The translations under genes and the position numbers were made by a program. Shown in pieces: positions 1 through 64,000 of a stretch of DNA of 64,000 nt. The stretch lies in NCBI GenBank assembly GCA_014871385.1, contig CM026428.1:15530476-15594475 (forward strand), in the 5' to 3' direction. The stretch is from Ceratodon purpureus. Lineage: Eukaryota; Streptophyta; Bryopsida; Pseudoditrichales; Ditrichaceae. How positions within the stretch are numbered: the stretch's first letter is position 1; every line of letters starts with the position of its first letter. The notes beneath the pieces were generated by a model. It saw nothing but the letters and a program-made list of their open reading frames with translations. It was not told the origin of the DNA and did no database searches.

Positions 1-1013
1 GAGAATTCTCAATCAACACACTACTCTTACAAAATAGTAGTGTATGACAAAACAATCCAAATAATAGAGAAAAGTTTGTCTTAAAACTAAAAATACAAGA
101 TCAAACACAAAATAGTTTGAGTCTCCAGAAATCTTCTCATCCCTTGAATGTTGGTGTAGTAAAATAAGAAAAATCCAGAGATAAAGACCTCACATGTCCC
201 CATAAACACAACCAAAACCAGAGTTAGGATTATGTTTGTAGACAAGGTGTCAACAGTCCTTTACAGCTTGTTATTGCAGTCACAAGAAAATCAAACCCTA
301 CACCAAACATATAAATCAAAGGGAGAGATGAAAGAGTCTAATTGCAATCATAAATTAGAGGACCTGACTAGTAGTTCCACCAGACTCAGCCATGTTGCAC
401 TTTGCTTCAGCTCCACACCACCTTATACCAAAACTTCACAAGCTCTAAAAATCTCTCACACACATGTAGCAAACTAGAATTACTTTCAAAGCAGACAAGT
501 AAACAGATGCATATGGCAAAGAAACTCCCATGGTTTTATACCCTCAAAGAAGTCTCTAGAGATTCATTTGTTTGTTATATGGACAGGAATAGCCTCGTTG
601 GTCCAATCATCTCTAACCCTTAGATGAAGGTTAACCTAGATCAAATGGTCACAAATTAGTGACTTGCTAGAGTAAAGTTCAAGCTTGTAGTAAGCCCCAA
701 GTAAAGTAAGCTTCAAGTTTGGAGTAACTACCAGTAAGCCATGTGTAAAGGAGGTGGGTGGGTTTCACTAATTTACACCTTATTCAGCATATCATGCCAT
801 AATAAAGTGACTATGTAATTGCTTGCAAAGTTTTACAAGTAATGTGCAAATTTATTTTGCAAGCCTACATAACTGAAGAGTGCAACTTCTGTCTGAATCA
901 TTGTAACAAAACCTTATTTAGAAAATAAATTCTAAATTAAATAGGGGTATAAGATCTTCCCAATATTTAAAAAAAGAAAAAGAAAAAAATGAAAAAACTG
1001 CAAAATAATTTAT
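1..1013. other. AT-rich intergenic DNA, no gene seen
   Basis: This stretch is AT-rich and only very short open frames with no recognisable motif occur in it. I see no splice-linked exons, RNA gene or clear repeat here. Confidence 0.5.
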
Positions 1014-1252
1014 CCCGACCCCCCTCACGGATTCGATACCATCCTTCAGTGGGTCGGGGAGTTAATAATTTTTTTTTAAAATAAAAAAACTGAATATTTA
1101 AAACTGAGATTGTTTTTTAAAAGAAAAAATAAAATAAAATAAATAATGTGCTACTTCCTCCCTCTTAGATCCGAGACCATCCTTGAGGGGGTGGGGAGTT
1201 AATAATTTTTTATTTAAAATTAAAAAACTAAATATTTAAAAGTGAGATTTTG
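1014..1252. repeat. Two diverged direct-repeat copies of about 100 bp
   Basis: A GC-richer block followed by an A/T-rich tail occurs at about 1014-1112 and again at about 1150-1252. Shared words include ACCATCCTT, GGGGAGTTAATAATTTTTT and GAATATTTAAAA/AAATATTTAAAA. The copies differ by many substitutions, so the duplication is old. No coding potential is evident. Confidence 0.6.
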
Positions 1253-2736
1253 AAAAAAGAAAACAACTTAGGCAATTAGCAGTGATCTGGATTTTTAGTG
1301 CTTCTGGCTTTGAAATAGCGGAGTGGATTTGTTTTGGTTTTGATTTGTATTTGAATCCGCGAGTATAAATAAATATTACATTTTCAGAAATACTCGTGTA
1401 CTGGAAGTCCAATCATTTGCCGTCACATTATAATTTGCCACTCCAATTAGTACATGACATTCAAAAATAATTACTAAGCATTTTGACATAATTCGTACTC
1501 ACCCAAACACAATCTTGTTGAGAATTTAATCCATGGTTATAGGTGCCCTAATAAAACTTAAATCACATCCCCTAGAACTGTGTCCTCACAAGCTCAATCA
1601 GGAAAGGGGAAAAACAAAAATCTGAAAATAAATAAATCAAAAAAATTTGTACAAAATAAAGATTACTGCTCACCGCTTATAAGATAGCATCGCTCTTTTA
1701 AAATGTCTACATGAATCATTTAATTCTTGTGTTTTATATTTGTTAAAGAAATTTCTAAGGGACGTGTTAATATAAGGAAGGCCACGATTTCTAGGATAAG
1801 AATTAATATGTGTAATTCTTAAGGGATGTGTTAACATAACGAACCAAAATTACATAAATGTTTGAAATAATAATCTCTAGACTCCTACATCAAGCACATA
1901 GTTCTAAGCTTAACGGAACACAATCATTGTCTAACTTCAACCTGGAGCGCTTGATCCAAAAATTGTTAGTTAATAATGTAGAATAACAATATCATATATA
2001 CATAGCATTCTAATTTTCCATGTTTTTGATGTGCGTAATTGAGTATTTCAAACTATAGATGGGATTTACCAAGTTATTGGAATTACCCTTATATTCTTTT
2101 AAAGATAACTTTTTGCGCATATAGAGATAGTCTACAGTCATGTTTTTACTGAAATATGAACGAGGATGCAAGGAGTAAATTTAGTGGGAACTTTATTATG
2201 TACGCTAGTATAAGCCCTAGTAACCGGCCATGCCACAGCCCAGGCATCAGCAATAGCATGCGCCCGTGCAATACCTTGCTGATATGAATCCTTGCAACAA
2301 ATCCCAACGACATTGACTACTGCTTAAAACAAATTGTTGGATCAGACAGAGGTTTCCAGACCCTCTCAATTTTTGGCGACCTCCATCACGCGCTTGGTTT
2401 TCAGCACCCTCTTTTTCTGGTTTTCTAGTTGATTAGTACTCACTTGTTCATCATGTTAGTTCCTGTCTATTTGTAGAGGACAGCTTAGGAGAGTGCGTCG
2501 CTGGGAGTGCGCGTAGGCTGTCAACTGACAGTTTGGATTTCTGAACCTTGTAGTGGCAGGGGATGTAAACCGACATTCATGAAGGGTTGAATGAGATATA
2601 CAGTTTCAGATTATGCCTTGTTACTGCTTCATTGAGGAAAATTTTAGGAAATCATTTAATTAATTGATATATCAAATTAATTTTAAAAAAATAAAATATA
2701 TATTTCTCATTAAATTATCTGAGAAATAAAAGGCTT
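1253..2736. other. AT-rich intergenic DNA with one transposon-end relic
   Basis: No convincing gene is visible. The only structured item is the partial copy of the 12.6-kb element's terminal repeat near 1665-1695, listed separately. The block around 2220-2600 is more GC-rich and might be decayed coding sequence, but no open frame or motif supports a product. Confidence 0.4.
1665..1695 (-). repeat. Solo relic of the 12.6-kb element's terminal repeat
   Basis: The sequence TGCTCACCGCT, four bases, then AAGATAGCATCGCTC matches the outer part of the right terminal repeat at 19087-19148 in the same orientation, and in reverse complement the left one at 6528-6590. Only one and a half of the five heptamers remain. 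No internal element sequence is seen beside it, so it looks like the end of a lost or decayed copy. Confidence 0.55.
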
Positions 2737-2804
2737 TTCAAACCCATCGAGCGGAGCGAGAAGGGTTTGAATAAGGGCGACGGGTCCGGTAGGACCCGTT
2801 GCCC
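2737..2804. repeat. GC-rich double hairpin in AT-rich DNA
   Basis: Two adjacent inverted repeats stand out. Bases 2737-2745 pair with 2763-2771 as a 9-bp stem (TTCAAACCC/GGGTTTGAA) enclosing a loop rich in GAGCG words. Bases 2775-2787 pair with 2792-2804 as a 13-bp stem with one mismatch and a GGTA loop (core ACGGGTCC/GGACCCGT). The surroundings are strongly AT-rich, so this is a compositional island. No gene is associated. Confidence 0.65.
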
Positions 2805-3360
2805 GTTAAGTAATTTTAGGGTTCACTCAAAACAACGATCACGGGGTAACTAGGGTTAATCTCATTGGATTTTTGGTTTTATAGCCCCTATATTCATACA
2901 AATAATATGACAAATAAATAAATCTTAAATTTATCAAAATAAAAAAATAAGGATGCAAAAATATATATATATATATATATACAAATTCATTTATCAAAAA
3001 ATATTTACTTGATCCAATCAATCAAATTGGTTTTTTTAATTATTAGAAAATAAATAATCACGAACATAATATTTAAATTTATAAAATAAAATTTTATATA
3101 TTTTTATTGTAATATTTACTAATTAAATTATTCAGTATATAAAAATAAAAATAAAAATAAAAATTAGTGAGTTCCAAGGTTCTAGCGGAGCTTCATTGTG
3201 ACAGTTTCCTTCCCCCTTCATCCGGTGTGTACAGTCATCCTGGAACGTAGCAGAGAGGCAGGCTATTATCCAACAGAATCAACCTAGATTTAGGCTATGT
3301 GCACTGCCAACGACGCACTCTCATACCACTACCTCCTATTTGTACTACCTCGTCAATTAG
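2805..3360. other. AT-rich DNA with an (AT)n microsatellite
   Basis: This stretch holds a pure AT dinucleotide run at about 2961-2981 and A/T homopolymers. No gene is visible; the short minus-strand frame here is low-complexity. Confidence 0.6.
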
Positions 3361-3872
3361 TCTCAGTAACTGACAGTGTTTATGCCTCTATGCCCATTGC
3401 CCAAGGAAGAAAAAATGGGTGCAACTTTGACCTGTTCAAATGCCAATTCAGTAAGCAATGAAATGTGGAACAAAAGGCTTTTGTTAAATGGCATGTGGAC
3501 ACTAATAATTCTTGGTAGAAATACATTTTTTGTTTTTTAGCAAAATAATCAGTGAAAATAATCTTAAATGACTTAAAAATAACAAAATTTTATAAAAACT
3601 AATTTATCCTATTTTCGTTCTTTCTATCTTTGTAATTTTCTAATTTTAACATTTTTTATTTTGAGAATTATTTTTGGACACTTCTACTATGTTACTACGA
3701 TATTCTTCTCAGTAACTTGAAATGTAAACAATGTTTATACCTTTCTGCTCTAAGAAGAAAAAATGGGTTCAACTTTGACTGGTCCAAATGCCAATTCAGA
3801 AAGCAATGAAATGTGGAAAAAAACCTTTTGTTACATGGCATGTGGAATCTAATAATTCTTGGTAGAAATACA
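3361..3872. repeat. Direct duplication, about 160 bp, offset 348 bp
   Basis: Bases about 3361-3523 recur at about 3709-3872. Shared words include AAGAAAAAATGGGT, CAACTTTGAC, AAATGCCAATTCAG, GCAATGAAATGTGGAA and ATAATTCTTGGTAGAAATACA. The copies differ at scattered positions. Function unknown. Confidence 0.75.
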
Positions 3873-5800
3873 CTCAAAGCTAAGTCGCCTTACAAAGAGT
3901 AAGATGTCTTGTCGAGTTTATTGCTGGCAGCAAATTAAGGACGGGCACTTCCCACTTGCCCCCTCAGCGAATCAAATCAACAACAGCTCCTTTTGATTGC
4001 TTCTAATGTCATCTTGGAAAATTTTCAAAATCAGTTTGCCCATGGACCCTACTGAGCTAGGCCATATCCGCAGACCTCACAGGTGGCAACTCTAGAATTT
4101 CAGATGGTTCTAGAATGGGATGGAGTTACTTAACCCATTTCAAAATCCATGGAGTGGTTTAGCTTGGATGATTGAATTACTTAATGAACCAATTAACTTA
4201 AGCTACCAAAACTCACCAAAACTTTTTATGAATATGCAGTTAATTGGGTGATTTTTTCATCAGTAGCTAAGGTGGTATCATCGGAGTTCTCATTATTATT
4301 AACGGTGTTTAAGGAAGTTGTTATCATTTGTCATCATGCCCTTTCCTTGCAAATACGAGTTTAAATCCTAAATGCATTAAATTCAAAAAAAAATCCTAAT
4401 TCTAAGAAATAAAAACTTGTATTTTAACTGGTTTTAGACCAAAAACTGAACAAAATTTTAATTTTAATTTTTTTAAAAAAAAACATGGAGATATTGTTCT
4501 GCTGCACATATTCCACTCTAGAGTACCATCCCCCAGTACCTCCACACCCCCTGCCCTCAATCCATATCAATATGCCCAGAATTTCAATTCATCTCCAACA
4601 CCGCCCCTGCCTTGACCCATGACCTGCTCCCATCACCACATCTCCTCTCGCTCAACTGCATGGTCGTCAATATCCATGAATGACTACGGTAACACCATAG
4701 CTGCTTCGTTCTTAAATAATTATAAATATAAAAAAATAAAAAAATAAAAAATAATGAAGACCTAAGAACAAAAATAGTTTTTGCAATTTTTTGTTATTTC
4801 TAGGCCGTTTAAGGTCATTTATACTGATTTTTTGCTAGAAAACCAAAAATTGAGAAATTTGATTTTTTAAAAATAAACCTTAATTTTTCAAAATAAATAA
4901 ATATTCGTTTGGTGAAGATCGAACCTATTATGGTGTTACGGTAGCTAGTAACATAAAGGACTAAGGAAATTTTTGTGTGTAAAAAAGTTTGGCTTATATT
5001 TGATAATGTTCCTCAGTAGACTGGAGTTCCTCAACGGAGTGAGGAAAAGCAGTAACGTGATGTTACATTTTGTAACCACCCTGTTTGACTAAACTTGTTT
5101 CTATTTTTAACTTTTTGTCCTTTACGCAAAGTAAGCTCTTGGACCACGGTGGTCCATGACATGAATAAAAGATATTGAAAGACAACAATGGATTCCAAAG
5201 TGCAAATTGCAATATGACTAAATGTTAATGTTTTATTGATTGCTGATTATATTGTGATTGGAAGACATTGAAGATAGTCTTGGATTCAAGGGTGCAAAAC
5301 AACTAATTTTCAATATATTGCTTGCCTATGTACTAATAGAAATGAGTTAAGAATTGCGTGTGTCGTATGATTTGTACTTTGCTGTAAAATACAATGAATA
5401 TTGTGTTTAAAAACATTTTTCATATAAGCACACCTTAAGTGGGAATGATAATATACATGAAGGACGCCAAAAGTTCTACAAATCTTTATAAAAATTTGCC
5501 TCGTCGTCAATGTGAAAATAAATTATAGGCATGAAAACTCATAAATGTAGTAATTAATTTTTGCTTACTTTGTATACCAATCTTTGAGCTTTGATAGGAA
5601 GATCTGAGGAGACATAACAAGTCATTTGTGAAATCTTTCTATACTCCAATCATATTATTGATAATTAACCTTCAAAGGACAAGTAAGTACTAAAACTATA
5701 TTCCAAAACCTCTCTCTAAAAAAACTAATCTTTTTGACAAAACTTTAGGATTAGAACCAAAAATAGATAGAAAGATCTTAGCCTCTAAACTTCAAGAACA

Positions 5801-5841
<41 letters not shown>

Positions 5842-6527
5842 CTTTTTTTAATTCTTTCTAAAGCTAAATATTCAATCATCTTCAATTTCAAAAAATATGG
5901 CTTAATGAGGAAATTGATATATTCAAAGGTAAATGAATGGAAATTTCTCCAAAATGAATTTAAAAAAAAAAAATCTCAATACTCACCTTTCAAAAAATTA
6001 TAAGGTAGATAGAAGTATAAAATGATTTTAAAACCTAAATCACTAATGGGGAGGAGCACAATAAAGTGTACCAAAAAGTGCTTAGCTATTTGTCAGCTTC
6101 AGCCCTTTTGCAAAAATTGCACAAAAGTGATGGAAAGATGTTATCGAAGTCAATTGCTTTTGCTAATATAGATTCTCAACTTGTTTTTCACAATTTAGAA
6201 AAGTTTCGTACAAAGTAGACACTTTTAAGTTATTCTATGAGGGCTTCAAATCCAAGCAAATTGAATGCAATCATCTGTAAAAGTGGCTAGAAAAGAACAA
6301 AAACTATCTAAAAAACACTTTTGAAGGAGTAGTGCCCTCTATATGTTTAAGAGGTATTCTAAAATAGTCAATTCATATACTCAATAATTGGTTTAGGATT
6401 CTAAAAGTATTGCAAGGATGTTTTTAAAGAGGGTGACTTTTGCGGTACTTTCTATGAGTTTTTTTTCCACCGATTATTGTTTTTAAATTGGAAAAAACGT
6501 CCTCTAAAGACAATAGAAGGCAGCGAC
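3873..6527. other. AT-rich intergenic DNA, no gene seen
   Basis: No supported coding region. A run of about 34 T residues lies at 5803-5836, followed by more A/T-rich tracts. The rest is unremarkable up to the left terminal repeat at 6528. Confidence 0.5.
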
Positions 6528-6590
6528 GCTATCTTGTGAGCGGTGAGCGGTGAGCAGTGAGCGGTGAGCACTAAATTTTCAATTTTTTGG
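6528..6590 (+). repeat. Left terminal inverted repeat with five tandem heptamers
   Basis: The repeat begins GCTATCTT and then contains five consecutive 7-bp units of the form GTGAGCR at 6536-6570, followed by CTAAATTTTCAATTTTTTGG. The reverse complement is at 19087-19148. Tandem short units at transposon ends commonly bind the transposase, so these are candidate transposase sites; that role is inferred. Confidence 0.85.
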
Positions 6591-6834
6591 GGAAAAATTT
6601 GAATTTTATTTTTATTTTTTTGTATTTTTTTGAGAGCAATCAAACAATGGTGAGCAATTTAGGACACTTCGTTGGAATATATGAATGCAAATAAAGTAGA
6701 CCCTATAACCGTGGAATCAATCAAATGTGAATGGTTGGATGGGAAAGCTTACTGTTCAAGTCACATACAGAATGTATATCCAATTTTTTTTTAAACATTT
6801 TTTTATTGCATTTTTGTGGTTGCGGATACGAGAG

Positions 6835-6916
6835 AAGAATATTTCCAAGGCAAGAAGGAATATTCTCCTCTCGGATCCGAGAGGAGAATATTCCTTCTTG
6901 CCTTGGAAATATTCTT
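6835..6916. repeat. 82-bp perfect palindrome
   Basis: Two 41-base arms meet between 6875 and 6876 with no loop and no mismatch. The centre is TCTCGGATCCGAGA (6869-6882), a 14-mer that recurs three more times inside the same element. The arms include GGAATATTC and CCAAGGCAAG. Such a palindrome can extrude as a cruciform or form a hairpin in RNA. It lies between the left terminal repeat and the transposase stop codon. Confidence 0.9.
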
Positions 6917-7101
6917 TTTTTGCTTTCATTTTACCACAAACACATTCGACAGGTGGACAATATATAAATAAATAGTGACCTTTATTTATGTTTTGCGGAT
7001 TCCAAATCCATCACAAAGCCAAAACAAATCAAATCCGCTATTCATATGATGTATTCTTGAACTATATTGGTCACTCAATTTTGTAGTCTAATCATAAGAA
7101 A

Positions 7102-10100
7102 CTATTGAAGCGGTTCAGCAACTTTGGCCATCTCCAGAACACGCATAACTTCGTTGAAGCTGAAGCTAGGGGCGTGCATAAAAGTATCAACCTTGTAATC
7201 CATCTCACATAGATAGCGGAAGATATAATAAACATGCTTGCAGTACTTCCACTGTCCTCTTTTGCCAAGGGTTTCCGAAGTCATTTTCATGAAGTCGGGG
7301 CAAGTACATCCAGGGAAGTCCGTCATGGTGATACAATATATCGTTTCACTTGGACTCTTCAAGGAGATGACGCAGCCAAATCCTGGATATGGAATCGATG
7401 TGACACTTGTAATCCAATAGTTGTTCATGAGACCCGCGCTGCTCCACTTGTTGCGGTGGTCGGAGGTAGGAGCGTCAGAACTTCTCCTGATGGCATATCC
7501 GTTTCGAGTCGTCGGGTGTGTATCCGGATCAACAGGAACCGGGAAATGACTCCTTGGAAGCGGCATATTAGCAGAAACCTGGAACTGACGACGAGGTGAT
7601 AGTACTCCACGTTGTTGGAGTTGGAAGCCGGCCTCTTCAAGAGCCAAAATCTCTTTGATGGTCAAGTTCGTGCCCCTTTTCACAGGCCAAGTCTGCGGGA
7701 TAGATGGCCAATCGATCACAAACGACTTCTTCGTGCCCTTCACACATCTATTAATGTCATCGGCGCAAAACCAGAAGTCAGTAGAAATCTGGCGATCGGT
7801 TCTGAACTCCTTCTTCAGCCCTACATAGGTAGGAGCAGGCGTACCATGCGTACTTCGGCGCACTCGGGTATCGCACTTCTCATTCGTATGAGCCTGCATT
7901 GCTTGGCATTTTCGGTTAGACTTGCCGGATAGTCTGGCAATGTGCCACTTAGAGGGGTCGCAATCTGTCTCCTGCACTGAAGTAGTGTGTTCAACACCGG
8001 AGTCAGGTTGAGAAAGAGCCTCCTCAATGCGTGCTCTGGTGGATCTCGTGCCATCACGAGGAATGGAATAATTCACAGTATCATAGCGATGCGAGTCATG
8101 ACTAGAACCAAGCGGCAAATCTAACTTCCGTTTCGTAGATCCAAAGATCTCTGCACCTTCCAAGCCTCCTTTCTTCGTCAGTAAATCCTCGGCTCCCGGG
8201 TAGGAATTGACTGCCTCAACAATCAACTTGGGGTCACCAGAGCGTTGAGCGTGGCGTAAACGAAGTTCTGCTCTGTCCGGACCTTTACCGCCCTTTCCTC
8301 CCTTCAGCCAAGACCGGTAACTTGTGATCTGCATGAATGCTCGGATCATATCATCCACTGTTGCCTCGTACAAACAGGTCATTGTATTTCCTGATTGTTG
8401 AAGCCATCTGTTATGCACGGTTTCCGCAAGGTTGCAGGAAGGCATGTCGGCTCTCTCGTCAAGGGTAAGATCCTGGGAAATACAATAAAATAAGTAATGT
8501 CATTTTCAGGATTATAGATAAAAAACAAGCTTTACTAATACTTGATGGAAGGTTTAGAGATGAATGAACTTACAAGCTGCATCGAGCCTCCCCATTGTCT
8601 ATACCGATAGTGCCAGAAAACCATCCAATCATTTAGATGACGCCTTCCTTCTTCAGTTGTAGCCCCTGACGAAAGCCACCACCCACGGATGACGTTGTAC
8701 TGCGCTTCTGCTTCCTCCTGGGTCTTTGCGTCCTTCCATACTTTGCACAAAGCTTTGTGTTGGTCTTGAAAGCTTGGCAAGATATTCCGAGAAGTAGCCC
8801 TCTGAAGGCACTTTGTCCAGTGGAAAAGACAAGTGCGCTCTCGTTCTTCCATAGGATCATTGGGATCTCCGTTCCCATACACCTTCCGAACAGCGTGCCA
8901 GTTGGCTCCAGCATTGTCAGCCATGAATCCTTTGAAATTTGTATTATCAAGCCCATTCTTCCGCATAACTTCATTGAGTTGGAGCCAAAATAACTCCTGA
9001 GCAGCAGCATCTTCGGATTGCATGTCACAAAGGGCAATTGTCATAACTTTACAATACTTACTGTCATAAACGTGGCATGCCATAGTGGTCCAGTCAGCTA
9101 CACGCCTAACATGGTCGAACATGATCCAGCAGTCTTGAAGATCACCTCCAGGCTGCATGCGCTTCACCAAATCCACACCGCTTCCTGGACGATCAGTGGA
9201 CATCTTGAACAGAAACACCTTGCCTTCATTCTGTCCAGGGAACTGATTACGGTGGATGAAATCAAAGTTGGAGTAATCCTTCAGCTCTAGGATGCTATCT
9301 GTGACTCCTCTCCCTTGACGGAAAAACCTCTTCGATCCAGAAACAAAATTCCGTATATTCGGTGAAGAAAGAGTCTCAAATTGGTCCATTACAGCATCTA
9401 TAGATGCTCCCCGAAGATGACTGCCTCCTGCAGTAGGACGGATCAGAGCATCGGCAAGGTACTGCTTGCTGGCCGCTAGAACGATAGCAGAGTTTTTGAC
9501 GTTAGGTGTCCTCTGAACCTCCTTAGCTATGCAGTCAAACATGATATCCATAGAATCTTGACATCTGCCTTGAGATACAGGATGTCTATGACGTCCTAAA
9601 TGAATTGCCGCACGGGTCATATTATTGTCTGGAGACGACACATGATAGATCCTAGCCTCGCACAATGCTAGACAAGTAGGAGGTGTCTGACATACTTTGC
9701 ATGCTAAAGTAGATTTTTCTGTGGGGGAGCCTCCCACAGAGAAAGGTACTAAAGCTACGCCTGACCATTCAGTGCTATTTACCATCCCATTATTCCTGCA
9801 GATGTAATCACAACTCATGTTGGGACATTGTAAGTGTCCGGTACATGATGACTTACGATATGTGAGGCCATATTCGTTCTTGATGTTTGTGGTCATGGTC
9901 TTGCACCAGGTGTGGCCATCATACTGCTTGCTCATCCCGTCCATTCCACCTCCGAATGGATTAGGAACTCCTTCTGGTACAGGGGGCAGCTCAAAAATCT
10001 TGTCTCCATCGTAAACTGGCGGTAAATACTTCACTTGTTCGTGTTCAATAGTGTCAAAATCAATCTTTGATAATTCTGATCGGGAGCCCCTTCTTGATGC

Positions 10101-10553
10101 TGTCATTCTGATGGAAAACATAATGCTTCTGTTTTTTTTGGAAGCAGGGTGAATAGGTGGACGCCCTGTAGACAATGACGCAGACATACTAGAACGACTA
10201 CCCTGTCGAGATGGACGACCTGAGTCTTCGGATCCACGACTCTGAAATGGATTTGACCTAGTGTCTCCTAGCTGTATCTCACTATGAGTGTCATCATCCG
10301 AGTCACTCAACAAATGTACTGAGTTGTCACTGGGTTCAATTTTGACAGATGCTAGACCAGGAACTTGAACTGTTGACGTGGAAGGAGGAGGGGTCAAAAG
10401 AACAGTAGACTCAGACATCTGTGCATCTGTTAAGCCATAAACCTTGAAAGTTCCAGTGCTAAGAGTCCAGACGTAACCATCGGGTGTACTATCCTTCACT
10501 TGAAATACACACTCAAGAATCTCACCATTATCATCAAAGACCTCTTCTTCCAC
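7102..10553 (-). CDS. MULE-type transposase with zinc-binding and SWIM domains
   Basis: This gene encodes a Mutator-like DDE transposase that would cut and join the element ends in the nucleus. Two exons, 10553-8574 and 8472-7102, are joined across a 101-bp phase-0 intron with GTAAGT and CCCAG borders, giving about 1116 residues. The order is: an acidic and Ser/Arg-rich N-terminus; a Cys/His-rich region at about 217-324 (CTGHLQC, CKVC, HLGRHRHP) like WRKY/GCM1-type DNA-binding domains of MULEs; a catalytic core with D480 (IMFDHVRR), D546 (FMADNAG) and E677 (NLAETVHNRW), plus CLFHW between; and a SWIM zinc finger CxC...CxH at 1049-1073. The open frame begins at a GTG, so the true start probably lies upstream (see 10596-10679). 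No internal stop or frameshift interrupts it. The D-D-E assignment is by motif reading. Confidence 0.82.
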
Positions 10554-10595
10554 GTAAATAGTCCCAGCTCTAAACCCAAACCTCAGGCTAAGTTA

Positions 10596-10679
10596 TCACT
10601 CCTCCACAACTACCTTATTGTCTGGACCTACAGACATCACAAATGGAATACCTCCATCATGAGACCGAAGAGAGGCCAT
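10596..10679 (-). other. Candidate 5' coding exon of the MULE transposase
   Basis: Upstream of the GTG-opened transposase frame, an ATG at 10679-10677 opens 27 codons (starting MASLRSHDGG, ending VVVEE) before a TGA. Its composition looks coding and it lies only 43 bp from the main frame, but in another frame. An unrecognised small intron or a frameshift could link the two; I found no splice pair with matching phase. Alternatively it is a leader peptide or chance. Confidence 0.35.
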
Positions 10680-11887
10680 CCTAAGCGTACTATAGAAGAT
10701 GGAAGAAGTACAATCATGCATTGCAGTCAGGTTTTCTGAGAGGACTGAAAGAAGGTGGCTTGTGTCTAAAGGACGTTCCAGGGATTATATAGTTCTCAGT
10801 GGACAGTGCATCGTGCTAACTTAGCTGTACTTTAAATAAATTTAGTCCTCTATCATAAAGACAATTACCTGTATAGCTCAATTTTAGTTAGAACATATCT
10901 GACATACTAGAGTGTTTAGGCGGCTGAGACCGCCATCCATGATATGCTCAGCTAATACAATTATAACAATTAGCCGTCATTTTAGTCTCTGTGGTATGGC
11001 CTTTAATTTGAATTCGATTATATTTGAAAATGGTTGGCTTATATCTAACAATTTATAGAGAACACAGGTCATGCAAACCAATCTACTGGAGATTTTAAAT
11101 ACAAACGTTAGAGTATGCCATACTGTACTAGATAGGTATAGGGCGTTCATTAAAAGATCAATCTTTGGAAATCCAAAAGACTACTAATATTATACTTAAT
11201 TTAAATCGTGACGTAGTCAGTTACAGTTAGCAGTGACGATGTATACATTAAAAGGATGGGAGGTCCCGAGAAACAGAGCCAGTTAAATGACGTAGAACTA
11301 AACACTTCTCCATTTTATGACAATCTCTCTTGTTAGTTGTATGTTCACGAGAGTGCGCTAGTGAGACACATGAGGGACGGAGAAGAACTGAGTGCAAGAG
11401 TGCCTAGGGCTCCTAGATCATGTTTGTCTAGAGGTAGAGGGAGGAGGCGAGGTTCTCATTTCAGTAATCCCAAGCAGATTAAGGCTCAGAAGAGAAGAAA
11501 GGAAAAAGAGACTAATAGCTTGATTGCAGACGTGGATTGCAATTCAGACGGAATCAAATATCTCAGGATCAAAGCTCTAGGGGCCATCTCTGAGGTTTGC
11601 CTCTTGTAAATCTAGCTCAGTATTGCTCTAATCATTTTGTACGTTAATTTTTCATACGTGTTTTTTGTTTATGGTATAGCAAATACAAGTGGTCCATCCC
11701 TAGACCACAAAAATTCACGTACACTTCTAGGCCTCCCCTCATATTACTTCCAGTATGGTCCAAGCCGTACATGATGGTCAAATTAACAGGCAGTCACTAA
11801 TTGTGCGGATGAGCGGTTCCAGTTCTGGATGCGTACGAACCTAGTTTCGGCCGTTGACCTTCTACTGTCTGCTCGAGCTGCTTGCAG
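10680..11887. promoter_or_regulatory. Central divergent spacer of the element
   Basis: This 1.2-kb interval separates the leftward transposase and the rightward ParB-like/methyltransferase gene, so promoters for both probably lie here. It is mostly AT-rich. One short plus-strand frame from an ATG at about 11370 to 11609 encodes about 80 residues with an Arg/Lys-rich stretch (RGRGRRRGS, KAQKRRKEKE), which could be a nuclear-localised peptide or a chance frame. No box was recognised with confidence. Confidence 0.35.
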
Positions 11888-12525
11888 GTCTCCTCCCTCG
11901 TCGATGCTCACGGCGACAAGCTCTCTGTCGGGCCAAAACTCTCACCCGCAGAGCATTCCTCGCACCCACATGAACATGTAAGTAACAATTTCCATTCCGA
12001 ACTTCCTCTTTAAAGTTCTCTCTCCTTTCAACTCCCGCTGGGTTTAGGTTGAGAAGCATATTGATGCTGTCATTTGGTTGAACCCTAGATTCAATTAAGC
12101 ATTGATAGATTCGGACCGCAGGTGAGTGGTGTGGAAGGAGCAGACCGCGAGCCTCTTCGGCACTTCAAAGACCCTGCAGTTGTACTCACGGTTCCTTCTC
12201 TAGGGTTCTCATCAGGGTCGTCTGAAGTCCCCGTCGTCGGAGAGGTGAGTGCTCTCTTAACTCCTAAATCTGATTGATCAATTGGGTCAGGTTGATTCCG
12301 TTGAAGCCGTGTGTAGATGCCCCGTTAATATGGAATTAAATTGCTCAATATCCTGCTCTGTGTCTATGCGGTACCCTGAATGCCGTAAAGGTGGTAGCGC
12401 AGGAGAGCGCTGTGGAAGGATCACAGGGCGAGGCTCTTCAGCCCTTCGAAGAAGCTGCGGAAGTATTCACGGCACCTTCGCGAGGATTCTCCCCAGTGAC
12501 ATCTGAACTCCCTTTCATCGGAGAG
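11888..12525 (+). other. Putative upstream exons of the ParB-like/methyltransferase gene, two of them duplicated
   Basis: Three phase-0 blocks with good splice borders precede the ATG at 12803. They are 11888-11977 (30 codons, after TTGCAG, before GTAAGT), 12122-12244 (41 codons, after CGCAG, before GTGAGT) and 12403-12525 (41 codons, after GCAG, before GTGAGT). The last two are homologous: both carry (S)xVEGxxxEPL/EAL, then VxTxPSxGFS, then SE(V/L)P and end in GE. All can be spliced in frame to the exon that begins exactly at the ATG at 12803 after CGCAG. The true start codon would then lie further upstream and was not found. They might instead be spliced untranslated exons, but the conserved reading frame between copies favours coding. 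Confidence 0.5.
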
Positions 12526-12802
12526 GTGAGTGCTCTCTTCGCCCTAAATCTGATTGATATGTTTTGTCATTTCCATTTTGCATAAATAAATTGGAGCTCT
12601 GTGTATGTGCCGCAAAGCAGGTTGACCGAAGATTTAGAACGGGAATTAGATACAATTTATTAAATGTTAGCAATATTCTGCCGAAGGTAATTCAACATGT
12701 CGGGGTTGACTTGTGCATAATTCAGCAGTATGTTCCTTGTTATTGTGGGATGTTTTTTAGCTGAATTGAAGGTTAAGCCTATGACCTGTTCCTCATTCGC
12801 AG

Positions 12803-15800
12803 ATGAGCCGTGAAGAACAGCTAGACGAGGTGCACAGCCAGCCTTGCACCATGGATCTGGAGGACGGGGGCTTGGCCGAGATTGAGGAGCAACTGAGGCA
12901 AGCTGTGATAGGCAATTCACATGTCGCTTTACAAAGCGCGCTCGATATGCCAGGTATTGAGCTTGACGTTCCGCTCTGCAGGATGATTCCAATGAAGGAC
13001 GTCAGAGAGCCTTTGAAGAAGGATATTCATAAGCTAAAGGCCGAGTTCTCACGGGGATACAAGAGGGCGTCATCATGCTTTTACCTTTCGCTACGGAGTT
13101 ACAAGATGGAGGAATGTAGTGTTTCTGAAGCAGACAGAGCATCATGGTCAGAGCTTTGGCAGAAGCAGGATGAAGAATTTGAGAGTAGATTGTCGGAAAA
13201 TCCAGCTTTCCAGAAGTACTCCAACAAATACTTCTACGTGTGGGATGGAAATCATCGCCACATTGCTTGGTCAGAGATTATCAACACCATTCGGAAGCAT
13301 GATTCCTCATTTCATGTTGCTGTTCGATCGGTTATTATCAATGTAACTCCTGCAAACTGCAATATGCTTTTGCACGCCATGACCGACTGGAATAAGTAAG
13401 TATTATACATCATCATTTTATAGATATGGCTTTATTTTAATTTGTGAGATATCAATTCTGATTGAGCGCTCTGACCCATGCTTGAGATCTGCTAGCTCGA
13501 TGCAGACAGTGGACTTATTGTCCTTTTTTTCCTTAATTCAATTAAATCTTTTCATGTGCAAGACTGCCGAGAGCTCACTGCTTCGGTACTGTTAGTCTGT
13601 TAGCTGCCCGCTTGGTGCAGGCACTGGACTTATTTTTTTATTTCAGCTAATATGATTATTTCTGTCAGCGGATCTTTAAGAAGGCTCTGTATCTCATGTC
13701 AGTGAGCAGGTCGTGAAACTTGCACAGAGCTCCCTCTAGTGGAGCTTCTGTAAGTGTTTACAATTTATTTATATAAGTACTTAGCATGAGCACCCCCGGT
13801 CCAGACTTTGAACCCCGAATGTATAGATATTATATGATATGCCATGTTTATTTGTGTGACATCAGTTCCGCCATTTCATCAATTTCTTCATTAGAATGTT
13901 TGAGTACTTTTTTTTCTAACAAGAATGTCACTGTGATTGCATCTTGTCCAACGCACAATTGATACAGAAAAAATCAAGTGGACCACGTTGAGCAGCATTG
14001 GACGCACGAGGTGAAGCGTGTCCAACAACTTGGTTTGTTAGATTTCGACCAACTCAAGGGTCTTGTGAGAGACGAGGATTTACAAGCTAGCATACTCGAG
14101 AGGGCACGGACAAAAAACAGGAAATGGTTTCACCTCACGAATGATGCATTCATCAACTTTCTATACGAGGTAAGATACTCCTACTATAAATCATTCATTT
14201 GTTTAAGAATCCTCCACTTTAATAACTAACATTTCATTTTGGTTATGAAAGAGGGAGATTTCAGCGGCCCAGGAGGAGGCTATTCGAGGCTACAAAGACA
14301 CACTCATAACAGGCACTGGAGAAGATAGGCCAGGAAGTGCATCTGAACTGAAGGCCATAGCTGCTAAGGCAGTAAACGCAAAGAAGACTTCGCTAAATTC
14401 CTTGTTGGATCGGTTTATTGCTATAGCAAACCCGAGCAATGGAGAAAGTTTTTTAAAAGAAGTACGTCAACTCTTGATCCTTTTGTTTTTTTGAATACCT
14501 GACTCCTCCATTCCGAGGCTCAGAGTTTGCACATGTTTGAGGAAAAAGTGTTTTCCGAGGACACCTCTCGTCCACCTCTCGGATCCGAGAGGTGCCTCGG
14601 CCCTTGCTTGTGACTTCACTTTTTTTGGTTCATGTGGTCCAGCTTGATGCTTGTTTGATTTTGTATGTCCATGTTCTCATGCAGTCTGAGTTTGTGTCAA
14701 GGGGCTTACACCATGAGCATCACTGCCGAGAGCTCATTGCTTCGGACAGTTACCTGCGACCTTGACACAAGCAGTGGGCTGCTTGCAGTTTGTTATTAAT
14801 TTTTTCAATTAATTATTTTATTCTCATGTGCATGGATGCCGAGAGCTGAGCATCGGTACTGCTCTTGCCTGCTTACCTTGACGCAGGCAGTGGGCTTAGT
14901 GCTTTATTTTTTATTTTGTGAAATCTCTTTGTGTGAAGGAGCCGGGGCTCTTGGGGAACTTGAGGAATTTTTCAGAATATTCCGGTCTCGGATCCGAGAG
15001 GAGGATCTGGGAATGATTCAATTTTTGATGCTTTTTTTTTTGAACATTTGACGCCTCCATTTCGAGGCTCAGAGTTTGCACATGTTTGAGGAAAAAGTGT
15101 TTTCCGAGGACACCTCTCGTCCACCTCTCGGATCCGAGAGGTGCCTCGGCCCTTGCTTGTGACTTCACTTTTTTTGGTTCATGTGGTCCAGCTTGATGCT
15201 TGTTTGATTTTGTATGTCCATGTTCTCATGCAGTCTGAGTTTGTGTCAAGGGGCTTACACCATGAGCATCACTGCCGAGAGCTCATTGCTTCGGACAGTT
15301 ACCTGCGACCTTGACACAGGCAGTGGGCTGCTTGCAGTTTGTTATTAATTTTTTCAATTAATTATTTTATTCTCATGTGCATGGATGCCGAGAGCTGAGC
15401 ATCGGTACTGCTCTTGCCTGCTTACCTTGACGCAGGCAGTGGGCTCCTTGCATTTTTTTTATTTTTTTTTAATTATTTATTTTATTCTCATGTGCATGGA
15501 TGCCGAGAGCTGAGCATCGGTAGTGTTCGGTACCTGCTCTATGCAGGGTGAGAGTGCCTTGCAATTTTGTTTATTGAGGTCATGCGTTGCATCTCTATAT
15601 GGATGAATGAGTCATCACTATTCAATATGTAGTTGATTGAGTTTTAAAGTCATACTAATCTATGTTTCTGACATAATATTACTTGTAATCTTATTTTGCA
15701 GATCATTCGCCACTTTGACATTTTTCAAACAGAAGCAGAGATGACCCCTGAGAAACTGCAGCTCATTGCCTCTGCGAAGGTGAGTGCGAAGCATAGGGAG

Positions 15801-18360
15801 AGGTGGTTGAAGTGGTGGAACATGAGCAAGGAGAGTCGGCAGGAGTACAACTTTCCTCCAAAACCAGCTTCTGATTTAGCTCTCAGGCCTTGGGTGGATC
15901 AGGCTGCCTTCTGGGCTGGGGTAAGTTTTTGAATCCATAGTTCTTGCACTTCTTATCAAAGTTGTTGCTTATTAGAATTCTACAAAATTCCGGTTCATAA
16001 AAAAGGTTCTGTATTCTTATGTGATTTGTAAGTGATTGTCTTTGCAGTTGGAGGAGGAGGCAGTCATTCGTTATGCCAAGATTGTAGAGGAGGATATCAT
16101 AGTTTTGAGGACAGAGGATTTACCTAATCCTGTAGATGATATTGGCTCATGGATTGAGGCTCATTCCATCACTTTGTGGGGCAAGGCCTTTAAGCATTTT
16201 TTCCCTGAGGCTGGAACTTTTACCAAGAAAGAGCCATTTCTCCACCAGGCTGGTGCTGAAAATGCAATGAAGCGGGCTATCTTGAGGTATTTTTGGAGGG
16301 AGTTGGTTGTTAAGGGTGCCATTGACAAGAAGGATATTCCTCAACGGTTTAAGAAGTGGGTGGATGTTTCTACCAGTGAGTGCATTTTCACAGATTATCA
16401 GAGGAGGCATTTTGGAGCTCCTCATCTCCTTCAGTGTCCTTGGTACCTTGAGCTTAAGGAGAGTGATCAATGCCCGGGGGAAGAGAGAGGTCTTAAGGCA
16501 AGTTGTGAGAATTTGATGAGGCAGCTTGTGGATGAGAACATGGTGGGTTTGGAGGAGGATACCTCGCAGGTTGGTGATGATGCTGCTCTTTCTGAGAAAC
16601 AGAAGAAGAAGGTGGCTGAGAGGAAGGCAAAGACAGAGGCTAAGATGAAGGAGAAGGAAGACAAGAAGAAGGAGAAGGAGCAGGAAGCTAAGCTCAAGAA
16701 GGAAGTGGCAGCAAGGAACAGAGAATTGGCCAAGTTAGTTCTGAAGGAAGGGCCAGAGAAGTTGATGTCTCATGTTGGCATTTCTCCTTCAGGCAGTAGC
16801 ATGCAGGCTGCCATAGTTCCTGTAACTCCTCAGGTGCCTCTTTTCTCTACCCCCATGCCTTCTCAGACTATCTACACCATTCCATGCTCGCAGTTGGATT
16901 ATGTAGACACTAGTGTTGAGATCATCAATGACTCCCCTATGGGCATTTTGGAGCTGTTTACTTCTTTATCGGAGGGGGATGAGCCTGAGATTTGGAGCAA
17001 GATCAAGCATTGGATCGAGGGGAATCTCGGTAGCAAGGCTAGGAATTTTGGGGGTGAGGAGGCTGAGGCTGCTGTGGACCTCATCATTTTTGATGTTCCA
17101 GAGGATTTACCAGTTCCAGGTTTAGGGCAAGATGGTGAGATTCCCTCCTGGAACAAGCACCCCAGGATTCCAGCAGGGAAAAAAATGGAGTCTCCGTGGA
17201 TTAAGGCCCATTTTGAGTTTGCTATGCAGTTTCTCCAGGATGATGGAGCTTTGATTGTTTTTTACCCTGATTCAAAGTTCATTTCGAATGAGCTTATTTC
17301 CTGGGCAGAGTGGGCTAACTTTCAGGAGGAGGCCAAGTGGTTTGCAATCAATGGCCTGCCATTGACTATTCCAGACCGTTATCCACGCCAGCACAAGACT
17401 TTCATGGTCAAGTGCTTCATCAAGATGGAGAATGTGGAGGAGGGTGTTCCAAGGTCTAGGTTCCAGTTTCATGATAGGGCTGAGCTTGGAGCCCTAGGCA
17501 TCAAGCTCTCCACTGATGGACATTGCACTAATTTGATTACTGCAGATTCTCTCACATTTAATTCAGAGACTGGTGAGCCATTCAGAGGAGCACGGGAGAA
17601 GACTTCTAATCTCTTGCAGGCTCTAATCGATTTGTGCACGGTTGAGAATGACAATGTCATGGATCTCACAGCTTCTACAGGTATTAATTTGTTTTTTTTT
17701 TGTTTAAAAGTATTCTGTATTTCATTTTATAATTTTTACTTATGTTTTGGAACCCTAATTTCTGTGCAGGTGCCTCCATTCGAGCATCCAAGAGTCTCCG
17801 GCGTCATGTCATAGGCTTTGAGTCTGACACCACCTTGTACGATCAAGTGTTGTTTCCTCTTCTTCCAAGCACGGAGGAGGTTGAGTCTACTCCAATTCCT
17901 GTGCCTTCACCGAGGAAGAAACGTTCGGTTGAGTCAGACGATGAGCCTGAGAGGAAGACTGCCCCCAAGCGTTCTTGTAAGTAAGTCTTTACATTCATTT
18001 GTCATTTGTTTATTTTTTAAAAAAAATTTAACTCAGTATTTATTAAACTGTGAAATTGTCATGTGCAGTCGGAAGAAAGCGTTGAAGAATGACATTGGTG
18101 GCTCTATTATCTCGCGCCATCTTAGCAAGATAAGGAGTCCACTTAGACCTTTAGAGCTTCCTCATTATGCAGAGATGCAGGCTCAAGCTTACTTAGCTGC
18201 TCCTTCTCCATCTATTTCATCTGACAGAGATAGCATTTGTCGTGATGCTGAGATTTATCTTGACATAGCTGCAGAAGTTGCCAGAGTGGTATTATCTAGT
18301 GATAGCGATTCTTATGATGGTTGGATTGGTACTTGTAGTGATGACGAGATGTCTACTTGA
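12803..18360 (+). CDS. ParB-like domain fused to a beta-class DNA methyltransferase-like domain
   Basis: Seven exons (12803-13395, 13968-14169, 14252-14461, 15702-15920, 16048-17680, 17770-17980, 18069-18360) join in frame to about 1119 residues. Residues about 55-200 resemble the ParB/Srx fold; the hallmark is VWDGNHRHIAW (DGNHR at 148-152). A charged Lys/Glu coiled coil follows at about 591-640. The C-terminal part has the permuted order of beta-class N6-adenine/N4-cytosine methyltransferases: a motif-IV-like segment LIIFDVPED (DVPE at 757-760), then a motif-X-like REKTSNLLQALI and motif I MDLTASTG (947-953) with VIGFESD. Where active enzymes have DPPY-like residues this one has DVPE, so catalysis is uncertain. 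The tail is acidic. ParB-methylase fusions are known in phages and bacteria; here the gene is spliced and lies inside a transposon. The role, whether DNA binding, DNA marking or silencing defence, is inferred. Confidence 0.72.
13466..13637. repeat. Diverged copies of the GCCGAGAGCT intron repeat in intron 1
   Basis: Within the first intron of the methyltransferase gene, bases about 13466-13520 and 13555-13637 share the pattern ATGC..GAGATCT/GCCGAGAGCT, CTTCGGTACTG, GCTxGxTGCAGxCAxTGGACTTATT with the units in the big intron. They seem to be older members of the same intronic family. Confidence 0.5.
14491..15540. repeat. 549-bp tandem duplication and GCCGAGAGCT sub-repeats in an intron
   Basis: In the intron between exons 14252-14461 and 15702-15920, the block starting at about 14491 is repeated nearly base for base from about 15040 (offset 549). 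A sub-unit of about 70 bp with GTGCATGGATGCCGAGAGCT, GAGCATCGGTA and GCAGGCAGTGGGCT recurs at about 14827, 15376 and 15495. Each large copy contains the palindrome CACCTCTCGGATCCGAGAGGTG (14573-14594 and 15122-15143). A further TCTCGGATCCGAGA is at 14986-14999. The high identity means a recent duplication. Confidence 0.85.
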
Positions 18361-19086
18361 TCATTGCGTATTTACTCTATATTGTTATGTTTTCCCTACT
18401 TATATATTATATGATAGCTTTGGCTTTGGATTTTATATTTTGCCTTAACCTCACTTTACTCTACTTCTGCGTGAATTTCTTTACCGGCCATATATATTAC
18501 ATTCACTTCATACATGATTGAATTATAAAGATGGTATTTTTTTTTTCAGAAGTTGAACATTCCTTGATTACAGCTTGAAGACATCACAATTTCATGTGGT
18601 TTTCTTAAAACCTTTCTCATGTATTTTTCCCTTCCCTATTATGCAAATACCCCTATTAATTCCTTTTTATGTTTTATCTTTTATTTTAATTTTAATTTTT
18701 TTATTTTTCCAATGTTTTTCTTCTTTCGTTGTTTTATTTATTTTTCTTTCTTTTCTTCTTATTTTCCTTCATATTTAAATTTTTTCCCTTACATTCCTTT
18801 TCATTATTTATTTTTAATCTTTTTTCTTTCTTTCATTTATTTATTTTTTTCTCTTTTCTTTTTTGCCTTTTATTTAATTTTTTCCTCTTTCTCTTCATAG
18901 CGTGGAATTGATAGGGCATAAGAAAAGAAAATCACAATTTATTCAAGTATGAATTGGGTGTAAATTTCTACATTTATCAATTTAGAAGCCATTCTTTTTG
19001 GAATATACCCTAAAACACCTTCCACGGTCATAGGTCCCCTATATGCCATGTCATGCAAAATCATCTCAAAATATCAAATAAATAGT
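18361..19086. other. 3' region of the element with a pyrimidine-rich tract
   Basis: Downstream of the methyltransferase stop codon, 18640-18895 is almost entirely T and C. The plus-strand frames there are low-complexity Phe/Leu/Ser and not credible genes. The remainder is AT-rich. The transcript's 3' untranslated region and polyadenylation site probably fall here. Confidence 0.5.
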
Positions 19087-19148
19087 CCAAAAATTGAAAA
19101 TTTAGTGCTCACCGCTCACTGCTCACCGCTCACCGCTCACAAGATAGC
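19087..19148 (-). repeat. Right terminal inverted repeat with five tandem heptamers
   Basis: This is the reverse complement of 6528-6590: CCAAAAATTGAAAATTTAG, five YGCTCAC units at 19106-19140, then AAGATAGC. The only difference noted is one T/A in a homopolymer. It marks the right edge of the 12.6-kb element. Confidence 0.85.
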
Positions 19149-19489
19149 ATTCCTGTGATTTATCATGTTCACTAAAAAATCTTGTCAAAAAATGTTAAAA
19201 ATCCTAACAATGATAGCTTGCCTAATTATGTTGATATAAAATACAAAATATTGATCCAAGTGGTGAGAATGTTGGAGGAATCAGTTGTAATTTTTTTTTT
19301 AAAATTTTTTTTAACAAATGTTGTAACTGGGTTTCAAATGAAAATTCAACTCTTTTTTGGTTTGGAATTTTGGTAAGCACCCGCAAAACATGGCTTTTGT
19401 ATCATTGCTTAACTTCTGAGAATGCAATAAACCAAAGCTTCCTACATTCATGAAAACTTACATAATATTGTTCTATTCTTAAAGTCTTC
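19149..19489. other. Intergenic DNA, nothing recognised
   Basis: AT-rich sequence immediately outside the right terminal repeat. No gene, and no match to the bases outside the left terminal repeat that would form a target-site duplication. Confidence 0.5.
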
Positions 19490-20230
19490 CGATGAATTGG
19501 CCTGCTCCATATACAGCAAGCATGGAGCAGGGCTGGAGGGGTGCTTAGTAAATTCCAAGGCGGCTTGTGTAAATACTGGAGTGTCCTCCAATTCAAGAGT
19601 CCCTCGAAGGTCCCTCCCTGCTGTCGTTCCATACAACCGAGGAGAAGACATCTGCAACATCGACATGCATCAAGATTGTGATGAAGAATCTGGGGCGGTG
19701 TCAAACTGCCACTCGAACATCTCATTAGATGTGCAAATGGCTGCTGAACCTCACAACTCCAACATGGGCCGGGAGTATCCACCGGAAGTCCAGTATGATG
19801 AAATCCTTTTATGAGTAACTGAAAATGATGCAGAACATGAGCGAGGCAGAAAACCAGTTCAATAAGGAATTGCTGAACAAGGTGCGACATTGGAGCTCTC
19901 CACAACATACGATGCAGCTGCACATGTATACTTGTTTCAGCTGAACATATTGCTGATGATCAGAAGCTCTTCTACTTCTTCATCTATGTCACTCATGTTT
20001 TGCCCCATCAGGACATGATTTAGGAAGAAAGTAGGTGACAGTAATGCTTGGTAAGCGAAGACGTGTTGATCTAATCATTTAGTTGATAGATTGTACATTC
20101 TGAACTTAGGTGATAGCTGTTGAGGCTAGGCTAGCAATAGCGGAGTTGGAGATTGATGATTTCCAAGTAGAAATGGAAATTGGTACGTTGCAGGATTGGC
20201 GGGAGCCTGGAGGAGCTTGGCTAATTTGAT
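19490..20230 (+). pseudogene. Decayed coding fragments of an unknown gene
   Basis: Two islands look like former exons. At about 19500-19900 a frame with SRVPRRSLPAVVPYNRGED, ISLDVQMAAEPHN and YPPEVQYDEILL ends at a TGA, while another frame runs on through SFYE, a TAA, then LKMMQNMSEAENQFNKELLN. At 20110-20229, after a TTAG acceptor-like site, VIAVEARLAIAELEIDD and FQVEMEIGTLQDW end at TGA. Acidic, helical composition and frame breaks suggest a degraded host gene. I do not recognise the family. It could also be untranslated sequence. Confidence 0.35.
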
Positions 20231-21129
20231 TTTCAAATTTAGTTGCTAGCTGTGGAGTGCATGCAGAGGCCCGGGAGAGTCTTGTCTGTCAAACTGATCA
20301 ATGCGTACTACGAGTTACTGAGGAACTCGACGGAGTGACTCATGAACGGTACTCCGATGTGACATTGTGACCCTCTGCAATTAAGTTCTGAGCGGCTCTC
20401 ACCTCAGGACTGTAAATGTCCCTAGAGCAACCTTTCTTTTCCTTGTGATTACAATCGTGAGAAGCCGCTGCCATGATCTACTATTTTGAATTTCATTTTG
20501 ATCGTGAGGAGCTATGAGGAGCTGGTAGACAGTAGCTCCCCGTTTTTTCAAATTGTTTCTCAACATTCATTGAGAGGGAAAGTGAACAATTGCACCATGT
20601 CTATGTGGAACTGAGTCTTACGAGCCAAATCTACTCTTATTCTCACTTTCTGAGCGGAAGGAGGGAAGAGTACGATGTATGTTATTTCAGTGGACTTCAC
20701 TAAGTTCACTTGATCATATTGAGCATTTTTAAATTGAAAATTGAGTTCATTGAGAGTTATGTATCAAATTTAATTTCATAGTTTTAAAGCAAATCGGAAT
20801 TTTAAATCTTGATTTTTATTTGGAATTTATTCCTTGCCAAAGCTGCGGCGCTGCCAGCCTGCCCCTACAATATGGCATGCATGCTATGTTGTAAGCAATA
20901 ACTTTCTTTTTCTCAATGAATTGCATTTTTTGTATGGGATATAATTGAAATCTATAATCAAAAGACTAATATAAAATTCTTAAATATAACATTACTGAAA
21001 TCAAGTGTATATTTGATAGCTTAGAAGTTTAATATACCATGATTGAAAGACAAATTAGTCAAAAAAATTAGTTCCTGGAGGCAACACATTAGATTCTATT
21101 GTAGTCAAAAAATTTAATCCTGGGAGGCA
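20231..21129. other. Intergenic DNA, no gene seen
   Basis: No supported gene or repeat apart from the lead-in to the minisatellite at its right edge. Confidence 0.45.
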
Positions 21130-21420
21130 ACATATTAAATTCCATTGTACTGGCCATTGCTCATTAGATTCCATTGTGCTGGCCATTGCTCATTCTATTT
21201 TGATTGAAAGACATTGACAGGCAATATTAGATTTGTAACTACTGCCCATTCCACCTTGATTGAAAGACGTTGACAGGCAATTATATTAAATTTGTAGGTG
21301 CTGTTCATTCCATCTTGATTGAAAGACATTGACAGGCAATGTTGGATTTGTAGCTACTACTCATTCCATCTTGATTGAAAGATGTTGACAGGCAATACTA
21401 GATTTGTAATTATATTAGAT
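21130..21420. repeat. Minisatellite array 1, about 57-bp unit
   Basis: Four to five units carry CATTCCATCTTGATTGAAAG, ACRTTGACAGGCAAT and AGATTTGTAGSTACT with scattered changes. A second array of the same unit is at 28868-29138. Confidence 0.85.
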
Positions 21421-21865
21421 TCCGGGATACAAAGTGTCCAACACCATAGATTCAAAAACGTTGACAAACAATATTAAATTTGTAGGTACAAAATGTGAAA
21501 CAGTCTGACCAGGACCAAATTCCAACGTACTATTGTTTGTTCTATGTACCATGATTGAAAGATTTTTCATTATAACTTTAAATCTTTGTTTCCAGCATGA
21601 GTAGATTACTATACTACAGGTATTTAAATTGTAAATTTTTAGACCAATAAATTTACACAACTGTTTTACCAAGCAAATTCCCTACTAAGCAATAGTCCAT
21701 TTGGGAGGTGGAGAATAACAAAAGTTTCATATAAACATAATTCTTTATTCCTTTACTGGGCCTTAAGAAAAAAAGTAATGTTCCTTTGAGTGATTTTACC
21801 TTGAGCAGGAGCATATCCAATATTTTTTCTACTACCATTGAAATATTTTATGCAAGTAACTTTCA
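21421..21865. repeat. Segmental duplicate, copy 1
   Basis: This stretch matches parts of 29449-29560 (GTCTGACCAGGACCAAATTC, CCAACGTACTATTGT, GATTGAAAGAT) and 30270-30515 (ACCAAGCAAATT, TTTACTGGGCCTTA, GAGCATATCCAATWTTTTT). In copy 2 these parts are separated by a retroelement insertion, so copy 1 shows the uninterrupted state. Confidence 0.75.
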
Positions 21866-22861
21866 TAAGAAATTATTTTGACAAAATAAAATAAAATGTG
21901 TAATATTAGCATTTTTATAAACACATGCTCCTTTCACAATGCTACAAGCCCTTAGAACCTCTATAATTTGATATACAAGAAACTAATATCATGTGTGACC
22001 ATACTAATGTAAAATTTAGAACTTGTGCAATGCAAAAATCCGACACCAATTGAATTCAAAATCTTGCTAGTTCTATTTGATTAGGATTAAAATAAGAACA
22101 ATTATACTTACAACAAACTTTTTATTCGTCCAATTGAAGTCGTCGAATTTATCAACTTTTAATTTATGATGTTCTAATAATTTGAAGCAAGATCCTACAT
22201 TTGGAGATGCAAACAGGGGTCTTGTTCTTGTTTTCTCATTCTTTGATCTAAAAATGGCAGTTTTGGAGTCCTGCTCAGTAATCTACGCGGTCTCAAGTCC
22301 AAGACCGTCACGGTCATCATGCTGGTGTCTAAATTTTTTACTTTGGGGCCAATGTTATCTTCATCACTACAGGCACGTCTGTGGATCTTTTATGCTGAGA
22401 GATCTCTAGCACTGATGGATACAGCGGTGGTTGGAACGTTGATAAATTGTCCGATTGCATGATCTATTGAAAGGTGTAGTTTTGGTCCTCGATTCGTCCG
22501 AGTACAGTAGGTTCCTTCTGATGCAGAGGCCCTAAAATTACTGATCTCGAGTGGAAGGACATTCACAAAAGCATACCGGCGGTAATTAAACAGTGTGTCG
22601 TGACTGCTTTGGATTTTTTATGACTACGAAGGGCACTAATAATTTTAAATCCTCAACAAACAAGTTCAATTTTCTTTCGGACCAGCCAATGAAGGTGGGA
22701 ATTGCAATCGGAAAACCCTCATACATACAGCAACTTGATAAATGTTAGACTAGAGCTTGTTGTACAGACTGTTTTCCCGCAGGCAAGATCGTGTGCCGCA
22801 TGATTTCATTGGCATTGCCGAGTGACTGCAAATAGTTTCTGCATACTGAGGGTCAGGAAGG
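21866..22861. other. Intergenic DNA, no gene seen
   Basis: Mostly AT-rich, somewhat more balanced from 22180 on. A short plus-strand frame near 22182-22409 has no recognised motif and is not annotated as a gene. Confidence 0.4.
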
Positions 22862-23217
22862 GATTACAGAACGAGCCAACTTACACATCAAAGCTGACTC
22901 AGCACGTCTGAGCGAAGGTTCACCAGGTTCCTAGAGTTGTTTGTGTCTGAGCAAAAGCTTTTTGCGATTCTATAGATGACTGCAACAGTTGTACTGTAGA
23001 CTTATATCTGGCTTGCACAAGGTGCAGAGGATATAGAATCTGAAATGATGCGGCCAAATACTATCGATTGTCCAGTACATGAAACGAAAACTGCAGTGCA
23101 TAAAATTGATGGATCTTTCACGTTGAGGCAACGAAAGCAAGGGTCCTCAAGGCATAAGTTACCCCATTGATTGGGAAACATTGCGTGCTGCCAAAGATTC
23201 CTGTTTCTGAATCCTGT
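22862..23217 (-). repeat. Dispersed repeat Q, inverted copy left of the F-box gene
   Basis: On the minus strand this reads ATGTTTCCCAATCAATGGGG, TTATGCCTTGAGGACCCTT, ATCCATCAATTTTATGCACT, GTATTTGGCCGCATCA and GTGCAAGCCAGATATAAGTC. Plus-strand copies lie at 26938-27250 and 31220-31480. The copies are diverged. The family is not recognised; it could be an old transposon or duplicated 3' flank of an F-box gene. Confidence 0.75.
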
Positions 23218-24955
23218 AAGTTAACTGTCCAAGGATTAAATAAACGGCTTTTTTGTATATTGCCCTTTAAACAAATATGTTAATTAAAAACGTTCCATAA
23301 AATGACCCCCTAATTTATTTTTTAAAGATTTTACAACAGCTTCCAAAAATATGCAACTTCAAAAAACCATTGAGAAAGTTAGATAAATGATATCACATTG
23401 TGCACCGCATCATGTTTATTAAAACCTTCTCCACAAGGACATCATAAAACTGGTGTGAAACAAATTTTTACCTGAATGTTAAGTTCTGTTCTGTTTTTTC
23501 TTTTCATTTGTATTTCCATGAAAGTTCCTCCTTACCAGTGATAACGGGAAAGTTTGGTAATAATGTAGACGAGTATTTTTCAGCAACTCTCGGCTGTAGG
23601 AAAAACTTATCCAAGCCAGGCTGGTTTTTCCTAAATGATATTCAAACCTGTGAGGTGCGACGCCACCGAGGCACTCCTTGATTCTTCTTAATGTAGTTTC
23701 TCTTATTAAAAAGCAAGCCTCAATTTGCATCGTTCCGGACGTTATTGTGCAAGTCTATCACAACGATACTGCATTGCATTGTGAGAAGGCCATCTTAAGA
23801 CACCAGCAGTTCAGCTTGATGTGAGTCAAGTCTTTGCAATTGTCACAATATTTTCCATGTTATGAGACTTTTGCTTTTATTAATTCTCAAATGTTCTCGG
23901 TTCTACACAGGCCAAGAAATGGATGTCTAAGGGTGTTAGTCTAAATGTTGTAGTGGATGACAATATTTCTAGTGATAAAAGAGTAATGGTGTTAAGAATG
24001 TTGTTGTGCGTTGAAGCGGCTTCACGACTGGACATGAATGGCTGATTAGATTTTCATTTTGAGTAGCTGTGACATGGACTAATACATATTAAGTGAAAGA
24101 CGTGCACGGTCACTACAATCGAGTGCGCCGTTCCTTTGCTAGTATAAGGTGTTCTGGACCATGGCCAAGCAGTCCTTCGTCTCGTCAAACCTCGCTGCTC
24201 TTGTTGTAGCGGTTGAGCGCCGCACAGCTTAGGTCGATTGTTCTACGAGCTATCTGCACAGTATTGAATGAAAGTTATGGCGATAGCTTATGTTGGATGA
24301 TGAGTAGCATTAGGTCTGCAGACGCTAGGAGCCAGCTAGCAAGCAAGTTGTCTTCAACCTCCAACCGAGAGCGAAGGTGATGCTTTCTTCAATTGGTAAG
24401 TCTTCAGAGGGCGCAGCTGCACATAAGAGGGTGCGATGATGCTGAAAGAGTCTCAGGACTGTGTGTAGCTGGATTTGTGTTTTGCTTGTACTCATAGCTA
24501 TTTCGTGAACAGAGCCACCAACTAGCTGCTCGGAGACTACCTGCAGTGACTACGGTTTCGGTGCACCCTACTCGTGATGTTCTCCTCGGGTCTTCGAAAA
24601 GTAAAAACGTTGTCTCGGCTGGCTCCGATCGCATGAGGGTCGTCCCTATAAACCATGTCGAGTCGTCACGTGGTGGTACAACACACTTCTCATTTTTCTC
24701 TACTGTGCAGGCACTGGGAGCGGATAATATTGTACCCTCGACCCCACGATCAGCACCATCTTCTTCACGAATCTGTGAAACCAGCTCATACGGTATGTCC
24801 CACAGAATTCACGGCATTGTTACAATCACCTTGTTTTTGCAGCTTATGTGAATTATGTCCGAAGGTATTGCACACCGTGACATAGTGTATTGTCCTTCAT
24901 AAGGAACTATTCCAGTAACGGCTGTAATTTCATTTACTTTCAGTTACGTGCCGTC
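23218..24955 (+). promoter_or_regulatory. Upstream region and probable 5' leader of the F-box gene
   Basis: The first kilobase is intergenic. From about 24150 the composition becomes more balanced, as in transcribed leaders here. A CTTTCAG acceptor-like site at about 24943 lies just before the F-box start codon, so a spliced 5' leader is likely; a GGTATGT donor-like site lies at about 24792. Short frames in this region are not annotated as genes. Confidence 0.4.
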
Positions 24956-26656
24956 ATGGCGGGTCCGCGACGCAGCCAGCCTCCGCGAGCTTGCAGAGTC
25001 CCTGCTCTTTCCTACTTCGAACCAGACCTCGATGAAATGGAATTCGACCGTGCGGAGAGGAGAAGCGGGACCAAGCGGAAGCGTAACCACATGGCACCGA
25101 GAGCAACCTCACCACCTGGAGAAACATCCCAGGCGGAACCTATCGGTGTGGAAGAACTTCCCGATATGAATCTGCTGAAGAAGAAAACAATGTGGAGCAG
25201 CCTACCCCAAGACCTCGTCGAAGGCGTCTTGAGTCACTTGCCTGTGTCCCAGCTTTGGGACACAGTCATGTCCATCCGTCCCAGAAGGTGGGCGCGAATT
25301 CTTTACGCCAACGGGTGCACCAACGTTCTCGGACACGGAAATCATGTGGACTCAACCATCGGCTACATCAAATCCTACTCGAGCTCCTTTAGGTTGATGA
25401 ACCTGCCTCCAGAAGACGACCTTTGCCCTCCCCCTCCGCGAGTGCTGGAACACACGATGGAGACATGGCAATCGCTCCCGGGATACCCAGAGCCCAACGT
25501 TCGATGCCAGCTGAAGGTGCGGAGTGTAAGTGAAGGGCTTATACTCATGGTGATCCCCAGGGACGGACACAGATTCGCTCCCCTTAATTGGAGCAATCGT
25601 ATCCGTCGCATGGTGATCTGGAACCCTGTTTCGAAGTCTTACCGCTGGCTGCCCCTGAGTGCCTTTGGTTACCACGACCCAAATGTGATATACTGTCTGG
25701 ATGCGGTGGTGGTGGATCCGGGAAGGACCAGCTACAAGGTGATCGAGTTGGTTCAATCGGTGGTGCCTGCTGCGGTTGTTCAATCGGTGGTGCGGGCTGC
25801 GGATCCCACAGCGTCCGGGCCAGCAAGACGTCGCAGGCGCGGGTTCATTCCAGCAGCGCAAGACCAGATGCAAATTTCTGGATACGCGGTTTATGACTCC
25901 GCTACTGCCAGATGGGGACCCCCCCAACCCCAGCCGCAAAACATTTCTCAGGTGCTCTTGAATACAACCAAGAACACTGTTTCATGCGAAGGCTGTGTGT
26001 GCTTCGTCAACGTGGAGACCCAGCACTCCAGGTGGCCTGGATGGGAGCTGCCCGTAGGACTTGTATGCTACGACTCCACCACCAATGCGTGGAGCGAGGT
26101 ATTATTCCCGACGAGATTCTTCGATAACAACCTGGACCACCACAGCGGCTGCGTTGTCAAGGAGCTCCTGTATGCTCGCGGGAAGGTCTATATGATCTAC
26201 ATGCGTTCACCAAAAGGCCAATTATATACGCATTATATTATCTCGATTGCTCTGGTGGACATCAAATCTGGCGTTCCAGCGTTTAAGCGTGTGGGTCGAG
26301 TGAAGGAAGCTACTATCATCCCTACCGCGGCGCATCCCCTTGTTATACACCCGCCGCCCAAGTGCTGGCGGAGTAAGCCTAACGAGCTCGTCTTGCAGCG
26401 TCCATGTGCGAAATTCTGCCAATTTCAGTGGTACATGCTTCCTGCGGGGAGAACCGTCTACCTGGGTGTTATGTGTTGTAACAAGTGGCACAAGAGGTTT
26501 GATCTTGATGCTGGGAGGTGGACTGACTTTCTGATGAAAGTCCCCTGTGAAATGCAACACGATCTGAAGGTGAGGCGATCGCTCGGGCCAAGTGGAAGCA
26601 CATATTACTTCGACACGCAGTTCCACCCGTACATTCCGGGTTGGGTTAACGTTTGA
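24956..26656 (+). CDS. F-box protein of the F-box/kelch-like type
   Basis: One open frame of 566 codons from an ATG that follows the acceptor-like CTTTCAG. F-box proteins are substrate receptors of SCF ubiquitin ligases; the F-box binds the SKP1 adaptor. The N-terminus is basic with RKRNH at about 41-45, a possible nuclear signal. The F-box lies at about 80-117 (WSSLPQDLVEGVLSHLPVSQ and RRWARIL). The C-terminal 400 residues contain beta-rich patches typical of plant F-box-associated or kelch-like modules: VIWNPVSKSYRWLPLS, GYAVYDSATARWG, GLVCYDSTTNAWSEV. A small internal repeat (VQSVVPAA, VQSVVRAA) lies near 269-284. No break or truncation is visible. It is flanked by inverted copies of repeat Q. 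The substrate is unknown. Confidence 0.85.
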   Translation: MAGPRRSQPPRACRVPALSYFEPDLDEMEFDRAERRSGTKRKRNHMAPRATSPPGETSQAEPIGVEELPDMNLLKKKTMWSSLPQDLVEGVLSHLPVSQLWDTVMSIRPRRWARILYANGCTNVLGHGNHVDSTIGYIKSYSSSFRLMNLPPEDDLCPPPPRVLEHTMETWQSLPGYPEPNVRCQLKVRSVSEGLILMVIPRDGHRFAPLNWSNRIRRMVIWNPVSKSYRWLPLSAFGYHDPNVIYCLDAVVVDPGRTSYKVIELVQSVVPAAVVQSVVRAADPTASGPARRRRRGFIPAAQDQMQISGYAVYDSATARWGPPQPQPQNISQVLLNTTKNTVSCEGCVCFVNVETQHSRWPGWELPVGLVCYDSTTNAWSEVLFPTRFFDNNLDHHSGCVVKELLYARGKVYMIYMRSPKGQLYTHYIISIALVDIKSGVPAFKRVGRVKEATIIPTAAHPLVIHPPPKCWRSKPNELVLQRPCAKFCQFQWYMLPAGRTVYLGVMCCNKWHKRFDLDAGRWTDFLMKVPCEMQHDLKVRRSLGPSGSTYYFDTQFHPYIPGWVNV

Positions 26657-26937
26657 GCGATCCAGTTGTTTTGAGTGATCATGCGCAGGTTTTGTGGTTC
26701 AGTCTCTACAGCATCTGTTCCAGCCGAATGTGCGATTTTTTTGTTTAGAGTGAGCGGTCCAAGCATGGCGAGCTCCTCAACATGTCCAAGTTAGCGATTA
26801 GAGCAGGATCGATCTGTGCGAAGTCATCGTAGATGAACAGTTCCGGGCTGGCAGATTGTAATCTTGTGACAGACAAGATCCAGGAATTAGAGACAATTAC
26901 AGACTGGATTCAGATACATGGATATTTGTTAAAGCAT

Positions 26938-27250
26938 GCTATGTTTCCCAATCAAAGGGGTAGCTTATGCCTTGAGGACCCTTTATTTCGTTGCTTCAAC
27001 CTGGAAGATCCATTAATTTCATGCACTGCAATTTTCGTTTCATATGCCGGATGTCGAATTGATTGTATTTGGCCTCATCACTCTGTGTTCTTTTGCCTTT
27101 GCTGCTTGTGCTTGGCCAGATAAAAGTCTAGTACAGCAAGACTGTGAGACTGTTGCAGAAACATAAGATTGGATGTGTGTTTTCACAATTGCCTGACCAT
27201 TTTTTATCAAAAATTTCTCCACTGTCATCTAATGTACACATCTAAAATAT
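26938..27250 (+). repeat. Dispersed repeat Q, copy right of the F-box gene
   Basis: This stretch matches the minus strand of 22862-23217 and the plus strand of 31220-31480, sharing ATGTTTCCCAATCAA, CCTTGAGGACCCTT, ATGCACTGCAATTTTCGTTT and TTGTATTTGGCC. With the left copy it forms an inverted pair around the F-box gene. Confidence 0.75.
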
Positions 27251-28867
27251 GAGTGAAAGATTTTAGAGAAATCATTTTCTTGCATGTTCAATTGTAGGAT
27301 TTTTCTTCACATGACTTGGAGATTAGATTTTTCATTAATTTGTTGAACTTGCTTAGTATGCATTTAAGGAATGCAAAATTGCTTTATTTGATTTTTTTTT
27401 AGGTAGAATTAGTTGATCTTGACTACTATTGGGTTGAAAAATCTAAGCCACACAACAACTAAAATTAATCTAATATGGGATATGATGTTAGATTCCTATA
27501 GTACAATTAGGTTTTAGAGGCTGTAAAGACATTTAGCTTTGTGAAAATAAATGTAAAAAGAACACGTATCAATTACATTGATAGTAGTCATTTTATTTTT
27601 TTGCTAACTCAATTTGTCATAGAAATTGAATGGATGTTGTCAAAATGAAGGTTTATAATTATTCTAGATTCAACTAGAAAAGTTGAAAAGAAAATATGAA
27701 TTAAATCTCTTTGTTCCATTTGATAAAGAATAAGCTTCTGTTTTTTGCATCATAATTTGACTCTTCATGGATGAACAAGATTTTTTTCAATAATCTCGAA
27801 GGAGGTAATCATGTTAATTACTAATATAAAATTCTCAATTGAAATAGAGGTTATGTTAAGGAAGTACATTGATTTGCGTAGTACAATTTCATGTGTGCTT
27901 GTTACGCTCTAATATGATTTTTGAACTCCGTCCTCCACAAATCTTTAGCTCGTGAGCCTTTTGTACTTGTAGACTTTAGAGCTTTCAATTTATCACAATT
28001 ATCCAACAAAATAAATTATTCCATGGCCTTTTTAAATGATCTATAAATGATTGCCTTCTAATGTTTTAGAATCCAAAAATAGAAGCTTTCTTCAAGCCGA
28101 CTTCACCATTTACAATATTTATTTGAGGAATAGTGTTCATTCATTTCCAGGATGCAAGTTGCGACATCAAAACAACATTTTCACCATTCTCCCAAGTTTT
28201 TGATATGTGAGGCATTTGATCCGCAATATTGTCAAGCATGCTACCTAGTGTAGCTTTTGCTTGTAATGTATGCATATGTAGCTTCTTAGTGCCCAAGTTT
28301 TCATAATGGTCAATTTTGATTTGTTGATCATCAAGTCTTATGCAAAAAAAAGAAGTTGTTTGTATTACATCTAGAATTTTGTATCAAGGAACATGGCAGA
28401 GATCTACTCATTCCAAAATCAAGACCCAATTTCTAGCAGAGTCAATATGCATTTTACAATGCATGTCTAGCTTTGTGTATTTCTTGAAGTTAAACAATTC
28501 CATTCCTTCAGGATTAGTCATCAATAGCTTCAATATTAGTCCATTGGTAAACTAGGCACAATTCATCCTACAAAATCTCTCACTTGAAACAACATTAATA
28601 GATTCACATAACAATTTTTCTTTTACCTTTGGAGTGGTTGTTGGAACTCCCTACACTCTAGAATTTTTGTTAAGCCAACCCCCCACACAATTTTCTAAGT
28701 TGTAATGCAGCAACACTGTTGAACTACATTGTATTTAGCCACTCGGTTTTGGTCATCTAAAGACGCCTATTTCCAAATACACTCCTTGTATGTCACAAAC
28801 GTGGGGAGTACATCCAGTCAGAGGTGACATCAACTTCACACAATGACTCAGCAATCTATCCCACTAC
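27251..28867. repeat. AT-rich DNA; part is an old duplicate of 31640-32030
   Basis: Bases about 27390-27790 align with about 31640-32030: TAGAATTAGYTGA, TTTTAGAGGMTGTAAAG, TTGTGAAAATAA, ATAGAAATTGAWTRGAT and TATTCTAGATTCAA. Together with repeat Q this shows an old direct duplication with an offset of about 4.2 kb. The rest, 27800-28867, is AT-rich and has no gene. Confidence 0.6.
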
Positions 28868-29138
28868 TCAACCATCTTGATTGAAAGACGTTGACAGGCA
28901 ACACTAGATTTGTAGGTGATGCTCATTCCATCTTGATTGAAAGACGTTGACAGGCAATGTTGGATTTGTAAGTACTACTCATTCCATCTTGATTGAAAGA
29001 CGTTGACAGACCATACTAGATTTGTAGGTACTACTCATTCCATCTTGATTAAAAGACATTGACAGGCAATTATATTAGATTTGTAGGTACTATTCATTCC
29101 ATCTTGATTGAAAGACGTTGACAGACAATACTAGATTT
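28868..29138. repeat. Minisatellite array 2, about 57-bp unit
   Basis: About five units of the same monomer as array 1 (CATCTTGATTGAAAGACGTT, GACAGGCAATRYTRGATTTG). The last unit is interrupted by a retroelement insertion. Confidence 0.85.
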
Positions 29139-29437
29139 TCCTGGAAGCGCACCTTAGCAAAGATTAAGAAGTGCAGCACAGAAGCTCAGATATAGGGAAA
29201 CTTAAAAGCCTTTGACTCAAATTGGCTTGTTAGGAATATCTTAGGCTCTAGGACTGATATGAAGGTTAGGTGGAATCTAATTTCCCCTGGGAACATAATC
29301 TCAAATTGGCTTTGAATGAATGGTGTCCAGCCCATTGGTCACGCCTCCCTGGACTTTGTCCGTTGAAGGTTGGCTTTTCTTTCTTGCAATGAATTCACTT
29401 CATTTGCTTCAAAAATAAATAAATAAATACCAGATTT
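29127..29437 (+). mobile_element. LINE-like 3' end insertion with a 12-bp target duplication
   Basis: About 287 bp (29139-29425) interrupt the last minisatellite unit. The insertion ends in an A-rich AAAAATAAATAAATAAAT tail and is flanked by AATACTAGATTT (29127-29138) and AATACCAGATTT (29426-29437). Words near the tail (TTCTTGCAATGAATTCACTT, CATTTGCTTCAA) match the reverse complement of the insertion at 29658. A tail plus target duplication is typical of LINE-mediated insertion. Confidence 0.7.
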
Positions 29438-29646
29438 GTAATATTAGGTACAAAATATCAAATAGTCTGACCAGGACCAAATTCCAACGTACTATTGTCT
29501 ATTCTGTACACTATGATTGAAAGATTTTCATGATAATTTTAAATTGTTGTTTGTAGCATGACTAGTTCATTGTACTATTGATTGTTCATTATGCCATGAT
29601 TGGAAAACATTGACAAACAATCTATTATTTTCCATAGTACAAGATG

Positions 29647-30072
29647 ACCAAAATTCTTTTTTTCTCTTTTTTATTGAAGCAAATGAACGAAATCCATTGC
29701 AAGAAGAACAAAGTACACACCCTCATAGGGCGGGGGGGGGGGGCAGAGTCACCAAAACACAAGCAAAACCCGAGGGCAGTGAACACCCATACTGTTCCTA
29801 CTACATACTCCCTCCGTCTCACTAAATGAGCATGGTTTAACAAAATAATCTGTCTCAAAAAAAAAAAAAATGGTTTTCAAATTTGGCAACTTATTTCTAA
29901 ACTTGGCCACTTATTTCTAAATTTGTCCAATTTTTTTCTAAATTTATTACTGTCCTTAAATCTGCTACTATTAGTAAACCATGCTCTTTTAGTGAGACGG
30001 AGGGAGTAATAAATTTCTAGTAACCCAAACCGCATTGAAATAGTCAAGAGCCTTCTGACATACCAAAATTCT
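29647..30072 (-). mobile_element. Second LINE-like insertion, reverse orientation, split by a MITE
   Basis: Perfect 11-bp flanks ACCAAAATTCT lie at 29647-29657 and 30062-30072. Read on the minus strand the insertion ends CTTGCAATGGATTTCGTTCA, TTTGCTTCAATAAAAAAGAG, like the tail of the insertion at 29139-29425, so both are copies of one family. It contains a run of 13 G residues and a Stowaway-like MITE. Confidence 0.7.
29806..30008. mobile_element. Stowaway-type MITE
   Basis: A 199-bp element (29808-30006) has terminal inverted repeats CTCCCTCCGTCTCACTAAA and TTTAGTGAGACGGAGGGAG, extended inward by GAGCATGGTTTA/TAAACCATGCTC. It is flanked by TA dinucleotides, and the CTCCCTCCGT ends are the classic Stowaway (Tc1/mariner) signature. 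It has no coding capacity and is nested in the retroelement above. Confidence 0.93.
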
Positions 30073-31219
30073 CATGTCTTGTTGGTTTCATATGATAATT
30101 GAAAGTCAATACTCAACACCATGGTATAATCAAACTTTATTTTGATGCAGAGCTAATGGCTCTGTGTACCACAATTGAAAGTCAATTTTAAATCCAATCA
30201 TGTAGTCTTAATAAATATTTAGGTTTATAAATGTGTTATATTTTATTCATGTTCTAAAATATCTAATTTGGTATTTAAATTGTAGATCTTTTAGACCAAT
30301 AAAACTACAAAATTTTGTCTACCAAGCAAATTGCCTACTTAGCAATAATCAATTTGAGGAGGTGGGAATTTACAAAATTTTCATGTAAACACAATTCTTT
30401 ATTTCTTTACTGGGCCTTACGAAAATAAAGAAATGTTCCTTTAAGTGATTTTTCCTTGAGCAAGAGCATATCCAATTCTTTTTCTACTACCATTGAAATA
30501 TTTTGTGCAAGTAACTTTAAACATGAGTGCTTTCAAGATTATTAAAAAGACAATTTAGTCAATCCTTGAAGAGCCAAAGCTTTCTCATATTTTCTTACCA
30601 TGATGGAAAAGAACTTAATCTATATCACTGCGTAATAAATATAGATTTTGTTCTTTTTTATATCTTATTTCTGACCAAAGCCTTTGTTTTAACTCCATTG
30701 ATTCCATTTCTATAAATAATTCAATTAGAAAAATTAAATTAAATGTTCACACAATGACTTAGCAATTTATTTTTGGTACTACATGTAAAACTTCTTGTTG
30801 CTCACGGTGACCAAAACCTGTAATTTCCTCTCAAAGAGAGCAAAATCAAATTTTAAAGTTGATTTTGTCAAAAGTGCACATATTAAATGTTTTTCATTTG
30901 ATTCAATTTAAAGCATATTTGTAGTCAACTTTGCTTAAATGACATTATTAACAAATTTAATTTTTTTAACAATCAATATTCAATATATGCATGATTATGA
31001 TTGCAAAAGAATCAATTTGGCTAACCAAATTCAATAAAGTCATGAATAAGAATACTTGGGAAAGTTAAATTACTTCAAACATAATAATATGAAATATAAC
31101 ATGATGCAATAAAATAATATTACATTATAAAACTTTAATGACAACCACTTTCTTTTGGCCTAGGACTTGTTGTCTCAACTTGAAAGATTAATCAATTTTA
31201 TGCACTTCGGTTTTTGTTT
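30073..31219. repeat. Segmental duplicate, copy 2 remainder, then AT-rich DNA
   Basis: Bases 30270-30515 match 21610-21860 (copy 1). After that the sequence is AT-rich with no gene or recognised element up to repeat Q at 31220. Confidence 0.6.
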
Positions 31220-32030
31220 TGTTTGACATATGATTGTATTTGGCCGCATCATTTCAGATTCTATAGCCTTTGCACCCTGTGCAAGCCAGATAGAAGTCTA
31301 CAACACAATTGTAAGATACTTATTGCCAACTATAGAAACACAAGAAACTTTTGTTCAAACACAAACAACAAGTCTATGCAACTCGTAAACCATTATTTAG
31401 ATATGTTGAGTAAGCTTCAATGTGTGCTTTTCAAAGTTGCTTGACCATTTCTTATCAAAATTGTTGAATTTACATCTAAAGTATATAATAAAGTATCTAA
31501 GAGAAATTCTTTGCTTGCATCTTCAAACGCATGATCATGCCTCAGATTATAATGAGATCCTATATTGCATGAATTTTATTGAGTAACAACACAAATTCAA
31601 AGAGTAGTTATGGATTTTAAATGTTATAATATTTTTTTTCTTTATCTTGAATCTCCAATAGAATTAGCTGACATTGACCTCTCTTGATGTCAAATTTTTG
31701 CACTATTCAAGGTCCTAATTGTACATTAGTATGGTGTACGTTATGTTGATTTCTTGTAGACAAAATTTTAGAGGATGTAAAGGGTTTTAGCAAATGTTGT
31801 GAAAATAATTGTGAAAAAATCATGTGTTTAATATTTTAAAACAATACACATTTTTATTGTTAACTCAGTTTGTTATAGAAATTGATTAGATATTGTCAAA
31901 ACAATGGCTCTGCTCTATTCTAGATTCAAGTAGAAAAATGGAAAGAAAAAAAGAGATAATTTTTTTTTATATCGTACAATGTATCAAGTCATTTGACTCT
32001 TCATGGATAGACTAGGTTCTTTTTTTTATT
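31220..32030 (+). repeat. Dispersed repeat Q, third copy, and its downstream duplicate
   Basis: Bases 31228-31480 carry GATTGTATTTGGCCGCATCA, TTTCAGATTCTATAGCCTTT and GTGCAAGCCAGATAGAAGTC, matching repeat Q. Bases 31640-32030 match 27390-27790. No open frame of interest. Confidence 0.7.
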
Positions 32031-33360
32031 TTCTCAAAAGAAGGCAGAGAGAGAGAAAGAAACATTGGTCTTTGGAGGAGACTGAGTTGAATTAAGTGGC
32101 TGTTTGATCCACCTCTAATCTAATGCCCACAAGACAAAAGTATGGAAGTAAAGATCTGCTCCGCCTTTTGAGAGTAGGTCAACACTTCATCAACAAATGT
32201 TCAGGCTTTATCACGGATTTTAGTACTATCTTTAATCATCAAGAGGACAATACAACTTTGATCATGATGTAGACTACAATGGAATCTTATAAATTCTCTA
32301 CAAATGTTTTTTGATGATGGCAGGATGAGCAATCAATAGTACACAGATCTACTTACATGTTGATTTAGAATTGTTTCTCAATCATGGTGTATTAAACAAT
32401 TACAAGAGTGAAGTGAAATTTAGTCCAACTACTCCGTAGAAATATAAATTACCCGTCAATCATAGTATAATGATTTTCATTTGTAGCAAAATAAGCCATC
32501 AACAATATATTAGATTCTAAACAATGTGTTGTATATAAGAATCTTGTGTTGTTAGATTTTGGGCATGTTGTGTCTAGAAATTTAATATTTTAGATATGTT
32601 GTATCTAAGAATCTATTATTTTCTATCAATGTCTTTTACTTAAAATGTTAAGTGCAAATTAGAACTTATTATCTTACTTTTCTATAGTTTCTATATCACA
32701 TAGAATAGATTTCAGTAAATTTTCAAAGCATTGGACACTTTTAGAACGTTTTTCTATTTTTAATGAATATATTCATTATTGAAATGGAGAGGGGTAATCA
32801 TACAAAAAGTAGAAAACCATGTCAGTTTAACTATAGGGCTTTTTCATTCATAGAAGAAAATTCTACCTAACTATAATAATTTATTTGTTATGTAGAATGT
32901 TTTACATTCACTCAAAAGGTAATTGAAGAATCTAGTTGGGGCCGCAATTCAGCAACATGGGGTCTCCAAGTGCAAAACTTGGGATTCCAAGCCAACCACT
33001 TGCGGTCTCCAAGTAGAGAACTTGAGGCCTCTATGTGAAGATTAGATTCAATTACAAGTAAATTAAAAGTATAATAAATTCAATCATAAGAAAATTTAAA
33101 TTCACTTATCTATAAATTTACTTTTTTATATTTTAGTTTTTCTTAAAATAAGTATGTTTTATATGTAAAATTAAACTATTAATTAAATTCAAAGTAAAAG
33201 AGCATGCGAGAGAAGGAGGGAGAAAGTGGGAAGGAGGAGGGGAGAACCTTGTCAAAGAAACCTATCTTTCTCATTACAAAACCACCTAAATTTAGTACTT
33301 TGGAAACAACTCTGGTATGAACCAGGGTTGACCATCCGTTTGCTAAGAAAAGTTTTTATA
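32031..33360. other. AT-rich intergenic DNA, no gene seen
   Basis: No supported gene. A short internal repetition of GGTCTCCAAGT and ACTTG words occurs at about 32960-33030; otherwise nothing was recognised. Confidence 0.45.
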
Positions 33361-34232
33361 CTAATGGGTTGTGGACCTTTGTAATTGCAAATCATGCAAC
33401 CGTCGCCCCCTGCAAGAAACATGCACCACAAGGGTCGTCACCTCCGCAAAGAATCCCCTCCGCCACGTCGGATGACCTCAACCCCCCTCCAACACCCACC
33501 CGCCACGTGTCAGGAATGACACACCCCCTCCACCCCCGCCGTAGCGCACCCCGTTTGAACCCCCCACGCCGTCCCCCATTCAACCCCCTCCCCCGACCCC
33601 CGCTCCATCCCCACCGCCCACTCCACCATGGCCCCCTCCCCGCCGTCGATCCTCTCTTCCAAAACCCTCCCAAACCCCGACGAAAACATCCCCAAACGAA
33701 CGAACCCATCGTCTCCGTCGCTGACACGCTCTGCCTGCCTCGTGCTTCGACTCCTCAGTTCCCGAACCCAAACCTGTCACGCCACCAACATCTAACCCAC
33801 ACATACATCTGCATCAAACGTTGCTCAAATCTGTACATCCACCCCACTCGAACACGATCATGACAAACCAACAAATCTCAGATTAGTTTACCAAAAAACT
33901 AGATATTGGACCTAAAATGTTGTGGCTTGGTACATTACATCACTTTGAGTGTGGTGACGGAGTTTGATCTCGTCACGGAGACTAGAAGCAGTGATCTGGA
34001 CGCGGAGTGGTCTTCTTTGCGGCGAAGCTCGAGGTTTGCTGCGAGATTGTTTGGTCTTTTGGGTCGATCGTAAGTTGAAGAGGAGGTCGAGAGGAAGACA
34101 AGAAGTTCGAGGGGCGGCTGTTGGGAGAGGCATGGAGTGGTGATCCGGAGGCGGAAGAGGACGGGGGTGAGCTCGTTGGAGGAGCTCTCGTGGTGCTAGG
34201 TTTGTTGGTGTGTGTTAGTGTTGGTTGTGGCG
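33361..34232 (+). promoter_or_regulatory. Upstream and 5' leader region of Tudor-SN, with a C-rich tract
   Basis: Bases about 33470-33660 are extremely C-rich on the plus strand, flanked by AT-rich DNA. Open frames across it are low-complexity Pro/Arg/His or Gly/Arg and are not credible genes. From about 33940 the strand becomes G-rich up to the Tudor-SN start at 34233. This switch suggests the transcription start lies between, but no core promoter box was identified. Confidence 0.45.
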
Positions 34233-37200
34233 ATGGCGACAGGATGGTTGAAGGGCACCGTGAAGGCGGTGCCTTCGGGGGATTCGCTGCTCGTCATGGG
34301 GAGCGTCAAGGGCGGGCCGCCTCCGGAGAAGACCATCACGCTTGCGGGGCTCATTGCGCCCAAATTGGTAGGAGCTCATTGGGTTGTGGTTTGGTGGATT
34401 AGTTTGTGGTGCGATCGGGGAGTGTGCATTGGTTGTATTCAAGCTTTGGAGTGATCTTGTGGATTGGTAGGTATGTTGGTCGATGATTGCGATGCACGAT
34501 AGATCGTTTCGGGGGTTGCGAGTTTTAGCTCGTTGATTGCCAGCTGAGTCTTGAGAAGTGCTTAGCGTTTTTCGTCTTGGATTCGTGGATGTGCGGGTTG
34601 ATGGTTTCCTTTTAGTTTCCTGGAGTTTTGAGGGCGGGATGCTCTTGGGCCGATTTCGTTTTTTGGTGGTGGTTGCGAGAGAGCTTAGTTGTTTTCGTAC
34701 GTAGTGGGATGTGGGCTTTGGGGGTAGCTGTGAGGGTGTTTGTGTGGATCGTGAAGCTAGAGGGGCAGAGAGAATATTGCTTTTTGGTGGGGGCTGACGT
34801 GCATGTTTCAGAGCTGTAGTGTTGCTTATCGCTGTTGCTTGAACCTATAGTTGATTTCACAAGGGTGCCCGAGGAGATTGCTATTGTTGATGCATTATTA
34901 GCTTTGGTATCGAAAGTGGTGCCTTTTCTGTGTCAACTGATCGGTTTGGTTTCGTTAAGGGAGTAATGTTGGATTAGGGGAGTTTCTGACTCCGGAGGGC
35001 GGGTCTCGTTTTTCCTGGGTCGTTTGTTTGTGGATAGTCAGTGTTAGTAATTTGCGAGTTCTGTCCCCTTTCCTGTTTTGAAAAGATATAATCTACTCGG
35101 AAACGTGCAGTTTGGACGAATTTCAATAGGGTTTTGTATCATGTTTAGCAGTGTTTCTGTGATAGTGTTGCGCACTCTGTCTATTCTGAGCCTCAAAGAT
35201 TGGAAGCTACCTTGTGAGAGGAAGACCAAATTCTGTAGCCCTGGCTGGAAAGGAATGTTAAGTCAGTTCTGGGAAGTAGCTCATTGTGTGGTTTCTGTCT
35301 TCTCGCAGGCGCGCAGAGATGGAAGAGACGAGCCCTTCGCATGGGATAGCAGGGAGTACCTTCGAAAGAAATGCATCGGCAAGGTAGTAATCTCATCGCT
35401 TCACCAATCGTGTGTTGTCTGTGTCTCAAAGTAAAGCATGTCAAAGCCTTGTCCTTTTCCGGGCGTTATTCAAAGTGATTGAGGTTCAGGCATTTTCAAT
35501 AGTCTAAGGATACTTACATAGAGGCCTGGGTTGTACACCTTGAATATTGTGTGCTGTTTTAGTCGGGATGGTCGAGGAACTGAATTATTTGATCATGTGA
35601 ATTCGACAGGAAGTGACGTTCAAGGTGGACTATGTTGTGCCGTCGATCAACCGAGAATTCGGAACGGTGATTATGGGCGGCCAGAACGTTGCTTACGATG
35701 TTGTTGCCGATGGCTGGGCCAAGGTGCGCATGTGTCTATAGTTATGCATTGACTACTGAGATGTTTTCCTGATGCACTGCTTTTCAGTTTTAGCTCTATA
35801 AAAGACAATGCTTGTTTCCTCCTTTAGTGACGAATATGTCTCTTGCTAACGACTTGTGCTCTTCATTGAGTCATCATAACCGCCAGTGTCGTCAAGTTTC
35901 AGCTGCACTCGTCTGGAAGGCTTGCTATTTTTGTTGGTACTTGAAGTGTTGAAGACTGCACTAGTGGTAACTGAAGTGAAATTGTTCTTTGGTTGTCTAC
36001 AGGTTCGTCAACAGGGAGGGCAGAACAACGAGGTGAAGCCAGAGCTCTTGCAAGAGCTGAACGAACGGGAGATGAAGGCCCAAACTGAAGGCTATGGCAT
36101 ATGGACCAAGGCAAGTGGTGTGGTTACGGTCATGTGCAATGAAGCTGCTGATACTGTTTTAGGTCGCTTGGGTTGCGTTTCTATTTTCCTTCAGTTCGGG
36201 TTCTTGAAACTTCTCTGGCAGTCTCGTTCCAAAGCAACGCCAGAGATTTTCTCTACATATTGTGTTGGAATAGTGGTTTTTCTAAGTCGGCAATGAGTTG
36301 TTGCAGGAGCCTGGTGCGTCAGAAGCTTCGATCCGAGACTTACCTCCATCGGCTATCGGAGATTCTTCGGGGTTTGATGCGCTGGGTCTGGTGGAGTCCA
36401 GCAAAGGAAAGGCGTTGCCAGCCATTGTGGAGGCCGTGAGAGATGGTAGCACCGTGAGGGTGTACCTTCTGCCCGATTTCCAATACGTGCAGGTTTACTG
36501 TGCTGGTGTCCAGGTGAGCCTCGTTGCTGTTCCAGTATGGCCAGCTGGTCCGATGCATTCTCTGTTGTTTTGTTTCATAAGGTAGAGGTTTCAATGAGTC
36601 TATTTTTTGGACCAGAAGTACAGCAATGATTTTCAGGGTGGTGGTTTGGAGAGGTCTTCGGGGCGTGTATGGATTGTGGAATGTGCTTGGAAGTAGGGAT
36701 TCAATTCGTGTGGACCAGATTCATGCACGAGGTGTCCGTCTGCTGGTAACACTAATTTATGGAGATTATCAAATGTAGGCGCCCTCGATGGGTAGACGGT
36801 CCCCTATGGCGGATATTTTACCTTCGGAAGAGGCGAAGGCTTCCAACGGGGAGTCAAAGACTGGAGAAGCGGCAGGAGAAGCAGCGGCGCCAATGACAAC
36901 TGCCCAGCGACTGGCAGCTTCGAATAGTGCGGCTGCGCAGGCCGAGATCCTTCCGGATCCGTACGCGAAGGAGGCAAAGCACTTCACGGAAGTGCGGGTG
37001 CTGAATAGAGATGTAAGGGCTTCTGCTTTTAGGAGTATTGCAGAAGCACATATGTCTTCGTTGAAAACGTGGAGTGTAAAGTTAACTTATTTGTTCTACG
37101 ACTTAATGAGCATTTTAAATGGGTTTACGATGTGACCGAGGTTCCTTTGGAGTTAGGGCAGAGTGTTTTCGAGAACTTTGTGGCAGGTTCGAAAACAAAG

Positions 37201-40200
37201 AGGAAATGCACTGGCTCTTTGCCGTCAGGCTATATTGCCATGAATAAATCTATGCATGTCATTGTGATTGAGGAAGATTATGCTGCATTTTGCTCCACTT
37301 ACATACGATTCATTTGGCTGGTGCAGGTGAGGATAGTATTGGAGGGCGCAGATAAGTTTAATAATCTGATTGGTTCCGTTCACTATCCGGATGGGGACAG
37401 TCTTTTAGACCTGTCCCTGGAGCTGGTCAAGCAAGTAAGTGATGCACCCCGTAAGTGGGGTTTTTGATTGCATCAGACATGTTCAACGAGTTTTGTAGCT
37501 TTGTTCTGAACGCAGCCCTGTTATTTTTGAAACATGCTTTCCGATGGTGTGCATTGATTTGGTTCTGAGAATTGCACTGGAGAATGGTAAATCTTTTGGC
37601 CAGGCTTTGCGATTGCGCTCGTGGGCCAGTTGTTCAATCTAGACAGCTGTGTTGTTTCCAAAAATGAGTCTAAAATGTTGTCAATTTGTGCCAGGGCTTC
37701 GTGAAAGTGGTGGAATGGAGCGCGAACATGATGGAAGAGGATGCGAAGCGGAAGCTGAAGGCTGCTGAGCTGCAAGCGAAGAAAGATCGCTTGAAGATCT
37801 GGACCACATACGTGCCCCCACAAACGAACTCGACAGCCATCCTGGATGTGAACTTCTCTGGCAAGGTGAGAGTCGGACGGAATTGTGATGGGCTAAGCTG
37901 GTGCCTTATATGGGTTACGGATGGTTGTAGTTCATTGTGTACGAGTGAGTTGTGTAGTTTGCAGGTACTGTGAGGCTTGGAGTGTAGCGGAAGGATGATT
38001 AGGCTCGAGCTCGGGACGGATGCTGTGGTCCTTTTATGTGTATGTATGATGGCATAGACGACTCTGTCCCTGAGAGTCGTACTGGCGAGCCATGGCTAAC
38101 GTGGTGGTGACGGTGTTGGCAGGTGATAGAGGTGGTGAGCGGAGACTGCGTGGTGGTGGCGGACGACGCTGCACCGTACGGCAGCCCTGCAGCCGAGAGG
38201 CGCGTGAACCTGTCTAGCATCCGGGCACCTCGGATTGGAAATCCGAAGAAGGAGGAGAAGCCTGCTGCGTATGCCCGGGAAGCAAAGGAGTATCTCCGCA
38301 ACCTCCTGATCGGTCAACAGGTAACGAATGGATCCATTGACGATGACTCAGATCCTTGTTTGCTATGCCTCTGTATCAATGTAGGCGGACTGTTCGTGGT
38401 AAGTCAGGACCAACGATCAAGCTGGTTTCTCTGATGAACACTCCGTTCGTGGCCTCCACTGGAGCGATGTGTGAGGATGTAGGGCCTTCAGAATGCCTGT
38501 GTTGTACAGCGTGAGGAGTCCTGTTGTGATGGTGTTTCTTGGAGTGCAGTGGTGAATCCTGTTTTCTAGTGCAGACTGGTGGTCGAACATGAGTCTGTCT
38601 GTGCATGTGAATGGTAGCATTTTGATGGTTGTTGTTTGGGCGTGTGTGCGTTGTATTTAGGTGAATGTAACGATGGAGTATTCTCGCAAGATTGGGGCGA
38701 TGGATGGTCCCATTCCCGCGGCCGCAGCGCCAGGGTCAGATCGCACGATGGACTTCGGGTCGGTGTTCCTGGTGAGTGCCCCGAAGGGCGAGGCCGCGGA
38801 TACGACGTTGCCCGCACTGGCTGTCCCTGGGCAGCCACAAGGTACAAACATTGCGGAGATGCTTGTGGTGAGGGGGTTCGCCACTGTGGTGCGACACAGG
38901 GACTTCGAGGAGCGGTCGAACTACTATGAAGCTTTGCTGGCAGCGGAGTCGAAGGCCATAAAGGGGAAGAAGAAGATTCACTCGCAGAAGGAGTCACCAG
39001 TGACCCACATCAACGACCTATCTCTGCCGGTAACGATCCGTGTGTGTCTGTGTTTGATGAGGTCGGCGAGGTTTGTACGTTTTTTGTGGTGATTGGATTG
39101 GTGGAGAAACTGAGCGGTGGATGGTTGTGGTGACAGGGTTCGACAAAGAAGGCCATTGGGTTCCTGCCCTTCTTGCAACGGCAGAGAAGGCTTCCAGCAA
39201 TAGTGGATTACGTGTTGAGTGGGCATAGGTTCAAGTTGTTGATTCCGAAGGAGACGTGTGGGATTGCATTCTCGTTGTCTGGAGTGCGATGCCCTGGCAG
39301 GGGAGAGCCGTATTCGGAGGAGGCTATTGCATTCATGAGGAGACGGATCCTACAGAGAGATGTGGAGGTGAGGTTTGATATGGTGTGACGTTGTGGGATG
39401 GAGGGTCAATGTTGTGGGATGGAGGTGTGGCCCTTGGGCAGGGCGGAGGTTGAAAGGGGGATATGTGTTGGGGCTGACGCTCGACGTGATGAATGGAATG
39501 GTGCAGATTGAGATCGAGGCGGTGGACAAGACGGGGACGTTTTTGGGGAGCTTGTGGGAAGGCAAGGAGAACGTGTCGATAGGGCTGCTGGAGGCCGGGC
39601 TGGCGAAGCTTCATCCGAGTTTCAGCACCGACAGGGTGACGGAGGGTCACCTGTTGCTTCGAGCGGAGGAGAGTGCGAAGAAGAAGAACCTGAAGGTAGG
39701 TGGCCTGGTGGGAGTGCTGAGTCATGGCTTTTCTGTGAGGAGGAAGTCGATTTTGTGACGTGAGGGCTTTGGTCTGGGGCTCGTCTGTTTTGTGAGTGAA
39801 GGGCCTTTGTGCAGCGGTGGTTTGGCTTGTTTACAATGTGCCTAGCTCGACAGTGTGGTTTTGCGGGAGTGGGGAGGATGGTGTTGTCTTAGGAGCTGAG
39901 TGGTTGGAAATGGTACATGCAGGCATGGGAGGGTTTCGTGGAGGGTGAAGCGGAGGCGAACAAAGCTGCAGCTGCCGGAGCGAAGGCTTTGGAGGCGAAG
40001 GCAGTTCCTGTAAGTAGACATGCTGAATGTGATGGGGGTTGGGATTAGTTTGTGTGATTTGTGAACGTTGCATGTAGAGTTTGATTTGGAGGAAAGTTGA
40101 TTTGTATGCTGCATCTCTCATTTGTCTTGTGGGCGGTTGTGGATGGGTGCAGGTTGTGGTGACTGACGTGTTGGGAGGAGGGAAGTTCTATGTCCAGACT

Positions 40201-41321
40201 GAAGAGGCCAGAGTGGCTGCCATCCAGAAAACCCTGGAGGGGTTGAGATTGAAAGACAAGCCCATGGTGCAAGGCATGTTCGTGCCCCAGAAGGGTGACA
40301 CTGTGATTGCTCAGTTTTCGAGTGATAACTCATGGAACCGTGCTTTGGTAAGTGGTTGGATGACATGGGAAGGTTTGTTTAATGACGGAGTGTGGATTGG
40401 TGTTGGATCAGATGAGTGAGTTGAACGGTTTGGAGGTGTTTGGGAGGGACTACTATTGTGTGGTGTGTCTATGTTGGGAGTTCACGATGAGGGCCGTTTG
40501 TGCTGGTCTGTGATGCTGTTTGTCACCTGGTTGTGGAGGAGCTGTATGGTGTTCTCTGTGTAGGCGGTCGAGAGCATTATGGGTATGTTGGAGCGTTTAG
40601 CTGGGTAGGCCCTGATTGGGCGTGGGTGTGGGTCTGTGCAGATTGTGAATGCACCTCGGCAAAGTGGTGCGCCGACTGCGAAGTCAGAGTACGAGGTGTT
40701 CTACATCGACTACGGAAACCAGGAGATGGTGCCATTGTCTCGGCTGCGGCCATTGGACCCGTCTGTGTCGTCACCCGCGCAAGGGTTGGCGATGTTGTGC
40801 AGCCTTGCGCACATCAGAGTGCCTGAGCTGGAGGAGGACTGTGGCGAGGAGGCGGCAGAGTTCCTGTCGGACTGTGTGGCGAACAAGCCCCTGCTGATGA
40901 AGGTGGAGGAGAAGGACACGAGCGGTGGGAAGGTGAAGGGCAAGGGGACAGGCCCTCGGTCGATCGTGACTCTGATCGAGCCTGAGTCGAGCAGAACCAT
41001 TCAGTCTCTGATGCTGGAGGTGAGTTGGTGGAATGTGGATGGGGGTGGTGAGAGCATTGTGGTTAGTAGTTTGCATTGGCAGGTATCCGGTGTGTGGACA
41101 GGAAGGGTGACGGGGATGTGGTTGGTTGGGTGTGGTTGCAGAATGGTCTGGCGAAGTTGGAGAAGGTGAACAGGTGGGATGGTCCGGAGAAGAAGAAGGT
41201 GCATGCGGAGCTGGAGGAGTTTCTGAGCTCGGCCAAGAAGAACCGGCTGAACATGTGGAGCTACGGAGACGTGGAGTCAGACGAAGAGGACACTCCGAGG
41301 AGGCCAATGGGGCGTCGTTAG
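34233..41321 (+). CDS. TSN: Tudor-SN (staphylococcal-nuclease and Tudor domain) protein
   Basis: Sixteen exons join to about 992 residues, the usual length of plant Tudor-SN: 34233-34367, 35309-35383, 35610-35723, 36003-36110, 36307-36513, 36779-37012, 37327-37434, 37695-37865, 38123-38320, 38661-39029, 39137-39367, 39507-39695, 39923-40009, 40153-40347, 40642-41019, 41142-41321. Every exon is a multiple of three, so all introns are phase 0. The protein has four staphylococcal-nuclease-like repeats (about 1-145, 215-385, 385-550, 575-715; for example GWLKGTVKAVPSGDSLLVMG), then a Tudor core (about 745-860, VFYIDYGNQEMVPLSRLRPL) embedded in a partial fifth repeat. The family acts in cytoplasmic RNA metabolism, stress granules and stress-mRNA stability. 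The intron after 36110 uses a GC donor (AAG|GCAAGT). This is a conserved host gene; no break is seen. Confidence 0.96.
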
Positions 41322-41952
41322 GAAGCTGGTAGAGGGGGAGAGAAGAGGGAGTTGCTAGCTAGGCCTGTTAGAGGGAGAGAGAGAGTTGTTAAAGTTGTAG
41401 ACGGCAATGCGCTTCTGTGGGCCTTCAGTTCGAAGGTCGGTTCCTTTTTGGGGACGAGAGTGATGAAATGAAATGGTTTCGGGACTTGTTGTATTTGTAC
41501 GACCATTAGAGACCATTTCGGGTCATTGGAAGGCCTTTTAAGGGAGGCTTGGGCAGTACTCTCAAGCAAATTTTCACCTCGGGCACGGTGCCACTTTGAG
41601 GCACAATTGAGTTCGGGCAGCCCTTTAGCGTCGCTGTCAGTCCCTGCGTGGGTACAAGAGAGCCTCGAACGTGGCCTGAGTGTCATCGTAGGCCCGCACC
41701 TTGCTAAACCCATCCTGCTAAATCAATGATGAAAGTGGAATTGGAGTGGTACCCCAGCAGATCATTTTATACTATTTCAGATCATTTTATACTATTTTGA
41801 GGTAGATCAAGTTGGCGCGAAACACTGCCAACCCAGCGAGATGTGGCGGGAGAGCGTGTGCGAAAATGTCGACTAGGAACTTTGTGTAGTCTGAGGCAAT
41901 TGACTTAGATTCAGGGAGGTTAGAGATTGCAGCGGGGTTTAGGTGCTACAGC
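41322..41952. other. Tudor-SN 3' region and intergenic spacer
   Basis: The Tudor-SN 3' untranslated region presumably occupies the first few hundred bases. No separate gene is visible before the ATG at 41953. A short tandem ATCATTTTATACTATTT(C/T) occurs at about 41761-41800. Confidence 0.5.
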
Positions 41953-44900
41953 ATGGCGTTGAGAGATGTTACAAACTGTGTTGCTACTCCGTATGTCCCG
42001 CAAATCAAACTGCACCCGAGGTTTGCTCCGTTGATTAGAAGAGGACAAAGGTTAGAAGATCAGCCTACACCGGAGAGCTTTGTAGAGAGGAGAGCAGCAA
42101 ATGAGACACATATCGACCTCTGGATCGATGGCAGAATCTACCCATTAGATCCGGCGACGAAGCAACCACCTCTGTTTGGGACAACCAAGCAATACATCGA
42201 ATATTGCTGTGAAGGAGAGAATGGTATGTTAGGATACACCAAGCGGTTGAGCTACGGTCACACTGAGGAAGGACAGTTGAATTCGGTAAATCGGCTGCAG
42301 CAGGAGGTGAACAGTCACGAGCGTTGCATCATGCAACTACGTGCGCAGTGTGAGGATTTGCAAGTGAAATTGGACAATATGACCCATGATGAAAACCGGC
42401 ACATAGAGGAGCGACTAAAGCTAGAAGGGGACATTAGGACTTTGGAGATATCGTGTGCAGAATTGAGGGTGCTAGTGGCCCAATCTGATGTCGCGAGGGG
42501 TGAGTTCAGGGAACGCGAGGAGCAGTTTAGTGCTTTAGAGGCCGAATTGAGAAATCAGAGAGAGGCTTGTGAGAAGCTCCAAGAGAAGATGAAGAGAATG
42601 GTGAAAACGCCGCTTGGATTTAGGGAGCGTGTCCACAGTCGTAAAATGAAGTGTCTGGATGAGCTTGCTCCTGGCTCCGGCCACGCAAAGCGAAGGAGAA
42701 CTGCGCTACGATATCAGATTCAGCCATCGACAGTGTCACAAGTGCAGGAATTCAACAAGCGACAAGGAAGGAAGAGGAGGCTCGGGGGTGATGGAACGTT
42801 GCACAACAAAACAGCTTCAGTTCTTGCTAGTGTATTGTCTGCAGGTGAGGCTCGCAAGCTTGCGGAGCAACCACGAATGAGTCAAGCAACTACAGCGGCC
42901 GCAGTGTGTATTTTCAAGAAAATTAAGAAATCGATAACAGAGGAAGTGATGTTGGGGACTTGTGATGCATCTGGCGTGAGTAATAGAGGATATGTGGCGA
43001 TGTGTAATGCCGTAAAACATCGGGTTCAGTTAGTTGCTCCAGAACTAAAGGGTGGTCTTTTGCCATCGAAGCACCGCCTAGCGCTGTTGCGAAAGCAGAT
43101 GAATGAGAAGCTTCCTCAATTTATAGGAGACTACTATCAAATAAAAGGTCGCCGAATAATTCCCGAGGTCAGGGTTGGGAAGAAGATTGTGCGAGGAGCA
43201 AAAGAAGTTATTCTTGATGACAAGAACAATCTCTTCGCGGAGCTGGAGGTTGTGCAGCGGTCGATGGTGCTGTTCTATGACATGACTATGGAAGGTAACG
43301 TCGTTCATTGTCACCTAAATTTTCAAGGTCTGTGAACTACTATGGGACATTGTGAAGTAAACTGTAGTGAAGTTCGAATGCACCACGAGTTATCGTGAAG
43401 AATTACATTGAAACTCAGAAATTGATGGGAAATGCTGAAGCAAGATTAACTTGGCTGGCTCCATAATTGCCTTTGTAAGAAGAACAAATGAATAGAGAAT
43501 TTGTCAACAATAGGTAACTTGACATGATGCACCGTCCATGGATAATACCAACTGTCAGAATAGTGGTGCATCAACAATTCACGGTGTGGTTTTCCAGTGG
43601 CATTGCTGAAGTTGCTGGATGCTTGTGAAAAAACTCTAAGGGGATCATTGTCTCATAGTGGAACGTGAAACACAAATTTGTGGAAGTGCTGTGCGGTCAA
43701 GGCGTTGATTCATTGTGCAGCTGCAAACAGTCGCTTAATTAATGCCTCATACCGATTATGACCAAAATATTTCAAAATTAATAATTGTGGAACCTGGTTG
43801 CTGTACTACAAACTGGAGTCTGTTCTAATAAGTACACTGTAGATTAATTTGGGGCAACATAGTATTACTTTGTGCTGGGTCTTATTATAAATTCGTATTG
43901 TGCAGAGTGCAATGGCCGGCCATTGGTCTTCGTGCTAAAATTGGACGAAGCAGAGGTGTTGCGGGAGAAGAAGTTTGAACGTGTGAGCCTGACTCTGATG
44001 AATAGGGCCCTCGATCCCGAGATTCAACGCAATGATGAGAGATATTTTTCGGTCCAGAGTGAACAGGAGATTTGGCCCATTGGGTGCTTCCAAGTGGAGA
44101 AGGAGTCTCACGAAATCTTGAATTGGGTATTTGAGCAGACAAGATTCCCTGAGGTAATTGCAGCTCAGAATGCAGGCCAGTTGCTGGAGGTACCGGGCCG
44201 TGGATCTTTCACGGTTTAGTGGCACTTGTCAGCGGACATGAAGACAATTAAGTGTATGAACGGGCTGCAGCATGGACCTAGCTGTAAAATGAACTGCATT
44301 TACTGCGAGCAGAAGCATGAGAGAGCCAAGACCGTGACAGCTGCTGACGCCGAACGTACTGCCACGACTAGAGGGAAGGGTGAATGGCAAGGAGGCTTGT
44401 TCGCATCAAGGATTCGAGCTGAACCAGTTGATGCAGCCACGCACCCACGTTGGAAGCAGGTGCTACCTATCCCTCTATCACGGACCCACATGTGCACATT
44501 ACATGCTTTGGTCCGAATCTGTGAAAAAATATTGCATTTGCATTTTATGTTTATTTGGAACATGCAAGACAACGCTAGGAAAACGGAAGCTATAGATCTC
44601 ATGGAGAAGTCACTATCTGCCATTGGCGTGGAATCGGGAAACTGTGTGCTAAAGCAAGATGTGAAAAAATCTGGGAAGTCTGGTAATGTGGTTATGAAAC
44701 CCAGCTTGCGTGGTGGAGTGGCCATAAAGTTATTTGGTCCTAGTTCATGGTCGACTCATACCAGAGTGTGGAAAGACATCACTATGTCCGAGATGAATAA
44801 TCTAGAGAATGGTCAAGCGAAAATCAAACGACAGAGAGTGTGGGAAACGCTAGAGGACCTGGTGCCGTACTTCACTGGACTAGTGTTGTCACCAGATCAG

Positions 44901-45697
44901 AGACGGGATTGCAAACATCGGATGGATGCTTTCGGAGCAGCATATATCAATGCATTCGGGGAAGGCCACGTCACGCACTACATTGTGAGTTTTTGGTGCC
45001 ATGTCCATTGTTAATGAAGTTTTCAAGTAGTTGTGATTGAGATCACGGTACATGTAAATACTGCTGCACAATTGTAATTCGGATGTGTCGAAGGCTTCGT
45101 TGGGATCCATTTGAAATGTGCATGTAGCTGTTCTTCATTCATGCTGAAGCTCGAATCTGGACATTGCAGCATGCTCTTATAAAGCACGGCCCTTGGTTCG
45201 TCGAAAAGTATGGTAGCCTTTCTGTGTGGAGCTGCCAGGGGATGGAGAAATCGCACCACGTGGCCAAATCGTCAAGTCAGGCACATTCTCAGCATGGGGG
45301 GACAAAGGATCGAACTAGTGTAGTTGTTCAACAATATGAATTTTGGTATCGAAACATACAACATAGGTACGATGCAAAGTTGAAGAAGAGGATTGCTGAT
45401 GCAGAGTTAGGCCTTCCCGATGTAGAGGTGCAGGCTGCAGGATCGAGACGGCGGGATGCTTGGCATGCTTCCAATGCTGCGGCAGCATGTCGTGAGTGGC
45501 GAGCGGCGCGCACACGAGAAGGTAGGCGTTATGTGATTGCTTCAACTGAAGGAGAGGCCGTTCAGGCAGAGGATGAAACTTCACCGGGTTCTGGCAACAG
45601 CAACGACATGGATGAAGAACTGACGGAGTCGTCGCAATGTCCAGATGAGACACAGGATTCTACTCAATCAGATTACGGTGTCACTGATATCACATAG
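41953..45697 (+). pseudogene. DDE-like transposase gene with an in-frame TAG
   Basis: Three exons (41953-43294, 43906-44984, 45170-45697) with good splice borders join to 983 codons, but codon 552 (44217-44219) is TAG, inside otherwise continuous coding sequence. The N-terminal third holds a coiled coil (about 110-215) and a basic stretch. The rest resembles a large family of uncharacterised transposase-like proteins: a first Asp in FVLKLDEAEV (D461), a second in WHLSADMKTI (D558) followed by a zinc-binding-like CKMNCIYCEQKH, and a late Glu in CQGMEKSHH (E833), consistent with D-D-E order. The C-terminus is acidic (ESSQCPDETQDSTQSDYG). The TAG sits six codons before D558, so a terminated protein would lack the second and third acidic residues. 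It may be a recent pseudogene, a readthrough gene or an assembly or sequencing variant. The family assignment is inferred from motif style. Confidence 0.55.
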
Positions 45698-45940
45698 GTA
45701 CATGGTGCTTGTCAGTATACACTTAGTTGAAAGAGGTAAAGATGAACGGCCACAATTATCATCTCTTCAGAAAAGTGATTTAACTGTTGTATAAATTGAA
45801 TCTGTGTAATTTGATATCTTGACGCAGCACATGTTATCATTCACCCTAGTGAATGCAATTGTCAAAAACTTCAGAAACTTCCAAGCTGAGTTCTCCCTAA
45901 CATATGTGTACGCATGTTGGGCCATCAATTTTGAGGGTGA
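45641..45940 (+). repeat. Direct repeat copy 1: 3' end of the DDE-like gene
   Basis: The last 19 codons of the DDE-like gene and about 240 bp of its downstream flank recur at 48882-49174 with about 90 percent or better agreement by eye. Shared words include CCAGATGAGACACAGG, ACTCAATCAGATTAC, GATGAACGGCCACAATTATC and GTACGCATGTTGGGCCATCA. Offset 3241 bp. Confidence 0.9.
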
Positions 45941-46251
45941 TGGATGAGTTGTATTATAGCTTACTGAAGTACATTAAAAAAATGGTTACATGCAGGTGTG
46001 ATGCCGCATTCCTCAACAAAAATGAACAATGACTTTACCACGAAGCAACATTCAAATTGTAATCAATCAAAGCAGAGGCAAGAGTGGGTTTTTGTATGTC
46101 ATTGTTGACATTTTATGTGAATAAAAAAATTGGGATTCATGCTGAAGCAATAACATGGCAAATGTGTTTATCCTGGCAGTAATAGTTCAAAAACGGATCC
46201 ATGTAGTATACTAAATCCAATTTGACTACAAGGAATATCTGAAGAACTAAT
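45941..46251. other. Spacer between the DDE-like and RING-like genes
   Basis: AT-rich; probably the 3' flank of the minus-strand gene that ends at 46252. No gene seen. Confidence 0.5.
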
Positions 46252-48312
46252 CTACCCGTCATTGGTCTCGTCGTCCTCAACCTCTGCGGCCGCATCCTTT
46301 GCAATCGCCAACAGTTCCATGACAAGTTCGTCGTTGGAACTTGACAAGGTAAGTTCCCTTGGTGATTTCGTTCCGATCTGCGAACGGCACGGACTTTCAG
46401 ACAGGTTCGGCATGGCTTCATCATCGATGTCCCCTTGTATATCGCTGCTAGCGTCCGAACTGACTACACGCTTTGGAGAGACATCATAGGTTTCATATGG
46501 GCGCTCCACCTTGTCTACGGTAGTCTCCGAGAGCGTAAAGTCGGAAACTGCGTGGGCACGTTTGGAAGGTCCACGTACTGCTTCAACATTGCAATCTAGG
46601 GCAGTACGCTTCCGCACCTTCAGTCCAGCCTGAACTGCGGCTCCAGGCTTTGCAATCTGCCTGACCAAGTCCTGTGCCTCCTTACGAGAGAGCGGTGGTG
46701 CACATCCCTCCGCGGACATGCATGCACGCCATGCTTCGATACTTGCCTGCATAGTTGCATCATTCGAAACAAGGCCCCACTGCCCCATCCAAACCCCGCT
46801 TGGAACCTCATCACAACAAGGACATTTTGGATTTCTACCGAACACAATCTTGAACATGCAACAAGGATGAAATAAGCAACCGCATGGGAGATTGACCAGA
46901 GCCATGTCTGCCCAAAAGCGGCCGCACATCCCACAGGGGAGGTCTCCTTTGAGTCTTCTCATTCCTGTCGGTGCAACAGGGAAAGACGAGAAGAATTGCT
47001 GTGGGCGAACACAGCTCTCTTCTATAATAATGACATCGACTTGGCGCTCTATGTCTTGAAGTAAATTAAACAAGGTACGAACCTGCTCACCTAACGACTT
47101 TACTCTCTCGCTCTTTTCTACCAGTGCCGCCCGGTTCTCCTCAACAGCTGCGCTAGCCTTACCGCATGCGGATGATACAGCTCGCACCTCGTTCTGCGCC
47201 GCAACTCTTGCGGAAGCATCACAACCAACGCCTTTTTTAGCTGATTGTAGCATGGCGAACTTGTCCCAAAGCTCCTCCTCTGCCCTCACGAGCGTCTGTC
47301 CATGCACCTGCTCGTCCTTAAGCTCCAGCTGCCTCCGCTCCAGCTCAACGGTCAGTTTGTCGTGCTCCGCCTGAACATGTGATTTTCTGCGTAGTAAACC
47401 TGAGACCTTCGATCCCTCTCCGTGCTGACTTGATCCCTTTGAGACCTTCGATCCCTCTCCGTGCTGACCTGATCCGTTTGCTTTCATGGATCTGCGCTGG
47501 CGTGGTGTGGTAACCTGCGTCACTGGAACGTCGACATATGCTGCGGCCGGAACCATGCTCAGTTGCTGCCGTGGAGCTTGCTGAGAATGAAGAACTCCCG
47601 ACAATGCGTGATCTATATGAGCCTCTGGGTCCACGCTGACTTTAGCGGCCTGCAGCTGCCGAATCGCTGTCGCATGGGCCAACTGCAAACGACCAACAAG
47701 ATGCTGAAAAAAATCTAACAAAGCTTGGATTTGTTCCCGTATGCAGGGCGGCGTCATCTTCTGCGTGGAGTGGCGCATTGATGTCTTCATACGGTGTGAA
47801 GCCAACTCCGCAGCCCCCTCAGCCCAATTCACCTTAAGGTCCCGCGATTCAAGTTCCACTCCACGCAGGAACGCAGTCCCATACTCACCATTATCTGGAC
47901 CACATCCACCATGCACCTTCTGATGCATGCGTTGTATCTTCCAAATGTCAAGTACATTCTCCATCAGTCGCATGGGGTGACGGTTCCCGGTTCGATTCAG
48001 CGGATACTTGCGAGATAGCTCCAGCGTGGTGAGCCCGTGGTCGTTCTTGAGCTTACGAAACGGAATTCCTTCGTTACAGAGCCCTCCAACTTCTGCAAAA
48101 AAAGAACAGGTATACTCAGCCTGCTCGCTACCCATGAGGAATGGTGCACGGCGTGTCATTGCTTTACGCATCGCCGGGAGGAAATGGTCAATGCTGAAGG
48201 CCTCTCTCCAAACAGTCAGGTCCGTTGCAAGTAGCTCTGGATTCTCTCCGTCGCCGCCTGAGTCAACAGGAGAACCACGATGCGAAGCAGGTCTCACTTT
48301 AACACGCGCCAT
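46252..48312 (-). CDS. Coiled-coil protein with a RING-like zinc finger (paralogue 1)
   Basis: A single intronless frame of 686 residues starts at the ATG 48312-48310. RING-type proteins are often E3 ubiquitin ligases; activity here is not shown. In order: an N-terminal domain with AEYTCSFFAEVGGLC (about 65-80) and KVNWAEGAAEL; a Ser/Gly linker with two tandem copies of a 13-residue unit (QHGEGSKVS; DNA repeat of 39 bp at about 47396-47475); a coiled coil at about 315-430; and a C4HC3-like finger at about 460-500 (LPCGMCGRFW, LPCGCLFHPC, KCPCC). The tail is acidic and Ser-rich. It shares architecture and the SFFxxVxGLC signature with the gene at 55810. It is sandwiched between two copies of the DDE-like gene's 3' end. 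Probably a transposon-associated accessory gene; partner unknown. Confidence 0.7.
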   Translation of the reverse strand: MARVKVRPASHRGSPVDSGGDGENPELLATDLTVWREAFSIDHFLPAMRKAMTRRAPFLMGSEQAEYTCSFFAEVGGLCNEGIPFRKLKNDHGLTTLELSRKYPLNRTGNRHPMRLMENVLDIWKIQRMHQKVHGGCGPDNGEYGTAFLRGVELESRDLKVNWAEGAAELASHRMKTSMRHSTQKMTPPCIREQIQALLDFFQHLVGRLQLAHATAIRQLQAAKVSVDPEAHIDHALSGVLHSQQAPRQQLSMVPAAAYVDVPVTQVTTPRQRRSMKANGSGQHGEGSKVSKGSSQHGEGSKVSGLLRRKSHVQAEHDKLTVELERRQLELKDEQVHGQTLVRAEEELWDKFAMLQSAKKGVGCDASARVAAQNEVRAVSSACGKASAAVEENRAALVEKSERVKSLGEQVRTLFNLLQDIERQVDVIIIEESCVRPQQFFSSFPVAPTGMRRLKGDLPCGMCGRFWADMALVNLPCGCLFHPCCMFKIVFGRNPKCPCCDEVPSGVWMGQWGLVSNDATMQASIEAWRACMSAEGCAPPLSRKEAQDLVRQIAKPGAAVQAGLKVRKRTALDCNVEAVRGPSKRAHAVSDFTLSETTVDKVERPYETYDVSPKRVVSSDASSDIQGDIDDEAMPNLSESPCRSQIGTKSPRELTLSSSNDELVMELLAIAKDAAAEVEDDETNDG

Positions 48313-48881
48313 GTCAGGAAAAGAGCGCACTGGTTAGGAAGAGGAGAATGTGTATAGGGTCAATAGATAGAATGTTGAAGCAACTGAAGACTACTGAAGA
48401 CTACAGTAGCAAGAAGTGCAACGGAGTTGGCTGCCTAAGCAAGATAAGCTTCAAGCCTGCTTTGGGAGGTAAGTGCGACGCCGTGGTGATGTTTGCTGCA
48501 GTCCACTTCTTGGTTACTGCCTTTGGTTGCAAACATGATTTGATTGAAACACTTCGTTTACGGCAACTGTACATGGTACTAGTGTAGTTATATTTTAAGG
48601 AATTGACTTGCTGAATTCTGTATGGCGCGAGGATTTAACGGTGGATACTCTGAAGTCAAAGGGTAAGCATCGCCGGCTTTAGCCGCCACGCATTCTCGTA
48701 AGTTAGTTAGTGGGGATGTTGTATAGGACGAATTGAGAGAACCTTTATAATTTTGTATTTGAAACCACATGTCGGGAAACTAGAACTACCAATGAGATGG
48801 AATCCGAGGTCGCAGTTGTACATTAGAGGGACATCGGCGGGCCGACTTGTTTAAGTGTACACAGCATTGTAAAATGATGAA
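48313..48881. other. Upstream region of RING-like paralogue 1
   Basis: No separate gene; short frames lack motifs. Promoter and 5' leader of the minus-strand gene probably lie here, but no box was identified. Confidence 0.45.
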
Positions 48882-49174
48882 CCAGATGAGACACAGGACT
48901 CTACTCAATCAGATTACAGTGTCACTGATATCACATAGGTACATGGTGCTTGTTGGTATACACTTCGTTGAAAGAGGTAAAGATGAACGGCCACAATTAT
49001 CATCTCTTCAAAAACCTGATTTAACTGTTGTATAAATTGAAGGAAGGATTATTTGATATCTTGACGCTGTACATGTTATCATTCACCTTAGTGAATGCAA
49101 TTGTCAAAAACTTCCAAGCTGAGTTCTCCCTAATATATGTGTACGCATGTTGGGCCATCAATGCTGAGGGTGAT
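48882..49174 (+). repeat. Direct repeat copy 2: truncated 3' end of the DDE-like gene
   Basis: This duplicates 45641-45940, starting inside the last coding codons (DETQDSTQSDY, then TGA/TAG context) and running through the same downstream flank. A 9-bp segment present in copy 1 is missing. No upstream part of the gene is present, so this is a gene fragment. Confidence 0.9.
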
Positions 49175-50915
49175 TTTTTAGGACAGTAGTTTAATGAAAT
49201 AATATGAATTCCTTTGTTTCCAAGTCAACGGCCTTCCGGTACCCATGTCTGAGCTATTAACGTTGAATAGAGCTAATTGAGGAGCTATATCTCGCACAGT
49301 GATTAAGGTGGAATTAGTTCTTATCCAAGTTCTACTGAAACTCGATTTTTCATTCATCTATTTTTCATCCACCCATCAATGATAACATATGAATGTTTCC
49401 TTTAAAATTCAAGAATCACAAAAACTGTTTTGACCCTTGCAATGCTACAGCGTCCTATGGTTTAGATGCTTCAAATTGGATTGAGTTCTATGCAACCCAA
49501 TTAAGGAGGGATTAATTCTCATTCATGTTTCATTGAAACTTCAATTTTCAGTCATCTGGTTTTCATCCATCCACAAATGATGCACGTGGACTTCAATGTT
49601 TCCTTCAAATTTCAGCAATTACAAAAACTGTTTTAACACTTGCCATGCTTCAGTGTTTTTTTTTTTTTTTTTCTAGTTCTTCTAATTGGATTGAGTTCTG
49701 TGCAAACCGATTGAAGGAAGGATTTGTTCTGATTCATGTTTCACATAACTTCATTTGTCATTCTTTTGTTTTACCTCCATCCATAAAAGAAAAGGTCACT
49801 GTTATGTTTCTTACAAATTTCGTAATAAGGGACTCCCGTTCTCACCCTTGCCATGCTTCAATGCCTTTTTCTTTTATTTGGTTCTAATTGGGGAGCTATA
49901 TCTCGCACAGTGATTAAGGAGGAATTAGTTCGTATTCATGTTCAACTCAAACTCCAATTTCCATTCATCTATTTTTCATCCACCCTTAAAAGATAACATA
50001 TAAATGTTTCCTTCAAATTTCAGTAATTACGAAAACTGTTTTGACCGAGCCTCCATGCTTCAATGCTTTATTTTTTATTTTTATTTGGTTCAAATTGGGT
50101 TCAGTTCCATTCATACTGAATAGGGGTGTGTTCTTTCTTATTCATATTTCACCGAATCTGGCTTCTTCCGAATGTTTCCTTCAAATTTCAGCAATTACAA
50201 AAACTGTTTTAACACTTGCCATGCTTCAGTGTTTTTTTTTTTTTTTTTTTCAAGATCTTCTAATTGGATTGAGTTCTATGGAAACCGATTCAAGAAGGAT
50301 TAGTTCTCATTCATGTTTCATTGAAACTTCAATTTTCAGTCATCTAGTTTTCATCCATCCACAAATGATGCACGTGGACTTCAATGTTTCCGAGGAAATT
50401 TCAGCAATTATGAAAATCCTTTTGACCCTTGCCATGCTTCAGTGTTTTTTTATTTTTTCTTAGTTCTTCTTTTTGGATTGAGTTCTATGGAAACCGATTC
50501 AAGAAGGATTAGTTTTCATTCATGTTTCATTGAAACTTCAATTTTCAGTCATCTAGTTTTCATCCATCCACAAATGATGCACGTGCACTTCAATGTTCCC
50601 TTCAAATTTCAGCAATTACAAAAACTGTTTTAACACTTGGCATGCTTTAGTGTTTTTTTTTTTTTCTAGTTCTTCTAATTGGATTGAGTTCTGTGCAAAC
50701 CGATTGAAGGAAGGAATTGTTCTGATTCATGTTTCATTGAAACTTCAATTTTCAGTCATCTGGTTTTCATCCATCCACAAATGATGCACGTGGACTTCAA
50801 TGTTTCCTTCAAATTTCAGCAATTAGAAAAAGCTCTTTTGACACTTGCCGTGCTTCAATGTTTTTTTTCTTTTTTTTTCCCATAAAGAAGAAAAAACAAA
50901 AAAAATGATATTTTG

Positions 50916-51050
50916 GCACTCCAACTGTGCACTAGAAAGCGTGGTGGGGTGGGTGTCGGAGGGTGGATTCGAACCCGGCACCAGCACCCTGGGGCTGCCA
51001 CGACAGTTCGAACCCGAAGCCTCGGATCACCAAGCCACCAAGGCTTTGAC
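50916..51050 (-). repeat. tRNA-like/SINE-like unit 1
   Basis: Read on the minus strand this 135-bp unit has TGGCTTGGTGAT, a weak A-box match, and GGTTCGAATCC, an exact B-box consensus, with a second GGTTCGAAC between. RNA polymerase III internal promoters have this pair. The unit is followed by A/T-rich sequence. Seven copies exist in the window. No full tRNA cloverleaf was derived. Confidence 0.5.
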
Positions 51051-52836
51051 GAAGAAAATGTTCATCATGAGCATATATATATGGAACCTGAGTTCCTAAA
51101 AATTGATAAAAAAAATAAAAAATTAGCATCTCCATGAAGCAAGTTCTTGAATTTGTTATTTTCGGTGTCGACGGCTTTTAACCAGTCACTTTTTTGATTA
51201 TGTGCACCGCTACTTGAACATGCTTCAGTGGTGTTATGCTTTCTTGTGTTTATGCTTGACCCAGGCTTCTTTGTTGTATGCTTAGGCAAGGAACAATACT
51301 ACTATAGCATTCAAGTGGGGCTAAAACTCTAGTTTAATTCTGTAATTATGAAACGTCCCTCAAGTACCCCTGAACATCGACATCTTAAATACAAGTTAAC
51401 TGAAATAATCAATCGAATTTTTTTGGCTTAGTCCGGGATGCACAGTATCTGAGGGTCAAGATTAGTTCAGTTTGATGACAATCTGAAACCTGGTTTTCCA
51501 TTTTAATGTTTCATCATCCTTGCCATGCTTCAGCGTCCAATGGTTTAGATGCTTCAAATTGGATTGAGTTCTATGGAAACCGATTCAAGAAGGATTAGTT
51601 TTCATTCATGTTTCATTGAAACTTCATTTTTCAGTCATCTGGTCATCATCCATCCACAAATGATGCACGTGGACTTCAATGTTTCCTTCAAATTTCAGCA
51701 ATTATGAAAATCCTTTTGACCCTTGCCATGCTTCAGTGGTTTTTTTTTTTTTTTTTCTAGTTGTTCTAATTGGATTGAGTTCTATGGATACCGATTCAAG
51801 AAGGATTAGTTTTCATTCATGTTTCATTGAAACTTCAATTTTCAATCATCTAATTTTCATCCATCCACAAATGATGCACGTGGACTTCAATGTTTCCTTC
51901 AAATTTCAGCAATTATGAAAATTCTTTTGACCCTTGCCATGCTTCAGTGTTTTTTTTTTCTTTTCTAGTTCTTCTAATTGGATTGAGTTCTATGGATACC
52001 GATTAAGGAAGGATTAGTTTTCATTCATGTTTCATTGAAATTTCAATTTTCAGTCATCTAATTTTCATCCATCCACAAATGATGCACGTGGACTTCAATG
52101 TTTCCTTCAAATTTCAGCAAGTATGAAAATTCTTTTGACCCTTGCCATGCTTCAGTGTTTTTTTTTTCTTTTCTAGTTCTTCTAATTGGATTGAGTTCTA
52201 TGGAAACCGATTCAAGAAGGATTAGTTTTCATTCATGTTTCATTGAAACTTCAATTTTCAGTCATCTGGTTTTCATCCATCCACAAATGATGCACCTGGA
52301 CTTCAATGTTTCCGAGGAAATTTCAGCAATTATGAAAATCCTTTTGACCCTTGCCATGCTTCAGTGTTTTTTTTTTTTTCTTAGTTCTTCTTTTTGGATT
52401 GAGTTCTATGGAAACCGATTCAAGAAGGATTAGTTTTCATTCATGTTTCATTGAAACTTCAATTTTCAGTCATCTAGTTTTCATCCATCCACAAATGATG
52501 CACGTGCACTTCAATGTTCCCTTCAAATTTCAGCAATTACAAAAACTGTTTTAACACTTGGCATGCTTTAGTGTTTTTTTTTTTTTCTAGTTCTTCTAAT
52601 TGGATTGAGTTCTGTGCAAACCGATTGAAGGAAGGAATTGTTCTGATTCATGTTTCATTGAAACTTCAATTTTCAGTCATCTGGTTTTCATCCATCCACA
52701 AATGATGCACGTGGACTTCAATGTTTCCTTCAAATTTCAGCAATTAGAAAAAGCTCTTTTGACACTTGCCGTGCTTCAATGTTTTTTTTCTTTTTTTTTC
52801 CCATAAAGAAGAAAAAACAAAAAAAATGATATTTTG

Positions 52837-52971
52837 GCACTCCAACTGTGCACTAGAAAGCGTGGTGGGGTGGGTGTCGGAGGGTGGATTCGAACCCGGC
52901 ACCAGCACCCTGGGGCTGCCACGACAGTTCGAACCCGAAGCCTCGGATCACCAAGCCACCAAGGCTTTGAC
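52837..52971 (-). repeat. tRNA-like/SINE-like unit 2
   Basis: Identical or nearly so to unit 1, as part of the 1921-bp duplication. Confidence 0.5.
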
Positions 52972-54753
52972 GAAGAAAATGTTCATCATGAGCATATATA
53001 TATGGAACCTGAGTTCCTAAAAATTGATAAAAAAAATAAAAAATTAGCATCTCCATGAAGCAAGTTCTTGAATTTGTTATTTTCGGTGTCGACGGCTTTT
53101 AACCAGTCACTTTTTTGATTATGTGCACCGCTACTTGAACATGCTTCAGTGGTGTTATGCTTTCTTGTGTTTATGCTTGACCCAGGCTTCTTTGTTGTAT
53201 GCTTAGGCAAGGAACAATACTACTATAGCATTCAAGTGGCGCTAAAACTCTAGTTTAATTCTGTAATTATGAAACGTCCCTCAAGTACCCCTGAACATCG
53301 ACATCTTAAATACAAGTTAACTGAAATAATCAATCGAATTTTTTTGGCTTAGTCCGGGATGCACAGTATCTGAGGGTCAAGATTAGTTCAGTTTGATGAC
53401 AATCTGAAACCTGGTTTTCCATTTTAATGTTTCATCATCCTTGCCATGCTTCAGCGTCCAATGGTTTAGATGCTTCAAATTGGATTGAGTTCTATGGAAA
53501 CCGATTCAAGAAGGATTAGTTTTCATTCATGTTTCATTGAAACTTCATTTTTCAGTCATCTGGTCATCATCCATCCACAAATGATGCACGTGGACTTCAA
53601 TGTTCCCTTCAAATTTCAGCAATTATGAAAATCCTTTTGACCCTTGCCATGCTTCAGTGGTTTTTTTTTTTTTTTTTCTAGTTGTTCTAATTGGATTGAG
53701 TTCTATGGATACCGATTCAAGAAGGATTAGTTTTCATTCATGTTTCATTGAAACTTCAATTTTCAATCATCTAATTTTCATCCATCCACAAATGATGCAC
53801 GTGGACTTCAATGTTTCCTTCAAATTTCAGCAATTATGAAAATTCTTTTGACCCTTGCCATGCTTCAGTGTTTTTTTTTTCTTTTCTAGTTCTTCTAATT
53901 GGATTGAGTTCTATGGATACCGATTAAGGAAGGATTAGTTTTCATTCATGTTTCATTGAAATTTCAATTTTCAGTCATCTAATTTTCATCCATCCACAAA
54001 TGATGCACGTGGACTTCAATGTTTCCTTCAAATTTCAGCAAGTATGAAAATTCTTTTGACCCTTGCCATGCTTCAGTGTTTTTTTTTTCTTTTCTAGTTC
54101 TTCTAATTGGATTGAGTTCTATGGAAACCGATTCAAGAAGGATTAGTTTTCATTCATGTTTCATTGAAACTTCAATTTTCAGTCATCTGGTTTTCATCCA
54201 TCCACAAATGATGCACCTGGACTTCAATGTTTCCGAGGAAATTTCAGCAATTATGAAAATCCTTTTGACCCTTGCCATGCTTCAGTGTTTTTTTTTTTTT
54301 CTTAGTTCTTCTTTTTGGATTGAGTTCTATGGAAACCGATTCAAGAAGGATTAGTTTTCATTCATGTTTCATTGAAACTTCAATTTTCAGTCATCTAGTT
54401 TTCATCCATCCACAAATGATGCACGTGCACTTTAATGTTCCCTTCAAATTTCAGCAAGTATGAAAATTCTTTTGACCCTTGCCTTGCTTCAGTGTTTTTT
54501 TTTTTTTTTCTAGTTCTTCTATATGGATTGAGTTCTGTGCAAACCCATTGAAGGAAGGATTTGTTGTGATTCATGTTTCATTGAAACTTCAATTTTTAGT
54601 CAACTGGTTTTCATCCATCCACAAATAATGCACGTGGACTTCAATGTTTCCTTCAAATTTCAGCAATTACAAAAACTGTTTAGACACTTGCCGTGCTTCA
54701 ATGTTTTTTTTTTTTTTCCTTTAAAGAAGAAAAAGCAAAAAATTTATATTTTG

Positions 54754-54888
54754 GCACTCCAAATGTGCACTAGAAAGCGTGGTGGGGTGGGTGTCGGAGG
54801 GTGGATTCGAACCCGGCACCAGCACCCTGGGGCTGCCACGACAGTTCGAAACCGAAGCCTCGGATCACCAAGCCACCAAGGCTTTGAC
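54754..54888 (-). repeat. tRNA-like/SINE-like unit 3
   Basis: Same unit with a few changes (CTCCAAATGTGCAC; GTTCGAAACCG instead of GTTCGAACCCG). It is adjacent to unit 4. Confidence 0.5.
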
Positions 54889-54976
54889 GAAGAGGACGTT
54901 TATCATGAGCGTATATATATGGAACCTGAGTTCCTTAAAATTGAAAAAAAAAGAAAAAAGAAAAATTTTAAATATG

Positions 54977-55111
54977 GCACTACAACTGTGCACGAGAAAG
55001 CGTGGTGGGGTGGGTGTCGGAGGGTGGATTCGAACCCGGCACCAGCACCCTGGGGCTGCCACGACAGTACGAACCCGAAGCCTCGGATCACCAAGCCACC
55101 AAGGCTTTGAC
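54977..55111 (-). repeat. tRNA-like/SINE-like unit 4
   Basis: Same unit, about 90 bp to the right of unit 3, so two units lie in tandem at the inner end of the left arm. The right arm has the mirror pair at 57704 and 57927. Confidence 0.5.
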
Positions 55112-55253
55112 GAGGAGGGTGTTCATCATGAGCATACTTATATGGAACCTGAGTTCCTAAAAATTGAAAAAAAAAGAAAAATGGGAAATTTAAAATCTGG
55201 TGGCTTCATGAAAGTGGACACCATGCGTAAGCAACCGAAGCAAGGCAAATTGA

Positions 55254-55809
55254 CCATGCTTGACTCAGGCTTCTTTGTTGTATGCTTAGGCAAGGAACAA
55301 TACTACTATAGCATTCAAGTGGGGCTAAAACTCTAGTTTAATTCTGTAATTATGAAACGTCCCTCAAGTACCCCTGAACATCGACATCTTAAATACAAGT
55401 TAACTAAAATAATCAATGGAATGTGACGTGCTAAGCTCTTGCTTACCTCCAAATTGAATCATAGCTCATTTTTATTGACAGTTCTCAATTCTCGCCCAGA
55501 CGATCACTTCACCTTGATGATCTGTACCTTCCACTCTGAATGTTTGAGCGCTTAAACCCGGGCTGCTTCACCACTTGGCAGTCAACGTTCACAAGCTCAC
55601 TTTTAAGCTTTGCACAAACAGTATCTGGAAGCTCCTTGTTGCAGCTCGTTGTGCTTCAGGTCTCGTTTTCTGCTTGTGCCTTTTGTCGTTGACGTTGTGC
55701 TGCCCCAGAAGTCTTGATTACTGCACATTGTTTTAGCATTTCACTTATGTTGTGTTCTGACAGTGTGATATCAATTTGTTTAGGAGCTGCGTAGTTTGGT
55801 GTTGTCAAC
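55254..55809. other. Inner spacer and upstream region of RING-like paralogue 2
   Basis: Bases 55254-55418 repeat the unique-looking piece also found at about 51250-51415 and 53171-53336. From 55420 on the sequence is non-repetitive and probably holds the promoter and 5' leader of the gene at 55810. No box was identified. Confidence 0.55.
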
Positions 55810-57255
55810 ATGGTGTACCACAAGAAGCGGAAGTCCGGACAGGGTAGCCCTTCAACGCCAAAGCTCCGAAACACGCCCACTGTCGAAGACGACGAAGATG
55901 CCAGAAGTGGCGACGACGAAGTGGAGGGTCTTGCTGCCGCGTATGACTGGGCCAGCTCCGAGTTTGATGCTCCTTTTGACCTCACGGGAATTCCGGATGC
56001 TGTGCAGGACAAGCTGCTGGCGGCGGCGCCAATGCTACGTGGCAGAAACGCTGTGTATGAACACAGCTTCTTCCGCGACGTTGTTGGCCTATGCGACCGG
56101 GGACCATTGGTGGACGACGTCGGTAAAGCGTACCCGCAAATCACGGAGGCGTCGGTGAAGCAGGTCTGGAGGATTGGAGCGCAGCCGAACCGATTCGAGG
56201 TCGCAAACTGCGCAGACAAGGACCAAGCACACCTCTTCCTCCAGTTCAACTATAAGGTGTATGGAAATCGGCCCGACAACTTCTACTTCGCAATGCGTTT
56301 TCTGAAGGCGGCCTTTGCAACCTTTGTCCACGGTTTCGACGTCAATTGGGTTGCTGAAGCAGAGAGACGTCGTTCGAAGCGCCTGGCGACAGCAACGAAG
56401 AACCCAATGAAGCTCGGTCCCGTCGCTCTACGCCGTCAAATTGAGGGACTCTGTGGCATTCTGAAGGAGGTGACCACTGGAGCTCCAGCGCATCGGTCGG
56501 TGCCCGCCTCCGTTGTAGCAGCGCAGAAGATGGTGGACGACGCTGTGGAGTGTGAGGCCAAAGCATCGGTTGTTCTTCAGGAGATCTCACGCCGACAGGA
56601 TGACGCCACGCGGAGCTTGATGAAGATCACCATCGACGACATTGGCAGAGTTGAAGCAGAGCATACCGACGCCGTGAAGGAGCTCCAGCGTGTCTTCCGA
56701 ACCGGGACGTCGGTGCAGTACAAGGAGCAGGCTGATGCAGCACGTGTCCTGTCGGTGAAACTGACGCAGATGCAGGAAGAGCATATGTTGGCTCGTGACA
56801 CCGTCAACTCCCTCACTCAAGCCAATGGACCTGTGGAGCACGCCAAAGCAGAGCATTCGAAGGCGCAGGACATGGTGAAAGAAGCACAGGTGGAGTTGTG
56901 GAGCGCTAAGCGAGAGAATCTCATACTACGTCCTCGACCTGTGTTTAAATTCCCCTTCAATCAGTCTGTTCCACCAATCTCCTCGCCGATCCTCCCCGAA
57001 ATCTGCCCACTCTGCGACAGAGGGTTTGTTGCAAAAGCAGCAATCCTGGGGCCTTGCAACTGCCTCTTCCATGCAGTTTGCATTGCGGAGATGGTCGATG
57101 CTGCTCCAGCTTACATCTGTCCCACGTGTGAAGTGAGGATGGATCCACCTTGGATAGCACAATTCAACGGCAAGGTCACTGAAATTGAAGATGACGAAAT
57201 TGAAGCCACTCATCGGAAGATAGAGGATGTCGCAATGTACACATTCGGCTGCTGA
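55810..57255 (+). CDS. Coiled-coil protein with a RING-like zinc finger (paralogue 2)
   Basis: An intronless frame of 481 residues from an ATG. Features in order: a basic start (HKKRK); an N-terminal domain with VYEHSFFRDVVGLC (about 82-95) and DVNWVAEAERRRSKR (about 177-191), matching the paralogue at 46252-48312; a helical, coiled-coil-prone middle (about 230-370); and a C4HC3-like finger with Cys at about 399, 402, 416 and 418, His 421, and Cys 424, 437 and 440 (ICPLC, GPCNCLFHAVC, YICPTC). The second pair is CxC rather than the CxH of classic RING. It is shorter than its paralogue because it lacks the Ser/Gly repeat linker. It sits alone between the arms of a large inverted repeat, as cargo does in foldback elements. 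Ubiquitin-ligase activity is possible but not shown. Confidence 0.72.
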   Translation: MVYHKKRKSGQGSPSTPKLRNTPTVEDDEDARSGDDEVEGLAAAYDWASSEFDAPFDLTGIPDAVQDKLLAAAPMLRGRNAVYEHSFFRDVVGLCDRGPLVDDVGKAYPQITEASVKQVWRIGAQPNRFEVANCADKDQAHLFLQFNYKVYGNRPDNFYFAMRFLKAAFATFVHGFDVNWVAEAERRRSKRLATATKNPMKLGPVALRRQIEGLCGILKEVTTGAPAHRSVPASVVAAQKMVDDAVECEAKASVVLQEISRRQDDATRSLMKITIDDIGRVEAEHTDAVKELQRVFRTGTSVQYKEQADAARVLSVKLTQMQEEHMLARDTVNSLTQANGPVEHAKAEHSKAQDMVKEAQVELWSAKRENLILRPRPVFKFPFNQSVPPISSPILPEICPLCDRGFVAKAAILGPCNCLFHAVCIAEMVDAAPAYICPTCEVRMDPPWIAQFNGKVTEIEDDEIEATHRKIEDVAMYTFGC

Positions 57256-57561
57256 ACTTCCGCACACGCAACCTGATCTGCTCTGTTCCACAAACTCTAG
57301 GACAAGTTTTCTATAAACACTCTTGATGTGCACTCACTTCTGAACTTCACATTTGCTTGTAAATGTTGCTTCGACCGTTGGTTTCCGTCGCTTGAACTTA
57401 TTGAAGCCACATTTTGAAAACCACGGTTGTTGCATTCTGAACTTCCAGTTATCGTACCCTTAATGTGTTTAAAAACCATCTGGATTTCACTACTTTTGTA
57501 TTCCAAGTTTATATGTTAATAGACATCGATGTTTACAAGATGAAATATGCTTCATATTTTC
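57256..57561. other. 3' flank of RING-like paralogue 2
   Basis: Non-repetitive, AT-richer sequence between the stop codon and the start of the right arm. No gene seen. Confidence 0.5.
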
Positions 57562-57703
57562 TCAATTTGCCTTCCTTCGGTTGCTTACGCATGGTGTCCA
57601 CTTTGATGAAGCTACCAAATTTTAAATTTCCCATTTTTCTTTTTTTTTCAATTTTTAGGAACTCAGGTTCCATATAAGTATGCTCATGATGAACACCCTC
57701 CTC

Positions 57704-57838
57704 GTCAAAGCCTTGGTGGCTTGGTGATCCGAGGCTTCGGGTTCGTACTGTCGTGGCAGCCCCAGGGTGCTGGTGCCGGGTTCGAATCCACCCTCCGACA
57801 CCCACCCCACCACGCTTTCTCGTGCACAGTTGTAGTGC
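57704..57838 (+). repeat. tRNA-like/SINE-like unit 5
   Basis: Mirror of unit 4 on the plus strand, with GGTTCGAATCC B-box and TGGCTTGGTGAT. It reads GGGTTCGTACTG at the first B-box-like site, as unit 4 does in reverse (CAGTACGAACCC). Confidence 0.5.
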
Positions 57839-57926
57839 CATATTTAAAATTTTTCTTTTTTCTTTTTTTTTCAATTTTAAGGAACTCAGGTTCCATATAT
57901 ATACGCTCATGATAAACGTCCTCTTC

Positions 57927-58061
57927 GTCAAAGCCTTGGTGGCTTGGTGATCCGAGGCTTCGGTTTCGAACTGTCGTGGCAGCCCCAGGGTTCTGGTGCC
58001 GGGTTCGAATCCACCCTCCGACACCCATCCCACCACGCTTTCTAGTGCACAGTTGGAGTGC
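57927..58061 (+). repeat. tRNA-like/SINE-like unit 6
   Basis: Mirror of unit 3 on the plus strand, sharing the variant CGGTTTCGAACTG. Confidence 0.5.
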
Positions 58062-59848
58062 CAAAATATAAATTTTTTGCTTTTTCTTCTTTAAAGGAAA
58101 AAAAAAAAAACATTGAAGCACGGCAAGTGTCTAAACAGTTTTTGTAATTGCTGAAATTTGAAGGAAACATTGAAGTCCACGTGCATTATTTGTGGATGGA
58201 TGAAAACCAGTTGACTGAAAATTGAAGTTTCAATGAAACATGAATCACAACAAATCCTTCCTTCAATGGGTTTGCACAGAACTCAATCCAATTAGAAGAA
58301 CTAGAAAAAAAAAAAAAAACACTGAAGCAAGGCAAGGGTCAAAAGAATTTTCATACTTGCTGAAATTTGAAGGGAACATTAAAGTGCACGTGCATCATTT
58401 GTGGATGGATGAAAACTAGATGACTGAAAATTGAAGTTTCAATGAAACATGAATGAAAACTAATCCTTCTTGAATCGGTTTCCATAGAACTCAATCCAAA
58501 AAGAAGAACTAAGAAAAAAAAAAAAACACTGAAGCATGGCAAGGGTCAAAAGGATTTTCATAATTGCTGAAATTTCCTCGGAAACATTGAAGTCCACGTG
58601 CATCATTTGTGGATGGATGAAAATTAGATGACTGAAAATTGAAATTTCAATGAAACATGAATGAAAACTAATCCTTCCTTAATCGGTATCCATAGAACTC
58701 AATCCAATTAGAAGAACTAGAAAAGAAAAAAAAAACACTGAAGCATGGCAAGGGTCAAAAGAATTTTCATAATTGCTGAAATTTGAAGGAAACATTGAAG
58801 TCCACGTGCATCATTTGTGGATGGATGAAAATTAGATGATTGAAAATTGAAGTTTCAATGAAACATGAATGAAAACTAATCCTTCTTGAATCGGTATCCA
58901 TAGAACTCAATCCAATTAGAACAACTAGAAAAAAAAAAAAAAAAAACCACTGAAGCATGGCAAGGGTCAAAAGGATTTTCATAATTGCTGAAATTTGAAG
59001 GAAACATTGAAGTCCACGTGCATCATTTGTGGATGGATGATGACCAGATGACTGAAAATTGAAGTTTCAATGAAACATGAATGAAAACTAATCCTTCTTG
59101 AATCGGTTTCCATAGAACTCAATCCAATTAGAACAACTAGAAAAAAAAAAAAAAAAAACCACTGAAGCATGGCAAGGGTCAAAAGGATTTTCATAATTGC
59201 TGAAATTTGAAGGAAACATTGAAGTCCACGTGCATCATTTGTGGATGGATGAAAATTAGATGACTGAAAAATTGAAGTTTCAATGAAACATGAATGAAAA
59301 CTAATCCTTCCTTAATCGGTATCCATAGAACTCAATCCAATTTGAAGCATCTAAACCATTGGACGCTGAAGCATGGCAAGGATGATGAAACATTAAAATG
59401 GAAAACCAGGTTTCAGATTGTCATCAAACTGAACTAATCTTGACCCTCAGATACTGTGCATCCCGGACTAAGCCAAAAAAATTCGATTGATTATTTCAGT
59501 TAACTTGTATTTAAGATGTCGATGTTCAGGGGTACTTGAGGGACGTTTCATAATTACAGAATTAAACTAGAGTTTTAGCCCCACTTGAATGCTATAGTAG
59601 TATTGTTCCTTGCCTAAGCATACAACAAAGAAGCCTGGGTCAAGCATAAACACAAGAAAGCATAACACCACTGAAGCATGTTCAAGTAGCGGTGCACATA
59701 ATCAAAAAAGTGACTGGTTAAAAGCCGTCGACACCGAAAATAACAAATTCAAGAACTTGCTTCATGGAGATGCTAATTTTTTATTTTTTTTATCAATTTT
59801 TAGGAACTCAGGTTCCATATATATATGCTCATGATGAACATTTTCTTC

Positions 59849-59983
59849 GTCAAAGCCTTGGTGGCTTGGTGATCCGAGGCTTCGGGTTCGAACTGTCGTG
59901 GCAGCCCCAGGGTGCTGGTGCCGGGTTCGAATCCACCCTCCGACACCCACCCCACCACGCTTTCTAGTGCACAGTTGGAGTGC
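59849..59983 (+). repeat. tRNA-like/SINE-like unit 7
   Basis: Mirror of units 1 and 2 on the plus strand. Confidence 0.5.
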
Positions 59984-60935
59984 CAAAATATCATTTTTTT
60001 TGTTTTTTCTTCTTTATGGGAAAAAAAAAGAAAAAAAACATTGAAGCACGGCAAGTGTCAAAAGAGCTTTTTCTAATTGCTGAAATTTGAAGGAAACATT
60101 GAAGTCCACGTGCATCATTTGTGGATGGATGAAAACCAGATGACTGAAAATTGAAGTTTCAATGAAACATGAATCAGAACAATTCCTTCCTTCAATCGGT
60201 TTGCACAGAACTCAATCCAATTAGAAGAACTAGAAAAAAAAAAAAACACTAAAGCATGCCAAGTGTTAAAACAGTTTTTGTAATTGCTGAAATTTGAAGG
60301 GAACATTGAAGTGCACGTGCATCATTTGTGGATGGATGAAAACTAGATGACTGAAAATTGAAGTTTCAATGAAACATGAATGAAAACTAATCCTTCTTGA
60401 ATCGGTTTCCATAGAACTCAATCCAAAAAGAAGAACTAAGAAAAAAAAAAAAACACTGAAGCATGGCAAGGGTCAAAAGAATTTTCATAATTGCTGAAAT
60501 TTGAAGGGAACATTGAAGTGCACGTGCATCATTTGTGGATGGATGAAAATTAGATGACTGAAAAATTGAAGTTTCAATGAAACATGAATGAAAACTAATC
60601 CTTCTTGAATCGGTTTCCATAGAACTCAATCCAATTAGAAGAACTAGAAAAAAAAAAAAAACAGTGAAGCATGGCAAGTGTTAAAACAATTTTTGTAATT
60701 TCTGAAACTTTGAAGGAAACATTGAAGTCCACGTGCATCATTTGTGGATGGATGATGACCAGATGACTGAAAATTGAAGTTTCAATGAAACATGAATGAG
60801 AACTAATCCTTCTTGAATCGGTATCCATAGAACTCAATCCAATTTGAAGCATGTAAAGCATAGGACGCTGAAGCATGGCAAGGATGATGAAACATTAAAA
60901 TGGAAAACCAGGTTTCAGATTGATGATAAAAAAAT

Positions 60936-61620
60936 TTAAATTTTTTTTAAAAAAAAGTAAAAAAAAAGTAAAAAAATGAAATCCTGAAGTAAAGTTTCAC
61001 GTTCACATAAAAGCAAACCAATCCTGATCCTCAAATAGTGTGCACGGAACTGAATTCAAAAAAATTCAAATAAAAAAAAGAAAATGAAGCAAGGCAAGGT
61101 GAAAAACAATATCTATAATTATTGAAATTTAAATTAAGGTGAAGTGGTCAATCAAAGGATGGTTGATAAATGGATGGCTGGCAAATTGAGTTATATGTTC
61201 ACTTCGAAGTGAACTACTCTTGACCCTCAAATAGTGTGCACCAAACGAAATCTAAAAATTATCAAGTTATAGAAAACATTGAAGGAAGGGAAGGCGGTAA
61301 AGAATATCTAAAATTATTGAAATTTAAAAAGAACTTCAAAGTGAACTTAAGGAAGGATGAGAAACGGATGGATGAAAAATATTTTTTAAGTGAAACATCT
61401 GAATGTACACTCTTCTGTCAAATACTCAGAGCTCAAAACTAAATCCAATTAAAATCATTTTGATAAAAAAATTGAAGCAAGGGAAGGGGAATATCAATAT
61501 GCATAATTTTCAAAATTACCAGAAACTTCAAAGCCTTTGGTAGATGGATGAGAAATGAATGGATGAAAAGAACAGTTTGAGGTTCTCATGAAACTGAATT
61601 TCTCATCCGTGGATGCATTC
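60936..61620 (-). repeat. Degenerate satellite units outside the right arm
   Basis: A-rich sequence with decayed monomers: GATGGATGAAAA, ATTGAAATTTAAA, GAAGCAAGGCAAGG and CTGAA words recur at roughly 200-bp spacing. It mirrors the diverged left edge at 49290-50100. No gene. Confidence 0.6.
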
Positions 61621-62242
61621 GTAATGATGGATTGTTTGCCAAATAGACTTTAATAATTGAAACATCAAAATGAACCAATTTTTCCTGAAAGGGTACAAAG
61701 TTATTTAAAAAAGAACATTGAATAACAGTGAGTAGGATTCAATCAAGGGTGGAATAATAAAAAATCCATAAAATTTAACTTCACGTAACCAACCTCAAAT
61801 ATATCATGTTCTCAATCTACACTAAGATGTACCCTGACTGGTACACTTCTGTAGAATCTCCGCTACAGCATGTGTAATCTTTGGTTTCGGCACCTGCTAA
61901 AGCAATAAAATCTCCGCTACAGCATGTGTAACCTTTGGTTCATGTGCATCTAAAAGCAACAGCCGTGGCTTTGAAGTGATTTCTTGGTAGTAGATTTCCA
62001 TGTTATCACGTACTTTATATAAAATTTATAGCCGAAATTTGTGATAAATACAAGGAAATCCTTGCCTTCTTCATACAAACAGTAGCATGCATAATCCATA
62101 TGTTTTTTTTGCACCGACATTCCTCTAAAAGCACCTCTACATGCTGCACGGTCACCAAGCCAACTAAGCACGGCTACTATCAACATTAGTGCCGTTTTTG
62201 CTGCTCTACTCAAGATGTGAAGAAGTTGCTGAAGCACGATTC
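61621..62242. other. Spacer downstream of the BAH-like gene
   Basis: AT-rich; a duplicated AATCTCCGCTACAGCATGTGTAA occurs at about 61855-61880 and 61909-61931. It probably includes the 3' untranslated region of the minus-strand gene. No other gene. Confidence 0.5.
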
Positions 62243-63567
62243 CTAAACCACCATCTTGAACCTCGCTCCCAAGGGCATGACAGCCTGGATCTCGGTGCTT
62301 CGTTCCAGCCGCTGGTTTATCTGCATAAACACCATATTCAAAATTCAGCAAGCATATTTGGATCACTTTATACATCTTTCAGTGCAATTCCTCTCCGATG
62401 CTAGAAATGAACTACCTTTCTGTCGGGTCGACCTGGCCACTCGATAACAAGGTCATAGAAGTCCGGGATGTCTTCTCGCGATAAGAGAATTGCAATCTCG
62501 TTCCTAATTTGGGACACTGGCCATGACTTCCCAACCTCAAATGCCGGCAACACTTCACCCCTGAAAACAACCTCTGCCTTGACCATGTCTGGAATCACAA
62601 CCTGATCCATTGCCACCAATCGCTGCCCTTCCAGCCGGAATCTTACGTAGCAGAAGGTCATATATAGAGTCTGTCGTGCTAGGTGGTAACGGAAACCCAC
62701 GGTCCCTTCACTGACTACACATTTGATAATGTCTTGACCACTCTGCCACTTGACATTCCAGCCAGGGTCCATTAAGCTAGCCAAAAGCAAGGAAGATGGA
62801 GATCCGAAGGTGTACATTGCTGGAGTCCGTCGAATGTCATCTGCGACCGCAAATAAATCCGCCATTATATGGACTGGCAGAAACCAGTGCACGTGGGCAA
62901 CCTTACTCCCTGTGCTACCCTTCATTGCGGCCGTAACATCCTGTGCCATCTTCAAGCGGAAGGCCTCCGACGTATGCATGTCCGGAATTGGCCAAAACGG
63001 ATCAGAGAGCTCTGGGAGAGGCAACGCCTCCAAACTCCCATAAAGCTCGGTACCAGACCGAGGTACATACACCGCTCGGAGAAAAAAAGTTCCATTCTGA
63101 AGCAGCTGCCTATGGCTTCTCCCTTGCCGTCCCGATTCTCCAATCTCATGGTGTAGCACCAAAATCACATCGAGAATAGAGGAAGGTGGAACCAAGTCCT
63201 CCCAGTAGGAGGCGTACAGGAAATTGCAAGTTCGAGGCTCAATGGCCCCTACAGCAGGATCAAGGTCCAATTGGCGACGCTGGTAAGCGTGTCGCACTTT
63301 CACTGCGACAAGCTTTTGGACAACCTTGCCGCGTACCAAGCTCTCAGTGAACTTAAACCTCACCACTTGTGCCTTCCACGCACCGGCAAAGGATTCCACA
63401 CCATGTACACGCGCATCCTTTGCCCAAGGTCCGCGCGTTGCTGGTTTGAGTGTAATCCACGAACCTATCTCAATTCTCAATGGTATCCACCTCCCTGTCG
63501 TAGCATCCTTGTCGTTGAATATGACAACGCTCTGCACCTCACTTGCGGGAGATTCCTCTGTTGCCAT
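62243..63567 (-). CDS. BAH-like domain protein, function unknown
   Basis: Two exons, 63567-62416 and 62320-62243, join across a 95-bp phase-0 intron (AAAG|GTAGTT, TGCAG|ATAAAC) to about 409 residues. The start is the first ATG of the frame, MATEESPASE; a CTTCAG acceptor-like site lies just upstream, so more 5' exons are possible. Residues about 25-135 resemble a BAH domain: GSWITLKPATRGPW, AQVVRFKFTES, then TCNFLYASYWEDLVPPSSIL followed by DVILVLH, which fits the late BAH strand pattern. The rest contains MDPGWNVKW and a beta-rich C-terminus but no motif I recognise. BAH domains bind nucleosomes or chromatin proteins in the nucleus. It lies beside the satellite region and may be another transposon-associated gene. 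The BAH call is from pattern only. Confidence 0.5.
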
Positions 63568-64000
63568 GATCTTCAGCCTGAAGACACGCACACCGCTTGC
63601 TTCAGCTCTAAATCACAGCTACAGCATGATATCCACCGGTCATGTTCAAAAACCCACGTACCTTATCCACCTCTTCAGCACTGCCGATTCCTGAAGTCAC
63701 TGCGTGGGGACCGTTGGTGACACGCACACTCCTTGCGTCAGCTCTGAACAACAATCTCATTATGCAATTCAGTTATTCCCGATGGGTGTACAATTATCAA
63801 CGTGAAGTTTAGACCTGCAGAATAATGTCAACAAGTCATGCTAAGAAACTAACTTACCTTGTCCACTTCTTCAGCACCGCCGATGTATAGTAGGCGCCGT
63901 TGGTGAACCTGCACAGCAATCAATTTGCAAGGTGAAAAATCAGCTTTATGCTCAAGCACTGCTACGCCAATTTTGAACGGCAAATACACATTCCTCGGAA
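63568..64000. repeat. Upstream region of the BAH-like gene with exon-like repeats
   Basis: On the minus strand two exon-like blocks with similar ends lie at about 63913-63859 (VHQRRLLYIGGAEEVDK, then GTAAGT) and about 63720-63661 (GIGSAEEVDK, then GTACGT). A direct repeat (ACACGCACACYSCTTGCKTC, then AGCTCT) links 63581 and 63719, so the stretch is a partial tandem duplication of about 138 bp. These may be upstream exons of the BAH-like gene or of a gene running off the window. I could not join them in phase. Confidence 0.4.

Follow-up and report, generated by a model that had tools for sequence, protein, structure and literature searches.

Proteins that combine a ParB-like region with a DNA methyltransferase are not new among transposons, having already been reported in algae (PMC12477816). 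The accessible part of that report describes such a protein in Sola1-1_Ec32, a Sola1 element of the brown alga Ectocarpus, cites cases from green and red algae, and proposes self-modification for proteins of this kind. In Arabidopsis, VANC21 binds a short motif that is tandemly repeated in the introns of VANC21 and VANB21 and upstream of VANA21 (excerpts of PMC5735166 and PMC10398659). MULEs, a superfamily with target site duplications of 8-11 bp, often pick up extra open reading frames and pieces of host sequence (excerpt of PMC6446971). A literature search that covered few subscription journals retrieved no description of a ParB-methyltransferase gene from either MULEs or mosses. To our knowledge, a few Arabidopsis elements are the only ones for which sequence-specific anti-silencing by a transposon protein is understood in detail.

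The element described here resides in a window of 64,000 nucleotides of the moss Ceratodon purpureus (contig CM026428.1), the window being the whole stretch of DNA that was analysed. It is a large, many-copy DNA transposon of two genes with Mutator-like anatomy. New are the mosaic structure of such elements and a strongly enriched palindrome, CTCGGATCCGAG. By analogy with VANC and from the sequence we hold it somewhat probable that the accessory protein is a VANC-like self-recognition protein that binds CTCGGATCCGAG, with the methyltransferase half acting as an effector against host silencing. The ends and the transposase-like gene are located as follows.

6521..19155, no strand assigned: whole element with corrected ends, from the inverted repeats and other copies
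6521..6607, plus strand: left terminal inverted repeat, containing tandem 7-bp repeats of GTGAGCG
19069..19155, minus strand: right terminal inverted repeat
8574..10553, minus strand: transposase-like gene, exon A, with a C/H-rich N-terminal region; D480 and D546 invariant in six aligned sequences
7102..8472, minus strand: transposase-like gene, exon B, with NLAE and a CxC...CxH SWIM-like motif (motifs by eye)

The initial annotation placed two divergent genes between 62-bp inverted repeats. The inverted repeats are present, and between them lie a transposase-like gene on the minus strand and a ten-exon gene on the plus strand, but the 62 bp sit within arms of 87 nt (6521-6607 and 19069-19155, 86% complementary) and the true ends are 7 bp outside. 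The termini were placed by other copies, in which GCTATC... begins at 6521 after CAGCGAC and ...GATAGC ends at 19155 before ATTCCTG. Several copies with a target duplication of 8-11 bp had been expected, and an exact duplication of 10 bp was found in 11 of the 12 copies checked, the one without being the window copy. The left 173 bp have at least 40 near-full-length matches at 93-100% identity, their own included. Near its N-terminus (about 10593-10598) the window transposase is interrupted by a pair of neighbouring stop codons, at a place where the reading frame of relatives continues; as the target duplication is also missing, the window copy is probably damaged or recombined.

Assignment of the element to the MULEs was upheld only in part. 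The 10-bp target duplication and the 87-nt terminal inverted repeats are MULE features; the annotated D-D-E and SWIM motifs are candidates picked out by eye (two D invariant in six sequences; NLAE and CxC..CxH), with no Pfam model behind them. The transposase and an alignment of six members had no Pfam match at E <= 10, PF10551 (MULE transposase) included, there was no Pfam SWIM match, and the transposase had no match among solved structures. By eye, none of the listed element copies is among the 150 PF10551 places, and in a weak test, hhalign of a 6-row profile against a single 309-aa template, a canonical MULE fragment from this genome, performed no better than with shuffled sequence.

The accessory gene was spliced by hand into ten exons on the plus strand (11904-18360), which encode 1230 aa with no internal stops, exons 1-3 being tentative.

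11904..11977, plus strand: predicted exon 1 (tentative)
12109..12244, plus strand: predicted exon 2 (tentative; resembles exon 3)
12403..12525, plus strand: predicted exon 3 (tentative)
12803..13395, plus strand: exon 4, ParB-like region; DGNHR at 13244-13258
13968..14169, plus strand: exon 5
14252..14461, plus strand: exon 6
15702..15920, plus strand: exon 7
16048..17680, plus strand: exon 8; DVPE, in the place of motif IV, at 17092-17103; start of motif I at 17662
17770..17980, plus strand: exon 9; finishes motif I (DLTASTGAS), then GFESD
18069..18360, plus strand: exon 10, including the stop codon

At exons 8-10 the five splice-site dinucleotides are AG/GT in 30 loci, the window's included, apart from one GC donor in L024. 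The label ParB-like found no support from profiles: PF02195 (ParB N-terminal domain) has no match anywhere in the genome at E <= 10, comparison of ten aligned ParB-like exons with solved structures found no ParB structure, and the motif was recognized by eye. This motif, GNHR..AW, is invariant in all ten aligned exons. The dN/dS of the region is 0.10-0.18 where dS is measurable, on which grounds positive selection behind the ParB divergence was rejected.

Residues 903-1088 match PF01555 (N6_N4_Mtase) with an E of 8.6e-6 and 26.3 bits, slightly below the cut-off of 26.7, which two element copies reach (27.3 and 26.7 bits); the hand-spliced relatives L062 (DQPF) and L059 (DQPY) score 37 and 38 bits. 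Searches of PHROGs yielded phage methyltransferase families (best 4.9e-7), those of NCBIfam a weak match to CcrM (0.006), and comparison of exon 8 and part of exon 9 with solved structures DpnA, also weakly (E 0.14). The catalytic motif IV of beta-class N6/N4 DNA methyltransferases is (D/N/S)PP(Y/F/W). In 30 of 30 loci the corresponding position reads DV[PRL][EQ], the second proline and the aromatic residue being gone. Motif I reads DLTASTG. DVPE is found in the B and C2 classes as well as in the gene of another organism (L100), and DVPEDLPVPG is retained in a C2-class gene at 65% identity and a dS of 2.2; other families (L059, L060, L062) have DQPY or DQPF at motif IV. The annotated homology to methyltransferases is thus borne out by PF01555, but it appears doubtful that the window-family protein methylates its own DNA, since all loci examined in this family have a changed catalytic motif.

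These data bear on an alternative in which the accessory protein retains DNA methyltransferase activity and places 6mA or 4mC on the element, possibly at the GATC of CTCGGATCCGAG, such that the host or the transposase reads the DNA as permitted. The PF01555 scores of the window copy, of the two copies at the cut-off and of L062 and L059, the presence of GATC in the palindrome and the self-modification proposed for the algal relatives (PMC12477816, accessible part) speak for it; the altered motif IV, shared by all 30 loci, the B and C2 classes and the other organism, and the form of motif I make it unlikely. Self-recognition through CTCGGATCCGAG, the reading that we prefer, directs attention to the distribution of the palindrome.

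6870..6881, no strand assigned: CTCGGATCCGAG, left subterminal, centre of an 82-bp perfect palindrome (6835-6916)
14578..14589, no strand assigned: CTCGGATCCGAG, intron 6
14987..14998, no strand assigned: CTCGGATCCGAG, intron 6
15127..15138, no strand assigned: CTCGGATCCGAG, intron 6

All four sites of the window lie inside the element, with 0.00 expected, and the 14-bp form occurs 1160 times in the 362-Mb genome versus 0 for the reversed control. The tetranucleotide GATC sits within the palindrome. All eight left-end loci (L001-L008, L001 being the window's) have a site at the same relative place, about 350 bp from the left end. Upstream of exon 8, all 30 loci examined have 1-5 sites in a stretch of 1.5 kb; exon 8 and its 1.5-kb 3' flank, which in only some copies extends as far as the right end, contain none in these 30 loci. 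In the copies examined the sites are noncoding and form tandem arrays in some copies, with 1-3 sites in others. The C10 copy has ten spaced about 126 bp apart in intron 6, with a further one close to the left end; intron 6 of the B copy has five, spaced by 393 bp, and one F copy (L074) has ten TTCGGATCCGAA, mostly at 150 bp. Among 50 sites listed, 27 have a listed element feature no more than 10 kb away, versus 1.55% of random places. The other 23, in 8 clusters, have none at that distance; the four of these clusters that were read comprise one degraded exon 8 copy, two that match E-family palindrome regions, and one array with a weak match only. Even with one mismatch allowed, CTCGGATCCGAG is absent from the stretch of the D copy (L075), left end included, and from the stretches read of the deep families L059-L062, L076 and L077, and its core occurs three times beside the about 45%-identical gene of L100.

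The palindromes might instead be transposase-binding or hairpin-forming sites, with an accessory protein that aids transposition in the manner of mudrB and has no part in self recognition. The left site would suit this role, as it recurs in all eight left-end loci, belongs to the transposase module and not to the exchanged cassette described below, and lies in a perfect 82-bp palindrome that could fold into a hairpin. We nevertheless consider the explanation improbable, since the majority of sites in the copies studied are internal and fall in intron 6 of the accessory gene, where arrays comprise 5-10 of them, and the 3' flank of exon 8, as far as it extends, is free of them.

The proposal that the methyltransferase-like gene is a stable component of the element held up well. 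Among the copies listed, 65 of 67 transposase copies are accompanied by a ParB-like or methyltransferase exon in fixed orientation, and exon 8 has 80 scored matches, each covering at least 466 of 544 residues (its own included). The methyltransferase exon of the window's family is under purifying selection (median dN 0.025, dS 0.145, dN/dS 0.17; 406 pairs of 29 loci). Five further families, whose transposases are 36-87% identical, show a ParB-like exon in this divergent layout too; L061 and L062 also revealed the methyltransferase half, which lies outside the stretches read for the D, E and F families. Ends lacking the gene, which would have spoken against a stable component, were looked for among the matches listed: no listed gene lies nearby at 6 of 40 left and 13 of 40 right ends, but two of these 13 have a ParB-like exon. 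L100, from another organism, contains a gene for the accessory protein at about 45% identity, with DVPE. Viral contigs contained no relatives when exon 8, the ParB-like exons or the transposase served as query, nor did phages with exon 8; a match in Bacillota (L101) was dismissed as chance, the frames there resembling ordinary bacterial genes by eye. That the gene is a piece of a host gene captured fortuitously, in the manner of Pack-MULEs, would accord with the frequent acquisition of host fragments by MULEs (PMC6446971, excerpt) but is rejected as extremely improbable, given an intact ten-exon gene under purifying selection with 80 scored exon 8 matches, own included, in an arrangement that recurs beside transposases 36-87% identical.

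Elements of this group are mosaics, with a saturated ParB dS next to a transposase dS of 0.11. The breakpoint in the window is as follows.

10905..10920, no strand assigned: mosaic breakpoint; the match to the C10 copy, at 94% identity, ends at 10912

In the B, C and C2 classes the synonymous sites of the ParB-like region are saturated or nearly so, which indicates exchange between anciently diverged lineages. The intron 6 array is itself part of the exchanged cassette, and linkage alone could therefore explain why site and ParB class vary together.

The accessory gene is a permanent part of the element and encodes a multidomain protein. In the self-recognition model, CTCGGATCCGAG may be bound by the ParB-like part of this protein or by the stretch that follows it. 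Binding would mark the DNA of the element as 'self', comparable to VANC on its own tandem motifs and ParB at parS. The methyltransferase-derived half would probably serve not as an ordinary DNA methyltransferase but as an effector that binds a cofactor or DNA, with the replaced catalytic motif conserved in a new form, and would keep the element expressed despite host silencing. More tentatively, a eukaryotic transposon superfamily may have turned a prokaryote-type protein with ParB-like and methyltransferase parts into a modular self-recognition system: the protein would bind its own parS-like palindrome arrays, its methyltransferase half would have become an effector on losing catalysis, and protein part and sites would be swapped between elements as a linked cassette that serves as specificity module; we regard this broader scheme as possible. 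If self-recognition is correct, anti-silencing arose more than once, here with an unrelated protein, and CTCGGATCCGAG is a ready-made candidate binding site. Exchange of the cassette among elements whose transposases are almost identical would illustrate how a system of this kind switches target, and a methyltransferase fold under selection with an altered catalytic motif poses a direct biochemical question.

Among known systems, bacterial ParB-parS likewise places a protein with a GNHR-type ParB-like motif next to clustered palindromes, whereas here there is no PF02195 match, the gene is eukaryotic and spliced, and no ParA was seen in the element; the parS palindrome differs from CTCGGATCCGAG. 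mudrB of MuDR is also the second gene of a Mutator-type element. We know of no ParB-like or methyltransferase domain in VANC. The VANDAL MULEs of Arabidopsis resemble the moss element in the accessory protein of a Mutator-type element and, according to excerpts of PMC5735166 and PMC10398659, in family-specific short tandem motifs in introns and upstream, whose repeat number varies among related copies. The moss accessory gene correspondingly carries tandem motif arrays in its noncoding parts in some copies; unlike in VANDAL, the motif is palindromic and GC-rich, with a core common to several families, and anti-silencing is a prediction. Sola1-1_Ec32, as far as the accessible description extends, is similarly a large DNA transposon with ParB-like and N6/N4-type methyltransferase parts in one protein, encoded on the strand opposite the transposase. 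The moss element is set apart from that description by its 10-bp target duplication, by a transposase that its motifs do not assign to Sola, and by the altered catalytic motif, the cassette exchange and the palindrome arrays.

The ends of the transposon were defined by comparison with the ends of ten other copies. The inverted repeats described in the initial annotation are present as 87-nt arms, but the limits assigned to them were too narrow, as the true termini, CAGCGAC on the left and ATTCCTG or ATTCCCG on the right, lie 7 bp further out. The features concerned are:

6521-6607, left inverted repeat arm, 87 nt, 86% complementary to the right arm
19069-19155, right inverted repeat arm, 87 nt, 86% complementary to the left arm
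6870, 14578, 14987 and 15127, the palindrome CTCGGATCCGAG, four in the window (0.00 expected), all noncoding and within the element

An exact 10-bp duplication immediately flanks the termini in 11 of 12 copies (the ten, the comparison copy C10 and the window copy), within the 8-11 bp anticipated in the initial annotation. The sole exception is the window copy, at whose termini no target duplication was found. Since its transposase also contains two adjacent stop codons near the N-terminus, at a point where the frame of relatives continues, the window copy appears to have been damaged or recombined, in a family whose insertions are otherwise clean.

A search of the genome (362,488,568 bases, 151 contigs), in which the window lies at G000:C8:15530476-15594475, yielded at least 40 near-full-length matches to the left 173 bp (93-100% identity, the window's own included; best 40 of 520 candidates), at least 40 to the right 189 bp (97-100%; best 40 of 502), at least 67 to the transposase exon (91-100%; among 2688) and at least 80 scored matches to accessory exon 8 (83-100%; among 3826). 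Among the matches listed, the ParB-like exon lies 2-12 kb from the transposase in divergent orientation at 62 of 67 places, exon 8 follows downstream within 40 kb and in fixed orientation at 51, and one or the other is present at 65. Ends that lack the gene, which the initial annotation would have counted against its proposal, were looked for: among the matches listed, neither gene is near 6 of 40 left ends, and 13 of 40 right ends have no exon 8 inside 15 kb, two of these with a ParB-like exon nearby. Such ends could belong to deletion derivatives, or the genes could be missing only from the incomplete match lists. One transposase copy (G000:C1:9160725-9162704) has an open frame of 1231 aa, most listed copies having about 750, and is perhaps intron-less or read-through. 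Several element copies are carried by contig C6 (110.5 Mb; the next largest seen is 29 Mb), which we take to fit a moss sex chromosome.

The accessory gene is a selected, long-lived and modular part of the two-gene element. Exon 8 was compared in 30 loci including the window's own, of which L019 was left out for its length; the remaining 29 (406 pairs) gave a median dN of 0.0246, dS of 0.145 and dN/dS of 0.17 (0.18 in the 22 stop-free loci). The five splice-site dinucleotides are AG/GT across the 30 loci, with one GC donor. At five more diverged loci a ParB-like exon is divergent from a related transposase. Transposase identity is 76/87% in family D (L075), 62/69% in E (L073), 63/74% in F (L074), 42% at L076 and 36% at L077; for the ParB-like exon it is 57, 46, 44, 31 and 35%, respectively. 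The methyltransferase half was seen beside L076 and L077 (loci L061 and L062); families D, E and F are known here by transposase and ParB-like exon. A search with the E-family transposase found at least 65 places, of which 48 belong by identity to the E or F type; a ParB-like exon (from the best 150) lies within 25 kb of 31 of these 48. The pairing, the purifying dN/dS and the diverged families bear out the proposal that the methyltransferase-like gene is a stable component of the element.

Synonymous divergence from the window differs along single elements. With the transposase taken from one copy per class, and values beyond the Jukes-Cantor range called saturated, dS for transposase, ParB-like exon and exon 8 is 0.13, saturated and 2.2 in the C10 copy; 0.11, saturated and 0.39 in class B; 0.44, saturated and 0.17 in class C; and 0.11, 0.47 and 0.13 in class A. 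In all comparisons with measurable dS, dN/dS is 0.07-0.23. The C10 copy is 94% identical to the window DNA from the left end to 10912 and only 62-66% identical beyond, mainly in coding parts, up to the right inverted repeat; in the B copy identity falls at about 10.6-11 kb and recovers within exon 8 at about 16.7 kb. Because the C10 mosaic is flanked by its own 10-bp duplication, it moved as one unit. The mosaics are explained by exchange between old lineages, through recombination or gene conversion. The ParB-like cassette is the most divergent part in classes A, B and C; in C2 both halves are equally divergent.

The palindrome is strongly enriched in the noncoding parts of the element. The genome contains 1160 occurrences of its 14-bp form, TCTCGGATCCGAGA, and 0 of a control pattern. 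The left subterminal palindrome occupies an equivalent position in all 8 loci compared, one of which is that of the window, and one to five palindromes lie within 1.5 kb upstream of exon 8 in all 30 loci, none being found inside exon 8 or its 1.5-kb 3' flank. The C10 copy contains ten in intron 6, spaced by about 126 bp, and one more near the left end; there are five in the B copy, spaced by 393 bp, and three perfect ones in the E copy; in the F copy the variant TTCGGATCCGAA is found ten times. The stretches read of the D copy, and those of the deepest families, contained no palindrome. The variant CCTCGGATCCGAGG is present in eleven loci, matching listed ParB exons of 62-68% identity (that of L015 about 20 kb off), and the remaining 19 loci have a TCTCGG arm, the second arm being altered in some; linkage could explain this correspondence. 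The 50 palindrome sites listed all come from C1; 27 of them have a listed element feature no more than 10 kb away, compared with 1.55% of random positions. The others form eight clusters; the four examined comprised one degraded exon 8, two matches to E-family palindrome regions and one array with no more than a weak match.

The proteins themselves are less easily assigned. The transposase is termed Mutator-like because of the 10-bp duplication, the inverted repeats, two invariant D residues and the NLAE and CxC..CxH motifs; target duplications of MULEs measure 8-11 bp, as stated in an excerpt of PMC6446971. Pfam gave no match at E ≤ 10 for the transposase or any of six aligned members, canonical PF10551 MULEs exist in the same genome, and hhalign detected no similarity to one PF10551 MULE fragment, a weak test with a single fragment. 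Methyltransferase homology of the accessory protein was recovered with PF01555 (E 8.6e-6, 26.3 bits, cut-off 26.7) and phage methyltransferase PHROGs (best 4.9e-7). In the ParB-like region a GNHR..AW motif is invariant across the 10 of 10 exons compared, and the PF02195 profile has no match. Two adjacent predicted accessory exons at 12109-12525 encode stretches of about 40-45 aa that resemble each other by eye and probably arose by exon duplication.

Motif IV of active methyltransferases is DPPY. In the accessory gene it reads DVPE or DV[PRL][EQ] in 30 of 30 loci, and DVPE also in classes B and C2. The retention of the altered motif and the following DLPVP in C2, at 65% identity and a dS of 2.2, suggests selection for a new role, not decay. 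Deeper ParB-like/methyltransferase families of the same genome (L059-L062, L076, L077) have DQPY (L059), DQPF (L060, L062) or DIPE (L061), and some of these may have remained active enzymes. The results do not place the element firmly in the MULE family, or its accessory protein in the ParB or active-methyltransferase family.

A scan of genome contigs with ParB-like exons revealed a relative, L100, on a 4691-bp contig assigned to a cyanobacterial (Synechococcales) MAG. Its gene matches the accessory protein piecewise at 32-61% (44.5% over the largest piece), the breaks, at 309, 376, 446-447, 520 and 1133, agreeing with those of the window gene; it has DVPEDLPVPG, and three CTCGGATCCGAG palindromes lie on the contig. 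Since the match splits into pieces, the gene would contain introns, which suggests that the contig is a eukaryotic contaminant of the MAG.

Elsewhere in the window, a second putative mobile element, ending in repeat arrays, spans 50446-60849: its inverted arms, up to 1235 nt long at 100%, consist of tandem repeats with a unit of about 208-223 bp, and the ORF between them (55810-57255) is RING-like, matching zf-RING_2 below the cut-off (E 0.0012). A 692-aa ORF on the minus strand (46252-48330), without a Pfam match at 0.01, has a cysteine-rich motif resembling, by eye, that of the RING-like ORF.

We infer that the accessory protein would recognise the palindrome. By domain pair, its closest relatives are algal ParB-methyltransferase transposon proteins, as far as the excerpt of PMC12477816 describes them. 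The closest functional model is VANC of the Arabidopsis VANDAL elements, which, according to excerpts of PMC5735166 and PMC10398659, binds short motifs that are tandemly repeated in introns and upstream regions of the element that encodes it, and lifts silencing. The likeness to VANC, as that to ParB-parS, is at the level of anatomy.
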